A DNA stretch of 64,000 nucleotides. Origin: Kordiimonadaceae bacterium (GTDB lineage Bacteria; Pseudomonadota; Alphaproteobacteria; Sphingomonadales; Kordiimonadaceae). Of this stretch, positions 1 to 64,000 are shown one piece after another. How positions within the stretch are numbered: position 1 is the stretch's first letter; the number at the start of each line of letters is the position of its first letter. The stretch covers positions 608,704 through 672,703 of the forward strand of contig JAEPQB010000003.1 of assembly GCA_017640725.1 (NCBI GenBank). The letters are read 5' to 3'. The notes beneath the pieces were generated by a model. It did no database searches. It worked only from the letters and a program-made list of their open reading frames with translations, and was not told where the DNA came from. A program made the position numbers and the translations under genes.

Positions 1-146
1 ACCGCAAGGACAGTTACCGGGATTCTCGCCGGCCGAACGCAAACACCGCAAAGGCTGCGGATGATATGCCGCATGAGCCGTTCGTTGGCATGGGACCACA
101 CACACCTGCCTTCCTGTTGCGGAATACGGAAAAAAAAGCTGACTAA
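1..146 (+). CDS. C-terminal end of a protein, possibly DEAD-box RNA helicase (partial)
   Basis: Reading frame 3 is open from the window edge to a TAA at 144-146 and encodes 47 residues. The first part is basic and Ser/Arg/Asn-rich, like a disordered tail. It ends in a compact motif, GMGPHTPAFLLR, followed by a short charged tail. From memory, alphaproteobacterial RhlE-type DEAD-box helicases often finish with a basic tail and a Gly-hydrophobic-Gly-x-His-x-Pro-Ala-Phe motif, which is why I suggest that family; none of the helicase core lies in the window. The other two frames look much less protein-like: frame 2 stops after about 20 codons and frame 1 is Cys/Arg-rich without a pattern. The identity is tentative, but that a real gene ends here is likely. 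Confidence 0.45.
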   Translation, partial: RKDSYRDSRRPNANTAKAADDMPHEPFVGMGPHTPAFLLRNTEKKAD

Positions 147-216
147 TTTCAGCACCCCAATTCTTGCCCGTCACATCTTACGGTCTACCTTCATCAAAAA
201 CCGAGGGAGGGCTTGA

Positions 217-1008
217 ATGAGTGACTATAAAAATATCCGTTTTTCTGTAGATAATGGTTTGGCGACAATCACCTTGAACCGCCCACAAAGCCTGAATGCC
301 CTTTCATCCGGTTTGAAAGCCGATTTCCTTGATGCCGTCCGCACCACTTCTCAAGCCAGCAGTGAGGCTCGGGCGTTATTGATCACAGGCGAAGGCCGGG
401 CATTCTGTGCAGGGGCAGATCTGGCGGAAGGAAGCTTGGCCGGGCCGGAGCGGGACCTGGGCAAAAGCCTGATGGATGACTATCACCCTATTCTGCTTGA
501 GTTAGCCAACTTGAACATGCCCGTTATTTCCGCTGTAAATGGCGTGGCCGCCGGTGCCGGTATGTCGATCGCTATTTCTGCTGACATCGTCATCGCAGCG
601 CGATCTGCTTATTTTCTTCAAGCATTTGTAAACATCGGTCTAGTTCCTGACGCGGGAAGTACATTTTTGTTGCCGCGCCTGGTGGGCGTAGCGCGGGCGC
701 GGGCAATGATGATGCTTGGTGAACGCGTGCCCGCAGAAACAGCGCTTGATTGGGGTCTAATCTACGAAGTTGTTGATGATGAGAAACTTGCCGATCATGC
801 AAAAAGCCTCGGTGAGCGTCTGGCTAAAGGGCCAACACGGGCATTGAATGGTATCCGCCAACTTGTTGCACAGTCGCTCAAAAACAACTATGCCGAACAG
901 CTTCAAGCAGAGGCGCAAATGCAGCGCGAAATGGGCAGCACGTCTGATTCCACCGAAGGTGTACTGGCGTTTATCCAGAAGCGAGAGGCCGAGTTTAAAG
1001 GCAAATAA
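217..1008 (+). CDS. Enoyl-CoA hydratase/isomerase family protein (PaaG-like)
   Basis: Crotonase-superfamily protein of 263 residues, the usual length for a single-domain member. The CoA/oxyanion-hole signatures are CAGADL (residues 64-69) and AAGAG (111-115). Where rat mitochondrial hydratase has its first catalytic Glu this protein has Ala136, while Asp145 (GLVPDAG) sits at the second position. That pattern, known from PaaG-type 1,2-epoxyphenylacetyl-CoA isomerases and related enoyl-CoA isomerases, argues for isomerase rather than plain hydratase activity; this is inference from motifs. A good ribosome binding site (GGGAGGG) precedes the ATG at 217. No other phenylacetate or beta-oxidation gene is adjacent, so the substrate cannot be read from context. 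It stands apart from the following mla operon by about 105 bases. Confidence 0.88.
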   Translation: MSDYKNIRFSVDNGLATITLNRPQSLNALSSGLKADFLDAVRTTSQASSEARALLITGEGRAFCAGADLAEGSLAGPERDLGKSLMDDYHPILLELANLNMPVISAVNGVAAGAGMSIAISADIVIAARSAYFLQAFVNIGLVPDAGSTFLLPRLVGVARARAMMMLGERVPAETALDWGLIYEVVDDEKLADHAKSLGERLAKGPTRALNGIRQLVAQSLKNNYAEQLQAEAQMQREMGSTSDSTEGVLAFIQKREAEFKGK

Positions 1009-1113
1009 CGCGACAAGCGGTGAAGTTTTGTTTTCCTCTCATGAAATCGCCACTTTTCATTTCCATTTAAGACCGCTAAACAAGGTCTAAGCCTTGGAAC
1101 AAATCGGCAACAA

Positions 1114-1908
1114 ATGGATCTGCACGTGAGCAACCCCTTGGCCATTATTGGCCGTGTTTTCTTGAACTCTCTTGCTGAGATTGGGCGTTTGTCCCGTTTC
1201 GCTGGAGTAGCTATTTCTCATACGGTAACACCGCCGATTTATTGGCGATCGATGCTGCAGCAAATGTGGCTCATTGGCTACAACAGCTTGCCTGTGGTTG
1301 GACTAACGGCTCTGTTCACGGGCGCTGCTCTGGCCCAACAGATATTTGTTGGCGGCAGCCGGTTTAATGCAGAATCTGTTGTACCGGGCGTGGTGGTGAT
1401 TGCGATTGTGCGCGAGCTTGGCCCGGTATTGGGTGGTCTTATGGTGGCGGGACGCGTTTCGTCAGCAATGGCTGCGGAACTCGGTACCATGCGTGTGACT
1501 GAGCAGATTGATGCCCTAACCACCCTGTCTACAGACCCGATCAACTACTTGGTCGTTCCGCGCCTTATTGCAGCAATTGTCACCCTGCCCCTATTGGTTT
1601 TGGTTGCCAACACAATCGGTGTTCTCGGCGGCTTTTTGATAGGTACTGAACGGCTTGGACTGAATGCCGGCACCTATCTTCAAGTGACAGCTGATTTCCT
1701 CGAGCAGTCAGATGTTGTCTCTTCTCTGGTGAAGGCGGCAGTTTTTGGGTTCATCATTGCCCTAATGGGAAGTTACCATGGCTACAATAGCCGCGGCGGT
1801 GCACAGGGCGTTGGCAAGGCAACCACAAATGCTGTTGTGTCCGCCTTCATTTTGATCCTTTTGGCGAACTTAATCATCACAGTCATCGTGTTTGGAGGTC
1901 AGTCATGA
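1114..1908 (+). CDS. mlaE: MlaE-family ABC transporter permease
   Basis: Integral inner-membrane permease of 264 residues of the MlaE/DUF140 family, the membrane half of an ABC system that moves phospholipid or other lipid between the inner and outer membranes. Seen: several hydrophobic helices, the conserved central segment with VRELGPVLGGLMVAGRVSSA and a following EQIDAL motif, both hallmarks of the family. Its stop overlaps the start of the ATPase gene by four bases (ATGA, 1905-1908), so the two subunits are translationally coupled. The substrate-binding MCE protein MlaD, which normally follows mlaE, is absent from this locus. The ATG at 1114 has only a weak upstream purine stretch, but it fits the usual N-terminal length. 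Confidence 0.9.
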   Translation: MDLHVSNPLAIIGRVFLNSLAEIGRLSRFAGVAISHTVTPPIYWRSMLQQMWLIGYNSLPVVGLTALFTGAALAQQIFVGGSRFNAESVVPGVVVIAIVRELGPVLGGLMVAGRVSSAMAAELGTMRVTEQIDALTTLSTDPINYLVVPRLIAAIVTLPLLVLVANTIGVLGGFLIGTERLGLNAGTYLQVTADFLEQSDVVSSLVKAAVFGFIIALMGSYHGYNSRGGAQGVGKATTNAVVSAFILILLANLIITVIVFGGQS

Positions 1909-2681
1909 TGACCAAACCCATGATTGAAATGACTGGCGTAACCAAAGCCTTTGGACCTAAGAAAGTCCTGCAAGGCATTGACCTCACAGTCGAAAAGGGG
2001 AAGTCGCTTGTCGTCATTGGCGGTTCGGGCACGGGCAAGTCGGTAACTCTTAAATGCATCTTGGGCCTACTGTCACCCGACTCTGGTTCTATAAAAATTG
2101 ACGGTGGAGAAGTTACCAGGCTGAGCAACAAAGACCGCAAAAAGGTTTTGACCAAATTTGGCATGCTTTTTCAGGGGGCTGCTCTTTTTGATAGTCTACC
2201 GGTTTGGACCAATGTTGCTTTTGGTCTCATTCAGGGCAAAGGCATGAAGAAAGCCGAAGCCAAAGAAATTGCGATTGAGAAATTGCGCCGGGTTGGATTG
2301 ACACCGGATGTTGGAGAGCTTTCTCCTGCCGAACTTTCGGGTGGGATGCAAAAACGAGTAGGATTGGCACGGGCCATTGCAACAGAGCCTGAAATCATAT
2401 TCTTCGATGAGCCGACCACGGGCCTTGACCCAATTATGGCTGATGTCATCAATGACCTTATTGTTGAATGTGTGCAGGACTTGGGCGCTACTACACTTTC
2501 CATCACACACGATATGGCGAGCGCCAGGAAGATCGCCGATCGCATTGCAATGATTTATCAGGGAAAAATCATTTGGGAGGGTGATAAGTCAGAGATCGAT
2601 AGCTCCGGCAACGACTATGTAGACCAATTCATTCATGGTCGCGCACAAGGTCCCATTGAAATGCAATTGTTGAAACCCTGA
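1905..2681 (+). CDS. mlaF: MlaF-family ABC transporter ATP-binding protein
   Basis: Cytoplasmic ATPase (258 residues) that powers the MlaE permease. Visible motifs in order: Walker A GGSGTGKSV (39-47), ABC signature LSGGMQ (144-149), Walker B IIFFDEP (164-170) and H-loop His202. The TGLDP element after Walker B and the overall length match the Mla/Ttg2A ATPases. Two ATGs follow each other at 1905 and 1908; the first overlaps the mlaE stop and has GGAGG at 1894-1898, so it is chosen. The stop codon shares its last base with the radA start (TGATG at 2679-2683), so all three genes are probably one transcript. MlaB (STAS) and MlaD partners are not seen nearby. Confidence 0.92.
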   Translation: MMTKPMIEMTGVTKAFGPKKVLQGIDLTVEKGKSLVVIGGSGTGKSVTLKCILGLLSPDSGSIKIDGGEVTRLSNKDRKKVLTKFGMLFQGAALFDSLPVWTNVAFGLIQGKGMKKAEAKEIAIEKLRRVGLTPDVGELSPAELSGGMQKRVGLARAIATEPEIIFFDEPTTGLDPIMADVINDLIVECVQDLGATTLSITHDMASARKIADRIAMIYQGKIIWEGDKSEIDSSGNDYVDQFIHGRAQGPIEMQLLKP

Positions 2682-4048
2682 TGGCGAAAGCACAGAAATC
2701 CTTTGCTTGTTCCGCCTGCGGCTCTGTCTACAACCGTTGGCAAGGCAAATGTGATGACTGCGGCGAGTGGAATACCATTCAGGAACATGCCAGTTCTGTC
2801 TCCGGCGCCCCAAAGGGGCTAAGCCAAAAGAAAGGCAGCGCCGTCAATCTGGTAGCCCTAAGCGAACCACTTGCAGAATCGCCCAGGCTGATGTCCGGCA
2901 TTGCCGAGCTTGATCGTGCTCTTGGTGGTGGGCTGGTGCCCGGCAGTGCGATATTGGTGGGCGGTGATCCAGGGATTGGCAAGTCGACCCTCCTACTGCA
3001 AGCCATGGGTGCTTTGTCGCTCAAAGGCGAGGACTGCATCTATATCTCGGGCGAAGAAGCCACTGCCCAAATTCAAATGCGTGCAAAAAGACTTGGACTG
3101 AGCGGCGCGCCTCTAAAGCTTGGCTGCGAAACCAGTTTACGAAACATTTTAACGACGCTCGACGAAGGCGCCGCGCCAAAAGCTGTTGTAATAGATTCGA
3201 TACAGACACTTTTTGCCGACCATGTGGAATCTGCCCCTGGCACGGTCAGCCAAGTGCGCGTTTGCGCACATGAGCTCATCAGTTTTGCCAAGCGCCGCGG
3301 CACTGTAGTGTTGATTGTTGGGCATGTAACAAAAGATGGTCAAATAGCTGGACCTCGTGTTCTGGAACATATGGTAGACACCGTGCTGTATTTCGAGGGC
3401 GACCGAGGCCATCAGTTTCGCATTCTTAGGGCTGTAAAAAACCGGTTTGGCGGAACAGACGAGATCGGTGTCTTCGAAATGACCGGTTCAGGCTTAAACG
3501 AAGTTTCGAACCCATCAGAACTGTTTTTGGCAGACCATTCTGTGCGTGAACCTGGCACATGTGTTTTCGCCGGTATCGAAGGGTCACGGCCACTTCTTGT
3601 AGAAATTCAAGCACTTGTGGCACGTTCTTCAGCCGCCAACCCCAGACGGGCTGTAGTTGGCTGGGACTCGGGCCGCTTAGCGATGGTACTGGCCGTTTTA
3701 GACGCGCGCGCAGGCCTAGGCCTTAGTGGATGTGACGTTTATTTGAATGTTGCAGGTGGCTTGAAAATATCAGAACCCGCCGCTGATTTAGCGGTCGCAG
3801 CAGCCCTGATGTCCAGCCTGTCGCAAACGGCCCTACCCGAAGAAACGGTGGTTTTTGGTGAGATCAGCTTGTCTGGCGATGTTCGCTCAGTGGCGCAAAG
3901 TGACAACCGTCTAAAAGAAGCCACAAAACTTGGCTTTTCTCGAGCAATAATGCCGAAAAACAAGAAACTTGGTAAAACTAAGCTTAGCGTGCAAACCGTG
4001 TCTCGGATCAATGATTTGGTTGCTCAGTTTTTCCCTGATGCGATATGA
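2681..4048 (+). CDS. radA: DNA repair protein RadA
   Basis: RadA/Sms, the RecA-like helicase that processes recombination intermediates and branch migration, 455 residues (family norm about 450-460). Domains in order: a four-Cys zinc finger at residues 10-27 (CxxC...CxxC), a RecA-type ATPase with Walker A GDPGIGKS (95-102), the RadA-specific KNRFG motif in the middle, and a C-terminal Lon-protease-like domain (about 290-450). All key residues are present, so it should be functional. It starts on the last base of the mlaF stop, an unusual degree of coupling between a lipid transporter and a repair gene; cvpA follows 38 bases downstream. Confidence 0.97.
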   Translation: MAKAQKSFACSACGSVYNRWQGKCDDCGEWNTIQEHASSVSGAPKGLSQKKGSAVNLVALSEPLAESPRLMSGIAELDRALGGGLVPGSAILVGGDPGIGKSTLLLQAMGALSLKGEDCIYISGEEATAQIQMRAKRLGLSGAPLKLGCETSLRNILTTLDEGAAPKAVVIDSIQTLFADHVESAPGTVSQVRVCAHELISFAKRRGTVVLIVGHVTKDGQIAGPRVLEHMVDTVLYFEGDRGHQFRILRAVKNRFGGTDEIGVFEMTGSGLNEVSNPSELFLADHSVREPGTCVFAGIEGSRPLLVEIQALVARSSAANPRRAVVGWDSGRLAMVLAVLDARAGLGLSGCDVYLNVAGGLKISEPAADLAVAAALMSSLSQTALPEETVVFGEISLSGDVRSVAQSDNRLKEATKLGFSRAIMPKNKKLGKTKLSVQTVSRINDLVAQFFPDAI

Positions 4049-4086
4049 TACACCCCGAATACTTGTCTATGAGGAAACCATAAGCA

Positions 4087-4749
4087 ATGGATACTACCGC
4101 ACTAACAGCTTTCGACATTGCAGTTTTGCTGGTGGTTGGCGTTTCCGTGGTTATGGCCTTTAGCAAAGGCTTCGCGACCGTGGCTCTTAGTCTATTGGCT
4201 TGGGTCGCCACTATTTTGGCCGTGGTGTTTGCAGGTGAGCTTATTACCCCGTATTTGCGGCCCTATGTGGAGCCTGAATGGCTAGCTGACACTCTCACAT
4301 ATGCCGGGCTGTTTATCGGCGGTCTATTCATCCTCAAATGGCTGGCGAGCCTTATTGGTGGCGCGATCAAGAACAGCCCTGTTGGATTTCTAGACCGATC
4401 ATTGGGCGCTCTCTTTGGCTTATTGCGAGGCATGGTATTGGTGTCAGCGCTCTATTTTGGTTTCACTAAACTCGTGCCAGGTGATGAGCCTTCTTGGGTG
4501 CAAAACGCGCAAACAAGACCGCTTGTTGCGTGGGGGTCCGAAATGTTGGCTTCTGTTGTTGGCGGCGCTTTGGGCCAAGATGCCGGAGATTTTGGGTCCG
4601 ACTATTTAGAGCGGGCAAAAGAAGCGGCGGCCAGCCAATTTATTGATGAAGCCGCAGAAGAATTGTCTGGAAAATACCAAGACCAAATACGCCAACAGTT
4701 AGACGATCTGGTTGAAGAAGCGGAAAAAGATGATGGCTCCACTTTGTAA
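4087..4749 (+). CDS. cvpA: CvpA family inner-membrane protein
   Basis: CvpA is a small inner-membrane protein originally linked to colicin V production and to purF expression in E. coli, and later to envelope integrity; its biochemical role is not settled. The 220-residue product has four hydrophobic helices in the first 160 residues and a charged, Glu/Ala/Gln-rich cytoplasmic tail (about 160-220) that is probably helical. The conserved N-terminal pattern (Asp-hydrophobic, then a GFSKG-like SKGF segment near residue 28) is visible. Position between radA and purF is the classical cvpA-purF arrangement. The tail is longer than in E. coli CvpA (162 residues), which is common in alphaproteobacteria. 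Confidence 0.9.
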   Translation: MDTTALTAFDIAVLLVVGVSVVMAFSKGFATVALSLLAWVATILAVVFAGELITPYLRPYVEPEWLADTLTYAGLFIGGLFILKWLASLIGGAIKNSPVGFLDRSLGALFGLLRGMVLVSALYFGFTKLVPGDEPSWVQNAQTRPLVAWGSEMLASVVGGALGQDAGDFGSDYLERAKEAAASQFIDEAAEELSGKYQDQIRQQLDDLVEEAEKDDGSTL

Positions 4750-4883
4750 ACTATTTCAGGCAACAAAATTGTAATCTCCCTCTAGGCACAGATGTGCTTT
4801 CACTATATAGGAGGGGTGGTTTTGTCAGGTCACGTTGCCAAAACATTCAATGCATTGGCACGTGCAACATCCGGGGTAATGCA

Positions 4884-6362
4884 ATGGCTGACGCTGAACA
4901 GTTTCTCTCCCACCCATTTGACGATGACAAATTAAGGGAAGAATGCGGCGTATTCGGCATTTTTGGCAGTCAGGACGCAACAGCCCACACAGCTTTGGGA
5001 CTTCATGCTCTTCAGCACAGAGGCCAAGAAGCCGCAGGCATCACCGCCTTTGACGGCGAAGAATTCCACACCAAACGTGTGTTGGGACATGTAGCTGACA
5101 ACTTCACCAACCAGACAGTCATAGACAGCCTTCCAGGTCATACAGCTATTGGCCACGTTCGCTATTCTACGACGGGTGACACGGTTCTTCGCAATTGTCA
5201 GCCTCTGTTTGCGGAGTTTGCGTCCGGTGGATTTGCAGTGGCTCACAATGGCAACCTGACCAATGCAGCGCATTTGCGGAAGTCTCTCGTTCAGCGTGGA
5301 TCTATTTTCCAGTCAACATCTGATACTGAAGTCATCATCCACCTGATTGCCACCAGTCGATTTCGCACCCTTATGGAGCGCATTATCGATACGCTCCGGC
5401 AACTTGAAGGCGCCTATTCACTGGTTGCACTAACCCGTGAGGGACTGATCGGGGTTCGCGATCCTCTTGGGGTCAGGCCGCTCGTGTTGGGGAAACTCGA
5501 CAAGTCTTACATTCTCTGCTCGGAAACTTGCGCACTGGATATTATTGGCGCTGAATATGTCAGGGACATCGAGCCAGGTGAGCTTGTCGTCATTACAGAT
5601 GACGGTATGCAGTCATCCAAACCGTTTCCTGAAGAAAAAGCACGCCCTTGTATATTTGAGCACGTGTATTTCGCACGCCCAGACAGTTACATGGACAAAA
5701 TGAGTGTTTATGAAGTACGCAAGCGCATTGGCGCTGAATTGGCGCGCGAAAACAGCGTGGACGCAGACCTGGTAATTCCGGTCCCGGATTCGGGCACGCC
5801 CGCTGCAATTGGGTACGCTCAGGAATCCGGAATTCCGTTTGAGCTGGGGATTATTCGAAATCACTATGTTGGTCGCACTTTCATTGAGCCGAGCGATCAA
5901 ATTCGCCACTTTGGTGTGAAGCTAAAGCACAACGCCAATCGCTGGCACATTGAAGGTAAGCGCATAGTGCTGGTTGACGATTCCATCGTTCGCGGCACCA
6001 CTTCGATGAAAATCGTCACAATGATGCGTGAAGCTGGCGCAACGGAGGTGCATATGCGCATTGCATCACCACCTACCGCCCACAGTTGTTTTTACGGCGT
6101 CGACACTCCAGAGCGTAGTAAACTGCTGGCGGCGAGGATGGATATTGATGCCATGCGCGAGCATATCGATGCTGACAGTCTTTCCTTCCTGTCGATCGAT
6201 GGTCTTTACCGCGCTGTCAATCAACCATCTGGCCGTGACAGCAATGCTCCTGCCTATTGTGATGCATGCTTCACGGGCGATTACCCGACTTTCCTTACTG
6301 ATCAATCTGAAGAAGATCAAAACTCCCGCCAGTTGGATATGATGCCTCCACTGAGCGCCTAA
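4884..6362 (+). CDS. purF: Amidophosphoribosyltransferase
   Basis: First committed enzyme of purine synthesis: transfers glutamine-derived ammonia to PRPP. The frame is open from 4794, but I place the start at 4884 (MADAEQF), preceded by CCGGGG; that gives 492 residues. A short propeptide precedes the nucleophilic Cys of ECGVFGIFG, as in the self-processed Bacillus-type enzyme. Four cysteines matching its iron-sulfur ligands are present: ARPCIFEH, AHSCFYG and YCDACFTG near the C-terminus. The PRPP loop is VLVDDSIVRGTT. So this is the iron-sulfur, propeptide-bearing class rather than the E. coli class. It follows cvpA by 134 bases. Confidence 0.96.
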   Translation: MADAEQFLSHPFDDDKLREECGVFGIFGSQDATAHTALGLHALQHRGQEAAGITAFDGEEFHTKRVLGHVADNFTNQTVIDSLPGHTAIGHVRYSTTGDTVLRNCQPLFAEFASGGFAVAHNGNLTNAAHLRKSLVQRGSIFQSTSDTEVIIHLIATSRFRTLMERIIDTLRQLEGAYSLVALTREGLIGVRDPLGVRPLVLGKLDKSYILCSETCALDIIGAEYVRDIEPGELVVITDDGMQSSKPFPEEKARPCIFEHVYFARPDSYMDKMSVYEVRKRIGAELARENSVDADLVIPVPDSGTPAAIGYAQESGIPFELGIIRNHYVGRTFIEPSDQIRHFGVKLKHNANRWHIEGKRIVLVDDSIVRGTTSMKIVTMMREAGATEVHMRIASPPTAHSCFYGVDTPERSKLLAARMDIDAMREHIDADSLSFLSIDGLYRAVNQPSGRDSNAPAYCDACFTGDYPTFLTDQSEEDQNSRQLDMMPPLSA

Positions 6363-6376
6363 CTGGAGCCTAGTTA

Positions 6377-7111
6377 ATGAGTAAACGCCTTGAAGGTCGC
6401 CTGGCACTGGTGACAGGTGCTTCGCGTGGCATTGGTCGCGCAGTGTCCCTCGCTCTCGCAGCCGAGGGGGCCGATATAATCGCAATAGCCCGACCTCGCT
6501 CTCAGGCTGCTTTGGAAAGCCTCGACGATGAAATTCGGGCTTTGGGCCGGAGCTGCACGCTCGTCCCATTTGATTTGAAGGATCATGATGCGATCGACCG
6601 GCTCGGCGGGTCCGTTTATGAACGCTGGGGAAAACTGGACATTTTTGTCGGTAATGCTGGTATCCTTGGTCCGCTCAGTCCTCTCGGGCATATTCCACCA
6701 AAAGAGTTTCAAGAGCTTTTGGATATAAATGTCACCGCCAACTATCGTTTCATTCGTTCGCTTGATCCCCTTCTGAAGGCAAGCGATGCGGGACGTTCCA
6801 TCATTGTTTCATCTGGCAGCAATGGCAAAGATAAAGCCTACTGGGGCGGCTACATGATGAGTAAGGCAGCGGTTGAGAATCTCGCCCTCACCTACGCCAA
6901 CGAATGCAAACAAACACAAGTGCGTTCAAATGTCGTGAACCCTGGGCCGATCCGTACCATGATGAGAGCCAAAGCCGTGCCGGGAGAGGACGAAAGTGCC
7001 CTGCCCGCACCAGAAGACATTGCCAAATTGTTTGTGGAACTGGCGCTTCCAGAGTGTGACCGTAACGGAGAAGTGATCAGTTTCTACAATTGGGCCGGCC
7101 TTTCACGTTGA
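6377..7111 (+). CDS. SDR family oxidoreductase (YciK-like)
   Basis: Short-chain dehydrogenase/reductase of 244 residues. Seen: the nucleotide-binding TGASRGIG (14-21), NAG in the central strand (NAGILGP), and a catalytic YxxxK as YMMSK with a Ser upstream in the ISS/SSGSN region. The N-terminus (KRLEGRLALVTGAS) and the NAGILGPLSPL segment resemble E. coli YciK, whose physiological substrate is unknown. It begins 14 bases after the purF stop with a plain GGAG ribosome binding site, so it is probably co-transcribed with purF. An Arg in the segment after strand beta2 (AIARPRS) suggests NADPH preference, which is inference only. Confidence 0.88.
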   Translation: MSKRLEGRLALVTGASRGIGRAVSLALAAEGADIIAIARPRSQAALESLDDEIRALGRSCTLVPFDLKDHDAIDRLGGSVYERWGKLDIFVGNAGILGPLSPLGHIPPKEFQELLDINVTANYRFIRSLDPLLKASDAGRSIIVSSGSNGKDKAYWGGYMMSKAAVENLALTYANECKQTQVRSNVVNPGPIRTMMRAKAVPGEDESALPAPEDIAKLFVELALPECDRNGEVISFYNWAGLSR

Positions 7112-7178
7112 CACCATCCACTTCCCTTTAGATGCTTGATGCGCGGGGTGGGCTTCCCCGCCGTGAAGGGGATGTCAC

Positions 7179-8621
7179 ATGGGGAAATTGAAACTGATTT
7201 CATCTGTTTTTGCTGCTGTTGGCATGACAGCAGCCGCACTAGCAAATGCCGCACCCGAATTTACCGAACAATCTGAGCAGTTTGTCACGATCCAGCAAGA
7301 TGAATTTGTTTTGGAAAACGTGCGCCTTGTTGACGGGACAGGCGCACCCGCGCTTGAGCAACAGTGCGTTTTTGTCCAGATGGGAAAAATCGCAGCTGTC
7401 GGCCCTAGTGGCTCTTGTGGTGCTTCAGCGGAAACAGAAGTTATGGATTTGGCCGGAAAAACCGTTTTGCCGGGCTTTGTCATGCTGCATGAGCATATGT
7501 TTTACAATGCCAGTGATCCGGATTGGTTTATTCAGAGCACCCAACCCGTTGTTTTTCCGCGGTTATATCTTGCAGGCGGCGTAACCACAGCCCGAACTGC
7601 CGGTAGTTTTGAACCCTACACTGACTTGAAAGTAAAACAATACATCGGGGCCGGAAGGCTTGTAGGGCCCAATTTTGACACAACTGCACCTTTCCTCGAA
7701 GGGTACCCAGCTCAATTCCTCCAAGCTCCAGAAATCGAGACTGAAGCTGAGGCAGTGCAGTTCGTGAATTATTGGGCGGGCCAAGGAATGACGTCCTTTA
7801 AGGCCTACATGAATATCAAGCGCAGCGTGTTAAAGGCCGCAATAGATGCCGCCCATGCCGAAGGACTAAAAGTTGCGGGACATTTGTGTTCGGTTACTTA
7901 CGCAGAAGCATCCGATATGGGTATCGATAACCTGGAACACGGCTTCATGATCGCGACAGATTTTGTGAAAGACCGGCAACCAGACACATGCGGCGGTTTT
8001 CCTTTGGCTCGTTTTATGGAACTTGAGCTTGAGAGCGCTGAAGTCCAAGCATTGATGGACAAACTTGTCGAAAATGGAACGGCTATAACCTCCACACTCG
8101 CTGTGCTAGCGCGGATATCTGCAACAGAAAACCCACCTAATCCAGCCGCTGTGGAAGCCTTGGGTCACGGTGCAAAAGCACACTATTTGGGCAATCATGC
8201 CCGCGGTTATGCCAACGCGCTCAGCAACGACATCTGGGCACGTGCGGTTCGAAAAGAGATGGCGTGGGAAAAGGCATTCTATGACAAAGGCGGCCTGCTG
8301 GTTACCGGATCAGACACAACGGGTATTGGCGGTACGGTCGCGGGCTTCGCGAACCACGAATTGCTCAAACTGCTCGTTGAGGCAGGCTTTACGCCACTAG
8401 AAGCAATAAAGATTTCGACGATGAACGGCGCCATCTCTATGGAAAGGCAAAATGAGATTGGATCTATTGCTGTTGGAAAAAACGCAGACCTAATCATCAT
8501 TGACGGCCAACCCGACATGGATATCTCGGACATCACCCGAGTGGTCACTGTTTTTAAAGATGGGGTTGGATATGACAGCCAAGCATTGATCGCGGCTTCT
8601 AAGGGACGTGTTGAGAACTAG
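7179..8621 (+). CDS. Exported amidohydrolase family protein
   Basis: Metal-dependent hydrolase of the imidazolonepropionase/dipeptidase-like amidohydrolase group, 480 residues. The N-terminus is a typical Sec signal peptide (short basic start, hydrophobic core, ANAA cleavage region near residue 25), so it acts in the periplasm or outside. Visible metal motifs: HEH after the first strand, a Lys in TSFKAYM that would be the carbamylated bridge, two later His (AGHLC and NLEHG) and the final Asp in VTGSDTTG. Substrate is not predictable; related exported enzymes cleave Xaa-Pro or other dipeptides. A small GC hairpin (7143-7161) precedes it. Its stop TAG and that of the convergent meaB gene share the palindrome CTAG at 8618-8621. 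Confidence 0.85.
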   Translation: MGKLKLISSVFAAVGMTAAALANAAPEFTEQSEQFVTIQQDEFVLENVRLVDGTGAPALEQQCVFVQMGKIAAVGPSGSCGASAETEVMDLAGKTVLPGFVMLHEHMFYNASDPDWFIQSTQPVVFPRLYLAGGVTTARTAGSFEPYTDLKVKQYIGAGRLVGPNFDTTAPFLEGYPAQFLQAPEIETEAEAVQFVNYWAGQGMTSFKAYMNIKRSVLKAAIDAAHAEGLKVAGHLCSVTYAEASDMGIDNLEHGFMIATDFVKDRQPDTCGGFPLARFMELELESAEVQALMDKLVENGTAITSTLAVLARISATENPPNPAAVEALGHGAKAHYLGNHARGYANALSNDIWARAVRKEMAWEKAFYDKGGLLVTGSDTTGIGGTVAGFANHELLKLLVEAGFTPLEAIKISTMNGAISMERQNEIGSIAVGKNADLIIIDGQPDMDISDITRVVTVFKDGVGYDSQALIAASKGRVEN

Positions 8622-9601
8622 TCCTCTATACCCCTGAAACTGGACAACAATTGCTGGACACCATTTGACACCGTTATTTTCCCTGCCCTAATGCCTTCCT
8701 CGACCACCGCCAACTTATCTGAAACGGCGTTGCTCGAATAAAAATCATCTAACAGTCGGTCTCGCACTTGGTTTTTCAGCCACAAAAGCCGCTGCTCCTG
8801 GCGCCTTCCGGCTCTTTCCCCGTTGGCATCCATGATGCGACGATGTTTTTCAATCCGCTCCCATAGCTCCGCTAGGCCATAGCCAGTCAGCCCGGAGCAT
8901 GTCACGACTGGTGGATGCCAGTCCGGGCTGGCATCACTCATAATGTGCAGCGCGGATTTGTATCCATTGACTGCTTGTTTGAGTTTGTCTTCAAATACAT
9001 CTGCTTTGTTTACAGCAACCATATCGGCCAGCTCCAAGATGCCTTTTTTGATACCTTGGAGTTCGTCTCCGGCACCTGGCAGCATTAAAACCAGGAAAAA
9101 GTCGACCATGTCCGCCACCATGGTCTCTGACTGACCGGTCCCAACGGTTTCAACCAAAACAGTACCAAAGCCAGCGGCTTCCAAGATGACAATTGTTTCA
9201 CGAGTGGCCCGTGCTACCCCACCAAGAACGCCTGCGCTGGGACTTGGCCTGATGAAAGCATTCATATCTGCAGACAGTTTGTCCATTCGGGTTTTGTCAC
9301 CCAGAATCGAACCGCCTGTGCGACCACTAGACGGGTCAACTGCTAGAACGGCAACTTTCCGCCCCCGGTCTGTGAGCATAGAGCCTAGCGCTTCGATGAA
9401 CGTGGACTTGCCCACACCTGGCACGCCTGAAATGCCAACACGTTGACTGTTACCTGCATGCGGCAACAGGCGGTGCAGCATTTCCTGCGCTCTGACTTGA
9501 TGGTCTGGGTTACGGCTTTCAACGAGTGTGATCGCCCTTCCAATGAGAGCTCTGTCCCCTGCCCGCACACCTTCATACAGCTGATCAATGGAAGGGAGCA
9601 T
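8618..9601 (-). CDS. meaB: Methylmalonyl-CoA mutase-associated GTPase MeaB
   Basis: G3E-family P-loop GTPase (327 residues) that loads and protects the B12 cofactor of methylmalonyl-CoA mutase. The P-loop GVPGVGKST lies at residues 59-67; the switch and base-recognition elements (VDPSS, ETVGTGQSE, NKAD) are visible, and the C-terminal helical dimerisation arm is present. It lies 8 bases after the mutase large-subunit gene and is surely co-expressed with it. The family is also annotated as ArgK/LAO transport kinase in old records; the mutase context decides for MeaB. It overlaps the convergent amidohydrolase gene by four bases at the stop codons. Confidence 0.94.
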   Translation of the reverse strand: MLPSIDQLYEGVRAGDRALIGRAITLVESRNPDHQVRAQEMLHRLLPHAGNSQRVGISGVPGVGKSTFIEALGSMLTDRGRKVAVLAVDPSSGRTGGSILGDKTRMDKLSADMNAFIRPSPSAGVLGGVARATRETIVILEAAGFGTVLVETVGTGQSETMVADMVDFFLVLMLPGAGDELQGIKKGILELADMVAVNKADVFEDKLKQAVNGYKSALHIMSDASPDWHPPVVTCSGLTGYGLAELWERIEKHRRIMDANGERAGRRQEQRLLWLKNQVRDRLLDDFYSSNAVSDKLAVVEEGIRAGKITVSNGVQQLLSSFRGIED

Positions 9602-9609
9602 ACAAGTCC

Positions 9610-11754
9610 TTATGAATATCCAAGACGGCTGTTGAGTTTTTCGAGCAGCTCTATTGCCGCGTCACTGATAACGGTACCGGGCGGGAAAATTGCTTCCGCA
9701 CCAGCAGCATAGAGCTCATCATAATCTTGCGGCGGAATTACGCCTCCAGCAATTACCATGATGTCTTCCCGGCCAATTTTTGCGAGCTCAGCCTTCAGTT
9801 CCGGGACCAAAGTCAAATGGCCGGCAGCCAAAGAAGATGCACCAATGACATGAACGTCGTTTTCCGCTCCTTGGCGAGCAACCTCTGCAGGTGTTTGGAA
9901 CAATGGACCAATATCGACATCAAAGCCCAGATCTGCGTACCCAGAAGCGACAACCTTCTGGCCGCGATCGTGTCCGTCCTGGCCCATTTTTGCAATGAGG
10001 ATGCGAGGCCGCCGACCATCGTTTTCTGCGAACCCTTCAACAAGCTGCAGCACTTTATCAACTGACTCTGATTTTCCGACTTCCCGCTTGTACACACCTG
10101 TCACCGCTTTGATGTCCGCCTTATGGCGACCATACACCTTCTCGAGCGCAAGGGAAATTTCACCAACTGTCGCCATGTCTCGCGCAGCATCTACTGCTAA
10201 TGCCAGCAAGTTTCCTGTACCGGATTCTGCAGCTTTGCTAAGTGCGTCCAACCTGTTTTGAACCGCACCGTCATCACGCTCCGCACGAAGCTTGTCGAGT
10301 TTAGCCAACTGTGATGCCCTTACTTTGGAGTTGTCTACCTTCAGGACATCAACTTCTTCGGTCTCATCAAGCTGATATTTGTTTACGCCAACAACAGTTT
10401 GACGACCGCTATCGATCCGCGCCTGCGTGCGAGCCGCAGCGTCTTCAATACGAAGTTTTGGGATGCCAGCCTCAATAGCTTTAGCCATGCCACCCTCGGC
10501 TTCAACTTCCTGGATGTGAGCCCAAGCTTTTTCCGCCAGATCTGCAGTGAGGCGCTCCACGTAGTAACTGCCTCCCCAGGGGTCAATCAAATCAGTTGTT
10601 CCCGTCTCCTGTTGGATAAACAACTGCGTGTTTCGTGCTATGCGGGCAGAGAAATCAGTCGGTAAAGCCAAAGCTTCGTCAAGCGCATTTGTGTGAAGCG
10701 ACTGTGTATGGCCATGAGAGGCAGCCATCGCTTCAATGCAGGTGCGCGTGACATTGTTGTAAACATCCTGTGCCGTAAGCGACCAGCCTGACGTTTGACA
10801 ATGTGTCCTCAATGAAAGTGATTTTTCATTCTTGGGATTGAACTGGTTGACCAGTTTTGCCCACAACAGTCGACCAGCCCGCATTTTGGCCACTTCCATG
10901 AAGTAATTCATGCCTATGGCCCAAAAGAAGCTCAAACGGGGAGCAAAAGCATCGACGTCTAAGCCCGCGTCCACGCCTGCGCGGATATACTCCACGCCGT
11001 CTGCCAATGTATAGGCGAGCTCAAGGTCAGCTGTCGCACCGGCTTCCTGCATATGATAGCCCGAGATAGAAATACTGTTGAACTTTGGCATGTTCTGCGA
11101 CGTGAATGCGAATATGTCAGATATAATTCGCATAGAAGGCGCTGGTGGGTAAATGTATGTATTGCGGACCATGAACTCTTTGAGAATATCATTCTGGATT
11201 GTTCCCGAGAGTTTTTCCGGGCTTACGCCTTGTTCTTCTGCCGCAACGATGTAAAGCGCTAAAATGGGCAACACAGCCCCGTTCATTGTCATCGACACAG
11301 ACATTTGGTCGAGCGGTATTTTATCAAACAGCGTGCGCATATCATAAATGCTGTCGATGGCCACACCAGCCATGCCAACATCCCCTGCAACCCGAGGATG
11401 GTCGCTATCATACCCCCTGTGGGTCGCCAGATCGAAGGCCACCGACAGGCCCTTTTGCCCGGCTGCGAGGTTCCTTCTGTAAAAGGCATTCGAGTCCTCT
11501 GCTGTAGAGAATCCGGCATATTGTCGAATGGTCCAGGGCCGCGTTGCATACATCGTTGGATACGGTCCACGAACAAATGGCGCAATACCGGGTAAACCGT
11601 TTGTAAACTGCAAGTCCGCCGTATCTTCTGCAGAATATTTAGATTTGATGGCTATGCCTTCCGGAGACATCCAATCATCAAAAGTTGGTGCTTCAAACTC
11701 GCTGGACGAACTTTGTTTAAGATCTACGCTTGAGAAATCAGGAATGCGGCTCAC
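9610..11754 (-). CDS. scpA: Methylmalonyl-CoA mutase large (catalytic) subunit
   Basis: B12-dependent isomerase converting (R)-methylmalonyl-CoA and succinyl-CoA, the last step of propionate and branched-chain catabolism. Length 714 residues matches the family. The N-terminal TIM barrel binds the CoA ester ([18 protein letters not shown] region), and the C-terminal cobalamin-binding domain holds the lower-ligand motif GHDRG with the following SGYADLG and GGVIPPQDY segments. The start is GTG at 11754, within the GTGA overlap with the small-subunit stop, so the subunits are translationally coupled. The partner is mutA upstream and the chaperone meaB downstream. Methylmalonyl-CoA epimerase and propionyl-CoA carboxylase are not in the window. 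Confidence 0.97.
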
Positions 11755-13565
11755 GATGCTTCTCCCGCAGGCGTAAGTGCGTCATAGGCGCGCGAAATCG
11801 TCTCAATGACGTTGGCCCCCAAGTGAGCGAAGTCGTCAACACTCGAGCCTTCTGGTGCGGATTTCGCTGGCCCCGCCAAATAAACGCGAGCGCATCCGGC
11901 CCTTCTCAGGGCGTCGGCCAACTCCTTGGCATAGGAGCTATACTGTTCGTCGGTTCCGCAAATTACCGCAATTTGGCTTTTCGACTCTGCAAACTGTTTG
12001 AGGATAATTTCAACAGAGTCTCCACCTTCACCCACAGCGGCTTCCAACCCGCCAGATTCAAAGAAGTTTTTGGCAAACGTTGACCTCGCCGTGAAATCAG
12101 CGGGCGTTCCGATATTTGCCAAAAATACTGTTGGCCTATTCCCAGTGGACGTCATAATCGCGTCGCTTTTGGCACGCAGGTCCTCAAATGCATCAGCAGG
12201 GCGCCTCAATGGAAAACGTGCCGTGGTGCGGTTCCCCGCTCCAGCTGCCAAAACAGCCTCGCCAATGTCAGGGAACTCCGAGACACCTGTGATGGCTGTT
12301 TTTCGGGTTGCGATTGCTTGTAATCGCGATTTTGCGGTTTCTGCGACCTGATCTGCAAAGGACCCATTTTTAAGCGCGGTCACAACTCCTCCCTGTTGTT
12401 CCAGGGACTGAAACGCTTCTACAGCCATTTCAAACATCTGCACTGTAAGGTTTTCAAGCGCAAACGACCCCGCTGCAGGGTCTGTTACCTGCCCTAACTG
12501 GCTCTCTTCAAGCAGCACTATTTGAATATTGCGCGCAATTCTGCGCGAAAATTCATCGGTTGTGCCCAACATCAGGTCATGAGGCAATGTGGTTACCACA
12601 TCAGCGCCGGCAATTCCCGCGGCGAAGCAAGCGGCTGTGCCGCGTAAGATGTTAACCCAGGGGTCTCGACGGGTAATACGGTGAACTGCCGAAACAGCGT
12701 TCAAATGCATCGCCGCGTTAGCCACACCACAAGATGAGAGTATTTGGGCCCAAAGGCGCCGAGCGGCTCTATATTTCGCGATTGTGAGCCAAAGGTTTGC
12801 GTCAGCAGAGAATGTGAACTGAATCTGCGAAGCCCCGATTTCTAGGTCAATGCCGGCTGCTTCCATTGCACGCAAATAAGCTACGGCCGAACTTATTGAA
12901 AACGCGAGTTCCTGAACTTCTGAGCCGCCTGCATTGGCAACCACGGTGCCGTCCGCAACAAACGTTCTAACGTTCGGTTGTTCCTGCGACCACACAGCCG
13001 CCAGGTTCGCTCCCTCTTTGATGGGCCCTTCAAGCTCTTTCAAGTCACCGTGGCGCGCGTAGTTTCCGATAGGGTCAACACCAAGACTGCCGGAAACACT
13101 TCCTTTTTCTAGTTGACGCGTATTCAAAATGTCTCGAAAGGCAGAACAACCAGCTTCGAATTCTGGACCCTGGATTAACGTGAGGGGTACCATCTCCAAA
13201 TAAACGCCATCTAGAGCTACTGAAAGCTGATCTGGGCGAATGCCCTGTCCGTTCGTGGCGATCGTAATGGCGACTGCCGATGCACCGCGTTCCAAGTCAG
13301 TTAGAAGCTCCGTGTTTACTTGCTCAGGATCATTCAACCAGTGTGGTGAAGTGACGAGCCACCCACGCGTGCTTCCAACTGGTTGTGGTGCCGAACCCCC
13401 CGGAACTTCAGTATGCAGTACAGGAAATTCAATGCCATCGGAGGTCTTGCGCTTCATCGCCTTATCAAAGGGTTTGCCTTTGAGGGTTTTTTCAACCAAT
13501 GCCAACCAGTTCGCACTAACCGGAGTGGGAAACTCAGTTGTATCGGCGATTCCACCGTTGCTCAT
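11751..13565 (-). CDS. mutA: Methylmalonyl-CoA mutase small subunit
   Basis: The 604-residue non-catalytic partner of the heterodimeric mutase. It is homologous to the large subunit across the barrel, but at the position of the cobalamin motif it reads [14 protein letters not shown], lacking the Asp-x-His-x-x-Gly lower ligand; this is expected for the beta subunit, which does not bind B12. A strong AAGGAG lies 8 bases before the ATG at 13565. The upstream 65 bases to the permease stop contain a TATAGT that could be a -10, with a poorly spaced TTGCGG before it, so an independent promoter is possible but unproven. Confidence 0.93.
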
Positions 13566-13630
13566 GGATTGATCTCCTTAAATCGGAACTTGCGCGGAAA
13601 CTATACAAATTCACTATGAACCGCAATGCT

Positions 13631-14437
13631 TTAGACCGCACTGATCAAGCGCAAGGTGGCAGCAATCAGAAACATGCCAAACGCAATGCTCAATACTGTT
13701 TTTGGAAGCTTATGCGCAACCCGTGCGCCTACAGGGGCCATGAATACGGCAGCCAATGCAACCACCAGAACCGAAGGCCAATGAATGAAACCAATGAACC
13801 CGTCCGGCAAAGCAGCTGTTGCTTCTCCTGCAACTACATACCCCGTGGCTCCGGCAATACTAATGAACAGACCAATAAGCGAAGCTGTTCCGACCGCACG
13901 GTGAATTGGCACACTATACAATGTCATGTAAGGCACGGAAAAACTGCCGCCGCCAATTCCCATAATGGCTGAAAAGAAACCTATTACCGCGGGGTTGAGA
14001 TATTTAAAAACACCTGAAGGCAACGAAGACCCTAGTTTCCAATGGTCAAACGGCAACATCATTTTGACGGCCAAAAATGCAGCCAACGACGCAAAAATAT
14101 ACACGAGCTGCACGGTTTTAAGCGTTGTGGCAAAAAAGCTGCCCGCAACAGACCCCGCGACAATCGCAATAGCCCATGCCTTGGCCAGATCCCAATTTAC
14201 TGCGCCTTTTTTATGATGAGCACGGACGCTTGATATATTGGTGGCGATGATAATCGCAAGAGACGTTCCGATTGCGGCGTGCATTTTCCACTGGTCCGGC
14301 GTACCGAGTTCACCAAACACAAGAAACAGCACCGGAATGGTGACAATACCGCCGCCAATACCAAGCAACCCTGCTAAAAAACCTGACAAAAGGCCTGCGG
14401 CCATCAGCATTAACGCATGTCCGATCATTGGGTCCAT
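13631..14437 (-). CDS. TauE/SafE family sulfite/sulfonate exporter
   Basis: Inner-membrane permease of 268 residues with seven to eight hydrophobic helices, family TauE/SafE, whose members export sulfite, sulfoacetate or other organosulfur anions. Two family repeats are visible, each beginning with a Gly-rich loop (GLLGIGGGIVTIPVL near the N-terminus and IMGIGGGSFSVP in the second half). The frame also allows a TTG at 14443, but ATG at 14437 has AGGAG eight bases upstream and is preferred. It lies between tRNA-Pro and mutA on the same strand. No sulfur-metabolism gene is adjacent, so the exported ion is not predictable. Confidence 0.9.
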   Translation of the reverse strand: MDPMIGHALMLMAAGLLSGFLAGLLGIGGGIVTIPVLFLVFGELGTPDQWKMHAAIGTSLAIIIATNISSVRAHHKKGAVNWDLAKAWAIAIVAGSVAGSFFATTLKTVQLVYIFASLAAFLAVKMMLPFDHWKLGSSLPSGVFKYLNPAVIGFFSAIMGIGGGSFSVPYMTLYSVPIHRAVGTASLIGLFISIAGATGYVVAGEATAALPDGFIGFIHWPSVLVVALAAVFMAPVGARVAHKLPKTVLSIAFGMFLIAATLRLISAV

Positions 14438-14460
14438 AATCAACGCTCCTCACGAACGAA

Positions 14461-14491
14461 AACGCCGCGCCTCTATATGAAGCACGGCGTT
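14461..14491 (-). terminator. Intrinsic terminator after tRNA-Pro
   Basis: Seven-bp stem AACGCCG (14461-14467) pairing with CGGCGTT (14485-14491), extended by a GC pair or two, around an AT-rich loop. Read on the - strand the stem is followed by TTTTCGTT. It lies 5 bases past the tRNA CCA end and just before the TauE/SafE ribosome binding site, so it should separate the two transcripts. The T run is interrupted, which lowers certainty. Confidence 0.6.
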
Positions 14492-14496
14492 TCTTT

Positions 14497-14573
14497 TGGT
14501 CGGGAAGACAGGATTTGAACCTGCGACCCCCACACCCCCAGTGTGATGCGCTACCAGGCTGCGCTACTTCCCG
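14497..14573 (-). tRNA. tRNA-Pro (anticodon GGG)
   Basis: On the - strand the cloverleaf is complete. The acceptor stem is CGGGAAG (14573-14567) with CTTCCCG (14507-14501), then discriminator A and an encoded CCA (14499-14497). The D-arm contains AGCCTGGTAGC. The anticodon stem TCACA/TGTGG encloses loop CTGGGGG, whose positions 34-36 are GGG, reading CCC (and CCU by wobble) proline codons. The T-arm has the standard TTCAAAT loop. Length is 77 nt including CCA. A good promoter lies 30 bases upstream and a hairpin follows. Confidence 0.97.
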
Positions 14574-14603
14574 AAATACAACTGCCTTGAGGCAGAGCGG
14601 CGC

Positions 14604-14632
14604 ACTATAGCCACGCAATATTGCTGGTGCAA
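14604..14632 (-). promoter_or_regulatory. Promoter of tRNA-Pro
   Basis: On the - strand, -35 TTGCAC (14632-14627) and -10 TATAGT (14609-14604) are separated by 17 bases. The predicted start site lies about 25 bases before the tRNA 5' end. Both hexamers match the sigma-70 consensus well. Confidence 0.6.
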
Positions 14633-14680
14633 CAGAAGATCCAAAAATTGTCCGTCAACACATTGTGGTACAACGCAGAA

Positions 14681-15094
14681 TTAAGAAAGTCTGTCCCGGA
14701 TGTTTTTTAACCGAGAAATAATTGCTTCAATTTTACCATCGGCCAAATGGTTTGCTTCAGGCGAAGGAGAAGTTTCAACAGGCGCCACAAGTTCCACTAC
14801 TTGTTCCAAGGTTGCTTTAACGCCTTGAGATTTAAAGAGTTTTTGCACACCCCTTATGGTGTAACCGTCAGAATGAAGTAGTTTTTTGATGGCAGAAAGC
14901 ACCCGCACGTCGTCGGGTCGGTAATACCGACGATTACCGCCTCGCTTGAGAGGCTTAATCTGCGTGAATTTGCTTTCCCAAAACCTCAGTACATGTTGAG
15001 GCAGGTCCAGTTCTTCCGCCACTTCCGAAATAGTCCTGAACGCTTCGCGACTCTTGGTGCCCCGAATGCGCCCTTCACTATCGGTCGAATTCAT
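14681..15094 (-). CDS. MerR family transcriptional regulator
   Basis: DNA-binding protein of 137 residues with an N-terminal MerR winged helix-turn-helix (about 18-85): [21 protein letters not shown] and the RGGNRRYY wing motif are recognisable. The C-terminal part is short, without cysteines or a ligand-binding domain, as in the small conserved alphaproteobacterial MerR that follows ihfA. It begins 18 bases after the ihfA stop and is certainly in the same operon. The tRNA-Pro gene comes next but has its own promoter. Target genes are unknown. Confidence 0.88.
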
Positions 15095-15112
15095 AGCGTG
15101 TGGCTCCAGCCG

Positions 15113-15400
15113 TTAGCTGTTGATACGGTCCTTCATGACCTGACTTGGACGGAAAACAAGAACCCTGCGCGGAGCAATGGGAACTTCCTCGCCGGTCTTT
15201 GGGTTACGACCCATGCGTCCATTTTTTTGACGAACCAGGAAACTGCCAAAAGACGAAACTTTGACATTTTCGCCTTTCACCAAGCAGGAGGCTACCTCTT
15301 CCAAAACAGATTCCACCAAGTCTGCAGACTCGTTTCTCGAAAGACCAACTTCTTCATAGATTGCTTCTGTTAGGTCTGCCCGCGTCAAAGTAGAACTCAT
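15113..15400 (-). CDS. ihfA: Integration host factor alpha subunit
   Basis: DNA-bending nucleoid protein of the HU/IHF family, 95 residues. The alpha-subunit features are clear: an N-terminal dimerisation helix pair ([20 protein letters not shown]), the KVSSFGSF segment, and the DNA-intercalating arm with [12 protein letters not shown]. It should pair with IhfB, which is not in the window. AGGAAGGGGGG precedes the ATG. In many alphaproteobacteria fabH stands directly upstream between plsX and ihfA; here there is only a 145-base non-coding gap that contains a promoter. Confidence 0.96.
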
Positions 15401-15435
15401 GGTGCCCCCCTTCCTGTTGCATGAAACACACTAGA

Positions 15436-15464
15436 AAACTACTGCAGCGCCATAAACGAGTCAA
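15436..15464 (-). promoter_or_regulatory. Candidate ihfA-merR promoter
   Basis: On the - strand, -35 TTGACT (15464-15459) and -10 TAGTTT (15441-15436) are 17 bases apart, placing transcription start roughly 30 bases before the ihfA ATG. The -35 is near perfect and the -10 moderate. This would give ihfA an expression unit independent of plsX. Confidence 0.5.
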
Positions 15465-15545
15465 TCGTCACCACCCACCACAACTGCAAAAAGTGGCTAT
15501 TTGAAAGTGACTTACACGTTTTTTTTATAGTGAAATCGCTAGAGG

Positions 15546-16607
15546 CTAAGAAGAAACCGTTTCTTTAGAAGCCTCAGATGTGTCCTCGTCCAAAGAAATT
15601 TCCTGGAGATTCTCACTGATCAAGCGGATCAGATCATTTTGGGCCATATCAATTGCTGAAGTTACGGCAGAAGCGAAACCATGGGCATTTGCACCGCCGT
15701 GGCTCTTCATCACAAGTCCATTGAGGCCCAAAAACACGCCGCCATTGTGATTGTTTGGGTCCATATGGTCGCGAAGCGACTTTAGGCCATGCTTTGCTAA
15801 CAAATATCCAAGTTTCGTCATAATCGTCGACCTGAAGGCTCGGCCCAACAAATCGGTTACCAACCGAGCAGTACCTTCCGCCGTTTTAAGCGCAATATTG
15901 CCGGTAAAGCCATCGGTAACAACCACGTCAACCGCACCGGTCGCGATGTCGTTACCCTCTACAAAGCCAGCAAATGTTAGCGGCAAGTGTTTGGCGCCCC
16001 TGAGAACATCCGCGGCAGCTTTGATACTATCTTTACCCTTGAGGTCTTCCACGCCCACATTCAACAGCGCTACGCTAGGCTTGGACAGTCCCAAGACGGT
16101 ATTGGCGTACGCAGCGCCCATGATCGCGAACTGCACTAAATTGTTGCTGTCACATTCAACGTTAGCGCCAAGGTCAAGCATGACACTCTCGCCGCGAAGT
16201 GTAGGCATAGGCGACACAAGTGCCGGCCTATCGATCCCTGGCATTGTTCGCAGCATGAACTTAGACAACGCCATCAATGCACCAGTATTACCAGCAGAAA
16301 TCGCCACTTCTGCCTCATCATCTTTGACGGCCTGGATGGCCAAACCCATTGATGACTGGCGACCCCTTCTAAGGGCCTGTGACGGTTTGTCATCGCTAGA
16401 AACGACTGAGTCAGTGTGAACGATATCGCTTGCGGCACGCAGCTCTGGATGCCCTTCAAGCAAAGGCTTGATTGCGGATTCCACCCCAAATATCAGGAAT
16501 TTTGTATCCGGATATAGCGTTCTGGCTTGAGCAACGCCTTCAATTACCATGCCCGGAGCGTGGTCACCGCCCATTGCATCTACTGCGATCGTAATTTTCT
16601 TAGCCAC
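15546..16607 (-). CDS. plsX: Phosphate acyltransferase PlsX
   Basis: PlsX converts acyl-ACP to acyl-phosphate, the acyl donor for glycerol-3-phosphate acyltransferase PlsY in phospholipid synthesis; a peripheral inner-membrane enzyme. The 353-residue product starts with the diagnostic KKITIAVDAMGGDHAPG and carries the expected GNTGALMA, DLGANVECD and GFTGNIALK segments. It follows yceD by 88 bases, the standard yceD-plsX pairing. The partner gene fabH is missing downstream. The C-terminal Glu/Ser-rich tail (last 15 residues) is not conserved. Confidence 0.97.
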   Translation of the reverse strand: MAKKITIAVDAMGGDHAPGMVIEGVAQARTLYPDTKFLIFGVESAIKPLLEGHPELRAASDIVHTDSVVSSDDKPSQALRRGRQSSMGLAIQAVKDDEAEVAISAGNTGALMALSKFMLRTMPGIDRPALVSPMPTLRGESVMLDLGANVECDSNNLVQFAIMGAAYANTVLGLSKPSVALLNVGVEDLKGKDSIKAAADVLRGAKHLPLTFAGFVEGNDIATGAVDVVVTDGFTGNIALKTAEGTARLVTDLLGRAFRSTIMTKLGYLLAKHGLKSLRDHMDPNNHNGGVFLGLNGLVMKSHGGANAHGFASAVTSAIDMAQNDLIRLISENLQEISLDEDTSEASKETVSS

Positions 16608-16695
16608 TCAGTCACTCACTTCATTTATTTATGCACGAAGACTTATTTACTTCGGAGCGCATTTGCGTCCGACAATAAAGGTTTAAGGATTGAAC

Positions 16696-17244
16696 TCAAG
16701 ATTTGTCCCTTAATTCCGCCAAGGCAGCAAAAGGATTAGGCTTTTTCCCAATTTCTTCGTTAGCCGTGAAATTGCCACCAGCGACGGGCCTGACTTCAGC
16801 TCCTGCCACACGAGGATACGGGTTCATCATGACCGAAAGAGTCTGCGCGACTATTTCCCCCAAATTCACAACATCCCCTTCCAGCGCATCATAATCCGGG
16901 GCTTCCGGATCTGCATAGACTTCATCTTCGTCAAAGGCTGCTGCCTGCTCGGGAGAAACGAGTAATAATTCGAACTCTTCATCCAGGGTTTCAGGAACGT
17001 CGCCCAAAGTGACGACACATTGTTGTACCAACGTTGCCTTTAGATTCCCATTTATCACAATGCCTTCGCCGTGACGTTGTTTGGCAATGGTAACAGCGGC
17101 TTCCAGGCTATCCAGCTGAACAATCTTGAAACGGTCGGCCAATTTGCTTTTTTGGCTCGCCGTGGCCGCTATCGAAAAGGTTTTCGGTTCCCTTTCAATT
17201 TCTTCTACACTCAACTGAAATTCTAAATTCTCAGTTTTTGTCAT
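16696..17244 (-). CDS. DUF177 (YceD) family protein
   Basis: Protein of 182 residues of the YceD/DUF177 family, which in E. coli and plants is tied to 23S rRNA accumulation. Seen: the central acidic segment with LEGDVVNLGEIVAQTL, followed by NPYPR, the usual signature of the family. E. coli YceD has cysteines further downstream; this version has only one Cys, in the central QQCVVTLGDVPETL segment. It sits between the cytochrome bc1 chaperone gene (39 bases upstream) and plsX, the normal alphaproteobacterial order. rpmF, the usual neighbour in gammaproteobacteria, is absent. Confidence 0.88.
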   Translation of the reverse strand: MTKTENLEFQLSVEEIEREPKTFSIAATASQKSKLADRFKIVQLDSLEAAVTIAKQRHGEGIVINGNLKATLVQQCVVTLGDVPETLDEEFELLLVSPEQAAAFDEDEVYADPEAPDYDALEGDVVNLGEIVAQTLSVMMNPYPRVAGAEVRPVAGGNFTANEEIGKKPNPFAALAELRDKS

Positions 17245-17283
17245 AAGATCTCCATGTCACTGCCTTATAAACTGGCAGCAGGC

Positions 17284-17826
17284 CTAAGATAAATCCGCAT
17301 AAATACAATCAGTTAATGACCAAGCCTGGGTATCAATAGCATTCAAAGAACAAAGTTGCTTCCAAAAATACCTCGCGAAATGCGAAGATCCGCTCTCGCC
17401 AGCAAAATCGATATTTCTATCAATGATTGCTGCGACCAGCTCAGTTGTTTTTGTTTCATCGTCGGCAGCTATAGCTGCTTCATATGAATTTAACCTGCCA
17501 AGCATCCCAGCACCAACTTTTTTCATTTGTTTGCCAATGCTCATATCGCCGATGCCCAGTTCCCTCAAACTTCGGTCCATGTCCCTGATCAACAATTCCT
17601 GAACATCGCGGCGAAGCGTTTCCGAACCTGCCAAACCATTCAAAAAATGATCAAGCAAAGCCAAGTGTAGAAGGATAACCTCAAATCGTCCTTCCATGTT
17701 GTCAGGTGCATTAAACGGGGACCTAAAAAACGCTGGTTTCCGAGCCTGGTCTATCAGCTGCACATAGAGAGTGTGTGCGTCATGGTCTGCTTGTGTTGGG
17801 CCAAATAATGATTTGAGGAACTGCAT
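17284..17826 (-). CDS. Ubiquinol-cytochrome c chaperone family protein (CBP3-like)
   Basis: A 180-residue protein of the CBP3/UQCC1 family. The mitochondrial members chaperone newly made cytochrome b during assembly of the bc1 complex; the bacterial role is inferred from that. Recognisable segments: FEVILLHLALLDHFL, MDRSLRELGIGDMSIGKQMKK and the ...LNSYEAAI stretch, which form the conserved helical core. No signal peptide, so cytoplasmic or membrane-associated. It is the first gene of the - strand unit with yceD and plsX and is divergent from the bamE-type gene, with 156 bases between. Confidence 0.88.
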   Translation of the reverse strand: MQFLKSLFGPTQADHDAHTLYVQLIDQARKPAFFRSPFNAPDNMEGRFEVILLHLALLDHFLNGLAGSETLRRDVQELLIRDMDRSLRELGIGDMSIGKQMKKVGAGMLGRLNSYEAAIAADDETKTTELVAAIIDRNIDFAGESGSSHFARYFWKQLCSLNAIDTQAWSLTDCIYADLS

Positions 17827-17910
17827 GATCTAAATACTGCCCCATTTCCTGATAATAATGAGCAAGGTTGAAAGGCTTGCATATGATTTGGGCCGCAATA
17901 ACACGGGCAC

Positions 17911-17939
17911 TTGCACTAATCAATGCTGCCCGCTATGAA
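17911..17939 (+). promoter_or_regulatory. Promoter of the bamE-like gene
   Basis: TTGCAC (17911-17916) and TATGAA (17934-17939) are separated by exactly 17 bases. A start site near 17946 leaves a leader of about 37 bases before the ATG at 17983. This also excludes the upstream in-frame ATGs at 17923 and 17935, which lie in or at the edge of the promoter. Confidence 0.55.
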
Positions 17940-17982
17940 TGCTTCGGGCACAGCCTATGTATCGCGTAATTGGAATGACTTC

Positions 17983-18474
17983 ATGAAGACATCTTCTATT
18001 CTTAAACTTAGCTTGGTTGCTGGCACCCTGTTCGCCACTACCGCTTGCGGAAACTCGCGGGAAATCCGCGGTTATGTTTTCGACAAAGAACTGGCAGATG
18101 CTATTTTGCCAGGCGTTGACAACCGGGACTCCGTTTTGACTACGCTCGGCAACCCAACAATGCGCGGCACATTTGATCAGACCACTTGGTATTATGTTTC
18201 TACCAAAGTTCGGGTCCGCCCTGTGTTTTGGCCTGATGCAAAGGAACACCGGGTCTTAATTGTTGGGTTCAATGACCGCGGTATTGTAGACACTGTCAAC
18301 AATCTGGACCTCAGCGATATGCGCGAAGTTGTGACCGTAAAAGACAAAACCGCGACACGTGGCCGAGAGCAGAATTTCTTCGAGCAAATCTTCGGCAGTA
18401 TCGGTCGCTTTGGTGGCGCCGGGCCTGGAAGGGGCCAAGGCCAGCAAGGCCCTACCCGCGGGCCAAACGGCTAA
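17983..18474 (+). CDS. bamE: Outer-membrane assembly lipoprotein BamE/OmlA family
   Basis: Small outer-membrane lipoprotein, accessory subunit of the BAM complex that inserts beta-barrels. From the ATG at 17983 the product has 163 residues: a basic start, a hydrophobic core and lipobox TTAC with the lipidated Cys at about residue 22. The SmpA/OmlA fold follows, including the GNPTMRGTFDQTTWYYVS segment typical of the family. The C-terminus is a low-complexity Gly/Pro/Gln tail (GPGRGQGQQGP) of about 25 residues, not part of the domain. The longer open frame from 17923 is rejected because it would start inside the promoter and hide the signal peptide. Confidence 0.9.
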   Translation: MKTSSILKLSLVAGTLFATTACGNSREIRGYVFDKELADAILPGVDNRDSVLTTLGNPTMRGTFDQTTWYYVSTKVRVRPVFWPDAKEHRVLIVGFNDRGIVDTVNNLDLSDMREVVTVKDKTATRGREQNFFEQIFGSIGRFGGAGPGRGQGQQGPTRGPNG

Positions 18475-18494
18475 TACGGCCTGCAATAACCCCA

Positions 18495-18529
18495 CAAAAA
18501 AGCCCCGGCGCACCGGGGCTTTTGTTTTT
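18495..18529. terminator. Bidirectional intrinsic terminator
   Basis: Perfect 8-bp stem AGCCCCGG (18501-18508) / CCGGGGCT (18513-18520) with tetraloop CGCA. It is preceded by six A and followed by TTTGTTTTT, so it works on both strands. It lies between the convergent bamE-like gene and hppA. Confidence 0.87.
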
Positions 18530-18545
18530 GTGCGTTTTCGCCGCT

Positions 18546-20633
18546 CTAGTGAGCAAGCATTGCCAACAACAGCAGTGCAACGATGTTGGTGATTTTGATC
18601 ATCGGGTTCACCGCAGGACCAGCCGTGTCCTTATATGGATCACCAACCGTATCACCTGTTACAGCCGCTTTGTGCGCTTCAGACCCTTTGCCGCCATGAT
18701 TGCCATCTTCGATGTACTTCTTGGCGTTGTCCCAAGCACCACCACCTGCAGTCATGGAAAGGGCCACAAACAGTCCTCCAACAATCACACCTAGCAGCAG
18801 AGCTCCCACTGCCGAGAAGGCAGCCGCCTGCCCCGCAATCGCATTGATAACGAAGTACGTCACAATTGGTGCGGCCACTGGCAACAAACTAGGCACAATC
18901 ATTTCTTTGATTGCCGTTTTAGTCAGAAGATCAACAGACTTTGCATAATCAGGCTTCGATGTGCCTTCCATAATGCCTGGGTTTTCGCGGAACTGCGCCC
19001 GCACTTCCTCAACCACTTCACCGCCTGCACGGCCAACCGCAGTCATGCCCATTGCGCCAAACAGGTATGGCAGGAGAGCACCGATCAAAAGACCAACAAC
19101 CACATAGGGGTTCGACAGGTCAAAGTTCACTTGAACATCTGAAAAGAACTTGTCCAGGTCTGCCGTGTAAGCACCAAACAGCACCAGTGCCGCAAGACCA
19201 GCAGAACCAATCGCATAACCTTTTGTTACAGCCTTCGTGGTGTTGCCAACCGCGTCAAGCGCGTCGGTGCGGTTCCGGACTTCTTCATCAAGACCCGCCA
19301 TTTCTGCAATGCCACCTGCGTTATCAGTCACAGGACCATACGCATCAAGTGCAACGACCATGCCTGCTAGCGCCAGCATAGCTGTAGCCGCAAATCCAAG
19401 GCCCAACACACCCGCCAATTTGTAGGCAACAATGATGCCGACACAAATTACGATTGCAGGCAGTGCGGTTGCTTCCAGTGAAATCGCAAGGCCTTGAATT
19501 ACATTGGTACCGTGGCCGGTTTCCGAAGCTTTTGCGATTGAGCGAACGGGACGGTATTCGGTACTCGTATAGTATTCAGTGATCCAAATTATTACGCCCG
19601 TCACGACCAAGCCAACCAAGCCACAATAATAAAGGGCACGGCCAGTAAACTCTGTAGCACCGGCAGTAAAGGCAGCGTTCATATCGCCACCCAGGGCCCA
19701 CTGCATGGCAAACCACATCACGCCGGCAGACAGAACCGCAGTCACGATAAATCCTTTGTACAAAGCGCCCATAATAGAGTTGTTAGCACCAAGTTTGACA
19801 AAGAACGTGCCAATGATTGAGGTAATGATACATACACCGCCGATTATGAGAGGCAGTGCCATGATTTCCGCTGCGCCAGAAGAAATAAACAGCGCCGATA
19901 GAACCATGGTTGCACCAACGGTTACTACATATGTTTCGAACAAGTCCGCAGCCATGCCCGCACAGTCACCAACATTATCGCCTACGTTGTCGGCGATTAC
20001 TGCTGGGTTACGTGGATCATCCTCTGGGATACCTGCTTCAACTTTACCAACCAAGTCAGCACCGACATCTGCACCCTTGGTGAATATACCGCCGCCAAGA
20101 CGCGCGAAAATCGAAATCAATGAAGCGCCAAATCCAAGAGCAACAAGCGCGTCAATCACAGTTCTTGAGGTTGGTTCCAGCCCCATGGGCCCGATCAGAA
20201 CGGCATAGTAGCCAGCAACCGCTAATAGAGCCAAACCGGCTACGAGCATGCCAGTGACCGCGCCAGACCTGAACGCAAGCGTTAGGCCCGCCTGAAGGCT
20301 GTTTGCAGCTGCTTCAGTTGTTCTCACGTTGGCTTTCACCGAAATAAGCATGCCAATGTAGCCAGCAACGCCTGACAGTACTGCCCCGATTACAAAGCCA
20401 ATTGCCGCTAATGTGCCAATGGCAAATACAAGCGCTACGGCTACCACCACACCAACAATTGCGATTGTGCGATATTGGCGGTTCAAATAGGCCTGCGCCC
20501 CAGATTGAATGGCGCCCGCAATTTCTTGCATTTTTTCATTGCCTGCGCTGGCAGCTAAAATTGAGCTGCGAGTAAACCAACCGTACAGAACGGCGAGAAT
20601 ACCGCACGCAATGGAAACGTATAAAACGTCCAT
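18546..20633 (-). CDS. hppA: Membrane-bound proton-pumping pyrophosphatase
   Basis: Integral membrane H+-PPase, 695 residues, about 16 helices, coupling hydrolysis of pyrophosphate to proton export. The catalytic loops are present: [20 protein letters not shown] with the following [19 protein letters not shown], and the C-terminal DNAKKYIE and [11 protein letters not shown] segments. The K+-dependence site reads [10 protein letters not shown], with Lys where K+-dependent enzymes have Ala, so this is the K+-independent type. It is a single-gene unit with its own promoter overlapped by a perfect inverted repeat, and it ends at the bidirectional terminator. Confidence 0.98.
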
Positions 20634-20703
20634 GGGAATCCCCCTCTAAACTTAAAAAAATAAGACCGTCCTGTCGGAAAAACTCCCCACTCCCCAGTCA
20701 GCC

Positions 20704-20732
20704 CCTATATTTTTGCGGCCCGAAAGCCGCAA
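20704..20732 (-). promoter_or_regulatory. Candidate hppA promoter
   Basis: On the - strand, TTGCGG (20732-20727) and TATAGG (20709-20704) are 17 bases apart, predicting a leader of about 64 bases before the hppA ATG. The 26-bp inverted repeat at 20710-20735 covers the whole spacer and most of the -35, so a repressor or activator site is possible. Confidence 0.45.
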
Positions 20733-20735
20733 AAA
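20710..20735. repeat. Perfect 10-bp inverted repeat in the hppA upstream region
   Basis: TTTTTGCGGC (20710-20719) and GCCGCAAAAA (20726-20735) with a 6-base centre. The T and A tracts face outward in the wrong sense for an intrinsic terminator on either strand, so an operator or another DNA- or RNA-structural role is more likely. Confidence 0.7.
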
Positions 20736-20743
20736 ATACCTTA

Positions 20744-20782
20744 GAAAGCAAAATAGGCGCTTGCAAGCCTGCAATCGCCTAT
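20744..20782 (-). terminator. Intrinsic terminator of the rib-nusB-thiL-fliL operon
   Basis: Stem ATAGGCG-x-TTGCA (20753-20765) pairs with TGCAA-x-CGCCTAT (20770-20782), interrupted by one C/T mismatch and closed by loop AGCC. On the - strand it is followed by TTTTGCTTT. It begins 33 bases past the stop of the FliL-like gene and ends the long operon before hppA. Confidence 0.75.
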
Positions 20783-20815
20783 CGAACTAGAGATGATTAA
20801 GTGTGTTTACACGAA

Positions 20816-21328
20816 TCAGTTGGGAATTCTCATAGCTTCAACTACTGACACATCGCGAATGATGTTTGAGCCGAGCACGCTATTGCCGCGCTGTTTGAGT
20901 AACCTCGCCGTCTTATCCATATCCAGCTGTTGCGGTGCATCCTCTCTCATCAGGTCTGCACTACTGATAGCCGAGATAAAGGCATGTTGAAGTTGCGGTT
21001 CAGATCTCCGTACAGCAATCACATTGGCATCGCCTTCAACCAACACTTCAATATTAATAAAGAAGTTACCGATATAGCGCCGCGAGTTACCTATTTGCCG
21101 GTAAATTGGCACCGTCAAGCGTTCAAAGCCAATGGCTTGAAGTGGTACCGCAGGCTCTGGCTCCGCCTGCTCCTGTTCCTCGTCATCTCCGCCGGCTGTC
21201 TGATCTTTCATCAGGTAATAGGCAACTCCGCCCCCAATAAGTAATCCCCCCAGCAAACCCAAGACCATTAAGCCCCGAGCCGAACTGCCAGCACCATCTA
21301 CGTCAATTTCAGTTTTTTCCTGCGACAT
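20816..21328 (-). CDS. FliL-like single-pass membrane protein, non-flagellar context
   Basis: A 170-residue protein: short acidic cytoplasmic N-terminus, one helix at about residues 19-41, an acidic linker (about 45-60, Asp/Glu/Gln), then a soluble domain. The domain pattern (FERLTVPIYRQIGNSRRYIGNFFINIEVLVEG, later DLMREDAPQQLDMD) resembles the FliL family, in which this periplasmic domain adopts a stomatin-like fold near the flagellar motor. No flagellar gene occurs in the window; it lies 17 bases after thiL as the last gene of the operon. The function here is unknown. FliL homology is judged from pattern and topology only. Confidence 0.7.
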   Translation of the reverse strand: MSQEKTEIDVDGAGSSARGLMVLGLLGGLLIGGGVAYYLMKDQTAGGDDEEQEQAEPEPAVPLQAIGFERLTVPIYRQIGNSRRYIGNFFINIEVLVEGDANVIAVRRSEPQLQHAFISAISSADLMREDAPQQLDMDKTARLLKQRGNSVLGSNIIRDVSVVEAMRIPN

Positions 21329-21345
21329 CCAATCAAAATCCCAAG

Positions 21346-22299
21346 CTAGAAATGCTCGTAACCCCCAGATGTAACTTGCACAATTTCTTGATTGTGATCA
21401 AGAAGCTGAACACCTGTGCCCTGTTTTATTACACCGATTTTGGTTACCAAAACCTTGTTCTCTTGGGCTATTTGTTGAATTTCCGGCTCGGCACTTTCAC
21501 TGGCGGTAAACAATATCTGATAATCGTCACCACCTGACCAGATTTTGCTCGCAAGATCGGGGCTTTCGTTAATGATGGCTCGTGCGTTCGTCCCTATAGG
21601 AAGCTTTGGCTGAAAAAGTTCAATCAGAACGCCAGAAGCATCGGCAATATGACGAGCGTCCGCACCCAAGCCATCTGAGATATCGGCGGAAGCACTCGCA
21701 ATGCCGTGCAACTGTTGTCCAAACGCACATGGAGGAACTGGCGCCTGATATGCTTTTTGCAGGTCAGATGGACAATCAACACCTGCCAACAGGGCCTCAA
21801 GTCCTAAAGCTGCGTTTCCTAATTCACCGGTAACATAAACTGAATCGCGAACTTTGGCGCCCGACCTCTTGATCATTTGGCCCGTAGGAACGAACCCCGC
21901 AACCGTCACGCTTATGGCCAACGGGCCGAGCGTTTTGGTTGTATCTCCGCCGCTCAAGCAACAGCCAAACTCTTGTTGAGCCACATCTAATCCGTGACAG
22001 AAGTTCTGAAGCCACTGATTTGTTGGTTCAGACGGCAGACTCAGCCCAACCCAATAGTGCTTTGGTGTGGCCCCTTTTGAGCAACAGTCCGACACGCTGA
22101 CTGCAATAGCCTTGAAGGCCACAAGGTCAATTGGGTCCTCGGCACGGAAGTGAACACCTTCATTCAACACGTCTTTGGTAACTACAAGATCATAGCCGCT
22201 GGGAACGGCTGAGACGGAAGCATCATCTTTCAACGCCAAACCGTCTGGCCCAGCTAAAGGGGCAAAATACCGTTGGATTATATCAAATTCACCGGGCAT
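21346..22299 (-). CDS. thiL: Thiamine-monophosphate kinase
   Basis: ThiL phosphorylates thiamine monophosphate to the active cofactor thiamine diphosphate. The frame is open to 22344, but homologues begin at MxGEFDxIxRYFAPL, which is the ATG at 22299, preceded by AAGGG at the right distance; that gives 317 residues. Visible: the metal- and ATP-binding LKDDASV, DVLNEGVHF and the GDTTKTLGPLAISVT segment, and SADISDGLGADARH in the second half. It follows nusB with a 13-base gap. The nusB-thiL pairing is a common bacterial arrangement. Confidence 0.95.
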   Translation of the reverse strand: MPGEFDIIQRYFAPLAGPDGLALKDDASVSAVPSGYDLVVTKDVLNEGVHFRAEDPIDLVAFKAIAVSVSDCCSKGATPKHYWVGLSLPSEPTNQWLQNFCHGLDVAQQEFGCCLSGGDTTKTLGPLAISVTVAGFVPTGQMIKRSGAKVRDSVYVTGELGNAALGLEALLAGVDCPSDLQKAYQAPVPPCAFGQQLHGIASASADISDGLGADARHIADASGVLIELFQPKLPIGTNARAIINESPDLASKIWSGGDDYQILFTASESAEPEIQQIAQENKVLVTKIGVIKQGTGVQLLDHNQEIVQVTSGGYEHF

Positions 22300-22312
22300 G
22301 AGGCCCTTCTTG

Positions 22313-22783
22313 CTAGCTTCGAACTTGCTTTGCAATCTTATCAAGTACGCTGTTCACAAAGGCTGCTTCAGCATTCTCGTAGAACCCATGCACAACATCA
22401 ACATACTCGTTGATGACCACGGCTGTTGGCACATCGATCCGCGCGCTTAATTCATAGCTGCCCGCACTAAGTGCCGCCATGAGGATTTTGTCGATACGAT
22501 CAAGAGTCCAGCCCTGACTAAGATGGGCTTCAATAAGCTTGTTCCACTCGTCTCTGCGGTCCCAGGCGCCGATCAAGATATCTTTGAAAAGGTCTGCATC
22601 CGCAGCGACATATTGATCGCCTTCAATTTCAGCACCGAGTCGATGGCTTATATATTCTTCAGCTGTCTTGGCTGCATTTGGCTCATCAGCCATTGAAAGC
22701 TGATAAAACGCCTGAACAACAGCCAATCGGGCGGCACTTCTCGGGCCACCTTGTTTTGCAGGCTTTGTCTTGTTAGTAGCCAT
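22313..22783 (-). CDS. nusB: Transcription antitermination factor NusB
   Basis: NusB binds boxA RNA with S10 (NusE) and is needed for rRNA antitermination and 30S maturation. The product has 156 residues, all-helical. Conserved elements: the N-terminal RSAARLAVVQAFYQL, the WTLDRIDKILMAALSAGSYEL helix and the C-terminal TAVVINEYVDVVHGFYENAEAAFVNSVLDKIA. The ATG overlaps the stop of ribH (TAATG), coupling it to riboflavin synthesis genes as in many proteobacteria (ribH-nusB). Confidence 0.96.
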   Translation of the reverse strand: MATNKTKPAKQGGPRSAARLAVVQAFYQLSMADEPNAAKTAEEYISHRLGAEIEGDQYVAADADLFKDILIGAWDRRDEWNKLIEAHLSQGWTLDRIDKILMAALSAGSYELSARIDVPTAVVINEYVDVVHGFYENAEAAFVNSVLDKIAKQVRS

Positions 22784-23226
22784 TACTCAATGGCTCCAAA
22801 CTTACGTTTTAGTTCGGCCATTCGAATGGCTGCATTGGCCGCATCAGCACCTTTATTCTTTTCAGAGCGATTGGCTCTTGCCCAGGCCTGCTTCGAATCT
22901 TCCACCGTCAAAATGCCGTTGCCTACTGCAAGCAGGTCCTGCACCGCAAGGTCCTGCAACGCGCGCGCACTCTCACCGCAAACATAATCATAATGGCTTG
23001 TTTCACCACGGATAACACAACCAAGCGCGACATAGCCGTCGTAATAGGCGGCATCGCCGGCGTCAGCCATGGAAATCGCGGCGGGAATTTCTAACGCACC
23101 AGGAACATCAATGCGTTCCCAAGTGCCGCCTGCAGCTTCAACGGCCTCGATAGCACCAGCAACAAGCTCATCAGCGAGTTCCTCGTAAAAGCGCGCTTCT
23201 ACAATCAAAATATGGGGATTAGCCAT
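22783..23226 (-). CDS. ribH: 6,7-dimethyl-8-ribityllumazine synthase
   Basis: RibH condenses the RibA/RibD-derived ribitylaminouracil with the RibB product dihydroxybutanone phosphate to lumazine, the penultimate riboflavin step. Product of 147 residues. Recognisable: the N-terminal [23 protein letters not shown] substrate loop, [14 protein letters not shown] with the catalytic His in the ETSHYD motif, and the GILTVED strand. The order ribBX-ribH-nusB, with 34 bases before it and an overlap after it, places it in the rib operon. Confidence 0.96.
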
Positions 23227-23260
23227 TTCGGCTCCAATCTATTAACGCCACAAAAGTGGA

Positions 23261-24358
23261 TCAGTTGGGGATTTGGCGCTGTTCTACAACGTCTAGGCCA
23301 TAGCCTTCAAGCCCAACAATATGGCTTGGCGAATTTGTCAGCAATATCATGTGTCGCACGCCCAGTTCACGCAGGATTTGGGCGCCAATGCCGTAATCCT
23401 TCAATGTGCCCTGCCCTTTATTCTTTGAGGCTGCCTCTTCGACTTTTGACGGTCGCATCCCAACCAGTCCAGGAAAGAGCACCACAACGCCCGCCCCGGC
23501 ATCCTCGATAGCTTTCATCGCGCGCTGTAATTGGCCGGTGCGTGGGTGGTCCATCCCCAAGATATCCTCAAACGGATTAAGCGAATGCATCCGCACACAA
23601 ACTGGATTGTCAGGTGTAATATCACCAAGAGACAGAGCAACTGTTTCGCGTTGATCGGCAGTCGATTGAAATACTGTGACGCGCCATTCTTTTCCGCTCT
23701 GGCGTTTCAGCGCGCTTTCTCTGACTTTTTCTACGAGAACGTCATTTTTGAGCCTATATGCTATCAGGTCCCTGATAGTCGCGACTTTGAGATCATGCTT
23801 TTTCGCGAATTCTACAAGCTCTGGCAGCCGCGCCATTGTGCCGTCTTCATTCATGATCTCGCAAATAACCGCCGATGGATTTAGTCCGGCCAGCCGCGAT
23901 ATATCGACAGAAGCTTCTGTATGTCCTGCCCGCACCAAAACTCCGCCATCACGGGCGATAAGGGGAAATACATGTCCTGGCGTTGCCAAATCTTCCTTGC
24001 CTTTGGACGCATCAATTGCAACTGCGATTGTGTGGGCCCGGTCGGCCGCCGAAATACCTGTGGTAACACCCGTTTTTGCTTCAATGGCCACAGTGAAAGC
24101 CGTCTGATGGCGCGCTTGGTTGTTGGTGCTCATCAGGGGCAACTCAAGCTCTTCCACTCGACGCCGGCTCAATGGCAAACAAATCAGACCACGGCCATAC
24201 TTTGCCATGAAGTTGATTGCATCGGGCGTCGCCATTTGTGCTGGAATAATGAGATCGCCTTCATTTTCGCGGTCTTCATCGTCAACCAAGATAAACATGC
24301 GCCCATTGCGCGCATCTTCAATCACATCTTCGATGCTGGCCAAAAACTGATGGGGCAT
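23261..24358 (-). CDS. ribB: 3,4-dihydroxy-2-butanone 4-phosphate synthase with degenerate GTP cyclohydrolase II domain (RibBX)
   Basis: The open frame reaches 24439, but the ATG at 24358, five bases after the ribE stop, fits the family start; 365 residues. Residues 1-205 are a complete RibB domain: [11 protein letters not shown] (26-36) with the acidic metal-binding site, the HQTAFTV and GISAADRA segments, and the [16 protein letters not shown] catalytic region (129-150). The C-terminal half (about 225-365) keeps the RibA fold signature ([31 protein letters not shown]) but lacks the zinc CxxxxxxxxxxCxC cluster and the RQEGRG loop, replaced by [18 protein letters not shown] and [10 protein letters not shown]. 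The cyclohydrolase half is therefore predicted inactive, as in described RibBX proteins; an active RibA must be encoded elsewhere. Confidence 0.92.
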
Positions 24359-24362
24359 AAAT

Positions 24363-24962
24363 TTATCCTTGGTTCTGCAGGCGCGCCACATATCGGGCGA
24401 GAACATCAAACTCGATGTTAACTTTGTCGCCCGTTGCACTTTTGCGGAAGCTTGTCACTTCTTGTGTATGCGGAATGAGATTGATCGAAAAAAGGCATTC
24501 GTTGTCACTGTCCTCGACACCGTTAACTGTCAGCGAAGCGCCGTCAACACAGACGCTGCCCTTCTCAGCAACCAAATGGCGGTGTTCAGCTGGAATTGAG
24601 ACGTCCATCTTAATGGATCCGCCGACGGCTTCAAATGCGGCAATCTGCCCTACGCAATCCACGTGCCCCGTAACGATATGGCCACCAAGTTCATCGCCCA
24701 GTTTCAAGGAGCGCTCCAAGTTAATCTCTGACCCTTCGGCCCAATCGGAAAGACTGGTCACCCTTAACGACTCTTGGGAAACATCGACTGAAAAACTGTT
24801 CGGCGTTTTCTCAACAACGGTCAGACATACCCCGCCGCAGGCGATCGAAGCCCCGATGTCGACAGTATCCATATTGAATGCCGTAGAAATTACGAATCTA
24901 CGGTCAGCATTATTGATGACCTTGGAGATTTTTCCAACGTCCGTAACTATTCCGGTAAACAT
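24363..24962 (-). CDS. ribE: Riboflavin synthase alpha chain
   Basis: RibE (also called RibC) dismutates two lumazine molecules to riboflavin. It has 199 residues with the internal duplication typical of the enzyme: each half is a lumazine-binding beta-barrel, with the first beginning MFTGIVTDVGKI and the second introduced by HIVTGHVDCVGQI. The N-terminal MFTGIV and the IACGGVCLTV segment (Cys-rich active site) and KGSVCVDGASLTVN in repeat two are all present. It starts 9 bases after ribD and is followed 4 bases later by ribBX. No truncation. Confidence 0.96.
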   Translation of the reverse strand: MFTGIVTDVGKISKVINNADRRFVISTAFNMDTVDIGASIACGGVCLTVVEKTPNSFSVDVSQESLRVTSLSDWAEGSEINLERSLKLGDELGGHIVTGHVDCVGQIAAFEAVGGSIKMDVSIPAEHRHLVAEKGSVCVDGASLTVNGVEDSDNECLFSINLIPHTQEVTSFRKSATGDKVNIEFDVLARYVARLQNQG

Positions 24963-24971
24963 GGCCTTGGG

Positions 24972-26012
24972 TTACTCCGACTTAACGTAGGATGCAAGCA
25001 TATCAGGTCCCAGTCGCCTGATTTTCCTGAGGGTGAAATGGGGCGCACCGGCCAACTTGGCAAGTCCTAAATCGTGAATAGCGGATATGCCGTCGCGTCC
25101 GATGAATTTGCCAGCTGAAAATACTTCCAGGCAATCTACCAGGCCGGCCTTCAGGAAACTGGCTGCAACCCGGCCTCCGCCCTCTATCAGAACAGAGTTA
25201 ATTCCCTTGCTTGCCAAGTCGTTTGCAACTTCTGTCACTTTATGCGGGTTAACGTCGCTTTCCGATGAGTAGGTTATGGTTTGAATACCGTTTTTCAGCA
25301 CCTTGGCTTCATTTGATATACGACCGGAACCGTCCAACACCAGTCTAACAGGGTCCCGTCCATCCACGCCGTTCAAGCGGCAGGTTAAGGTGGGGTTATC
25401 GGCCAAGACAGTTCCTGATCCCACAAGAATAGCGTCGTGCGTGGCCCTAAGGCGGTGTCCCATTTGCCGTGCCGCCGACCCCGTGATCCATTGGCTTTCG
25501 CCATTGGCAAGCGCAATTCGGCCATCCAGCGAGGTTGCTGTCTTCAGGGTAAATGAGGTCCTGTCCAGGTGAATGCGCCTGAAAAACGCTGCGTTTAATA
25601 AGTCGGCTTCTGCCTTCACTACTCCGCAAGTTACTTCAATTCCGGCGCGCTCTATAATGCTGATCCCCTTTCCACTCACACGGGGGTCGGGATCAAGCGT
25701 GGCGACAACAACACGTGCAACCCCGGCAGCAACAAGTGCCTCCGCACACGGGCCGGTCTGGCCGGTGTGTGCGCAAGGCTCCAGCGTCACATAAGCAACC
25801 GCGCCTCGCGCTCTATCTTTTGCTTCTGACAAGGCCATTGTTTCGGCATGTGGCCGGCCACCGGGCTGGGTCCAGCCGCGACCTACAACAATGCCTTCAT
25901 TAACCAGAACACACCCCACCGACGGGTTAGGTGCTACTTGGCCTAAGCCACGCCTGGCCAAACTAAGGGCAGCCCGCATCCAGCGATTATCTTGCGCATC
26001 AATGCGGGTCAA
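24972..26012 (-). CDS. ribD: Bifunctional riboflavin deaminase/reductase RibD
   Basis: Deaminates then reduces the pyrimidine intermediate of riboflavin synthesis. Domain 1 (about 8-145) is a zinc cytidine-deaminase fold with HAET and PCAHTGQTGPC; domain 2 (about 150-346) is the DHFR-like reductase with KTATSLDGRIA and the VLIEGGGRVAASFL segment. Total 346 residues. The start appears to be TTG at 26012, with GAGG eight bases before it, four bases after the nrdR stop; the first ATG (25979) would cut into the conserved WMRAALSLARRGLG start of the domain. The nrdR-ribD junction is the common arrangement in proteobacteria. Confidence 0.95.
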   Translation of the reverse strand: MTRIDAQDNRWMRAALSLARRGLGQVAPNPSVGCVLVNEGIVVGRGWTQPGGRPHAETMALSEAKDRARGAVAYVTLEPCAHTGQTGPCAEALVAAGVARVVVATLDPDPRVSGKGISIIERAGIEVTCGVVKAEADLLNAAFFRRIHLDRTSFTLKTATSLDGRIALANGESQWITGSAARQMGHRLRATHDAILVGSGTVLADNPTLTCRLNGVDGRDPVRLVLDGSGRISNEAKVLKNGIQTITYSSESDVNPHKVTEVANDLASKGINSVLIEGGGRVAASFLKAGLVDCLEVFSAGKFIGRDGISAIHDLGLAKLAGAPHFTLRKIRRLGPDMLASYVKSE

Positions 26013-26015
26013 ACA

Positions 26016-26489
26016 TCAGTCCTCAGAATAATGGTCCTCGGGTCCTGTCATTTTGCCGAGGAATTTTTCAAAATCGGAAGCTTCACGGAAGTTACGATAA
26101 ACAGACGCGTATCGGACGTAAGCCACCTGATCGAGGCTTTCCAATCCCTCCATAATCAGACGGCCGACATGTTCGGAGTCGATTTCACTTTCACCCATTG
26201 ATTCGAGGCGGCGAACAATTCCGTTCACCATTCTTTCAACCTGCTCAGGGTCTACAGGTCGTTTGCGCAGCGCAATGTCCAAGGAACGCTCCAGTTTGTC
26301 ACGTTCAAATGGCACCTTGCGGCCGCTTTTCTTGACAATCGTGAGTTCTCTAAGTTGAACCCGTTCAAATGTGGTAAATCGTGCGCCACAAGCAGGACAA
26401 TATCGCCGACGCCTGATGGCGGCCTTGTCCTCTGATGGACGGCTGTCCTTTACTTGGGTATCTTCGTTCTGACAAAACGGACAACGCAT
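26016..26489 (-). CDS. nrdR: Transcriptional repressor NrdR
   Basis: ATP/dATP-sensing repressor of ribonucleotide reductase genes. The 157-residue product begins with the four-Cys zinc ribbon [20 protein letters not shown] ... [13 protein letters not shown], followed by the ATP-cone domain (about 49-139) with [18 protein letters not shown]. All zinc ligands are present. The 18-residue acidic C-terminal tail is not conserved. It lies 73 bases after glyA and is directly upstream of ribD. No nrd gene or NrdR box pair was recognised in the window. Confidence 0.97.
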
Positions 26490-26562
26490 CTGCTAAAAGC
26501 CCCCTATTCCCCGAAATCTAATCTTTACTCTTTTTTAGCCAGTTACCGGCTTTTGTTTCCTA

Positions 26563-27849
26563 TCATCCCCCGTAGATGGGAAAACGGCTGCAGAGCTCCA
26601 TTACCTGCTCTCTTACCTTTGCTTCTGCCACAGAATTGTCCTCTGGGTTTGCTGCCAACCCATCGATAACTGTCGTTATCATATCCGCAATCGCGATGAA
26701 TTCAGCTTCGGCGAAGCCTCGTGTCGTTCCTGCAGGCGTACCCAAGCGAATACCAGATGTGATAAATGGCTTTTCTGGATCAAATGGCACACCATTTTTA
26801 TTGCAGGTCATGTGCGCTCGCTCGAGTGCCTCATCAGCCGCTTTCCCAGTGATGCCCTTCGGACGCAGGTCGACTAATACAACGTGTGTATCAGTGCCGC
26901 CGGAAACAATATCAAAACCGTTTTCAAGAAGCCTGTTCGCTAGTGCCTGAGCATTGCGGACCACTTGGGCCGAGTATTCCTTGAATTCTGGCCGAAGCGC
27001 CTCCCCAAAGGCGATAGCCTTCGCTGCAATCACATGCATCAGCGGGCCACCCTGCAGACCAGGGAAGACTGCCGAGTTAATCTTTTTGGCAATAGCCTCA
27101 TCATTGGTCAAAACCATCCCGCCACGAGGCCCGCGCAATGTTTTGTGGGTAGTAGTGGTCACTACGTGAGCGTGCTCCAGAGGATTGGGGTGCACACCCC
27201 CAGCGACCAAGCCGGAAAAATGCGCCATGTCCACCAGAAAAGTAGCCCCAACACTGTCGGCAATCTCGCGGAACTTGGCAAAATCAATAATGCGCGGATA
27301 TGCGGAACCACCGGCGATGATAAGTGTAGGTTTGTGCTTTTCAGCCAACGAGCGCACTTCGTCAAAGTCAATCAAGGCGTCTTCTTTTCGGACCCCATAC
27401 TGAATAGCATTGAACCATTTTCCTGACTGTGCAGGAGGCGCGCCGTGAGTCAGGTGACCGCCCGCATCCAATGACATTCCCAATATCGTATCGCCCGGTT
27501 CAGTGAGTGCAAGCATCACCGCACCGTTGGCTTGCGCACCTGAATGCGGCTGAACATTCACGAAACCCGCATCATAAAGTGCTTTGGCCCTTTCGATCGC
27601 GAGGCTTTCCGCAATGTCAACATGGTGGCAGCCTTGGTAGTACCGACGACCAGGATACCCTTCTGCATACTTGTTTGTCAGAACCGAGCCCTGTGCTTCC
27701 ATTACTGCCGCAGACACGATGTTTTCCGAGGCAATCAGTTCGATTTGATTTTGCTGACGTTCCAACTCACCCGACAGCGAAGCCTGCAAGTCCGGGTCAG
27801 TTTCTGCTACTGAAGCTGTGAAAAAGCCTTCTTGAGTAAATGTGCTCAT
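26563..27849 (-). CDS. glyA: Serine hydroxymethyltransferase
   Basis: PLP enzyme that interconverts serine and glycine with tetrahydrofolate, the main source of one-carbon units. It has 428 residues, the family norm. Visible: [14 protein letters not shown] near the N-terminus, [14 protein letters not shown], the PLP-lysine motif [14 protein letters not shown] and the final [12 protein letters not shown]. No defects. It follows rpiB by 30 bases and precedes nrdR by 73, and is probably transcribed with rpiB. Confidence 0.98.
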
Positions 27850-27879
27850 AAAAAATCTGTTCCTAAACTCGCTAAAACC

Positions 27880-28320
27880 CTAGGCGGAGCCTAATTTCGC
27901 GACGCGGCGTTCGTGCCGGCCGCCTTCAAATTCTGTTGTGAGAAACTCGTTCAAACAGTCGAGCGCTGTCTCAAGGCCGACAATTCTTGCACCAAGCGAC
28001 AAAACATTTGCGTCATTATGCTGGCGAGCCAACCGGGCAGTTAACCCAGAATGGCATACAGCGGCGCGAACCGCGGGATTGCGATTCGCCGCTATGGAAA
28101 TGCCTATGCCAGACCCGCAAATCAGGACCCCTTTTTCGGCTGACCCTTTTTCGATCTCGCTGGCTAACGCAGCACCATAGTCAGGATAATCGACGGATTC
28201 TGCGCTGTTCGCACCAAGGTCAAGGACCTCAAAGCCCTGTGCTTGAAGAACTTTCTTAAACTCTTCCTTGAGATCAAAACCACCGTGATCACAAGCAATA
28301 ACAATTGATTTTTCTGACAC
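27880..28320 (-). CDS. rpiB: Ribose 5-phosphate isomerase B
   Basis: Interconverts ribose-5-P and ribulose-5-P, linking pentose phosphate flux to the adjacent riboflavin and one-carbon genes. 146 residues of the RpiB/LacAB fold. Seen: IACDHGGFDLKEE with the phosphate-binding His, the catalytic Cys in GVLICGSGIGISIAANR, and HNDANVLSLGAR. The start is GTG at 28320 with AAGGGG five bases before it. It is the first gene of the rpiB-glyA-nrdR-rib run; a hemA-type transcript lies upstream and ends in a hairpin. Confidence 0.95.
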   Translation of the reverse strand: MSEKSIVIACDHGGFDLKEEFKKVLQAQGFEVLDLGANSAESVDYPDYGAALASEIEKGSAEKGVLICGSGIGISIAANRNPAVRAAVCHSGLTARLARQHNDANVLSLGARIVGLETALDCLNEFLTTEFEGGRHERRVAKLGSA

Positions 28321-28447
28321 AAAAACCCCTTCGAGATTCGAAAAATGCCATCAATTAAGCGGCAAAAATCAGCTCGCGAAAAACTGTGTTTGGTCTTATC
28401 ACAGGAAAGAGGCCAACCCAAGCCGGTATTGGATCATTTTGTGCCCA

Positions 28448-28490
28448 ACTCGACAAATTTTCGAAGATGTTGCGATTTCGAATGTCGAGT
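28448..28490. other. Long stem-loop between the DUF6898 gene and rpiB
   Basis: Arms ACTCGACA (28448-28455) and TGTCGAGT (28483-28490) pair perfectly. After a 4-base bulge on one side, TTCGAA (28460-28465) pairs with TTCGAA (28477-28482) around an 11-base loop. It starts two bases past the DUF6898 stop on the - strand. There is no T tract after it, so it is not a classical intrinsic terminator; it may stabilise the hemA transcript 3' end or assist termination, or it may be a protein site. Confidence 0.6.
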
Positions 28491-28492
28491 AC

Positions 28493-28708
28493 CTAAACCT
28501 CAAAACCGCGTTTTGGCAACGGCTGAGGGTCTTCTTTTGACATTACATAATTGAGTTTGCGGACCGCCAAGGCTTCAAGGTCAGCTTTGTTGGCTTTCGG
28601 GTCGCCAACAATTGACACTTCACGTCCGGTGTCTTCGCAAACGGCACAGACTTTGACGAAATTGCCAACCGGTATGAATTCAATAATGATATTTTTAGGT
28701 AGAGGCAT
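28493..28708 (-). CDS. DUF6898 family small protein downstream of hemA
   Basis: Small protein of 71 residues starting at the ATG 28708, five bases after the hemA stop; a longer frame from 28750 would overlap hemA and is not preferred. The body (EFIPVGNFVKVCAVCEDTGREVSIVGDP ... LEALAVRKLNYVM) matches my recollection of DUF6898, a small family found near hemA in alphaproteobacteria. A CxxC-like pair (CAVC) is present. No membrane segment or signal. The function is unknown; the tight coupling to 5-aminolevulinate synthase suggests a link to haem synthesis, but that is inference. Confidence 0.75.
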   Translation of the reverse strand: MPLPKNIIIEFIPVGNFVKVCAVCEDTGREVSIVGDPKANKADLEALAVRKLNYVMSKEDPQPLPKRGFEV

Positions 28709-28713
28709 TTTGC

Positions 28714-29931
28714 CTAGGCCACAGCCCGCCTGAGATTTAATCGACCCCAAACATCAGTTAATGCTTCGATTAAAGTGTCCATTGACTTGTCGTCGTGTAA
28801 CGGGCCGGGCGTAAAGCGAAGACGCTCAGTGCCTTTTGGCACAGTCGGATAATTGATGGGCTGAACATAAACACCATATTCATCCAGCAGCAGATCTGAA
28901 ACTTCCTTGCACAATACGGGGTCACCGACAAACAGAGGCACGATATGACTGGCGCTATCCATAACCGGCAAATTAGCAGACTTCATAAGCTGCTTTAGCT
29001 TTTCCGCTCGCTGCTGTTGCGCATCACGCTCAACACTGCTTGTTCTTAAGTGACGCACACTTGCAAGTACGCCGGCAGCCAAAACCGGGCTCAGGGCTGT
29101 TGTGAAGATAAACCCGGAGGCATAACTTCTCACAACGTCAACGAGCGCCTTCGAGGCAGCAATATAGCCACCCATAACACCAAAGGCTTTTCCAAGCGTG
29201 CCTTCAATAATTGTAATGCGGTCTGCCACGCCGTCCCGTTCCGCAACACCGCCACCTTGGTGGCCGTACATCCCTACAGCGTGAACTTCGTCAAGGTATG
29301 TCATCGCGCCGTACTTATCAGCCAAGTCACAAATGGCCTTGATGGGGGCAATGTCCCCGTCCATTGAATAAACGGACTCAAAAGCAATGATCTTTGGCAC
29401 GTCTGGATCTGCTGCAGCCAGTAACTCTTCAAGGTGGTCAATATCGTTGTGGCGGAAGATATGCTTTTGCGCCCCGCTACTGCGAATACCTTGAATCATG
29501 GAAGCATGGTTCAGTTCATCTGAGAAGAACACGCAACCAGGCAGGAGTTTAGCGACTGTTGACAAAGTGGCTTCGTTGGAAATGTAACCGGAAGTAAACA
29601 ACAAGGCCGCTTCTTTACCATGCAAATCAGCCAGTTCTTGCTCAAGCAATACGTGGTAATGATTATTGCCTGAGATGTTGCGTGTACCACCAGCACCGGC
29701 ACCGGTCTCGTCCAAAGCTTTGTGCATGGCTTCAATTACTTTGGGATGCTGACCCATTCCCAAATAGTCATTGCTGCACCAAACGGTAATGGACTTTGTA
29801 TTGTCGCCACTGTCATGGCGATGGGCACGCGGAAAGTTTCCCTTCTCGCGTGTTATGTCAGCAAATACACGGTAGCGACCTTCATCACGAATTGCTTCGA
29901 TCGCGTCCGCAAATATCTTGTCATAATCCAT
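28714..29931 (-). CDS. hemA: 5-aminolevulinate synthase
   Basis: PLP enzyme of the C4 (Shemin) pathway that makes 5-aminolevulinate from glycine and succinyl-CoA; diagnostic of alphaproteobacteria. 405 residues. Conserved: [17 protein letters not shown] at the start, [33 protein letters not shown] and the PLP-lysine loop [14 protein letters not shown]. It is complete. The gene producing its product's consumer, hemB, lies 2 kb away on the other strand, separated only by a MarR-type regulator. Upstream, 216 bases to the regulator stop give room for a promoter that I could not define. Confidence 0.98.
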
Positions 29932-30147
29932 CTGACAGTCCGGTTGACTTGTTTGGCCCAGGTCAAAAACGCAACGCTATACAAATCTTATATAGGCAAC
30001 GCTGCGCTGCTAACTAGCCTATAATTGCACCAGTCGTCCAGCAACGAAATTGTCGCAGGTCAATTTTCAACAGCTTTTTAGCATAAAGCCATTAATCAAC
30101 CGTGAATAACAGACAGTAATGTCGATCTAATTAATCGATGTTTTCTC

Positions 30148-30627
30148 TTACAAACCGAAATGGATTTTGTCTGACCAGAATCTCTCCAGGTTACGCAGGT
30201 TTTTGCGCAAATGTTTGAGTTCGTCCTGAGAAGTGAGGTCGTCTCTCATCAATTCCTGCAGATGCTGAACATAGAGTTGGTCGATCAAATCTCGGATTTC
30301 GTACCCCTGATCAGTCAACGAAATGCGAACAGCACGACGATCATAGTCAGACCGTTCGTGCCTTAGATAACCCATTTCAACGAGTTTCTTCAAATTGTAC
30401 GACACATTGGAACCTTGATAGTACCCACGAGTTTTCAACTCGCCTGCGGTCATTTCGTTCTCGCCAATATTGTGTAAAAGCAAGGCTTGAACAGGGTTTA
30501 AGTCGTTTCTGCCAATTTGCTCCAGGTGATTTTTCAGCACGTCCAACAAACGCCTGTGCAGCCTTTCTACAAGCGACAGTATGTCGAGAAATAGAAATTT
30601 TGGGTCGTTAAAATCGTAACCATTCAT
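30148..30627 (-). CDS. MarR family winged-helix regulator (LdtR-like)
   Basis: A 159-residue transcription regulator with a MarR winged helix (about 40-125): LLLHNIGENEMTAGELKTRG and GSNVSYNLKKLVEMGYLRHERSDYDRRAVRISLT. The sequence around YYQGSNVSYNLKKL matches the alphaproteobacterial LdtR group, whose characterised Liberibacter member controls an L,D-transpeptidase and stress tolerance. It is divergent from hemB; the shared 221-base region holds an 11-bp inverted repeat that could be its operator. Position between hemA and hemB raises the possibility that it controls haem genes instead. Identity as MarR is firm, as LdtR moderate. Confidence 0.87.
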   Translation of the reverse strand: MNGYDFNDPKFLFLDILSLVERLHRRLLDVLKNHLEQIGRNDLNPVQALLLHNIGENEMTAGELKTRGYYQGSNVSYNLKKLVEMGYLRHERSDYDRRAVRISLTDQGYEIRDLIDQLYVQHLQELMRDDLTSQDELKHLRKNLRNLERFWSDKIHFGL

Positions 30628-30670
30628 GGGTCATAGCCCTTTTTACAAGAATTTTGCCTGATAATTGATT

Positions 30671-30737
30671 CAACAAACTGCTTTGCTCATAAAATTTACG
30701 CAATTTTTCGTCGAATCTCTCAATTGGCAGTTTGTGG
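30671..30737. repeat. Widely spaced inverted repeat between the MarR gene and hemB
   Basis: CAACAAACTGC (30671-30681) and GCAGTTTGTGG (30727-30737) match as an inverted pair at 10 of 11 positions, 45 bases apart. The two arms could be separate half-sites or two operators for the divergent regulator. A TTGGCA (30725-30730), a possible hemB -35, overlaps the right arm. Confidence 0.5.
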
Positions 30738-30806
30738 CAGAACCCCTAACGCTTCGTTAATGCTAAAATTCGTTCTAAATTGTTGCTTTTTGAAGCCACA
30801 CCATGA

Positions 30807-31838
<1,032 letters not shown>

Positions 31839-32405
31839 TTATTCGCCCTGCTCGGTCTCATCACCCTCACTCGGAATGGGAAACTCAACCATCATGTGAG
31901 TGATGTTCTGTGTGGGTGTACCAACCTCCCACCTCACGCCAAACTCTGTGGGGTCATAGTACACAGGTAAATTAATGCCGCTTTTTGCGCGTCGGCGACA
32001 ATCTTCGCGGAATTTCTTTTGTGCAACAGGGCTCCAGGCCCGAAAGCTACCCTCTGATAAGGGCGTTTCATCCAACCAGTATAACTCTGCGCTTTCATTG
32101 CATTGTGCACTAAGGCCGATCCACATTTTTTTGTCACGCAATAGGTCAAAATTCAGCACGAGGAAAAAATGCGTAGCCCCATCCTTCACAAAGGCCAAGT
32201 GACCATCCCTATCCAGATGGCGGTAGCCTTTCACCATTCTTGCCGCGTGTCTCCAGGTATGCGGAGGGCGCCCATAAAATTCAAAGACCTGAAAATAACT
32301 GCCGGATACTGGCTCAAGAACAGCTTCCCCAACAGGCCTTGCCACTGCAATTCCAGTGTCGTCTTGCATCATCATAAGGGCTGCAATAAACGCGGCTGAC
32401 AACAT
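31839..32405 (-). CDS. Exported protein with C-type-lectin-like signature, unknown function
   Basis: Protein of 188 residues from ATG 32405 (GGGAG upstream; an in-frame TTG at 32408 is less likely). The first about 22 residues look like a short signal peptide. Residues 39-124 carry a pattern seen in C-type-lectin-like domains: an aromatic-rich first strand (SYFQVFEFYG), helix TWRHAARMV, a DGHLAFV strand, then MWIGLSA (94-100) and ELYWLDETPLSEGSFRAW (107-124), the equivalent of the WIGL and W-x-DG-x-P elements. Only one or two cysteines are present, so the canonical disulfides are missing. It follows trmJ by 67 bases. Ligand unknown; the domain call rests on pattern only. Confidence 0.6.
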   Translation of the reverse strand: MLSAAFIAALMMMQDDTGIAVARPVGEAVLEPVSGSYFQVFEFYGRPPHTWRHAARMVKGYRHLDRDGHLAFVKDGATHFFLVLNFDLLRDKKMWIGLSAQCNESAELYWLDETPLSEGSFRAWSPVAQKKFREDCRRRAKSGINLPVYYDPTEFGVRWEVGTPTQNITHMMVEFPIPSEGDETEQGE

Positions 32406-32472
32406 CAATAAGTCTCCCAGGTTCTGTGAACCACTTTAACTCTATTAGTAGCAGCGTCAAATGAAGCTGGCA

Positions 32473-33195
32473 TTAACGTTTTTCGCGCACCAGGGACTTA
32501 ATAATGCCGCGGAGTGTTTGAACCTCTTGGGAAGAGAAATCAGCGTTCAGCACCAAATTCCTAAGCGTCCGTTTTTGATTGGCCGCTCGATCTTCGCTAC
32601 GAAAATAGCCGCGAGCAGCCAGCTCGGCGCTAAGGTGTTGATGAAGCCCTTCAATTTCTTCCGATGTCGCCAAACCTTCTGGATGCGCAGTCAATTCTGC
32701 AGGCGTTGGATCGTCAAACTGGAACAACTCGTAGGCGACCAGAATAACAGCTTGTGCCAGGTTCAAACTGCCGAAGGATGGGTTTACTGGCGCCGTCACA
32801 ATCTTGTGGGCATGCGCGACATCGTCATTTGAAAGACCTGACGCTTCCCGACCAAAAAGAAAAGCTGCCTGCTGGCTGTTTTGTTGCAGTATCGAGACTT
32901 CGCTGGCTGCCTGACGTGGTGTGACTACAGCCTTGGCCATATCGCGTGTCCGTACGGTCGTGGCATAAACACGGTGGCAATCAGCTATTGCTTCAGCCAC
33001 CGTGTCAAAAACTTTTGCCTGGTCCAAGACTTGATCTGCGCCAGATGCAGCAGGTCCGGCCGTTGGGTTGGGCCAGCCGTCTCTTGGAGCGACCAGACGA
33101 AGGTCAGTTAACCCAAAATTGAGCATTGCTCTCGCAGTCTTACCGATATTCTCGCCAAGTTGCGGCTGAACCAGGACTATAGCCGGAGAGATCAT
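32473..33195 (-). CDS. trmJ: tRNA/rRNA methyltransferase TrmJ family (SPOUT)
   Basis: 2'-O-methyltransferase of the TrmH/SpoU superfamily; TrmJ modifies position 32 of several tRNAs. 240 residues. The knotted domain motifs are present: VLVQPQLGENIGKTARAMLNFGL (N-terminal RNA-binding/SAM region), AFLFGREASGLSNDD and PVNPSFGSLNLAQAVILVAYEL. The C-terminal 75-residue helical extension is that of TrmJ rather than TrmL. The gene follows cysS by two bases, matching its grouping with tRNA-charging enzymes here. The exact target nucleotide cannot be read from sequence. Confidence 0.88.
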   Translation of the reverse strand: MISPAIVLVQPQLGENIGKTARAMLNFGLTDLRLVAPRDGWPNPTAGPAASGADQVLDQAKVFDTVAEAIADCHRVYATTVRTRDMAKAVVTPRQAASEVSILQQNSQQAAFLFGREASGLSNDDVAHAHKIVTAPVNPSFGSLNLAQAVILVAYELFQFDDPTPAELTAHPEGLATSEEIEGLHQHLSAELAARGYFRSEDRAANQKRTLRNLVLNADFSSQEVQTLRGIIKSLVREKR

Positions 33196-33197
33196 CT

Positions 33198-34538
33198 CTA
33201 GTCAGCCTTGCGCCACGTAGTGCCAGACGGTCCATCTTCAAGAATCACACCATGGTTTATGAGTCGGTCCCTGATTCTATCTGATTCGGCAAAGTCTTTG
33301 TGGCGCTTTGCCGTAGAGCGGGCTTCGATAAGCGCTTCGATCTCATCAACGGTAATGCCATCCGGGGTATCTCCCCTGAACCATGCGGAACTGTCTTGTG
33401 TCAAAAGGCCCATAAACTGCGCTGCAGCTTTTAACTCAGCTGCTGTTTCTTTGGCAGCCAGAGCGTCGATAGCTGCAATGGCTTTTGGCGTATTCAAATC
33501 GTCCGACAGTGCTTCAACAACCGATGCAGGAACAGTTTCTGCAGCCTGAACACCATCCACAAGGCGGTACCAACGGTCCAGACGACGTTTTTGTTCCGCA
33601 ACAGTGGCCAGAGAAAAGTCAACCGGTTGACGGTAGTGTGCAGTTAGCAGTGACAGTCGCAATGCCTCACCCGGATGATCCTGCACTAGGTCATGAACAG
33701 TATGAAAATTGCCCAGAGATTTAGACATCTTCTCGCCGTCAACGGTCAGATAACCATTGTGCATCCAGTATCTAACAAATTGTTTGCCATCGTTTGCACA
33801 TTCGCTTTGGGCGATTTCATTCTCATGGTGGGGAAAAATCAGGTCCTGCCCACCACCATGAATGTCGATTGTTTCGCCCATATGCTTCTCAATCATGCAT
33901 GAGCATTCCAGATGCCAACCTGGGCGACCGCGTCCCCAAGGGCTGCCCCAACCTGGTTGGTCATCGCTTGAAGGCTTCCACAACACAAAATCTGCCGGGT
34001 CTTTTTTATACGGGGCAACCTCAACGCGGGCACCAGCTACCAACTCGTCTCGTGAATGCCCGGACAATCGACCATAATTGTCCATAGAAGGCACATGGAA
34101 CATGACATGGCCTTCAGCCTCATACGCATGACCTTTGTCGATAAGCGTGCGCATCATCTTGATCATTTCGGGCAAGTGCTCAGTAGCACGAGGAGTTCGG
34201 CTTGGCGGCAAGGCATTCAGCATCGCCATGTCTTCAGTGTAAACTTTCTCGTACCGGCGTGAGATGGTTCTGATGGAAGTGCCCTCTTCCGCTGCACGGT
34301 TCATGATTTTATCGTCAATATCCGTGAAATTACGCGAATACGTCACCCGCTCTTCACCGTACACAAGCTTGAGCAAGCGGAAAAGAACGTCAAAGACAAC
34401 TACCGGACGCGCGTTGCCGATGTGGGCATAGTCGTAGACCGTTGGCCCACACACATACATTCGAACATTAGAGGGGTCTAACGGCTCAAACAGCTGCTTT
34501 GCGCGAGCTATAGTGTTGTACAGGTAAATATCGGCCAT
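33198..34538 (-). CDS. cysS: Cysteinyl-tRNA synthetase
   Basis: Class I synthetase of 446 residues. HIGH-type motif in YVCGPTVYDYAHIGNARP, KMSKS in DGEKMSKSLGNF, and the zinc ligands Cys (YVCGP), Cys (HLECSCM) and the His/Glu of HHENEIAQSE. All catalytic elements are intact. It lies 4 bases after gltX and 2 bases before trmJ, in a translation-related run with nadE upstream. Confidence 0.97.
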   Translation of the reverse strand: MADIYLYNTIARAKQLFEPLDPSNVRMYVCGPTVYDYAHIGNARPVVVFDVLFRLLKLVYGEERVTYSRNFTDIDDKIMNRAAEEGTSIRTISRRYEKVYTEDMAMLNALPPSRTPRATEHLPEMIKMMRTLIDKGHAYEAEGHVMFHVPSMDNYGRLSGHSRDELVAGARVEVAPYKKDPADFVLWKPSSDDQPGWGSPWGRGRPGWHLECSCMIEKHMGETIDIHGGGQDLIFPHHENEIAQSECANDGKQFVRYWMHNGYLTVDGEKMSKSLGNFHTVHDLVQDHPGEALRLSLLTAHYRQPVDFSLATVAEQKRRLDRWYRLVDGVQAAETVPASVVEALSDDLNTPKAIAAIDALAAKETAAELKAAAQFMGLLTQDSSAWFRGDTPDGITVDEIEALIEARSTAKRHKDFAESDRIRDRLINHGVILEDGPSGTTWRKAD

Positions 34539-34542
34539 AAAT

Positions 34543-35865
34543 TTAACCGTTCAATCGTTCCAGCACTCGGTCACGACCGATCAGAGGCAACAAAACACCC
34601 ATGTCTGGGCCGTGGTCTTGACCGGTGATTGCTTGGCGCAACGGCATAAACAAAGCCCTGCCCTTCACACCCAGCTGTTCTTTGATGCTGGACGTCCAGT
34701 TTCCCCAGGTGTCCGCTGTGATCGCGCCCTCAGGCAACAGCTCCCTAACTTTTGCAATGTGCTCAGGGTCTTCAATTTTTGGAACCACTGGCCCCTCAAC
34801 AATTGCCTGCCAATCTGAAACATCAGACAGTTTCGCAAGGTTTGGTTGCACAACGTTCCAAAATTCTTCGGTCACACCGGCAAGACGGTCTGCAACTTCA
34901 CTAAATGGCGTCATGTGAAGAATTTTTGCATTCAGAACGTCGAGGTCGGCCGGATCTAGTTTAGCTGTTGAACGGCTAAATTTGCCAAAATCAAAACCTT
35001 CAATCAGCGGACCCGCCGAAACGAATGGTTCAATCGGCTCGCTGGTTCCAACCCGGGCCATAAGGGAAACCACTGACATGGCTTCCAAGCCAGATGTCTC
35101 GCGGTATTCTTCGATAGACATAGCACCGTGTCGCTTGGAGAGGCCCTCACCGCCTTTGCCTGTCATGAGCGCAAAGTGTGCCATTTCTGGAGCTTTGCCG
35201 CCAACAGCTTCGAAAATTTGAACCTGAACCGCCGAGTTGGTTACGTGATCTTCACCCCGGACAATGTGCGTTATGCCAAAATCAACATCGTCTACAACGC
35301 TTGGCAGTGTGTAAAGAAAACTGCCGTCTTCACGGATCAAAATCGGATCAGATAGTGCAGCAAGGTCAATGGACACGTCGCCACGGATCAGATCTACCCA
35401 ATCTACTCGTGCGGGTGTATCCAGCTTAAAACGCCAGTGTGGTTTGCGACCTTCAGCTTCCAGACCTGCGCGTTCTTCCTCCGACAATTCAAGTGCCGCC
35501 CTGTCATAAACAGGCGGCATACCGCGACCCATTTGGATTTTACGCTTCATGTCCAATTCGTCAGCGGTTTCATAGCAAGGATACAAGCGTCCTTCCGACT
35601 TCAGTTTTTCCACAACCTCATTGTAGCGATCAAAACGCTCGCTTTGACGGAAGGTTTCATCCCACTCAAGGCCCAGCCAGGTCAGGTCTGCCTTGATTGC
35701 GTCCTCGTTTTCCTTGGTAGACCGCTCGAGGTCGGTATCATCAATTCGTAGGACAAAATCCCCACCCTGTTGGCGCGCAAACAGCCAGTTCACGAGCGCA
35801 GCCCGAATATTGCCAACATGTAATTTACCCGTAGGAGACGGGGCAAAACGTACTTTTACAGTCAT
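34543..35865 (-). CDS. gltX: Glutamyl-tRNA synthetase
   Basis: Class I synthetase, 440 residues. HIGH-type motif FAPSPTGKLHVGNIRAAL and KMSKS-type motif GEGLSKRHG are present, together with DTDxER (DDTDLERS). Many alphaproteobacteria have two GltX copies, one charging tRNA-Gln as well; the shorter length and the LSKRHG form agree with the second type (GltX2-like), but the window contains only this copy, so its specificity is open. It is 19 bases after nadE and 4 bases before cysS. Confidence 0.94.
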   Translation of the reverse strand: MTVKVRFAPSPTGKLHVGNIRAALVNWLFARQQGGDFVLRIDDTDLERSTKENEDAIKADLTWLGLEWDETFRQSERFDRYNEVVEKLKSEGRLYPCYETADELDMKRKIQMGRGMPPVYDRAALELSEEERAGLEAEGRKPHWRFKLDTPARVDWVDLIRGDVSIDLAALSDPILIREDGSFLYTLPSVVDDVDFGITHIVRGEDHVTNSAVQVQIFEAVGGKAPEMAHFALMTGKGGEGLSKRHGAMSIEEYRETSGLEAMSVVSLMARVGTSEPIEPFVSAGPLIEGFDFGKFSRSTAKLDPADLDVLNAKILHMTPFSEVADRLAGVTEEFWNVVQPNLAKLSDVSDWQAIVEGPVVPKIEDPEHIAKVRELLPEGAITADTWGNWTSSIKEQLGVKGRALFMPLRQAITGQDHGPDMGVLLPLIGRDRVLERLNG

Positions 35866-35884
35866 TATCAGTTCCAGTTGTCAA

Positions 35885-37552
35885 TCAGGTGCGCGCGCTT
35901 CTAAATCCGTTTGTGATCGGATAGCGGCGATCGCGGCCAAAATTTTTGCGGGTTATCTTCACACCCGGAGGCGCCTGACGCCTTTTGTATTCCGCGATGT
36001 ACAGCAGGTGTTCAATTCTTGCAACGGTTGATGCGTCGTGTCCTCTGGCCACGACATCCGCCACAGACATTTCTTCGTCCACCAGACATTTCAGCATGTC
36101 GTCCAATTCATCGTATGGCGGAAGGCTGTCTTCGTCTTTTTGGTCTTCGCGCAGCTCTGCTGTTGGCGGCTTGGTAATAATGTTATCCGGAACAACCTCG
36201 CCTCCTGGACCCAATGCGCCCTGGGGAACGACATTATTTCTCCAGCGGGACAAAGCGAAGACTTCTGTTTTGTACAGGTCTTTCAATGCGTTATAGCCGC
36301 CACACATATCACCGTACAAAGTTGCGTAACCGACAGATACTTCAGACTTGTTGCCCGTTGTTAAAACCATCTTGCCGAATTTATTAGATATAGACATCAA
36401 GGCCAGACCACGAAGCCTCGATTGGATGTTCTCTTCCGTTGTGTCTGGCTCTGTTTCTGCAAAAGCGTCTTTGAGCATCTCGTCAAAGGCTTCCACGCCT
36501 GTGGCAATTGCAATCACATCATACTGCACACCAAGCGCTTTTGCGCATTGCTCAGCGTCACCCAGGCTTTCTCCCGAGGTGTAGCGTGACGGCATCATGA
36601 TGCACTGGACTTTATCCGGACCTAGCGCATCAACAGCAACTGCGGCGGACAAGGCGCTGTCAATACCCCCCGAAAGGCCAAGCACCACGCCCGGGAAACG
36701 ATTTTTACGGACATAATCACCAAGGCCCAACACCATGGCCTGATACATGCCTTCTTGAGTATCAGGTGCGTAACCCTGATGTCTGCTGTCACAGACCCAT
36801 CCATCAGCAGTTCGCGTCCAACTAGTTAGATACTCTTCTTCAAAAAATGCGTCTAATTCCACGGGGATAGAGCCGTCGGCAGCCATAACGTAACTCGCAC
36901 CTTCGAACACTAGCTCGTCCTGGCCGCAGACTTGGTTACAGAATATGAGTGGCAGTCCACTCTCAGATACGCGGTTAGAAGAATAGCGCTTCCGTTCCGT
37001 GTGTTTACCGAGTTCGTATGGGCTGCAAGTAGGCACTAGCAAAATGTCCGCGCCAGCAGACGCCAAACTAGCAGTGCAGTCTGGATACCACATATCCTCG
37101 CAAATCATGACGCCAAGCTTGATGCCCCTAAACACCATTGGAGTTGGTGGGGTTCCCGCATCAAAAACGCGGATTTCATCAAATACCCCATAATTAGGAA
37201 GATTGTGCTTAAATCGAAGCTCGCGAACTTCGCCCCCCTCGAGCAAAACCACAGCGTTGCGAAGGTTTTCGCCGTCCTGCCAAGGAGAACCCACCAACAA
37301 TCCCGGTGCGCCTTCTTCGGCCGTGATTTCAGCAAGGGCAGCAACCGCTTGCATCGCGGTGCGGACAAAAAATGGCTTTAGCACCAAATCCTCGAGCGGA
37401 TAGCCCGTCACCGAGAGTTCAGGCGTCAAGACCAAGTCAGCCCCTTGTATCATTGCACGTGCATATGCCGCCGCAATCTGCTCACAGTTGGCAGCAACCG
37501 CCCCGACGGTCGGGTTAAGCTGTGCCATATATATGGAAATAGAGTCGCTCAT
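35885..37552 (-). CDS. nadE: Glutamine-dependent NAD+ synthetase
   Basis: Final NAD synthesis step: amidates nicotinate adenine dinucleotide with glutamine nitrogen. 555 residues, two domains. The N-terminal nitrilase-type glutaminase (1-about 270) has the catalytic triad Glu (TPELSVTGYP), Lys (RFKHNLPNYG) and Cys (VMICEDMWYP). The C-terminal synthetase has the P-loop GLSGGIDSALSAA and later TGNKSEVSVGY. It follows the DAHP synthase gene by 80 bases and starts the nadE-gltX-cysS-trmJ run. Confidence 0.97.
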   Translation of the reverse strand: MSDSISIYMAQLNPTVGAVAANCEQIAAAYARAMIQGADLVLTPELSVTGYPLEDLVLKPFFVRTAMQAVAALAEITAEEGAPGLLVGSPWQDGENLRNAVVLLEGGEVRELRFKHNLPNYGVFDEIRVFDAGTPPTPMVFRGIKLGVMICEDMWYPDCTASLASAGADILLVPTCSPYELGKHTERKRYSSNRVSESGLPLIFCNQVCGQDELVFEGASYVMAADGSIPVELDAFFEEEYLTSWTRTADGWVCDSRHQGYAPDTQEGMYQAMVLGLGDYVRKNRFPGVVLGLSGGIDSALSAAVAVDALGPDKVQCIMMPSRYTSGESLGDAEQCAKALGVQYDVIAIATGVEAFDEMLKDAFAETEPDTTEENIQSRLRGLALMSISNKFGKMVLTTGNKSEVSVGYATLYGDMCGGYNALKDLYKTEVFALSRWRNNVVPQGALGPGGEVVPDNIITKPPTAELREDQKDEDSLPPYDELDDMLKCLVDEEMSVADVVARGHDASTVARIEHLLYIAEYKRRQAPPGVKITRKNFGRDRRYPITNGFRSART

Positions 37553-37632
37553 GGGCCGCTTGTACCCTTCTTACATTGAGCAGACAAGACAAGAAAAGGT
37601 GGCCGCAGCCACCTTGGAATTACCAACCGATT

Positions 37633-39006
37633 CTAAGCAGCTTCAGTGCCAGAAAGAGCCTCTCTCTCTTCTTTCAGGGCTTCAGCCAGCAAGAACGCAA
37701 GTTCAATAGCCTGATTGGCGTTCAAACGAGGATCACAGTGCGTATGATACCGCGATGAAAGGCCATCTTCGGTTATTGCAGCTGCACCGCCTGTGCATTC
37801 GGTAACATTTTGACCTGTCAATTCCAGGTGAATCCCGCCGGCATAGGTGCCTTCGGCTTTATGCACAGCAAAAACTCGTTTCACTTCTTGCAAAATCCGC
37901 TCAAACGGGCGTGTTTTCAGGCCATTGGTCGCCGATAGTGTGTTGCCGTGCATCGGGTCACACGACCAAACAACGTGGCGACCTTCCGATTTAACTTTCC
38001 GCAATAGAGTCGGAAGATAGGTTTCAACCTTTTCAGCCCCAAACCGCGTGATCAAGGTAAGTCGACCAAGCTCATTGGAAGGGTTTAAAATGTCGATCAA
38101 GCGGATCAAATCGTCAGGGTCGGTCGTCGGACCAACTTTCGAAGCGATAGGATTGGAAACACCGCGAAGAAACTCAAGGTGCGCACCATCAGTTTGACGT
38201 GTTCTGTCCCCGACCCACAACATATGAGCAGAGGTGTCGTACCAGTCACCAGACGTACTGTCCACGCGTGTCAGAGCTTGCTCGTAACCCAGAAGCAGAG
38301 CTTCGTGGGATGTGTAGAAGTCTGTGCCCTGCAACTGGCGTACTTCGCCAGGGTTGATACCGCAAGCTTCCATGAAGGACAGCGCCTCTCCAATGCGATC
38401 TGCAAGTTCCTGATAGCGCTCCCCTGCTCCGCTCTGCGTCACGAAATCCAGGTTCCATTTGTGCACAGACAATAAGTTAGCATAGCCACCTTGCGCAAAT
38501 GCACGCAGCAGATTGAGTGTTGCTGCTGCTTGGCTGTAGGCCCGCAACATTCTGCGCGGATCAGGTATCCTTGCGTCTGCTTCAAACCTGATGCCGTTGA
38601 TGATGTCACCGCGGTAGCTTGGCAGTTCAACACCATCTTTTACCTCGACATCGCTTGAGCGTGGCTTAGCAAATTGTCCTGCTAAACGGCCTACTTTCAC
38701 GACCGGACAGCTGGCAGCGAAAGTAAGAACAACTGCCATTTGCAACAAAACACGAAATGTGTCGCGAATGTTGTTGGGATGAAACTCAGCGAAACTCTCC
38801 GCGCAATCACCACCTTGCAACAAAAATGCTTTGCCGGCCGACACATCAGCCAGCTGAGCTTTCAGGTTTCGAGCCTCACCCGCAAAAACAAGTGGCGGAT
38901 AGCTTGAGAGCTCTTCTTCCACCTGTTTCAGTTCATTTTGGTCTGGATAGGAGGGCACTTGCACAATTGGCATGTTTCTCCAGCTATCAGGGCGCCATTC
39001 ACTCAT
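37633..39006 (-). CDS. Class II 3-deoxy-7-phosphoheptulonate (DAHP) synthase
   Basis: First enzyme of the shikimate pathway, condensing PEP and erythrose-4-P. This is the class II (plant/Mycobacterium-type) enzyme: the start ([19 protein letters not shown]), [23 protein letters not shown] and the metal-site segments [10 protein letters not shown] and [13 protein letters not shown] are all diagnostic. ATG at 39006 with AAGG upstream gives 457 residues; a GTG three bases earlier is possible. The 135-base upstream gap contains a perfect 14-bp palindrome. Nearest other aromatic-pathway genes are not in the window. Confidence 0.96.
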
Positions 39007-39059
39007 CACACTACCTTTTGATCTCGACCGAGACTTTCCAAATATTTCAAGAACGCAGA

Positions 39060-39073
39060 AAATTGCGCAATTT
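39060..39073. promoter_or_regulatory. Palindrome upstream of the DAHP synthase gene
   Basis: AAATTGCGCAATTT is a perfect 14-bp palindrome 54 bases before the start codon, flanked by CAGA and CTG that extend it imperfectly. It overlaps a possible -35 (TTGCGC). Operator-like, but no regulator is assigned. Confidence 0.4.
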
Positions 39074-39144
39074 CTGTAGCTATTAAACCTACCCTATCTC
39101 GAGCGCAAGCGTAAAGAGGCCCAAGGCTGTGAAGAAATCAATTT

Positions 39145-40194
39145 TTATTGCGGAAATGGGAATTCTGGCGGCGTTTTGGGGGTGGGTCTCCACTGGATGG
39201 CCTTTCGCATTAGGTGCGGAATCAACATGTACAGAGGCATTCTGAGATAATGACTTCGAATATATAAGTAGCCCTTGCCAATAAAGGATGACCAGTTGTC
39301 ACGCAGTTTGTTGAGCATCGCGAACTTCAGTGCAGGATATCGCCAACTGGCTCTTAGCTCAGTCGACAGATGTTTAGCCTCGGTTTGATCAAAAACGTGA
39401 CCCACCATCCACAACCCAAGCGCCACCGACATTTGTGCACCAACCTCACGGGCACGAAAAACAAGCGTACTCTTTTCATCCTCAGTGAGCTCGGTAAACA
39501 AAAAATACTGTTCCACCAAGGTTCGGGCGGGCGTGTCCAAAGCGCCATCCGCATAAGCGTGAACGGCAGAATGAATGATTTGGTCTACCGGACTAAATAC
39601 TTTCAGATTACCTGTATTCAACTCATGCGCTTCGGAGAACATTTTTGCTTCGTCAACTGTGTTTCTCGCCGTTATTGGCAACAATGCATGATGGACATCA
39701 ATGACTGTGCCGCGGCTTTTGTGCCGCAACGGTGGCAACTCGTGCATGTGTTGCCTGTAGTATTGCTGGTCATACTCATTGTTTGTTTGGTCGTCAGGCT
39801 GCCAACCTGCGCATAACAAATGCTGCTCTATTTCTTGCAAGTCATTCGGTCGAACAAGAATATCCAAATCACTTACACGCCTGCCCAATGACGCCCTACC
39901 ACTACTCGCAACATATGCGCCGCCCTTAAGCACAACAACAGGCAGATCAAGGCCAGCTAAAGCACGCTCCACACGATTCATCTCATACGTCAGCATGGTA
40001 TGATCATGTGCCGCCCGCAGCTTTGCATTACTGAAAACATCGGCCATCCCTGATGACCCAGAACTGTGACAGTGGAAAGCCATTTGACCAAGGATGTGAT
40101 TTGCATCGGCAAATCTGATCAGATCAATTCGATCCATTACCCCTTTTGGCAACGGCTGCAGCCCAACAATTATTCTTAATGCATCTTTGATCAT
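39145..40194 (-). CDS. NTP_transf_5-type nucleotidyltransferase of the HPr-rel-A cassette
   Basis: A 349-residue protein with the nucleotidyltransferase-fold signature VVVLKGG (86-92), GRRVSDLDILVRP (104-116), in which Asp109 and Asp111 are the expected metal ligands; this is the pattern of the uncharacterised nucleotidyltransferase family PF14907. The N-terminal helical part and the long C-terminal helical part (with aromatic/basic residues, last 60) are of unknown role. It overlaps the kinase gene by four bases (ATGA). In lasso-peptide clusters such as pseudomycoidin, a member of this family acts after a HprK-like kinase to add hexoses to the peptide phosphate; a comparable tailoring role here is inference. 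Confidence 0.82.
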   Translation of the reverse strand: MIKDALRIIVGLQPLPKGVMDRIDLIRFADANHILGQMAFHCHSSGSSGMADVFSNAKLRAAHDHTMLTYEMNRVERALAGLDLPVVVLKGGAYVASSGRASLGRRVSDLDILVRPNDLQEIEQHLLCAGWQPDDQTNNEYDQQYYRQHMHELPPLRHKSRGTVIDVHHALLPITARNTVDEAKMFSEAHELNTGNLKVFSPVDQIIHSAVHAYADGALDTPARTLVEQYFLFTELTEDEKSTLVFRAREVGAQMSVALGLWMVGHVFDQTEAKHLSTELRASWRYPALKFAMLNKLRDNWSSFIGKGYLYIRSHYLRMPLYMLIPHLMRKAIQWRPTPKTPPEFPFPQ

Positions 40195-41117
40195 GAAGGC
40201 CCCTCGCCAGCGAGTTGCTCAACCAGTTGCACGCTTTGCTCCGTCGTACCATACGTTATTTCGAAAGTTTGAGCTGCTTTCACCATAGAAACTATCGCCT
40301 TGTAGGCCGGTTCACCAAGCAAAGAGTAATTTGTAGAGGCCGCCACCAGTCGCATAATGGCTTCTGCTGGATTCAGTCGCCGCGCCAACGGCTGGGCTCC
40401 GGCCTGAAAGTTCGGGAATAAGATTAGTTTAACAGGTGCTGATGCATTGTTCTCTGCAAGGCTTTCCGCAGCAACACGAGCATAGGCAATGTCCCCTTTT
40501 GGCGTGTCGCTGATCACGTCACTCACGCGATCTGCGCCCAACAACTCACGCACAATTGGAATGCTCTGTTGTTTTAACGAAATTGGTCTCGGGTAGGCCC
40601 TTACGTCCGCTGAGTCCAAGTCCAACAATGCAAACTCATCCGAAAACAGAGAATAACCTTCGCTGTGCAGCGCCGCTGCCAAAGTACTTTTGCCGCCCCC
40701 GGATGCGGCGCTCATCATAATTGCAGAACCATTTTTGGCCACGACACCCGCATGAATGGTTACGAAGCGACAAGTTTTCAGGGCTACAGAAAGGTTTAAA
40801 CCCATCTCAAAGCCAAGTGGCGCCATGGATTCGGGCAAAGGCACGGCAGGAACATGAAAGCCAGGGTCTGGTGAAATCTGCGGGCGAATGAACCTTCGGA
40901 ACACATTTGGTGCCTTTAGGCGCAACATGATTTCAGTTACATCGTCTGGGTCAAGTGATGCTTGGCACTCAGGGTACATACCAATCAGGTGCGGTAGCAA
41001 GTGGCGTGCCGGCCCTTTGATCAAGTGAGAAAATGGCCCAAGCCGCAAGGTAAAGCTGCCCCGCTTCAGCGCCCTATTCAGGTCTGTGCTGTTCAGGTCT
41101 TTAACTGTTTTGTGCAT
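40191..41117 (-). CDS. HprK-related kinase A (HPr-rel-A system)
   Basis: Start ATG 41117 (a TTG at 41120 is less likely), 308 residues. The C-terminal half (about 115-305) resembles HPr kinase: P-loop SAASGGGKST at about 136-145, then LFSDEFALLDL with an acidic pair at the place of the HprK Asp-Asp, and later Pro/Lys-rich segments. The N-terminal half is unlike the HprK regulatory domain. No HPr, PTS or HprK partner is in the window. It overlaps the PqqD-like gene by 17 bases and the nucleotidyltransferase by 4, so the three are one translational unit. TIGRFAM names such proteins HprK-related kinase A; the substrate is unknown. Confidence 0.82.
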   Translation of the reverse strand: MHKTVKDLNSTDLNRALKRGSFTLRLGPFSHLIKGPARHLLPHLIGMYPECQASLDPDDVTEIMLRLKAPNVFRRFIRPQISPDPGFHVPAVPLPESMAPLGFEMGLNLSVALKTCRFVTIHAGVVAKNGSAIMMSAASGGGKSTLAAALHSEGYSLFSDEFALLDLDSADVRAYPRPISLKQQSIPIVRELLGADRVSDVISDTPKGDIAYARVAAESLAENNASAPVKLILFPNFQAGAQPLARRLNPAEAIMRLVAASTNYSLLGEPAYKAIVSMVKAAQTFEITYGTTEQSVQLVEQLAGEGPS

Positions 41118-41433
41118 CAAGGCTAACCGGACTGATCAACCCAGCCTCATCAAGTTGCTGAACAACTGTTTCTACAAGGGACAGCGGCAAATCCTGCTCT
41201 GAAAGAGCGAATTTCGACAGAAGCGCGTGCCACAACGTCACATTTGTTGCAGGAGAACTGCCAACCAGTTCGAGCGCACCAAAGGATAAAAAATTGAGAA
41301 AGTGTGTTTCCGCGGACGGCTTAAAAAACACCAAATGGGTATCATTAAACTCTTCAGACATCCAACTTTCGGGGTCTGCTGTCCACTCAATTACAGCTTG
41401 GGCTGACTCTACACCTTGTTCGGCCGTCGGCAT
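41101..41433 (-). CDS. PqqD-like protein of the HPr-rel-A system
   Basis: Small protein of 110 residues. From residue about 30 it shows the PqqD-type winged-helix pattern: DTHLVFFKPSAETHFLN (strands), FGALELV helix, then a pair of helices ending VVQQLDEAGLI. PqqD-like domains bind leader peptides of ribosomal peptides and hand them to modifying enzymes; here the ligand is not known. It starts 13 bases after the Asp-rich protein gene and overlaps the kinase gene, so the Asp-rich protein is the most obvious candidate partner. Weak sequence similarity makes the family call moderate; context with HprK-like and nucleotidyltransferase genes supports it. Confidence 0.75.
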   Translation of the reverse strand: MPTAEQGVESAQAVIEWTADPESWMSEEFNDTHLVFFKPSAETHFLNFLSFGALELVGSSPATNVTLWHALLSKFALSEQDLPLSLVETVVQQLDEAGLISPVSLDAQNS

Positions 41434-41446
41434 GAAAGGTATCGCA

Positions 41447-42205
41447 CTAACTGCCGAGATAATTCAGGATTGAAACCACGCATGAAATGCCTGGCCAGCT
41501 TCCAGCGTTACCATACGAATTGGCGTAACTCAGCGACAAAATGATATACAGCCCCTTGGAACCGCTCGGGTTCCAGCCACCGTTATTGCCCAAATAGTCA
41601 GACGGCTTGATTTCCGTATTGCGACTTATGGTGTAGCGGGCATAACCGTTATCTTGCCACTCTGGATCACAGTCATCATCGTCGTCGTCATCATCTTTCG
41701 AACGGCGATTCCCTGCAGCGAAGGAAGCAATCTCCGCGGCATTAGATGGCATGGGAGAATTTAAGAGCGCGTCGAGCTCAGACAGTGCATTGCTACCGTT
41801 GCCACTACCAATGTCGTTATCATCGCCACCATTATCGTCATCAGCATCACATACAACTTCAGGGCAAGCGGTTGGACGATAACTGCTTGGTACTGTACCT
41901 GACGGGAAGACATAGTCCGCGTTTTCTTTGAATGCCTTGATATCGGCAACGTTCCAGCCCTGGCCGTTTCTGTAACGCAATCGACGATTGCCAACCCATG
42001 CTGCACCGTTACAATTCACAAGAATGCGAACTCGTCTTGGTAAAACGAATGCACACTGCAACTGGGATATAAGAACTTGCTGTGCTGAAGCTTTGAGGGT
42101 CAGCACCATAGGCAAACCGGCGGCGCCCATCCGCAAAAGTTGCCGTCTGTCTGCTAGTTTCTGCTGTTCTGAATCCAATTCAGGTGTATCTGGCTGCTCA
42201 GTCAC
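41447..42205 (-). CDS. Tat-type exported Asp-rich, six-cysteine protein of unknown function
   Basis: Not recognised. 252 residues from GTG 42205 (GGAAG upstream). An acidic start is followed by a twin-arginine-type signal: DRRQLLRMG (19-27), a hydrophobic stretch and ASA (39-41). The mature part has six Cys (51, 65, 114, 119, 179, 242), an acidic low-complexity stretch DADDDNGGDDNDIGSGNGSN (120-139) and a run of eight Asp (171-178, bases 41672-41695) directly before Cys179. The C-terminal 60 residues are rich in Gly, Asn, Ser and Tyr. The Asp codons are mixed GAT/GAC. It is the first gene of the HPr-rel-A operon, 13 bases before the PqqD-like gene. Calcium binding or surface attachment is conceivable but unproven; it may be the substrate of the cassette. 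Confidence 0.7.
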   Translation of the reverse strand: MTEQPDTPELDSEQQKLADRRQLLRMGAAGLPMVLTLKASAQQVLISQLQCAFVLPRRVRILVNCNGAAWVGNRRLRYRNGQGWNVADIKAFKENADYVFPSGTVPSSYRPTACPEVVCDADDDNGGDDNDIGSGNGSNALSELDALLNSPMPSNAAEIASFAAGNRRSKDDDDDDDDCDPEWQDNGYARYTISRNTEIKPSDYLGNNGGWNPSGSKGLYIILSLSYANSYGNAGSWPGISCVVSILNYLGS

Positions 42206-42340
42206 ATTACTTCCACACTTGTGCGAACCGTTACTCTAATCAAGTTGCGCCTCAATTACCCCAATCAGACGAGCTCTATATACCGATAATGCTATATTTT
42301 TCCTAACAAAATATCAACATCGTGGCGGTCGATTAGTCAT

Positions 42341-42369
42341 TTGATTGTAACTTTGGTGTTTTTTAATCA
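42341..42369 (+). promoter_or_regulatory. Candidate phoR promoter
   Basis: TTGATT (42341-42346) and TAATCA (42364-42369) are 17 bases apart, giving a leader of about 63 bases before phoR. The -10 is a weak match. The 233-base divergent region must also serve the Asp-rich protein gene, for which no clear hexamer pair was found. Confidence 0.35.
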
Positions 42370-42438
42370 CGCGGGTTCATGTTAGCCATATCTCGTCAGC
42401 CAAGTTAAGAGCATTCGGAACCTCAAGAAAACTAAACC

Positions 42439-43713
42439 ATGGAAAAGATGCGGGAATCAGCCGGTATTCAAGCTCTATTGAGCGAAAGAACGATCATAAT
42501 TGTTCTGCTGGCCCTGCTCGCCTTTTTTTGGTCCGTCGATCTTGTGGACTCGGTCGCCGCCCTATTCGTCTTCGTGATCATTGCTTCGCTACTGCTCAGA
42601 CTAGAGTTCAAGAAACACCGGATGGCTTTAAAGTTAAGGGCGACTGAAAGCAAAAAGCTCGAGTTCAACAAACATGGCGGAATTAAATCTGTTCGCGCCA
42701 ACACATTGAATGCTGTGCCACTTCCTATCCTCATAATTGGCGAAGATCATCGAATAAGCTTTTCAAACCAGGCCGCCAATGACCTTCTGGGCAGCGATAT
42801 TATCAACAACGACGTATATCTTTACTTGCGCAAGTCGAAGATCATGAAGGCGATCAAGTCTATTTTCGAAGGCGGCAAGAAGCATGCAGGTGTCGTAAGA
42901 TACACCAACAAGCAAAAACGCAGTTTTGATGTGACAATCTCAAGGGTTTCCGGCACCGGCGGCGATGATGTCCCCACTCAAGCCATGGCCTTCTTCTATG
43001 AAATCACCAGCATGCTGCAAACGGAACAAATGCGCGTGGATTTTGTGGCCAATGCAAGTCACGAACTGCGTACCCCGCTCTCCTCACTTATTGGATTCAT
43101 TGAAACTTTGCAGGGACCTGCAAAGGATGACGCACCAGCCCAGGAAAGATTTCTGGGCATCATGCAGTCAGAAGCAGAAAGAATGGTACGCCTTATCGAC
43201 GACCTTCTTTCACTTTCTAAAATTGAAATGTCTCGCCACGAGGTTCCTGAAACCATTGTGAATGTTGAAACAATGATTCAGAGCGTGTTGCTGACTGCTT
43301 CAAAAGTAGCAAAAGAGCGGAACATTGAATTTAGCTGCGAAATTGAGAAAAAAGCGACAAAGGCTATAGCTGACCCTGACCAATTAATGCAGGTTTTGCT
43401 CAACTTGTGCATCAATGCGGCGAAATATGCGGACCGCGAATCCACAGTTCATGTAGAGGCAAGATTGAGCAAAACTCGAAAATTCATCAATGTCTCAATC
43501 AGGGATGAAGGCCCGGGAATTTCCAAAGAGCATTTAGCACGCCTAACCGAACGGTTTTACCGGGTAGACAATGCCAGGTCGCGCAAAATGGGGGGCACTG
43601 GATTGGGGCTTGCTATTGTGAAGCACATTCTTCTCAGGCACGACAGCATGCTGGACGTAAAAAGTGCCGTAGGCAAAGGGACAACTTTCAGCTTCAAGCT
43701 TAGGAGGGCCTGA
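42439..43713 (+). CDS. phoR: Phosphate regulon sensor histidine kinase PhoR
   Basis: Inner-membrane sensor kinase of 424 residues. Two hydrophobic segments at about 18-33 and 37-54 are joined by only a few residues, so there is essentially no periplasmic sensor, the PhoR hallmark. A PAS domain follows (about 88-195, LPILIIGEDHRISFSN), then HisKA with phospho-acceptor His208 in NASHELRTPL, and HATPase with the N box (LCINAAKYAD), G1 (DEGPGIS) and GTGLGLAIVKHIL. PhoR normally senses via the PstSCAB-PhoU system, which is not in the window. It precedes phoB, the reverse of the usual order. Confidence 0.9.
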   Translation: MEKMRESAGIQALLSERTIIIVLLALLAFFWSVDLVDSVAALFVFVIIASLLLRLEFKKHRMALKLRATESKKLEFNKHGGIKSVRANTLNAVPLPILIIGEDHRISFSNQAANDLLGSDIINNDVYLYLRKSKIMKAIKSIFEGGKKHAGVVRYTNKQKRSFDVTISRVSGTGGDDVPTQAMAFFYEITSMLQTEQMRVDFVANASHELRTPLSSLIGFIETLQGPAKDDAPAQERFLGIMQSEAERMVRLIDDLLSLSKIEMSRHEVPETIVNVETMIQSVLLTASKVAKERNIEFSCEIEKKATKAIADPDQLMQVLLNLCINAAKYADRESTVHVEARLSKTRKFINVSIRDEGPGISKEHLARLTERFYRVDNARSRKMGGTGLGLAIVKHILLRHDSMLDVKSAVGKGTTFSFKLRRA

Positions 43714-43904
43714 TCCCTATTAGAAACCAAGCCAAACTGCTGTAACAATACAGACATTTGCTCGCAAAACCCGCCATTAAAATGTAACATAGCCGCAGTA
43801 TCAGTATCAGCACGATATGGCTGCTTTTGTGGTGTCACTGCTCAGGTAAACAGTCGCAGCGAGATTAATACTCGAAGCGAACCTAAGCGATAAAGGACTA
43901 ATCT

Positions 43905-44591
43905 GTGAAAACCAGAGTTCTACTGATTGAAGACGATCTGAACATCACCGAGTTGGTTCGGTACAATTTGGAACGTGCTGATTATAAAGTTGATGCCGTT
44001 GCAGATGGTGAAGAAGGGCTTTACCTAGCAGCTCAAGATACACCGGACGTGATATTGCTAGATTGGATGCTTCCAAACTTATCTGGCCTTGAAATTTGTC
44101 GGCAATTGCGACGCAACGGCGAAACCGCAAATGTCCCTATCATTATGTTGACGGCAAGAGCCGATGAACCTGATCGTGTTCGAGGTCTTGAAACTGGCGC
44201 AGATGACTATGTGGTAAAACCATTTTCGCCGAAAGAGCTCATCGCACGCATTCAAGCCGTGCTACGCCGTGTGCGCCCTGCTCTTGCTGGCAAAGAACTA
44301 ACGTTTGAAGATATTCGCCTGGACAACGTGTCGCATCGTGTCACGCGCAACGGCACGTCGATACACTTGGGACCAACTGAGTATCGATTGCTTCGGCACT
44401 TCATGGAAAACCCAGGCCGAGTTTTCTCAAGAGAACAGCTCTTGGATTCTGTTTGGGGGCATGATGTTTATGTGGAGCCTCGCACTGTTGATGTCCACAT
44501 CAGGCGACTGCGAAAAGCCATGAACGAAGCCGGTAAAGACTATATCCGAACCGTTCGTTCAGCCGGCTACGCGCTCGACAACAATTCATAG
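43905..44591 (+). CDS. phoB: Phosphate regulon response regulator PhoB
   Basis: OmpR-type response regulator of 228 residues. Receiver domain with acidic residues EDD (9-11), phospho-acceptor Asp53 (LLDWMLPN), the T/S in LTARA and Lys in VVKPFSPKEL. DNA-binding winged helix (about 130-228): RNGTSIHLGPTEYRLLRHFMENPGRVFSREQLLD and VDVHIRRLRKAM. PhoB is favoured over other OmpR regulators because of the adjacent PhoR-type kinase and the LGPTEYRLL/GRVFSREQ signature. The 191-base space after phoR suggests its own promoter. Its end lies 9 bases from the convergent end of the amidotransferase gene with no clear terminator. Confidence 0.9.
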   Translation: MKTRVLLIEDDLNITELVRYNLERADYKVDAVADGEEGLYLAAQDTPDVILLDWMLPNLSGLEICRQLRRNGETANVPIIMLTARADEPDRVRGLETGADDYVVKPFSPKELIARIQAVLRRVRPALAGKELTFEDIRLDNVSHRVTRNGTSIHLGPTEYRLLRHFMENPGRVFSREQLLDSVWGHDVYVEPRTVDVHIRRLRKAMNEAGKDYIRTVRSAGYALDNNS

Positions 44592-44600
44592 CCATTTGAT

Positions 44601-46499
44601 TTAGCTAGATGGAATTTCCAAGTTCAGTTTTTTCAGGCTGCGCTCAAGCATAATCAGTGCCCACAAGCTGGTATGATGATCCCTGGCTCCAATAACATGT
44701 TCTTCAGCCATTTGTTGAATGCCGAACATGTTGAACAAGCCGCTGTCCCCAAACACTTCACTTTCCCCAAGCGACATTGTGTCATCCGCCAATTCATTGC
44801 GTAGCCAACTGATGGTAGGCACATCAAAGCCTTTTTTGACGCGGTCTAAGGTTGCATCAGGCAAAAATCCTCGCAGCGCCTTTCTAAAGACAGACTTTCC
44901 TTCGCCGTCAACAATGCGCTCTCTTGGAGACACGCGCAGGCCCCACTCCACAAATTTATGGTCAAGAATGGGAACTCTTACCTCCAGGCTATTCGCCATG
45001 CTAGCCCGGTCTACTTTGGTCAGTATGTCGCCGGGTAAGTAGGTTTTAAGGTCCAGGTACTGAATGAGGGAAAGCGGGTCTGCACCCTTTACCTCGTCCG
45101 CCAACTCAGTAAAGCGATCATGGGGGTGATATCCAGCAAGTAGTTTGCGCATTTTGCGTGAATGCCAGCGTTTCCGGTCCCGGTCTGGCGTTCGGCTCAC
45201 GCTCTGACAGTAGGCCTGCGCTGAAGTGCGTGCCAGTGCCTCGAACGTTGATTTCGCCCGCATAAACTGTGGGGCGCGATCAAGTTTAGGGTAAATGACG
45301 CTTAAGGGCCCAAAGATAGCGCGCCGCAGGAACATCGGCATCATGCTTCGCAAGGACTCTTCAGCCATATGGAACCGGTGACGTCGATAGCCAGCGAACA
45401 GTTCGTCGCCGCCATCACCTGACAAAGCAACTTTGACCTTCTCTCGAGCCAACCCACACACCCGGTACGTCGGAAGCGCTGACGGATCCGCAAATGGTTC
45501 ATCGTAAACGTCTACAATTCTATCGATGAGGGTCCGGTCGGTCGCTGAAACAAGCCGCCATCGGTGGCTTGTCTTAAAATGGTCGGCGACAATCTGCGCA
45601 TACCCACTTTCATCATATGCAGGGTCCTCAGACCCAATGGCGCAGGTTTCAACGGAGGACGTGCCAAGACGAGACATCAAGCCAACAACAGCACTCGAAT
45701 CAACGCCGCCCGACAAGAAGGCGCCCAACGGAACATCCGCAATCATGCGCATTTTTACGGCGTCTTCGAGGCGGGCCAACAAGTCTTCTTGTCGCGACAC
45801 GGTCAATCCTGCCATGCCGATACCTGGCTGCCAGTAGCATGTCAGCCTTGGTGACCGCTGACCTTTTTCGAGAGACAGTGTTGTGGCTGGCGGAAGTTTG
45901 TGCACGCCTTCTATGATTGATTTTGGATCTGGGACATATCCTAAGGTCAAATAATCCTCGAGAGCATCAACCCTTAGCTTGCGGGGCATAGAATTGATAC
46001 ACAACAGTGATTTGAGCTCGGAACCAAAATAGAAATCGCCATTTGGCAAGAAGGTGTAATAAAGCGGCTTGATACCCAGGCGGTCTCTTGCCAGAAACAA
46101 CTTGCGCTTCGGCCCATCCCATATCGCAAATGCAAACATGCCTCGGAGTCGGTCGACGCAGGCTTCGCCCCACTCCATGTAGCTTGTCATTAAGACTTCG
46201 GTATCTGAATGGGTCGAAAACTTGTGCCCCAAGTTCTCGAGTTCACGCCTAAGGGATTGAAAATTATATATTTCGCCATTGTATGACAGGACAAACTCTT
46301 TGCCCGGGCTGTACATGGGCTGCAGCCCGCCTGCGATATCAATAATGGAAAGCCGTTTATGACCTAAAGCAACGTCACCGCCGAAAAAATACCCATCCCC
46401 ATCTGGGCCCCGGTGGTTGATTGCATCTGTCATTTGGCGCAGTAATGGCTCATCCACATTTGAACCATTGTGGGTCATGCAACCCGTTATCCCGCACAT
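44601..46499 (-). CDS. XrtA system asparagine synthase-like amidotransferase
   Basis: 632 residues of class II glutamine amidotransferase plus asparagine synthetase fold. The nucleophile is Cys2 (MCGITGC). Glutaminase motifs RLSIIDIAGGLQPM, YNGEIYN and SDTEVL are followed by the synthetase P-loop SGGVDSSAVVG and the GDGGDELFAGYRRH loop. This matches the exosortase A system-associated amidotransferase 1 family, which is thought to modify sugars of the exopolysaccharide; that is family knowledge, not seen directly. It is the last gene of the locus and overlaps the xrtA gene by 13 bases. Confidence 0.92.
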   Translation of the reverse strand: MCGITGCMTHNGSNVDEPLLRQMTDAINHRGPDGDGYFFGGDVALGHKRLSIIDIAGGLQPMYSPGKEFVLSYNGEIYNFQSLRRELENLGHKFSTHSDTEVLMTSYMEWGEACVDRLRGMFAFAIWDGPKRKLFLARDRLGIKPLYYTFLPNGDFYFGSELKSLLCINSMPRKLRVDALEDYLTLGYVPDPKSIIEGVHKLPPATTLSLEKGQRSPRLTCYWQPGIGMAGLTVSRQEDLLARLEDAVKMRMIADVPLGAFLSGGVDSSAVVGLMSRLGTSSVETCAIGSEDPAYDESGYAQIVADHFKTSHRWRLVSATDRTLIDRIVDVYDEPFADPSALPTYRVCGLAREKVKVALSGDGGDELFAGYRRHRFHMAEESLRSMMPMFLRRAIFGPLSVIYPKLDRAPQFMRAKSTFEALARTSAQAYCQSVSRTPDRDRKRWHSRKMRKLLAGYHPHDRFTELADEVKGADPLSLIQYLDLKTYLPGDILTKVDRASMANSLEVRVPILDHKFVEWGLRVSPRERIVDGEGKSVFRKALRGFLPDATLDRVKKGFDVPTISWLRNELADDTMSLGESEVFGDSGLFNMFGIQQMAEEHVIGARDHHTSLWALIMLERSLKKLNLEIPSS

Positions 46500-48025
46500 A
46501 AGCCACCGTTCCTTATGTTGACGCCCCCGAGCCCATTTAAATCGTTATCCAGTGCAATTGTCGACAGAAATTCTTCAAATGAAGCACGAACCGGCATCAA
46601 ATTTCCTGCGATCGGTGCACTCAAGACAATAACCGCGCCAATGGCGGGCGCCCTTCTCAGCTGCACCCAAGCCGTTACGAGTTTCTCATCGATGCTATTC
46701 GTAACGACTGTGCCACCAAGATTGTGATGGGCCCAAACAACCATTTCGCTCTCTCCGCGCCGGAGAATGCTTTCTGTGAAAGTGATTGAGCATTGTTGAG
46801 CCAGAATAGTCACAGAATCGGATTTCACCGGCTTCCATTCTTCTGATGCCAGGCTGTTTCCAGGCTGAAACAAGCGTTGGCCCGCACTCAACTCATTGAA
46901 TTTTGCCAAATGTGCACGAAAAACCACGCCATTATGCCTAAATAGCGAAGACCATTGCTCATCCGCTGAGATAAAATTTGGTCTGGCTATTAAATCAGTA
47001 TTCGCCAAAGTTCGAAATTTGGTCTCCGCGGCGAAAATCAATGGTTTGATTTCCGAAGGCGTTTTGAGCAACCCGCTTTGGTCAGACTGCGGCACTGCCA
47101 ACAAGCCCAAAACCGGTAACAATACTAGAGCAAGCCAGATGGCGACTTGCTGACGATGTGGGTGAGTAACATGAGATATTGTTTTAGTTTCAATATTATT
47201 GTCTACGGGGTCAGGCCGATCGGAATATCGATAAGCAACTGAAATCAAAGTAAACAGAACAATTGATAAGAAAACCCACCCGTAAACAAGGTGGTCAAAG
47301 CCCTTTGCCAGCTTCTGATCAGAAAGCTCCGCTATCAAGAAAATCAGAAGGACACGCAGTGCATTTGCCACAATGGGCAATACGATACTACCCGCAATGA
47401 CCGCAAAACGCTTCTTCCAGCTGGCGTACAACAAGTGAGACAGCAAGACGCCTGTAAAAATGCTTGTAAAAAGGAATTTTACCCCGGCACATGCTTCAGC
47501 AACTTCATACAAACCACTTGGCAAAGTGATCAACATGCCTTGGGCTGTGTAGTCGGCACCGATGAAGTCCAGCACACCGATGACCAAGTTAGCTGTCAAA
47601 TATTGAAGTGGTGTGACAAGCTCAGATCCGAAAGGCACAGAAAAATAAAGGAAAAGCATCGGGAACAAAAGTTGCCTGTATACCTTCAAACCAAAGGAGC
47701 CAATGACTACACCCTGGATAGCAGTCACTAAGGCAACATGCTGAAACAGTGCGAAGTCCAGGAGCGAACCAGCCACCCACAACAAGCTGGCGGCGAAAAC
47801 AATCAGCACCCCTAACCAACTGCTGGCAGGAACCAGCCGCGCTAACGCGTCCCTACGGGACCATATCAGCGAGGCACTTACGATCGGCGCCAAAAGCCCG
47901 TGCGCAAAGGCATCAACCTTCCACAAAATCTGGACCATGTGAGCTCCAGTATCATGCCAAGCAAGTAAGAGCACGATGAGCCCACCAGCACACAGGACAG
48001 AGTTAGATTTCCACTTATGTTGCAT
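46487..48025 (-). CDS. xrtA: Exosortase A fused to EpsI domain
   Basis: Integral membrane transpeptidase-like sorting enzyme that recognises and cleaves PEP-CTERM tails. From ATG 48025 (not the TTG at 48064) it has 512 residues. About eight helices in the first 270 residues carry the exosortase triad: Cys179 in EACAGVKFLF, Arg224 in NALRVLLIFL and His245 in FDHLVYGW. The C-terminal 220 residues (about 290-512) are a soluble EpsI-type domain, predicted outside the membrane. The start overlaps the preceding glycosyltransferase by 11 bases. No gene for a PEP-CTERM substrate is nearby. XrtA and EpsI are separate proteins in some species and fused in others; here they are fused. Confidence 0.93.
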   Translation of the reverse strand: MQHKWKSNSVLCAGGLIVLLLAWHDTGAHMVQILWKVDAFAHGLLAPIVSASLIWSRRDALARLVPASSWLGVLIVFAASLLWVAGSLLDFALFQHVALVTAIQGVVIGSFGLKVYRQLLFPMLFLYFSVPFGSELVTPLQYLTANLVIGVLDFIGADYTAQGMLITLPSGLYEVAEACAGVKFLFTSIFTGVLLSHLLYASWKKRFAVIAGSIVLPIVANALRVLLIFLIAELSDQKLAKGFDHLVYGWVFLSIVLFTLISVAYRYSDRPDPVDNNIETKTISHVTHPHRQQVAIWLALVLLPVLGLLAVPQSDQSGLLKTPSEIKPLIFAAETKFRTLANTDLIARPNFISADEQWSSLFRHNGVVFRAHLAKFNELSAGQRLFQPGNSLASEEWKPVKSDSVTILAQQCSITFTESILRRGESEMVVWAHHNLGGTVVTNSIDEKLVTAWVQLRRAPAIGAVIVLSAPIAGNLMPVRASFEEFLSTIALDNDLNGLGGVNIRNGGLCAG

Positions 48026-49247
48026 CTGAATTCTGGCCACGGGAGCGCGTGAAAACTCGCTCAATTACTTGGTCTAGTTGTCCGAATGCCGCGTCCCAGC
48101 TGTTGTGTTGTTGCACAAACAAGCGCGCGTTGTTCCCTACACCACTCGCTGTGGAGGGATTGTTTAATAGTTGAACAACAGCGTCGGCAAACGAGTCCGC
48201 CTGATCGGCAACTACAATAGCGTCCCCGTCTGGCGCGTTAATGCCTTCGTTGGCGGCACTTGTGCAAACCACTGGCTTTGCCATGGCCATACCTTCCAAG
48301 ACTTTATTCTGAATGCCCCGCGCCGTACGCAAAGGAGCAACAACAACGTCTGACTTTGCAATCTCTGCTGCCATATCTTGCACACCGCCTACAATGGTCA
48401 CACCGTCGATGGTACTCAAAGCTCTTATGGCTGGCGCAACTGGACGACCGGCGACAAAAAACTCTGCATCTTGCAGCGAGTTTCTAACAATTGGGAAGAT
48501 GTTACGCGCAAACCATTCGACGGCATCGACATTCGGGGCATAGTCCATGGCTCCCGTAAATAAAATTCGACGACCGTTGGATATTGTGTTGGCGTAATTG
48601 CCTGGGTCAAATATTTCAGTTGCGACACCATTGGCAATGCCGGAAACGGACAACATTTCTGACACAGTACCAAGCCGCTGTTTGAACAGGTCGGCTTCGT
48701 CAGCACTAACAAACACTGAGGCAGCGCTCTCTTTAGCCAGCTCCTGTTCGAAGTGTCGGAGCATTCGACCCTCACGAGCATACACGGCACCCATGATATC
48801 GGATTTTTGGGCAGCATATGCGTCCCACTTGGCTGAATCCACGTCAACGAAATCAGTGATTATCGGAACGGAAACCTGTTTAGGAAGGAAACTTCGGCTT
48901 GCGGCAGAAAACAGAAAAATGAGGTCGACACCTTGTTCGAGCACTTCTTGCAATTTGCTCCGAAGCGTTTTTGACGGATATGCCATTTCAGTCAAACTTC
49001 GCCCAACGGCAAAACCACGTAATGACGCACATTTTTGTGTCAATGGGCTGGCGAATGCTGAGTGCACGCTAGCACAATGTGTCTCCAGAAACGTCAAATG
49101 CTCCTGGTCTTCAGGCTCATCAATGAAAAAGCCTGCATGAACTTCGTGATGTTCGCACAAATGTTTCAAAAAATTCCAAGAGCGAATTTTGTCACCCTTA
49201 TTCGGTGGATAAGGTATCCGATGTGCGACAAAGAGAATTTTTGCCAT
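48015..49247 (-). CDS. TIGR03087 family PEP-CTERM/XrtA system glycosyltransferase
   Basis: Cytoplasmic GT-B glycosyltransferase, 410 residues from ATG 49247 (GGGG upstream; the longer frame from 49301 overlaps the FemAB gene and lacks homology). The start KILFVAHRIPYPPNKGDKIRSW is highly characteristic of the XrtA-linked TIGR03087 family. The C-terminal nucleotide-sugar domain has FTGAMDYAPNVDAV and GIQNKVLEGMAMAKPVV. The sugar donor is unknown. It sits between femAB-like and xrtA genes, overlapping the latter. Confidence 0.92.
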   Translation of the reverse strand: MAKILFVAHRIPYPPNKGDKIRSWNFLKHLCEHHEVHAGFFIDEPEDQEHLTFLETHCASVHSAFASPLTQKCASLRGFAVGRSLTEMAYPSKTLRSKLQEVLEQGVDLIFLFSAASRSFLPKQVSVPIITDFVDVDSAKWDAYAAQKSDIMGAVYAREGRMLRHFEQELAKESAASVFVSADEADLFKQRLGTVSEMLSVSGIANGVATEIFDPGNYANTISNGRRILFTGAMDYAPNVDAVEWFARNIFPIVRNSLQDAEFFVAGRPVAPAIRALSTIDGVTIVGGVQDMAAEIAKSDVVVAPLRTARGIQNKVLEGMAMAKPVVCTSAANEGINAPDGDAIVVADQADSFADAVVQLLNNPSTASGVGNNARLFVQQHNSWDAAFGQLDQVIERVFTRSRGQNSDAT

Positions 49248-49251
49248 GCCC

Positions 49252-50292
49252 CTACCCCAAATGGCGCGCCAGTGGCGGGCCAAGCAATTTTGAAACGCCA
49301 AATGGCATTTTTTTCCAATAATTGCTCAGTGTAGCATAAGGGCCCGATTGCTGAGACAAATTGGGCGGCTCAACACCGTCGGCCAAGCGCATCTCGTACC
49401 CAAGTGGCTGAGGTTCAAAACCCCAATTTTTCTTGAACTTATAAGGACCCGTGTCAATTTTACTGCGGCCAAAATCGAACTGAGTGCAACCCTTTTGGCG
49501 GGCTGCCAGCATCAGTTGATAGTACATGAAATCATGGGCCGCGTACTTGCGCACCAATGTGCCTCCGCCGGCATAATATGGCATTACCGTGTCTTTGAAA
49601 AAGAAGCTCATTAAGCTGGCAACAGGACGACCGTCACAGTCTTCTGTCAATTGAACGGCAACCCTGTCACCAAAAACAGCAACCAGACTGGCAAACAGTT
49701 TTTTCGGGAATACCGGAGTGCCAAGGGACCACACACTACGGGCATAAAGTTCGTAAAATTCGTCAACGCTGTCTGTCCAGCGAGTGCGCAAATTATTTTT
49801 CAGGCTCTTGCGAATTACCGCTCTTTGTTTGCGTGGAATTGCAAGAAGCTGAGCTTCATCGTCCGCGGCCAGGTCTTTTGAAAAGGTTGCAGCCCCCTCA
49901 ATTGGAACCCAGCTAGTATCGCCGTCATGCTGAGCAACCTTGGATCTTATCTCAAGTATTGGCAGACCCGTTTTTTGTGCCCAAATCCAAGCTTCTTCAA
50001 CAAGTCTGTCGCCAATTTCTTTTGAAGAAGCCAAAGCACCGCCATAAACACAAAACATGTTCGATATCAGCGCCTTACCAAAAAGTGGGTGTTTTTTGAT
50101 GGTAAGAGGCAAAACGCCAACAATATCATTGCCAGATTTTGCGACCAAATAGGGGCAAGACTGCCCTGCCCCTTTTTCTATAACCGACTTCCAACCGACA
50201 AGGTGACAGAAGGTGCCATCCAAATGATGAAACACATATTCGTCCCAAGCGGGATAGTCTGCTTCTGTCACCGTTTCGACGATTACGGGCAT
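49252..50292 (-). CDS. FemAB family XrtA/PEP-CTERM system-associated protein
   Basis: Protein of 346 residues with two tandem GNAT-like domains of the FemAB/LPG-transferase type. Such enzymes transfer amino acids from aminoacyl-tRNA or acyl groups; this XrtA-linked subgroup has no assigned donor. Seen: the N-terminal DYPAWDEYVFHH, GVLPLTIKKHPLFGK and the C-terminal YAAHDFMYYQLMLAARQKGCTQFDFGRSKIDTGPYKFKKNWG, which is very typical of the subgroup. The start ATG 50292 overlaps the deacetylase stop by one base (TGATG). It precedes the glycosyltransferase gene by four bases. Confidence 0.9.
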   Translation of the reverse strand: MPVIVETVTEADYPAWDEYVFHHLDGTFCHLVGWKSVIEKGAGQSCPYLVAKSGNDIVGVLPLTIKKHPLFGKALISNMFCVYGGALASSKEIGDRLVEEAWIWAQKTGLPILEIRSKVAQHDGDTSWVPIEGAATFSKDLAADDEAQLLAIPRKQRAVIRKSLKNNLRTRWTDSVDEFYELYARSVWSLGTPVFPKKLFASLVAVFGDRVAVQLTEDCDGRPVASLMSFFFKDTVMPYYAGGGTLVRKYAAHDFMYYQLMLAARQKGCTQFDFGRSKIDTGPYKFKKNWGFEPQPLGYEMRLADGVEPPNLSQQSGPYATLSNYWKKMPFGVSKLLGPPLARHLG

Positions 50293-51206
50293 CAACCGGC
50301 ACCCATAGCGAATTCAGTCGTCAGGAAATCTTCAAGGGCCATGAACTCGTTTTGCGAGAGTAACTCCTCAAGCTTCCCGGCCATTCGTTCTTGACCAACA
50401 TAGTGGCGCAACCGCGACTTAAGAGGTGCTTCTTTTACAAAAGGCTGCTCTGGATCCACTTCCCAAGGATGCATATAGAAAATAGTGCCGATGCCGGTCT
50501 GCTTGCGAGCTTTTCGCATCAACCACTCTGATAATAGCTTGGGCAGCAATCGGAAATAACCGCCTCCAGAAGCTGGAATCGTTCTGCCAAATACTTGGGC
50601 AACAGTCATGGGAACCTCGAGAAACTCAGCGCCCTCCAGCGGAAAGAAAGGCACACGCGGTAGGCCGGCAGCCCCATAATGGTCTGTTTGTGCTGGCACA
50701 ACGCTCGAAGAATAGCGAAAACCGGCTTCTATTAATTGCTCATAGTGCCCCCACGTGTCTTGAGACATGGAAAAACTGGGCGCCCTGTATCCTTGGACCG
50801 GTTTTCCGCATGCGTCTTCAAGAAGGTTTTTGGCGCAGCTAACATCCTCGAGAAATTCAGAAGCACTAAAGCGAAAAACCCGTTGGTGATCCATGCCATG
50901 ACAAGCGATCTCATGGCCTTGATCTGAAATAGTTTTGATCAACTTCGGTGACCGCTCAGCCACCCAGCCCAAACAAAAAAAAGTTGCTTTTGTATTCGTG
51001 GTTTCTAGCAGCTGAAGAATTTTGTGGGTCTGGAGTTCAACCCTGCTTTCAAGCTGTGGCCAGTCTTCACGCGACAATGTATTTTCGAACGCGCCCACTT
51101 GGAACCATTCTTCAACATCTACCGAAAACACATTGTTTATGACCGCAGCATGGTCCTTCCGCCGTCTAGGTGCGAGCTGAAGGTCGTCCACGACGAAGGC
51201 TGCCAT
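50292..51206 (-). CDS. XrtA system polysaccharide deacetylase
   Basis: NodB-family deacetylase with a DUF3473-type C-terminal region, 304 residues. Catalytic motifs: FSVDVEEWF (Asp-containing motif 1), HEIACHGMDHQRVF (zinc-binding His pair, motif 2), QGYRAPSFS (motif 3) and FYMHPWEVDP (later His). It presumably removes acetyl groups from the exopolysaccharide or its precursor; it has no signal peptide, so it should act in the cytoplasm. The first about 25 residues (rich in Arg) before the usual start are extra. It follows the ATPase gene by three bases. Confidence 0.92.
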   Translation of the reverse strand: MAAFVVDDLQLAPRRRKDHAAVINNVFSVDVEEWFQVGAFENTLSREDWPQLESRVELQTHKILQLLETTNTKATFFCLGWVAERSPKLIKTISDQGHEIACHGMDHQRVFRFSASEFLEDVSCAKNLLEDACGKPVQGYRAPSFSMSQDTWGHYEQLIEAGFRYSSSVVPAQTDHYGAAGLPRVPFFPLEGAEFLEVPMTVAQVFGRTIPASGGGYFRLLPKLLSEWLMRKARKQTGIGTIFYMHPWEVDPEQPFVKEAPLKSRLRHYVGQERMAGKLEELLSQNEFMALEDFLTTEFAMGAG

Positions 51207-51209
51207 GGC

Positions 51210-52247
51210 TCACTCTTCGTCCTTTTTTGACCCGCTTGCCAGTTGCGTCATCAATTGAGTGAGTTGCTGAAGAGTTTGATCCTGGGATTTCATCATGTCT
51301 TCAAGCTGACTTATTCGGTTATCCATTTCTTTATTGGGTTCCGAACCTCGCCGCGCCTCAAGGGGGACTGTAGAGTCGTTCATCGAGCTGGGCGGTGGTG
51401 CCGATACGGCGGAAGATACAGGCGTAACTGGCCGCGTGTCGCTTGTCATATCAGCAACAACGGCACCTACAGTTTCCCCATCAATTGTATGTAATTCCTC
51501 AAGCGAACCATAGAGCAGTATTCGTGAACACAGCGTATTGAGCCTGCGGGGAACGCCTGCAGAATGATTGAAAATCGCCTCGACGGCGTCCGCCGTAAAG
51601 CAAGGGTCGTTATCCCAACCGACCAGGCTCAAGCGGTGTTGGATATAGTCAGCAAGCTCTTCCTTCTCCATCGGCTCAAGGTGGTGTGTTGCAATCACTC
51701 GCTGACGAAGCTGTTCAAGTTCGGGAGCGGAGAAAATACGCTCGCGGAATTCAGGTTGGCCAACAAGAAAGCTCTGTACCAGTGCTTTGTCACCATCCTG
51801 GAAATTGGAAAGCATGCGCATTTCTTCTAGCGCGGCATTGGAAAGGTTTTGAGCTTCGTCCACAACCAGCAACGCACGACGCCCACGCGCAAACTGTTCG
51901 CGCAGATGTTTCTCTAATCGGGCCAGAAGCTGGCCTTTGTCCTCTGCCTGGGCATCGAGACCAAAGGCGGCAACAACACTGCGCAAAAGATCTTCCGCGC
52001 TCAGCTGTGTACTAACTATCATGGCCGCAATAAATTCATTCCGGTCAAGCGTGTCAAACAGGTGGCGGACAAGGGTTGTTTTGCCGGTACCAATATCTCC
52101 GGTCACAATGATGAACCCTTCACCCTGGTTCAAACCATAGGTGAGATACGCCATCGCCTTTTTGTGAGTGCGTGAGCTAAAATAGAAACGAGGATCCGGC
52201 GTCAGCTGGAATGGTCGTCCCTGGAGATTGTAAAAACTTTCATACAT
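51210..52247 (-). CDS. XrtA system-associated AAA ATPase (GspA/ExeA-like)
   Basis: 345 residues. N-terminal AAA_22 domain resembling the ATPase ExeA/GspA: MYESFYNLQGRPFQLTPDP at the start, Walker A GDIGTGKTTL, Walker B LLVVDEAQN, and the sensor region DGDKALVQSFLVGQPEF. After a Ser/Pro-rich linker (about 265-300) a predicted coiled coil (MDNRISQLEDMMKSQDQTLQQL) forms the C-terminus. Members accompany the XrtA locus; their job in polymer export or assembly is not known. The TIGR03016 outer-membrane gene ends six bases upstream. Confidence 0.91.
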   Translation of the reverse strand: MYESFYNLQGRPFQLTPDPRFYFSSRTHKKAMAYLTYGLNQGEGFIIVTGDIGTGKTTLVRHLFDTLDRNEFIAAMIVSTQLSAEDLLRSVVAAFGLDAQAEDKGQLLARLEKHLREQFARGRRALLVVDEAQNLSNAALEEMRMLSNFQDGDKALVQSFLVGQPEFRERIFSAPELEQLRQRVIATHHLEPMEKEELADYIQHRLSLVGWDNDPCFTADAVEAIFNHSAGVPRRLNTLCSRILLYGSLEELHTIDGETVGAVVADMTSDTRPVTPVSSAVSAPPPSSMNDSTVPLEARRGSEPNKEMDNRISQLEDMMKSQDQTLQQLTQLMTQLASGSKKDEE

Positions 52248-52253
52248 ATGGCG

Positions 52254-53750
52254 CTAAAATGTTCCTCTGAGGTACAAAGTTACAGCGTTTTCTCTTAGAT
52301 CCTCACCTTCAAGGTTCGAGAGCCTTTGTGAATAATCATACGACACTGCTACCCTAAAGTATCTTGATATCGTTTTTTGCCAAGACAAGTTACCTACAAT
52401 GAAGTCATCTACTCGCACCCCATCTTCAAATAAACTTTGACGAAAGCTAAGTCGAGCATTTAGTGAGGTTTTTTCATTTATTTCGTGATCTGTTCCAACA
52501 GTTATTCCCCAAGCCTCGCCAGTTCCGGCGTCGTTATCAAAAGTACGCCACTCATAATTGGCACTTAAATAGCTGGTCGTACGCTTGTGCCTTAGTGTAA
52601 ATGTGCCCACTGCCGATCTTTGCCGAAAATCTACATCGGAAAAAGAAAAATTGGGATCGGTTTCGTCAATTGGCAAGCTTTCTGTATTGGTGATGCCGAG
52701 TTCACTGTTAAAACTCAAACTGTTGAGGGTGTCATTTGATACGATGGTATTTGCGGTTATGCGGTCTGTGTAACTGCCTGTGAAGTCAAAACGAGCCGAA
52801 AAGAAATACTGAAGCGATCCATACCAAACACTCCTCGCCCCTTCTTTACCAAAGGAAGCTGAAGCGTCTAGCTTACCTCCTGGTGTCCATCGAAGCCCCG
52901 TCTCCCAACCAAAGCCATCTTCTGCAAGCACTTCATTCTGAAAATCGTTTGAGGTGACATTCAGGTTACCGAACAACTGGATGTGCCGATTAGGCTTGAA
53001 TGTGACTTCGCCGCCCGCCCGTTCTTTACGGAAGTCGTTAACATCCAATGAACGGATTACACGGGAAGAATCCGCAAAAAGGCGCCACTGGAAATTACGA
53101 AACCGCTCTCCTGAGTCTAATGATGCAGTGAACTCGTGACTGGTCGAGTCCGAAAAATTGATGGGAAGCGTGTCATCGGTTAGATTGTCGGCTGGACTGC
53201 GCTGAAGCCCCAACCGGTATGTCAGGCGAAAGTCAGCATAATCTCTAATTCCCGATCTAAAAATACTAGTTGCGGTATATTCCTGGACCAAGCGGCGATT
53301 AGCTGTGCGGTTGGCTGCACTCCCAGACAAACTGCCGCGCTGGTCCAAAAATTGTTGCCGCAAACTGGCCCGTCCATTGATTGTCAAATGGTCTTCCCAG
53401 ACCTCTGCATCCAGTGTCCCAAAGGCATTCTGGCGAAACTCTTCAGTATCACTTGTGATAAAATAGAAATGATCCAGAGAGTAATCGAGAGCCAATCGTA
53501 GGCGGTTGCCGTCAATGCGTGTGTTGATGCCGATAGCGCTGTTCAGAACCGCTTCATACTCACGGTCCGTTTCCACCAGAGTAGCATTGTCAGTTCCAGT
53601 CACCCGAACTTCGGCGCGTGGGTCCACATATATGTGCTGGGCAAAGACCTCGCTACTCAAGGCACATAGTGTTGCCACACAGAAAAGCCCGGCACTTAAC
53701 CGGGCAGCAGAACGTTCAGTCCCATATTTTTCCACGGACTGGCAACTCAC
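52254..53750 (-). CDS. TIGR03016 family PEP-CTERM system-associated outer membrane protein
   Basis: Predicted outer-membrane beta-barrel of 498 residues. N-terminal signal peptide ends at SEVFAQ (about residue 38). The rest consists of alternating amphipathic strands with aromatic girdle residues and ends ENAVTLYLRGTF, with the C-terminal Phe that the BAM machinery recognises. XrtA loci regularly carry such a barrel (TIGR03016), presumed to take part in export of the polysaccharide or its anchoring; function not shown. It lies nine bases after the tyrosine autokinase gene. Confidence 0.87.
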   Translation of the reverse strand: MSCQSVEKYGTERSAARLSAGLFCVATLCALSSEVFAQHIYVDPRAEVRVTGTDNATLVETDREYEAVLNSAIGINTRIDGNRLRLALDYSLDHFYFITSDTEEFRQNAFGTLDAEVWEDHLTINGRASLRQQFLDQRGSLSGSAANRTANRRLVQEYTATSIFRSGIRDYADFRLTYRLGLQRSPADNLTDDTLPINFSDSTSHEFTASLDSGERFRNFQWRLFADSSRVIRSLDVNDFRKERAGGEVTFKPNRHIQLFGNLNVTSNDFQNEVLAEDGFGWETGLRWTPGGKLDASASFGKEGARSVWYGSLQYFFSARFDFTGSYTDRITANTIVSNDTLNSLSFNSELGITNTESLPIDETDPNFSFSDVDFRQRSAVGTFTLRHKRTTSYLSANYEWRTFDNDAGTGEAWGITVGTDHEINEKTSLNARLSFRQSLFEDGVRVDDFIVGNLSWQKTISRYFRVAVSYDYSQRLSNLEGEDLRENAVTLYLRGTF

Positions 53751-53759
53751 AGACCGTCT

Positions 53760-54869
53760 CTATCGTCCGCCGTAGCCGTAGTAAGAAGCAAACTTCTTAT
53801 TACTTCCGTTGTAACGCGTCTTGTTGAGCAGCAGGTTGATACTCTCGCAAGCGCTGATCATCCCCAGGCTTTCTTTTATCTGAGGTTCAGTTGTTTTCTC
53901 AGCTTCAATGACAAAAACCGTTTGCCCCATATAAAGGGCCAGTACGGAGGCAGCAGAACTGGCAAGAACGGGCGGCGAGTCGAAAATCACGATACGATCT
54001 TTGTAGCGTGTTGAAATCTCGTTCACCATGCTTTCCATGCGCTCACTGGCAAGCAATTCTGTCGTAAGATTGTGCTGACGTCCTGCTGGTAACAAAACGA
54101 GGTTCGGAATGTTGGTGCGCACGAGGCAGTCACCCACGTCCATGTTGCCGTCCGCCACGACATCCATCAGCCCTCGGCCGCCCTTAATGCCAAGCCGGTT
54201 CAAAATCTCTGGCTTCGAAAAATCAGCGTCCACCAACAGTACAGTAACGTCCTGTTCTGTAGCGATAGAAAGCGCCAGGTTAATGGTGCAAAAGGTTTTA
54301 CCTTCGCTGGGGTTGGAGCTTGTTACCAGAATTACATTATTGTTTTTGTCGTCGTTTTTATCGCCTTTGGGGAAGGCATTCAGCAACAGCGACCGTTTAA
54401 TGATCCTGAATTCCTCAGACATCAGGTTTGGTGGCATGTCAGGAGTTATGTACCCTGCTTCACGCAGGGCTACTAGGTCGATTTCCTCGGGTGCGCGTCG
54501 CTTTTTGGCCTTTTTGTTAACAGCAGCTCCTTCGCCTGCTGTGTCGCCAATAGCTAGGGAACGCGGCTTCGATTCTTCAACTTCAGCAAGTGTCGGAGCG
54601 GCATCTTCATTAGCTGGTGTTGGTGGCTTTGCTTTTGGTTTAGAATCAGGTGATCCAATTCCTTTAAAAGACGGCTTGGCATCATCCTCGATCAGTGAAG
54701 GGTTCAGAGAGGATGGATCTGGCTTTCGTTTAGAGGGAACCCCAATGCCACCGGCGGCAGCACGTTCAAACGGACTATCGCCCGCGCTCTTGGCCGCACG
54801 TTCTACAAGAGAAGAGCCTTTCTCTTTTTCTTTTTTTGCTTTTTTTGCTGCGCGCTCAATCAGGTCCAT
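53760..54869 (-). CDS. XrtA-associated tyrosine autokinase (BY-kinase)
   Basis: Cytoplasmic bacterial tyrosine kinase of 369 residues that works with the chain-length protein. ATPase core: Walker A TSSNPSEGKT (183-192), Walker A' VLLVDADFSKP (210-220), Walker B IVIFDSPPVL. The C-terminus has a Tyr cluster (Tyr363, Tyr364, Tyr366), the autophosphorylation tail. The N-terminal 130 residues are disordered and charged and contain three copies of an ERAA motif (5-8, 23-26, 35-38). It is separate from the membrane partner, the form typical of XrtA loci. The partner gene upstream is cut by an internal stop codon. Confidence 0.91.
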   Translation of the reverse strand: MDLIERAAKKAKKEKEKGSSLVERAAKSAGDSPFERAAAGGIGVPSKRKPDPSSLNPSLIEDDAKPSFKGIGSPDSKPKAKPPTPANEDAAPTLAEVEESKPRSLAIGDTAGEGAAVNKKAKKRRAPEEIDLVALREAGYITPDMPPNLMSEEFRIIKRSLLLNAFPKGDKNDDKNNNVILVTSSNPSEGKTFCTINLALSIATEQDVTVLLVDADFSKPEILNRLGIKGGRGLMDVVADGNMDVGDCLVRTNIPNLVLLPAGRQHNLTTELLASERMESMVNEISTRYKDRIVIFDSPPVLASSAASVLALYMGQTVFVIEAEKTTEPQIKESLGMISACESINLLLNKTRYNGSNKKFASYYGYGGR

Positions 54870-54907
54870 GAAACTTCACACTCGTTTTGACGACTAGCTG
54901 TCGGCAA

Positions 54908-55078
54908 TTAACCCGGGCCCCCAATCATATCGAACACAACAAAACCACCAAAGACAAGGAACAAGACAACTGTGGCGCCTGCAAACATCATAAGTTCGAT
55001 ACTGCGTTGACGTGTTTCCTCCTCTGACAGAGAGCGAGAAACATTGCCCAAGACGTTGAGGTCAAATTGAGCACGTAA
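54908..55078 (-). pseudogene. Detached C-terminal part of the chain-length determinant gene
   Basis: In the same frame as the upstream chain-length gene and directly after its TAG at 55081-55079, 56 further codons run to a TAA at 54910-54908. They encode LRAQFDLNVLGNVSRSLSEE and then a hydrophobic helix (about 30-50 of this segment, MMFAGATVVLFLVFGGF) with a short tail. The LPVLGxVS-like motif and the terminal membrane helix are exactly what follows in full-length XrtA/Wzz-type proteins. No ribosome binding site or start codon precedes it, so it would be translated only by readthrough. Confidence 0.75.
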
Positions 55079-56530
55079 CTATTCGACAGTCAGAACAACA
55101 GGGCGCAGGACCGAAAGAACCAGTGCAAAACCAACACCAGAAATTAGGGCAAACACCAACATACCGCTCATAAACAGCAGTCTATTGGGGCCGCTTGGGC
55201 GCGTTGGCAGGTTTGGCTGCTCAACCACACGCAAACTGACTGCGCCGTCGGCGTTTTCAACATCGGTTTGCAGATCTAGATCCTGTTTTCGATCAAGAAG
55301 ATCATTGTAGAAGCTGCGAAGCTGGCCAAAGTCCCGCTGCAACTGACTTTCACGAGCCTGAATTTCTGGAACGCGCTTGGCTTTTTCTTCCAGTTCGCCA
55401 ACCAACTTGTTTTGCTCGACTTCCCGTTGCTCAAAAGTTTTTATTTGGGTGCGCGTGTCGATGATGTTGAACATCAATTGCTCATATAAGCGGTTTGGCG
55501 TTTCTGTCGTGAAATTTGACGTTTTACCTGCCTCTGCAGACTGCGATAACTCTGCCGCGATCGCTTCCTGTTCTTCAGCTTGGTTCTTTTTCAGCTGATC
55601 CAGTTGGCGCGTCACGTTGACAACGTCTGGGTGGCGATCAGTAAATCCAAGATTGCGAAGCTGATCGAGCTTCTTTTCCTGTTCATTAATGCGTTCCTGA
55701 AGCGGGTCCTCTGAAACGGCCCCGCGGGTACGTGATGACCTGGCCTCCCTGATCGTTGCGGGTACATTCTGAATCTGTTCCTGCAGGGTATCAAGGGCCA
55801 CGCGTAGTTCGCCAAGTTTGCTACGTGTTTGCCTCAACTCTTCTTTGGCTTCATCCCTGCGAGACAGGAACGACCCCTCGCCACCAATATATTCAATATT
55901 TTCCTGTCGGAATTGGGCGTGCAGCTGCTCAGCCGCACTCAAGCGTTCTTCATAGTCCTTGATCTGCTGATCAAGAAACTCTGCCGCATTTTCGGTACTG
56001 CCGTCCCCGCCTTCTGTACCGCCTTCCAAGAAAAGCGATAACAAGTTGTTCACGACATTCCGCGCAACTTCTGCCCGCTGGCGATCACTCAGGCGGCCAT
56101 CACCATTTTCATACTGGATGCGGTACATACTGCCTTGGAGTGGCACGACACGAATATCTGCTTGCATGTCGGAAACAAGCTGATTGAGCGCTGCGTCATT
56201 TTGCGCGAGCCGTTCAAGATACTCAGAGCGTCGAATGATCTTCTCAAGATTTGGACGTGTGACCAATTGGGCACGCACAGCTTCAATTCTTCGTGTCACA
56301 TCAATGTTGATACCAAAGCCTTGGACGATGGTTGGGAGAATTGTTTCTGTGTTAACAAAAATCTGCGCACTTGATTCGTAGCGATAAGGCATAGTTGAAA
56401 CAGCGCCCCAGCCGACCAAACAGATCAACCAGGTCGTGGCCATCATGTACCACTTCTTTCGCCAGATGCCGTATACAACAGATTTAACCTGTTGATAAAC
56501 CTCGTGTAATCCGAAATTTACAGCAGCCAT
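55079..56530 (-). CDS. XrtA system polysaccharide chain length determinant, truncated by internal TAG
   Basis: Wzz/GumC-type inner-membrane protein that controls polymer length, 483 residues as encoded. N-terminal helix at about 31-50 (MATTWLICLVGWGAV), a periplasmic domain with long coiled coils (about 160-420), the PxxP-like PNLPTRPSGPNR and a second helix (about 447-473). The TAG at 55081-55079 lies where homologues continue as LRxxxxLPVLGxV. The remaining 56 codons, including a third membrane helix, are in frame behind it. A single C-to-T change of CAG to TAG would explain this. The tyrosine kinase partner is intact. Activity of the shortened protein is uncertain. Confidence 0.85.
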   Translation of the reverse strand: MAAVNFGLHEVYQQVKSVVYGIWRKKWYMMATTWLICLVGWGAVSTMPYRYESSAQIFVNTETILPTIVQGFGINIDVTRRIEAVRAQLVTRPNLEKIIRRSEYLERLAQNDAALNQLVSDMQADIRVVPLQGSMYRIQYENGDGRLSDRQRAEVARNVVNNLLSLFLEGGTEGGDGSTENAAEFLDQQIKDYEERLSAAEQLHAQFRQENIEYIGGEGSFLSRRDEAKEELRQTRSKLGELRVALDTLQEQIQNVPATIREARSSRTRGAVSEDPLQERINEQEKKLDQLRNLGFTDRHPDVVNVTRQLDQLKKNQAEEQEAIAAELSQSAEAGKTSNFTTETPNRLYEQLMFNIIDTRTQIKTFEQREVEQNKLVGELEEKAKRVPEIQARESQLQRDFGQLRSFYNDLLDRKQDLDLQTDVENADGAVSLRVVEQPNLPTRPSGPNRLLFMSGMLVFALISGVGFALVLSVLRPVVLTVE

Positions 56531-56577
56531 CTCAACTCTCCACTAACAGCCCAATCGCACTTTGAAAAGTTGCCCGC

Positions 56578-57213
56578 CTACAAGAAGCTCTCAGGAATAA
56601 TAAGAACATCGCCAGGCAGAATTTTTACATTGGCATTAATATCGCCGTCTTTGATCAAACTTTCAATCCTTAGGCGGTACTCTCGTTGCTCTCCGTCTTC
56701 AAAACGAACCAGGGAAGCTCGGTCACCTGCAGCAAACTCTGTGAGACCACCCACTTGGATCATAACGTCGAGCAAAGTCATATTAGCACGATACGGTATA
56801 GCTTGCGGTGTGCCTGCTTCGCCCAATACCCGTACCTGCTGTGAAAATGGACCATTGAAGCCATTTACCACAACAGTCACTACCGGGCCCTGAATATAAA
56901 CCGAAAGCTCTTCCTCGATATCACGCGCAAGATCACTTGGTGTTTTCCCGGTAGCGGGCAAGTCATCAATAAGCGGCATCGACAATCGGCCATCAGGACG
57001 CACAATCACGCCGACCGACAATTCCGGGTTTCGCCAAACAAATACGTTTAAGCTGTCGAGCGGCCCAATTAGATAGCTTGGCCCTGGCCCCTCGTCCGGC
57101 GGAACAAATGGTGCCGGCGGCAGAGACTCAAAAGGCAAAAACAAATCACAGCCGGTCAAACCTATCGCCACACACAGGCTCGCGGCGAATTTCAAACAGC
57201 GGTTTTGACGCAT
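56578..57213 (-). CDS. XrtA system polysaccharide export lipoprotein (Wza/BexD-like)
   Basis: Outer-membrane polysaccharide export protein of 211 residues. A lipoprotein signal is clear: basic start, hydrophobic core and lipobox LTGC with Cys22. The Poly_export domain follows (YLIGPLDSLNVFVWRNPELS, VRPDGRLSMPLIDDLPATGKTPSDLA) and a SLBB domain (VRVLGEAGTPQAIPYRANMTLLDVMIQVGGLTEFAAGDRA). It is shorter than Wza, without the outer-membrane helix, as is usual for XrtA-type members that rely on a separate barrel. It lies 47 bases before the chain-length gene and 142 bases after the small membrane protein gene. Confidence 0.92.
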   Translation of the reverse strand: MRQNRCLKFAASLCVAIGLTGCDLFLPFESLPPAPFVPPDEGPGPSYLIGPLDSLNVFVWRNPELSVGVIVRPDGRLSMPLIDDLPATGKTPSDLARDIEEELSVYIQGPVVTVVVNGFNGPFSQQVRVLGEAGTPQAIPYRANMTLLDVMIQVGGLTEFAAGDRASLVRFEDGEQREYRLRIESLIKDGDINANVKILPGDVLIIPESFL

Positions 57214-57355
57214 AGAAAAACACTCATTTCCTGACGCCGACCCCTCGCATCAAATTTACTTAATGTAATTTAGTAGCTATTTGGCCATTTTTTACGTGAA
57301 GAATCAAGCACTAAGATGACGTTGAAGCTGTTAATTAAACGGGCTTATTCCGAAA

Positions 57356-57568
57356 CTACAATAAGTTGCCTCGTGGCAAGTCATCTTCCTCTGGTTCCGG
57401 CTCACTTGTCACATCCATGGATTTTTCTTCTGGGTCTTTTTTGGGAGACATCGTGAATTTTTTGTTGCCCAAATCCTTGTTGAACTCCTCATAGTCGTCA
57501 AACTTGTATCCCCAAACCACTATCAGGAAGATAAAGACACAAAATGCAGCAAAATAGATGGTGTCCAT
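57356..57568 (-). CDS. Small single-pass membrane protein in the EPS locus
   Basis: Not recognised. 70 residues: an N-terminal hydrophobic helix (about 5-20, AAFCVFIFLIVVWGY) then a charged, disordered tail of about 50 residues rich in Asp, Glu, Lys and Pro. It starts five bases after the galE stop, so expression with galE is likely. No lipobox and no PEP-CTERM or sortase tail. The single helix at the N-terminus resembles a signal anchor. It may be a small subunit of the export machinery; no support beyond position. Confidence 0.65.
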   Translation of the reverse strand: MDTIYFAAFCVFIFLIVVWGYKFDDYEEFNKDLGNKKFTMSPKKDPEEKSMDVTSEPEPEEDDLPRGNLL

Positions 57569-57573
57569 CGGCC

Positions 57574-58569
57574 TTACTCTTTAGACGACTTGGACCAATT
57601 ATACGCGGACGAGGTCATTTGGGAAAGATCATTGTATTTCGGCACCCAGTCAAGATGTTCCTGTAGCTTCGTTATGTCAGCAACAACTGACGGAGCCTCA
57701 CCAGGCCGAGGCTCGCCAAGCTCATATGGCACAGGTTTATTCGCAATTCGCGAAATGGCAGATACAACCTCCATCACACTGCTGCCCACACCATACCCCA
57801 AATTCAGCAATCGCGACTGCCCACTTGCCTGCATATCCGACAACAAGGCCAGATGAGCTGACGCGACATCATAGACATGTATGTAGTCCCTTACGCCAGT
57901 TCCATCTGTGGTTGGCAAATCGCTGCCAAATACTTTTAATGCTGATGCGCGGCCCAGTAAGGCGTCGATCGCCCGCCCGATCAAATGGGTGGGGTTTTCC
58001 AGAAACTGGCCGTGGCGCAATTCAGGGTCCGCACCTGCCACATTAAAATATCGAAAAATTCCGTAGTTCATTTGCGACACATTGCTGGCATCTTTTAGCT
58101 GCTGTTCCGTGAACAGCTTTGACCAGCCATAAGGGTTTAGCGGTAGAGGTATCGCCGCTTCAGAAACCGGCGCATCTCCAGTTTCCCCATAAACAGCTGC
58201 AGTGGACGAAAATATGAAATTGCGAACATTGTGTCGTACCGCATAGTCAATGAGGACGCGACTTCCTTCTGTATTATTATAATAATATTTCAAAGGGTTA
58301 GAAACAGATTCGTCCACTTTAATTGAACCTGCAAAATGCAAGATTGCAGCGATATAGTGCTCGGAAAAGATGGACCTCAACAGATTGCCGTCATGGATGT
58401 CACCTTTATAAAAGGCCACATTCTTGTGGAATGGCCTCATTGTTCCTGTGCTAAGATTGTCAACGACGCAAACCTCTACCCCGGCGTCAAGTAACGCCAG
58501 CACGGTCTGCCCACCTATGTATCCGGCACCGCCAGTCACAAGGACCGGGCCCTTAATTGCTGCTGTCAT
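57574..58569 (-). CDS. galE: UDP-glucose 4-epimerase
   Basis: Extended SDR enzyme of 331 residues supplying UDP-galactose (or the N-acetyl form) for polymer synthesis. Seen: NAD motif GGAGYIGGQTV, the YGWSKLFTEQ catalytic YxxxK (YGWSK), SSTAAVYG with the catalytic Ser/Thr, and VADITKLQEHLDW near the end. The GalE identity follows from DNLSTG and GDLPTTDGTGVRDYIHV-like segments. The ATG overlaps the glycosyltransferase stop by four bases. Substrate between glucose and N-acetylglucosamine cannot be decided. Confidence 0.94.
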   Translation of the reverse strand: MTAAIKGPVLVTGGAGYIGGQTVLALLDAGVEVCVVDNLSTGTMRPFHKNVAFYKGDIHDGNLLRSIFSEHYIAAILHFAGSIKVDESVSNPLKYYYNNTEGSRVLIDYAVRHNVRNFIFSSTAAVYGETGDAPVSEAAIPLPLNPYGWSKLFTEQQLKDASNVSQMNYGIFRYFNVAGADPELRHGQFLENPTHLIGRAIDALLGRASALKVFGSDLPTTDGTGVRDYIHVYDVASAHLALLSDMQASGQSRLLNLGYGVGSSVMEVVSAISRIANKPVPYELGEPRPGEAPSVVADITKLQEHLDWVPKYNDLSQMTSSAYNWSKSSKE

Positions 58570-59831
58570 TTTTCTTTGCTCAAACTCTCATTACCTGATG
58601 TCGATTTTGCCAGGACTGCTCGCTCAAATATCTTCAATTGTCCGTCGGTGGTGGATTTCCAGTCAAACTGCTGCGCAAAGGCCCTCACCTCTTCAACATC
58701 ATACCGCGCATTGATCACTGACGTAATTGCGTCTGCGTATTTCCCGGCGTCACTTCCCTCGACCAAGCGCCCTGCTTTATCCTCTGTGATAAGTTCAACC
58801 GCGCCGTCTACGGCCCTTGCAACTACGGGCACACCACACGCCATGGCCTCCAGCATGACATTTGCCCAGCCTTCGCGTTCTGATGGCAGGCAAAAAACAT
58901 CTGCCGCAGAAAAGTAGTTGCTGACCTTTTCTGGTTCAACGCGCCCAACAAATACGACCCTGCGTTCTAAACCCAGTGTTGCTACCTGCGACTTTAACGT
59001 ATCCATGAGGGGACCGTCTCCTACGATCAAAGCTTGTGCGTCGCTGAGTTGAGAGACGGCATCGATTACGATGTCTACTCGTTTGCGAGGAATGAGCCAG
59101 CCTGCGAAAACAATAATGGGCTTGCTAGCATCCAAACCAAACCTTTGGCAAACAGCCGTTTTGGCGTTTGGATCCCTTTCGAACTTGGTGGCGTCAATGC
59201 CATTCCGGAGCGGTGTGATTTTATCTGCCGAAACGCCCATATTGACCATAAGATTTTTGAGAGACTGGCTTACCGCAATCAAATGTTCTGCCTTGGCACA
59301 GGCATCCAAGATGAGTTTTTTTGGTTTAGCCATGAACCCAATTTGGGAAACATCACTTCCCCGAGCAGTCGCCACAAATGGAATGCCCACCGCAGAGGCG
59401 AGTTTTGCTGCTGCTACCGCGTCTGGAAACAAATAATGAGCATCGATTAAATCGAACTCCTGACCGCGCCTCAATAGCGCTTTTAGCGCACGTTTACCCG
59501 TCCAGGCCAGCGTGTGCGGCGCCAACATCATTCCAATTTTTGGTATTACTAAATATCGCGGGTGATAAACGGTCAATCCATCCTGCTCCTCAATCAAAGA
59601 GGCCCGAGCAGCTCTCCCGTAGGCTCCAAACACACTGTTTTTGAAGGGAAACCACGGTACCGGCGCAATGACCGTGGCATCAACTTTTCCTGTTTTTCGA
59701 AGTTCGTTCAGGCGATTGCGCACGAACACGCCCAGTGTCGGTTCCCCGTCATGTGGAAAGAGCGTTGAAAAAAGTAAAACTCTAATTGGCTTATGTTCTG
59801 CGGCGTTTGAAATGCCAGTTACTCCAGACAT
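58566..59831 (-). CDS. Glycosyltransferase family 4 protein
   Basis: Cytoplasmic GT-B enzyme, 421 residues. N-terminal acceptor domain with RVLLFSTLFPHDGEPTLGVFVRNRL, IDAHYLFPDAVAA and TARGSDVSQIG. C-terminal donor domain with LRNGIDATKFERD, FAGWLIPRKRVD, and the GT4 catalytic stretch CLPSEREGWANVMLEAMACGVPVV (Glu-x7-Glu). It probably adds one sugar of the repeat unit. The last about 15 residues are Ser/Glu/Lys-rich and not conserved. It is six bases after the PrsT stop and overlaps galE by four. Confidence 0.9.
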   Translation of the reverse strand: MSGVTGISNAAEHKPIRVLLFSTLFPHDGEPTLGVFVRNRLNELRKTGKVDATVIAPVPWFPFKNSVFGAYGRAARASLIEEQDGLTVYHPRYLVIPKIGMMLAPHTLAWTGKRALKALLRRGQEFDLIDAHYLFPDAVAAAKLASAVGIPFVATARGSDVSQIGFMAKPKKLILDACAKAEHLIAVSQSLKNLMVNMGVSADKITPLRNGIDATKFERDPNAKTAVCQRFGLDASKPIIVFAGWLIPRKRVDIVIDAVSQLSDAQALIVGDGPLMDTLKSQVATLGLERRVVFVGRVEPEKVSNYFSAADVFCLPSEREGWANVMLEAMACGVPVVARAVDGAVELITEDKAGRLVEGSDAGKYADAITSVINARYDVEEVRAFAQQFDWKSTTDGQLKIFERAVLAKSTSGNESLSKEK

Positions 59832-59837
59832 TTCACG

Positions 59838-62648
59838 TTAGAACGAAAGCTCTTGCAGTTGCCTTCTGGCGTCGTCCGCACCGTCAAACGATGGATCCAG
59901 ATTTAACGCCTGCTGAAGCACTCTTCGCGCTGACCGTCGGTCGCCTTTAGCGACATATGCAACTCCCAGGTGATACTTGTATAGGGCTTCAGCAGGTGCT
60001 CGCCTGACGGCTTTTTCCAAATATCCTATCGCTTTGTTTGTCTCTCTATCGGCCTGCAAGGCAATCCAACCCGCTGCATCCAAAATGGCCGGGTTCTCCG
60101 GCGCCATCAAATATGCACGTTCAGCCAACTGAGTGCTGGCGCGGTTCCCTAGCCGCAAATAAACAATCGCCAGCTTTGCAACTACGTCCGCATCTGCAAC
60201 TCCGGTTTGAAGTAGGCGTTCATATTGAAGCGCTGCATCGCTAAAGCGCTCTTCTTGTTCATACCGCCTTGCGAGCTCTATACGTGCCAGGCGGGCCACA
60301 TCAGCATTTACCAAATAGTCTTCAAGCTCACGAATACCTGCTTGCCGTGCACCGGTTGCAAACAATGCCCTGGAAAGTCCAATAACCAACGCATCTGTCG
60401 GCCCTGCTTGTATGGCCTCCCGAAATGCGGAAGCGGCCAACTCAGGTTCTCCCTTATCCAGAAATACCTGCCCGATGAGACTTGCTGGCACGTCTTTCGG
60501 CCGGTCGCTGGCTCTAAGTGTTGGCAGGCGATTTTCAGCCTCTTCCAGCTTTTGCCCCATTGCCTCGGTCGCAAATAAATACCAATTGATTGTCGATTCC
60601 GAAATCTGATCGCTTGCAGCCTGCGCAGCACGCTGGAAAGCCATTCGGGCACCAGAAAACAACCCAGTACGCAGCAACGCACGACCATGAAGCAGATTGG
60701 CTTCCCCACTGCTGTAGTTGAACGCAGCGTATCTCGATAATGGCCTTTCGGCTGCTCGCGCTTGATCCAAGTCCAGCAGCAAAATACCCATCCGCTTCAA
60801 AATTTCTGGGTTTTCCGATGCCTTAACGGCGGTTGCCCTGGCTTCTTCAATGGCCCTGGTCGTATTCCCAGACTCAGCTAGCGCTTGGGAATAATCAGCC
60901 CACAACAGGATGGATTGAGGCACCAGTCGAACGGCCTCGCGAAAATAAGGAACTGCTTCATCGGCCTTGCCATTTAACAGCAATACCTTCCCCAAGGCTG
61001 CTTTGGCGCGCGTGTCTGTGGGTTCTTCTTCTAACAAGCGCTCCAGATCACTTTCTGCGCGATCATACTGACGCATATTCATCAGCGCCAATCCACGGTT
61101 CCTCAGTGCGGTATAATAGTCAGGTTTCCGCGTCAGTGCTTGAGTGTAGGACTGAACCGCTCCATCGAAATCACCCAGCTGAAACTCAAGTGTGCCGCGC
61201 ATGTTGTAGCCCAGTGCCCGATCTGGGGATGTAGAAATAATTTTGTCAATTGTGATGCGCGCACCTTCATAATCGCGCGTGCGTATTTGCATGCTTCCCA
61301 TCACACCTAGATCGCGCAGTTGAGCTGCCTGACTGGTAGTAACCAACGACAGCGTACTAAGGGCGTTTTCAGAATCGCCCGCTACAAATTGAGCCAACGC
61401 CAGTTTGGTATCCAGATTGTTGACAGCATCAACACCTTCTTCACCGGAAATCAATGCAACCCGCTCATACATCGCGCGGCCACGCTCGGTTTCCCCTTGC
61501 GCAATCAGGATTGCTGCAGCCATGGCTAAAACGCCAACATCTTCTTGGCCCTGATTTATCAGTGGAATCAATGTGTTATAAGCGTTTGTTGGCTGTTGAA
61601 GTCGCAGATATGATGCTGAAAGAGCCAACCGCGCCGTCCGGTTACCAGGCCGAACTTGTAGCACCCGCGTCAGCAACTCAATTGCAATCTCATTGTTTTC
61701 CAACTGATATGCCACAAGCCCGCGAACATAGAGTGCTGGCAAATAGTTTTCAGTAGCAACCCTTGCTCGGTTTAGGAGCGCCTCAGCCTCATCATATTCT
61801 CCCCGGCTGGAGAGAATAACGCCCGACAAATAGAGAGCCATTGGGTTTTTTGGTGTAGAAGCATATACGGTATCCAGATTCTGTTCTGCTTCTTCGAACC
61901 TTTGCTGATTAATGCGGATTCCGGCCAGTTCTAGATTTGCCATCACATTTTCAGGGAACAATCGAACCGCGTCGACAAAATACTCCTCAGCCAGACCCAC
62001 GTCTCCAGCATACCGGGCTAAAAGACCACGCGTGTACTGAACCATCGTATTATCTTTGGACCTAAGGTAGGCCTGGTCGGCGTATGTTTTGGCTTCGTCA
62101 AGATTGCCTTCTTTCAGACCAAGCCTTGCCAAACCCAAGTAGGCTTGAAAGTCTTCTGGATATTGTTGGACGGCATTTAGATAAAACCTGCGAGCATTAT
62201 CAAAATCCTTTTGAGCAAAGTTTGCATCACCGGTGATGATAAGAGCATCACTACGATCGGCTTCAGGAATGCTCACACCCCTTAGCGCCTCAAGCGCCCG
62301 CCGAAATTGACCCTGGATAAGCAAACTCTTCGCAAAAGGTACCGCTGTTGCGGCATAGTCAGCACCCAACTGACGAGCGCGATCGATGGCTGCTTCCGCT
62401 GGTATGCCACTGCCAGCATTTAGATAAGCATCCGCCAGCAATGAATAGCTTTCGGCGTCAGCTTGTCCCCGTTCGTGTGCCTGATTAATTAGGGCGATGG
62501 CGGCGTCAAAATCATTGGAAGCCATCAAGCCCAGCGCAATATCCTTAAATTCGTCTTGTGCATGAACGGGAAGCGCAACGGACAACAGCAATGTCGCACC
62601 AAACAGACTTGCGGTACATTTTTCCATTACGTTTTTCAAATCACACAT
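59838..62648 (-). CDS. prsT: XrtA/PEP-CTERM system TPR-repeat protein PrsT
   Basis: 936-residue exported protein made almost wholly of tetratricopeptide repeats (about 20 or more from residue 40 to the end, many with the A-x-x-x-Y-P and G-x-x-A pattern), ending DDARRQLQELSF. A signal peptide ending PVHAQ (about residue 30) sends it to the periplasm. PrsT is the TPR protein regularly found with XrtA loci and likely bridges the envelope to organise export; this is family knowledge. ATG 62648, four bases after the sugar transferase stop, has GGAG upstream; ATG 62624 is an alternative that would still give a signal peptide. Confidence 0.9.
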   Translation of the reverse strand: MCDLKNVMEKCTASLFGATLLLSVALPVHAQDEFKDIALGLMASNDFDAAIALINQAHERGQADAESYSLLADAYLNAGSGIPAEAAIDRARQLGADYAATAVPFAKSLLIQGQFRRALEALRGVSIPEADRSDALIITGDANFAQKDFDNARRFYLNAVQQYPEDFQAYLGLARLGLKEGNLDEAKTYADQAYLRSKDNTMVQYTRGLLARYAGDVGLAEEYFVDAVRLFPENVMANLELAGIRINQQRFEEAEQNLDTVYASTPKNPMALYLSGVILSSRGEYDEAEALLNRARVATENYLPALYVRGLVAYQLENNEIAIELLTRVLQVRPGNRTARLALSASYLRLQQPTNAYNTLIPLINQGQEDVGVLAMAAAILIAQGETERGRAMYERVALISGEEGVDAVNNLDTKLALAQFVAGDSENALSTLSLVTTSQAAQLRDLGVMGSMQIRTRDYEGARITIDKIISTSPDRALGYNMRGTLEFQLGDFDGAVQSYTQALTRKPDYYTALRNRGLALMNMRQYDRAESDLERLLEEEPTDTRAKAALGKVLLLNGKADEAVPYFREAVRLVPQSILLWADYSQALAESGNTTRAIEEARATAVKASENPEILKRMGILLLDLDQARAAERPLSRYAAFNYSSGEANLLHGRALLRTGLFSGARMAFQRAAQAASDQISESTINWYLFATEAMGQKLEEAENRLPTLRASDRPKDVPASLIGQVFLDKGEPELAASAFREAIQAGPTDALVIGLSRALFATGARQAGIRELEDYLVNADVARLARIELARRYEQEERFSDAALQYERLLQTGVADADVVAKLAIVYLRLGNRASTQLAERAYLMAPENPAILDAAGWIALQADRETNKAIGYLEKAVRRAPAEALYKYHLGVAYVAKGDRRSARRVLQQALNLDPSFDGADDARRQLQELSF

Positions 62649-62651
62649 AAA

Positions 62652-64000
62652 CTATCGAACTCCGTGCGGGAAAAGGACCACCCTTAAGGTTTGCAGAATG
62701 ATCAAAACATCCAAAAATATGGAATAATTTTTGACGTAATATAGGTCATATTCCAGCTTTCGGCGAGAATCTTCAAATGAAGCACCATATGGATATCTGA
62801 TTTGCGCCCAACCTGTAATCCCAGGCTTTAGACAGTGTCGTTCTTGATAAAAAGGCACTTTTTCGCTGAGCTGATCAACAAAATACGGTCGCTCTGGCCT
62901 GGGACCAACAAAACTCATATCACCTCTGAGCACATTGATTGCCTGCGGTATTTCATCTGCCCTCGATCTGCGCAAAAAGCCGCCAATCGGCGTTACTCGG
63001 GGGTCATTTTTTGCGGCGAACTTGGGGGTGCCATCGCCTTCCGCGTCCACTCTCATGCTTCTGAACTTCAAAACCTCGAAAGTTTCACCGTTTAAGCCCA
63101 CCCTCTCCTGCCGATACAAAACCGGCCCTCGGCTTGTCAGCTTCACAAGCAAAGCGCACAATAAAAACACTGGAGATGTCGCCACTAAAAAACCGACACT
63201 TGTTACGATGTCCATCAATCGCTTCAGCGCACGCTCAAAAATTGAGCCACCTTTGAATCCCTCAGCGAAAATAATCCAGTCGGCCTTGACCGAATCCAGG
63301 TTTACATATCCCCTGACCTCCTCAAAGAATGTCAGCTGATCCATGATTTGAATGCCGGACAGTTTGCAGCTAATCAAAGCGTCAATGGGTAGGCTCGGGT
63401 GCTCAAAACGGTCGCCGATCACGATCAAGTCACAGTGCAGACTGTTTACGTGCATGGCCAAATCCCGCATTTTTGGCAGGCTCGTCGCCCATTCCACAAC
63501 AATTTCTTGTTCGGGCACAGCGACCACATCCACGATTTTCAAAGCAGCATCGGGGGTTGCCTTGGCTTCCGCAATAATGGACTGCGCTCCCGCACCCGCT
63601 CCCAGAATAACCACTCGCCTTCCCAGAAAACTATCAGCGGCAAAATAAATAAATAGCGCATGTGAAACAAAAACGGCAGCGCCAGACATGACGATCGACA
63701 TCAGCAAAATTGAACGCCACAGCGGCAATACCGGGAATAGATAGGCTATTGCGGCAAGCCCCATGAGCGAAACGAGCAGCGCGGCAATAAGTCGAATGCC
63801 AAACACCCTCAAGTCGCCCATAGCGTCAGACTGGTAGGCGCCAAACCCTAACAAAATAGGAAATGTAAGTATGGGAATAGCAAGCTTAGCTGCAACAGTG
63901 GTCACTGTTTGAAAACTGCCTAGCTCAAGCATCTCGAACCTGAGCCACTCAGCAAAGAAAGCACAGCTGGCAATCAAGAGCACATCAGCTGCTGCAAGAG
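62652..64000 (-). CDS. XrtA system undecaprenyl-phosphate sugar phosphotransferase (5' end outside window)
   Basis: Membrane enzyme that starts repeat-unit synthesis by moving a sugar-1-phosphate onto undecaprenyl phosphate. The frame runs open to the window edge (the first GTG at 63983 is internal to a hydrophobic helix), so the true start lies beyond 64000. About four hydrophobic helices, a Rossmann-like CoA-binding region (RRVVILGAGAGAQSIIAEA) and a PglC-type C-terminal catalytic domain (about 260 to end, RGPVLYRQERVGLNGETFEVLKFRSM, then DEIPQAINVLRGDMSFVGPRPERP). The form matches the TIGR03013 family typical of XrtA loci. It is the first gene of the locus in the window. Confidence 0.92.
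   Translation of the reverse strand, partial: LAAADVLLIASCAFFAEWLRFEMLELGSFQTVTTVAAKLAIPILTFPILLGFGAYQSDAMGDLRVFGIRLIAALLVSLMGLAAIAYLFPVLPLWRSILLMSIVMSGAAVFVSHALFIYFAADSFLGRRVVILGAGAGAQSIIAEAKATPDAALKIVDVVAVPEQEIVVEWATSLPKMRDLAMHVNSLHCDLIVIGDRFEHPSLPIDALISCKLSGIQIMDQLTFFEEVRGYVNLDSVKADWIIFAEGFKGGSIFERALKRLMDIVTSVGFLVATSPVFLLCALLVKLTSRGPVLYRQERVGLNGETFEVLKFRSMRVDAEGDGTPKFAAKNDPRVTPIGGFLRRSRADEIPQAINVLRGDMSFVGPRPERPYFVDQLSEKVPFYQERHCLKPGITGWAQIRYPYGASFEDSRRKLEYDLYYVKNYSIFLDVLIILQTLRVVLFPHGVR

Follow-up and report, generated by a model that had tools for sequence, protein, structure and literature searches.

Organization and Conservation of the Operon

The window, a 64,000-nucleotide stretch of a genome from the genus Kordiimonas, contains a four-gene operon on the minus strand at positions 39145-42205, encoding an Asp-rich exported protein, a PqqD-like protein, an HprK-related kinase A and an NTP_transf_5 protein. 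The first gene (41447..42205, minus strand) is an ORF of 252 amino acids with a GTG start codon behind the sequence GGAAG. It is separated by a 13-base gap from the gene for the RRE-like protein PqqD_rel_X (41101..41433, minus strand), which scores 38.7 bits against TIGR04353 (cut-off 35). The HprK-related kinase A gene (minus strand, 40191..41120 with a TTG start or 40191-41117 with an ATG start) matches TIGR04352 with 234.4 bits (cut-off 200) and, from the ATG start, overlaps the PqqD-like gene by 17 bases. Its own end overlaps by 4 bases the gene for the nucleotidyltransferase (39145..40194, minus strand), assigned to PF14907 with 128.7 bits (cut-off 31.2). The operon described in the first-pass annotation is thus borne out: all ORFs lie at the claimed places on the minus strand with the claimed gaps and overlaps, and family models confirm the three enzymes.

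Both the kinase and the PqqD-like protein exceed the curated cut-offs of the system named HPr-rel-A by NCBI, and the adjoining NTP_transf_5 gene is presumably part of the same cassette. The system as named has no stated substrate, and the first gene appears as a "hypothetical protein" in an annotated record. Within the order, the same gene arrangement recurs in the families examined, and it is found across the phylum as well, which argues against chance. Among 80 named loci, the PqqD-like gene adjoins in 74, with a median gap of 14 bases from the first gene; among loci with enough flanking DNA, the NTP_transf_5 gene is not adjacent in six of the Oxalobacteraceae type. The window cassette gave no phage-defence match in PADLOC, and a search for a plasmid copy of the window DNA found none.

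Enzymes of the Cassette

The kinase has a predicted PEPCK/HprK fold, based on structure prediction (pLDDT 93.7) and a fold search, with matches to PEPCK (Z 15.7, rmsd 4.9 over 277 residues) and to the HprK-HPr complex 1kkl (E 2.3e-4). Its invariant residues are H123, G141, G143, K144, S145, T146, D161, E162 and K208, among them those considered in BsfK (H, GxGKS and D-[D/E]; PMC10368454). This fold and the P-loop are common to HprK/P, and could suggest that the enzyme regulates the nitrogen PTS as an HPr kinase and has incidental neighbours; however, this is very improbable, as the protein falls outside the HprK family by sequence (TIGR00679, 11.6 bits; cut-off 240) and is regularly accompanied by its own PqqD-like and Tat proteins. 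The nucleotidyltransferase retains K90-G91, R105, D109, D111 and several His residues as invariants among 78 homologues. Neither enzyme matched the sequences of solved structures. The family matches and the kinase fold, compared with published systems (PMC10368454, PMC8498205), uphold the earlier assignment of these enzymes to the lasso-tailoring kind.

The First-Gene Protein

The first gene does encode a protein with six Cys residues and a twin-arginine signal, as first annotated, and neither the window protein nor the other first genes have a family above cut-off in NCBIfam or Pfam. The signal, RRQLLRMGAAGLPMVLTLKASA (residues 20-41; 42083..42148, minus strand), consists of a twin-Arg n-region, a hydrophobic stretch and an AxA site, and a TatC gene is present in the Kordiimonas genome. 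In an alignment of 136 first-gene leaders the two Arg positions are conserved at 94-99%, with G at 75%, P at 62% and [T/S] at 93%. In a test set beforehand, first-gene homologues were not missing from other loci: a Tat-type gene lies directly upstream of the cassette in 75 of the 80 named loci (Alpha-, Beta- and Gammaproteobacteria) and 134 of the 136 proteins have an RR leader, counts that carry the selection of first genes partly by their Tat signal and the passing of the same loose test by about 13% of other ORFs. The [Y/W]xxP motif bound by known RREs of a related kind is absent from the window leader and present in 5/136 leaders, so binding of the leader by the PqqD-like protein is proposed by analogy.

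The Asp-rich region highlighted in the earlier annotation proved to be a variable insert (residues about 120-178; 41672..41848, minus strand), modelled with a pLDDT of about 47-61; conservation lies in the first gene rather than in this stretch. Asp-rich stretches occur in 18 of the 136 proteins, mainly in the window's family, Kordiimonadaceae. The insert's absence from paralogues and most relatives rules it out as the functional core. The model predicts one domain formed by residues 51-115 and 183-252. A fold search against the PDB returned no significant match, which says little because the model is moderate (pLDDT 70, 12 sequences); sequence searches against solved structures gave insignificant matches only. 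The C-terminus ends in GISCVVSILNYLGS and has none of the PEP-CTERM hallmarks (PEP motif, membrane helix, basic tail).

Near this C-terminus lies the motif PGISCVVSI (residues 238-246; 41468..41494, minus strand), in which P238, G239, S241, C242 (41480-41482) and S245 (41471-41473) are invariant across 12 family members. An ending of the form G-[IFV]-[ST]-C-x-x-S-[ILVF] was found in 64 of 76 curated alphaproteobacterial first-gene proteins compared with 5 of 957 background ORFs, the motif having been derived from the very proteins in which its occurrence was counted. The motif Ser is Ser in 80/80 proteins although Thr was permitted, at a median distance of 7 residues from motif to C-terminus. 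A different substrate class, with a CxxSG-like motif near the mature N-terminus, is found in many Beta- and Gammaproteobacterial loci, so the loci do not all share one target sequence. Paeninodin-type kinases phosphorylate a C-terminal Ser, as seen in paeninodin and pseudomycoidin (reviewed in PMC8498205), and by this analogy and the alignment Ser245 is most likely the predicted phosphorylation site of the kinase.

Just past the signal peptide, Cys51 (42053..42055, minus strand) is invariant in the 12 family members and present in 81% of the 136 proteins. All 38 members with two Cys residues carry the Cys51 equivalent and the motif Cys, and the Cys count is even in 76 of 80 class A proteins, suggesting that Cys51 and Cys242 are likely disulfide partners.

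Co-Occurrence with the Kinase and the Candidate Substrate

The first-gene protein is inherited together with the kinase. Within Kordiimonadaceae it is present in 26/26 kinase-positive and 1/4 kinase-negative genomes (p 0.001), the single exception being a contig-edge MAG, and within Sphingomonadaceae in 13/13 kinase-positive genomes versus 0/12 kinase-negative genomes (p 2e-7). All 41 matched relatives proved to be kinase-positive. In three Sphingomonadaceae lacking a first gene beside the kinase, the protein is encoded elsewhere in the genome with its motif intact. These co-occurrence tests, like those of Cys parity and the alignment, are independent of both the Tat-based picking of first genes and the derivation of the motif. 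The genome-by-genome pattern and the conserved Ser motif back the earlier proposal of the first-gene protein as substrate candidate, and suggest that it is likely the missing substrate of the HPr-rel-A enzymes.

It is also conceivable, if quite doubtful, that the enzymes act on an exopolysaccharide precursor or other small molecule, the Tat protein being merely co-regulated. The window operon ends about 4 kb away from an XrtA/exopolysaccharide locus, and some gammaproteobacterial cassettes sit within such loci. Against this, the first gene tracks the kinase even when unlinked, the Ser in the fixed motif of its product never varies, XrtA is missing from half of the kinase genomes in the phylum, and the closest characterised kinases target peptides (PMC10368454, PMC13381572). 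The association with XrtA suggested in the first-pass annotation holds within the order, where 62 of 66 kinase genomes have XrtA, but breaks down phylum-wide, where 30 of 61 kinase genomes are without any XrtA-like exosortase; an XrtA-obligate system is thereby ruled out.

Comparison with Known Systems

The window cassette shares with the paeninodin, pseudomycoidin and Bsf systems an HprK-like kinase with matching catalytic residues, an RRE helper and an NTP transferase; in the Bsf system the kinase is strongly boosted by the RRE protein. It differs from them in lacking a macrolactam cyclase and a B2 leader peptidase, and in having a Tat-type exported protein as its substrate. The pairing of kinase and nucleotidyltransferase, together with an asparagine-synthase-like gene 2.4 kb upstream, could point to a lasso peptide cluster of a degenerate or unusual kind, a reading that deserves next to no credence. 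That gene, the sole neighbour of the Asn-synthase-like type, passes the XrtA amidotransferase model TIGR03108 (830.6 bits, cut-off 816.9) but falls well short of the cut-off for the lasso cyclase (NF033535, 248.4 vs 525), a search of the whole genome gave no match to the B2 leader peptidase (Transglut_core3), and the leader has no YxxP. Neither a lasso cyclase nor a leader peptidase was found among the operon genes, in agreement with the initial description, and a lasso peptide identity is ruled out on these defining genes.

The claim that no described system explains the combination was overstated, given the HPr-rel-A system named by NCBI and the linear polyphosphorylated peptides (LPP) of Bacillota described in 2026 (Popov et al. 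2026, PMC13381572). In the collection of papers searched, none named HPr-rel-A, HprK-related kinase, NTP_transf_5 or SynChlorMet. LPP clusters, like the window cassette, combine a discrete RRE, an HprK-like kinase and an NTP transferase without a lasso cyclase. They are often located in polysaccharide loci, are confined to Bacillota, and encode precursors of 35-200 aa with a YxxP leader, together with a leader peptidase of the SpI-like type and a transporter resembling MsbA; phosphorylation is at Ser3 of the core (PMC13381572). Unlike these precursors, the window substrate bears its own Tat signal and its predicted site is near the C-terminus. Neither the SpI-like peptidase nor the MsbA-like transporter occurs in the window operon or its immediate neighbours, and the lack of both and of a [Y/W]xxP leader excludes LPP membership. 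Matches to the SynChlorMet system are weak only (kinase to ScmC, 19.9 bits, cut-off 125; one class B substrate to the ScmA precursor, 15.5 bits, cut-off 35).

The enzyme set common to paeninodin lasso and LPP peptides raises the alternative that the first gene encodes a RiPP precursor, modified by the cassette and later cut to release a small phosphopeptide. In its favour, some of the substrates measure just about 120-140 aa and carry the motif at the extreme C-terminus. It is nevertheless unlikely, as the operon has neither leader peptidase nor transporter and the genome has no lasso B2 peptidase. The release of a C-terminal peptide is also ill-suited to the window protein because of its single predicted domain and the apparent pairing of its N- and C-terminal Cys residues.

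Proposed Mechanism

The reading preferred here, held at a probability of roughly 0.6, is that the cassette tags and exports its own first-gene protein through phosphorylation, probable decoration and Tat export. By analogy with known RREs, the PqqD-like protein would bind the N-terminal leader in the cytoplasm and hand the substrate to the kinase, which would phosphorylate the invariant Ser of G-[IV]-S-C-x-x-S-I (Ser245 in the window protein). The NTP_transf_5 enzyme would then probably attach a sugar or nucleotide to the Ser phosphate. The leader would double as the twin-arginine signal, so that the modified protein may exit folded through the Tat pore. Signal peptidase cleavage would follow export, and the motif Cys would pair with the one close to the newly formed N-terminus. 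The cell surface or matrix is, tentatively, the likely destination of the product. We know of no description of a leader shared by an RRE-like protein and the Tat machinery.

It is possible, although doubtful, that this cassette represents a class found throughout Pseudomonadota, in which a dedicated kinase and transferase would act ahead of export through Tat, adding phosphate or a phospho-sugar to a single fixed Ser in surface proteins closed by a disulfide. In such a class the leader would serve the RRE-like protein as well as the Tat machinery, and the modification would perhaps act as a handle to extracellular polysaccharide. To our knowledge, no target is known for the HPr-rel-A enzymes, which hundreds of genomes encode, and a single co-inherited protein in which one Ser never varies makes the target of this orphan kinase experimentally tractable. 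If the proposed mechanism is correct, tailoring by peptide kinases would no longer be confined to lasso and LPP peptides of small size but would extend to a protein that is folded and exported, with the Tat pathway standing in for the usual peptidase and ABC exporter, suggesting a new bacterial route for labelling surface proteins.

Regulatory Context

The gene phoR is a conserved neighbour of the cassette, prompting a search for Pho-box control, which was unsupported overall (mean best match 9.1/14 vs 8.7 in shuffled sequence; 9/14 in the window). Pho-box matches of 11-12/14 were observed in two Kordiimonadaceae, on the strand reading towards phoR.

Organization and Distribution of the Cassette

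The first-pass annotation had described a four-gene operon on the minus strand (39145-42205), and an open reading frame (ORF) check returned all four frames on that strand, with overlaps and a 13-base gap as described, the 17-base overlap figure presupposing the ATG at 41117 as the kinase start. Both the PqqD-like protein (TIGR04353) and the HprK-related kinase A (TIGR04352) score above their curated cut-offs; NCBI names these two families the HPr-rel-A system. A family search assigned the last gene to NTP_transf_5 (PF14907), while the first gene (41447-42205), encoding an Asp-rich Tat-type protein of 252 aa, is publicly annotated as 'hypothetical protein'. The window is part of contig 8 in a 4.04 Mb genome whose closest named relatives are Kordiimonas.

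Of 100 relatives, 64 carry a kinase A that scores above the family cut-off, as do 8 of 289 genomes sampled from the class and 61 of 398 from the phylum; a scan of GTDB genomes returned at least 580 relatives. Wherever families of the order were inspected, the PqqD-like gene is immediately preceded by a small gene encoding a twin-arginine signal, a placement also seen across the phylum. Detailed counts were taken from the best 80 named loci, ranging from Kordiimonas, Emcibacter and Sphingomonas to Massilia, Methylomonas, Thiobacillus and Ectothiorhodospira. A Tat-type first gene is present in 75 of these, at a median gap of 14 bases from the PqqD-like gene, with candidates chosen partly by Tat signal and about 13% of other ORFs at these loci passing the same loose test. 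The PqqD-like gene is present in 74, a downstream NTP_transf_5 gene in 69, and the full set in 59, some of the absences falling at contig ends. The cassette is widespread, with four parts rather than three.

The enzyme set already has a name (HPr-rel-A) and known analogues in paeninodin-type lasso peptides and the linear polyphosphorylated peptides (LPP) of Bacillota. The literature searched held nothing under the name HPr-rel-A; most subscription journals fell outside its coverage, so the system may be described elsewhere. New here are a fourth conserved component with a Tat-type leader, a predicted site in its fixed C-terminal motif, and its spread throughout Pseudomonadota.

Variant arrangements were also observed. 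Six Massilia-like loci (L212, L216, L221, L233, L249 and L257) carry the kinase, PqqD-like and Tat genes, with no NTP_transf_5 gene found at the expected site downstream of the kinase, and four others (L065, L079, L080 and L085) have two differing first genes ahead of one kinase-transferase set, in tandem or flanking the PqqD-like gene.

The First-Gene Protein

First gene and kinase co-occur genome by genome. In the window's family, homologues of the Asp-rich protein are encoded in 26 of 26 kinase-positive genomes. Its Asp-rich part is an insert separating two conserved halves and is absent from paralogues. Among the family's kinase-negative genomes, a homologue occurs in one of four, at the extreme contig edge of a 78% complete MAG. 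Using a profile built from Sphingomonadaceae-type first genes, members were detected in 13/13 kinase-positive versus 0/12 kinase-negative Sphingomonadaceae genomes (Fisher p 2e-7). Three of the 13 have no first gene beside the kinase, yet each encodes one elsewhere, adjoining a phoR-type gene, and all three keep the C-terminal motif (GFTCFASI twice, GLSCLNSF once); a PqqD-like gene accompanies the unlinked gene in one of the three. In Kordiimonas genomes this profile, matching via the leader, singles out the cassette protein with its paralogues and passes over the cell's other Tat proteins. The kinase is present in all 41 matched genomes.

Across 136 non-identical first-gene proteins the leader retains RR (94-99%), Gly (75%), Pro (62%) and Thr/Ser (93%). 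Retention of the last three exceeds the needs of a Tat signal, which suggests that something else also reads the leader, the PqqD-like protein being the simplest candidate. At the C-terminal end, [ST]-C-x-x-S-[hydrophobic] occurs within the last 45 residues of 64/76 curated first genes versus 5/957 other ORFs of the same loci. The motif Ser is Ser throughout 80 proteins sharing this C-terminal type (class A), Thr having been permitted, at a median of seven residues from the end. In the window's protein the motif is PGISCVVSI (residues 238-246), and an alignment of 12 family members shows no variation at Pro238, Gly239, Ser241, Cys242 or Ser245. The number of Cys is even in 76/80 class A proteins, and all 38 two-Cys members have one Cys after the signal peptide and the other in the motif, as would be expected for a periplasmic disulfide.

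In the predicted model, residues 51-115 and 183-252 fold with fair to high confidence, the insert is uncertain, and the motif opens the last helix; a PDB fold search with this model gave no significant match. Paralogues without the Asp insert retain SCVVS, including an orphan on contig 7 of the same genome (L100:7481-8107), which has no kinase beside it and keeps both its leader and SCVVSI. Comparable orphans are present in several Kordiimonas genomes. The kinase may act on several substrates.

In many Beta- and Gammaproteobacteria (L197, L213, L245, L251 and further loci), the first gene combines a leader of the same Tat type with a different body (class B), which has a CxxSGxxSGN-like motif directly after the signal plus SPGYWKN; compared with named families, class B gave no match above cut-off. 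A kinase tree of 121 labelled tips has only two changes between class A and class B, so substrate type and kinase type travel together, which would fit partners, but common descent predicts the same.

Enzymes and Proposed Mechanism

The kinase model (pLDDT 93.7) has a PEPCK/HprK fold, with H123, G141, G143, K144, S145, T146, D161 and E162 invariant. The residues discussed for BsfK, a lasso-precursor kinase, are the same, except that Glu here replaces the second Asp (PMC10368454); in the Bsf system the kinase is strongly stimulated by an RRE protein. The NTP_transf_5 protein looks active, since K90-G91, R105, D109 and D111 are retained in 78/78 compared homologues. The pseudomycoidin enzyme adds hexoses to phosphate (PMC8498205), but no effect of LppN from the LPP system could be detected when it was tried in a heterologous host (PMC13381572), making a second modification the least certain step. 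NTP_transf_5 is absent nearby in six Oxalobacteraceae-type loci, which suggests phosphorylation as the core step of the cassette.

Because ATP and nucleotide donors are cytoplasmic, modification must come before export; with Tat moving folded, finished proteins, this leads to a model in which the PqqD-like protein would bind the leader, the C-terminal motif Ser would be phosphorylated, the phosphate would possibly be decorated, and the protein would be exported by Tat, its signal then cleaved and the disulfide closed. The sequence of these steps, the residue that is modified and where the product ends up are all inferred.

Genomic Context

The operon adjoins an XrtA/PEP-CTERM exopolysaccharide locus (44601-63983) encoding an amidotransferase, XrtA, glycosyltransferase, FemAB, deacetylase, ATPase and PrsT. 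Within the order, XrtA is present in 62/66 kinase-positive genomes versus 16/34 others, while 30 of 61 kinase-positive genomes phylum-wide are without it; the kinase is associated with XrtA but does not require it. Genes for LPP peptides, too, are frequently found in the capsule loci of Bacilli; this parallel lends plausibility to a surface or matrix role for the product. At L168 the kinase A gene adjoins XrtA-type polysaccharide genes, and neither a PqqD-like nor an NTP_transf_5 gene was recognised beside it.

In much of the order a phoR-type sensor kinase gene (42439-44591 in the window, and at L062-L101) is divergent from the cassette, and pst genes sometimes accompany it; a search for a consistent Pho box found none. 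The substrate gene of the split cassettes L260, L261 and L262 likewise adjoins a phoR-type gene.
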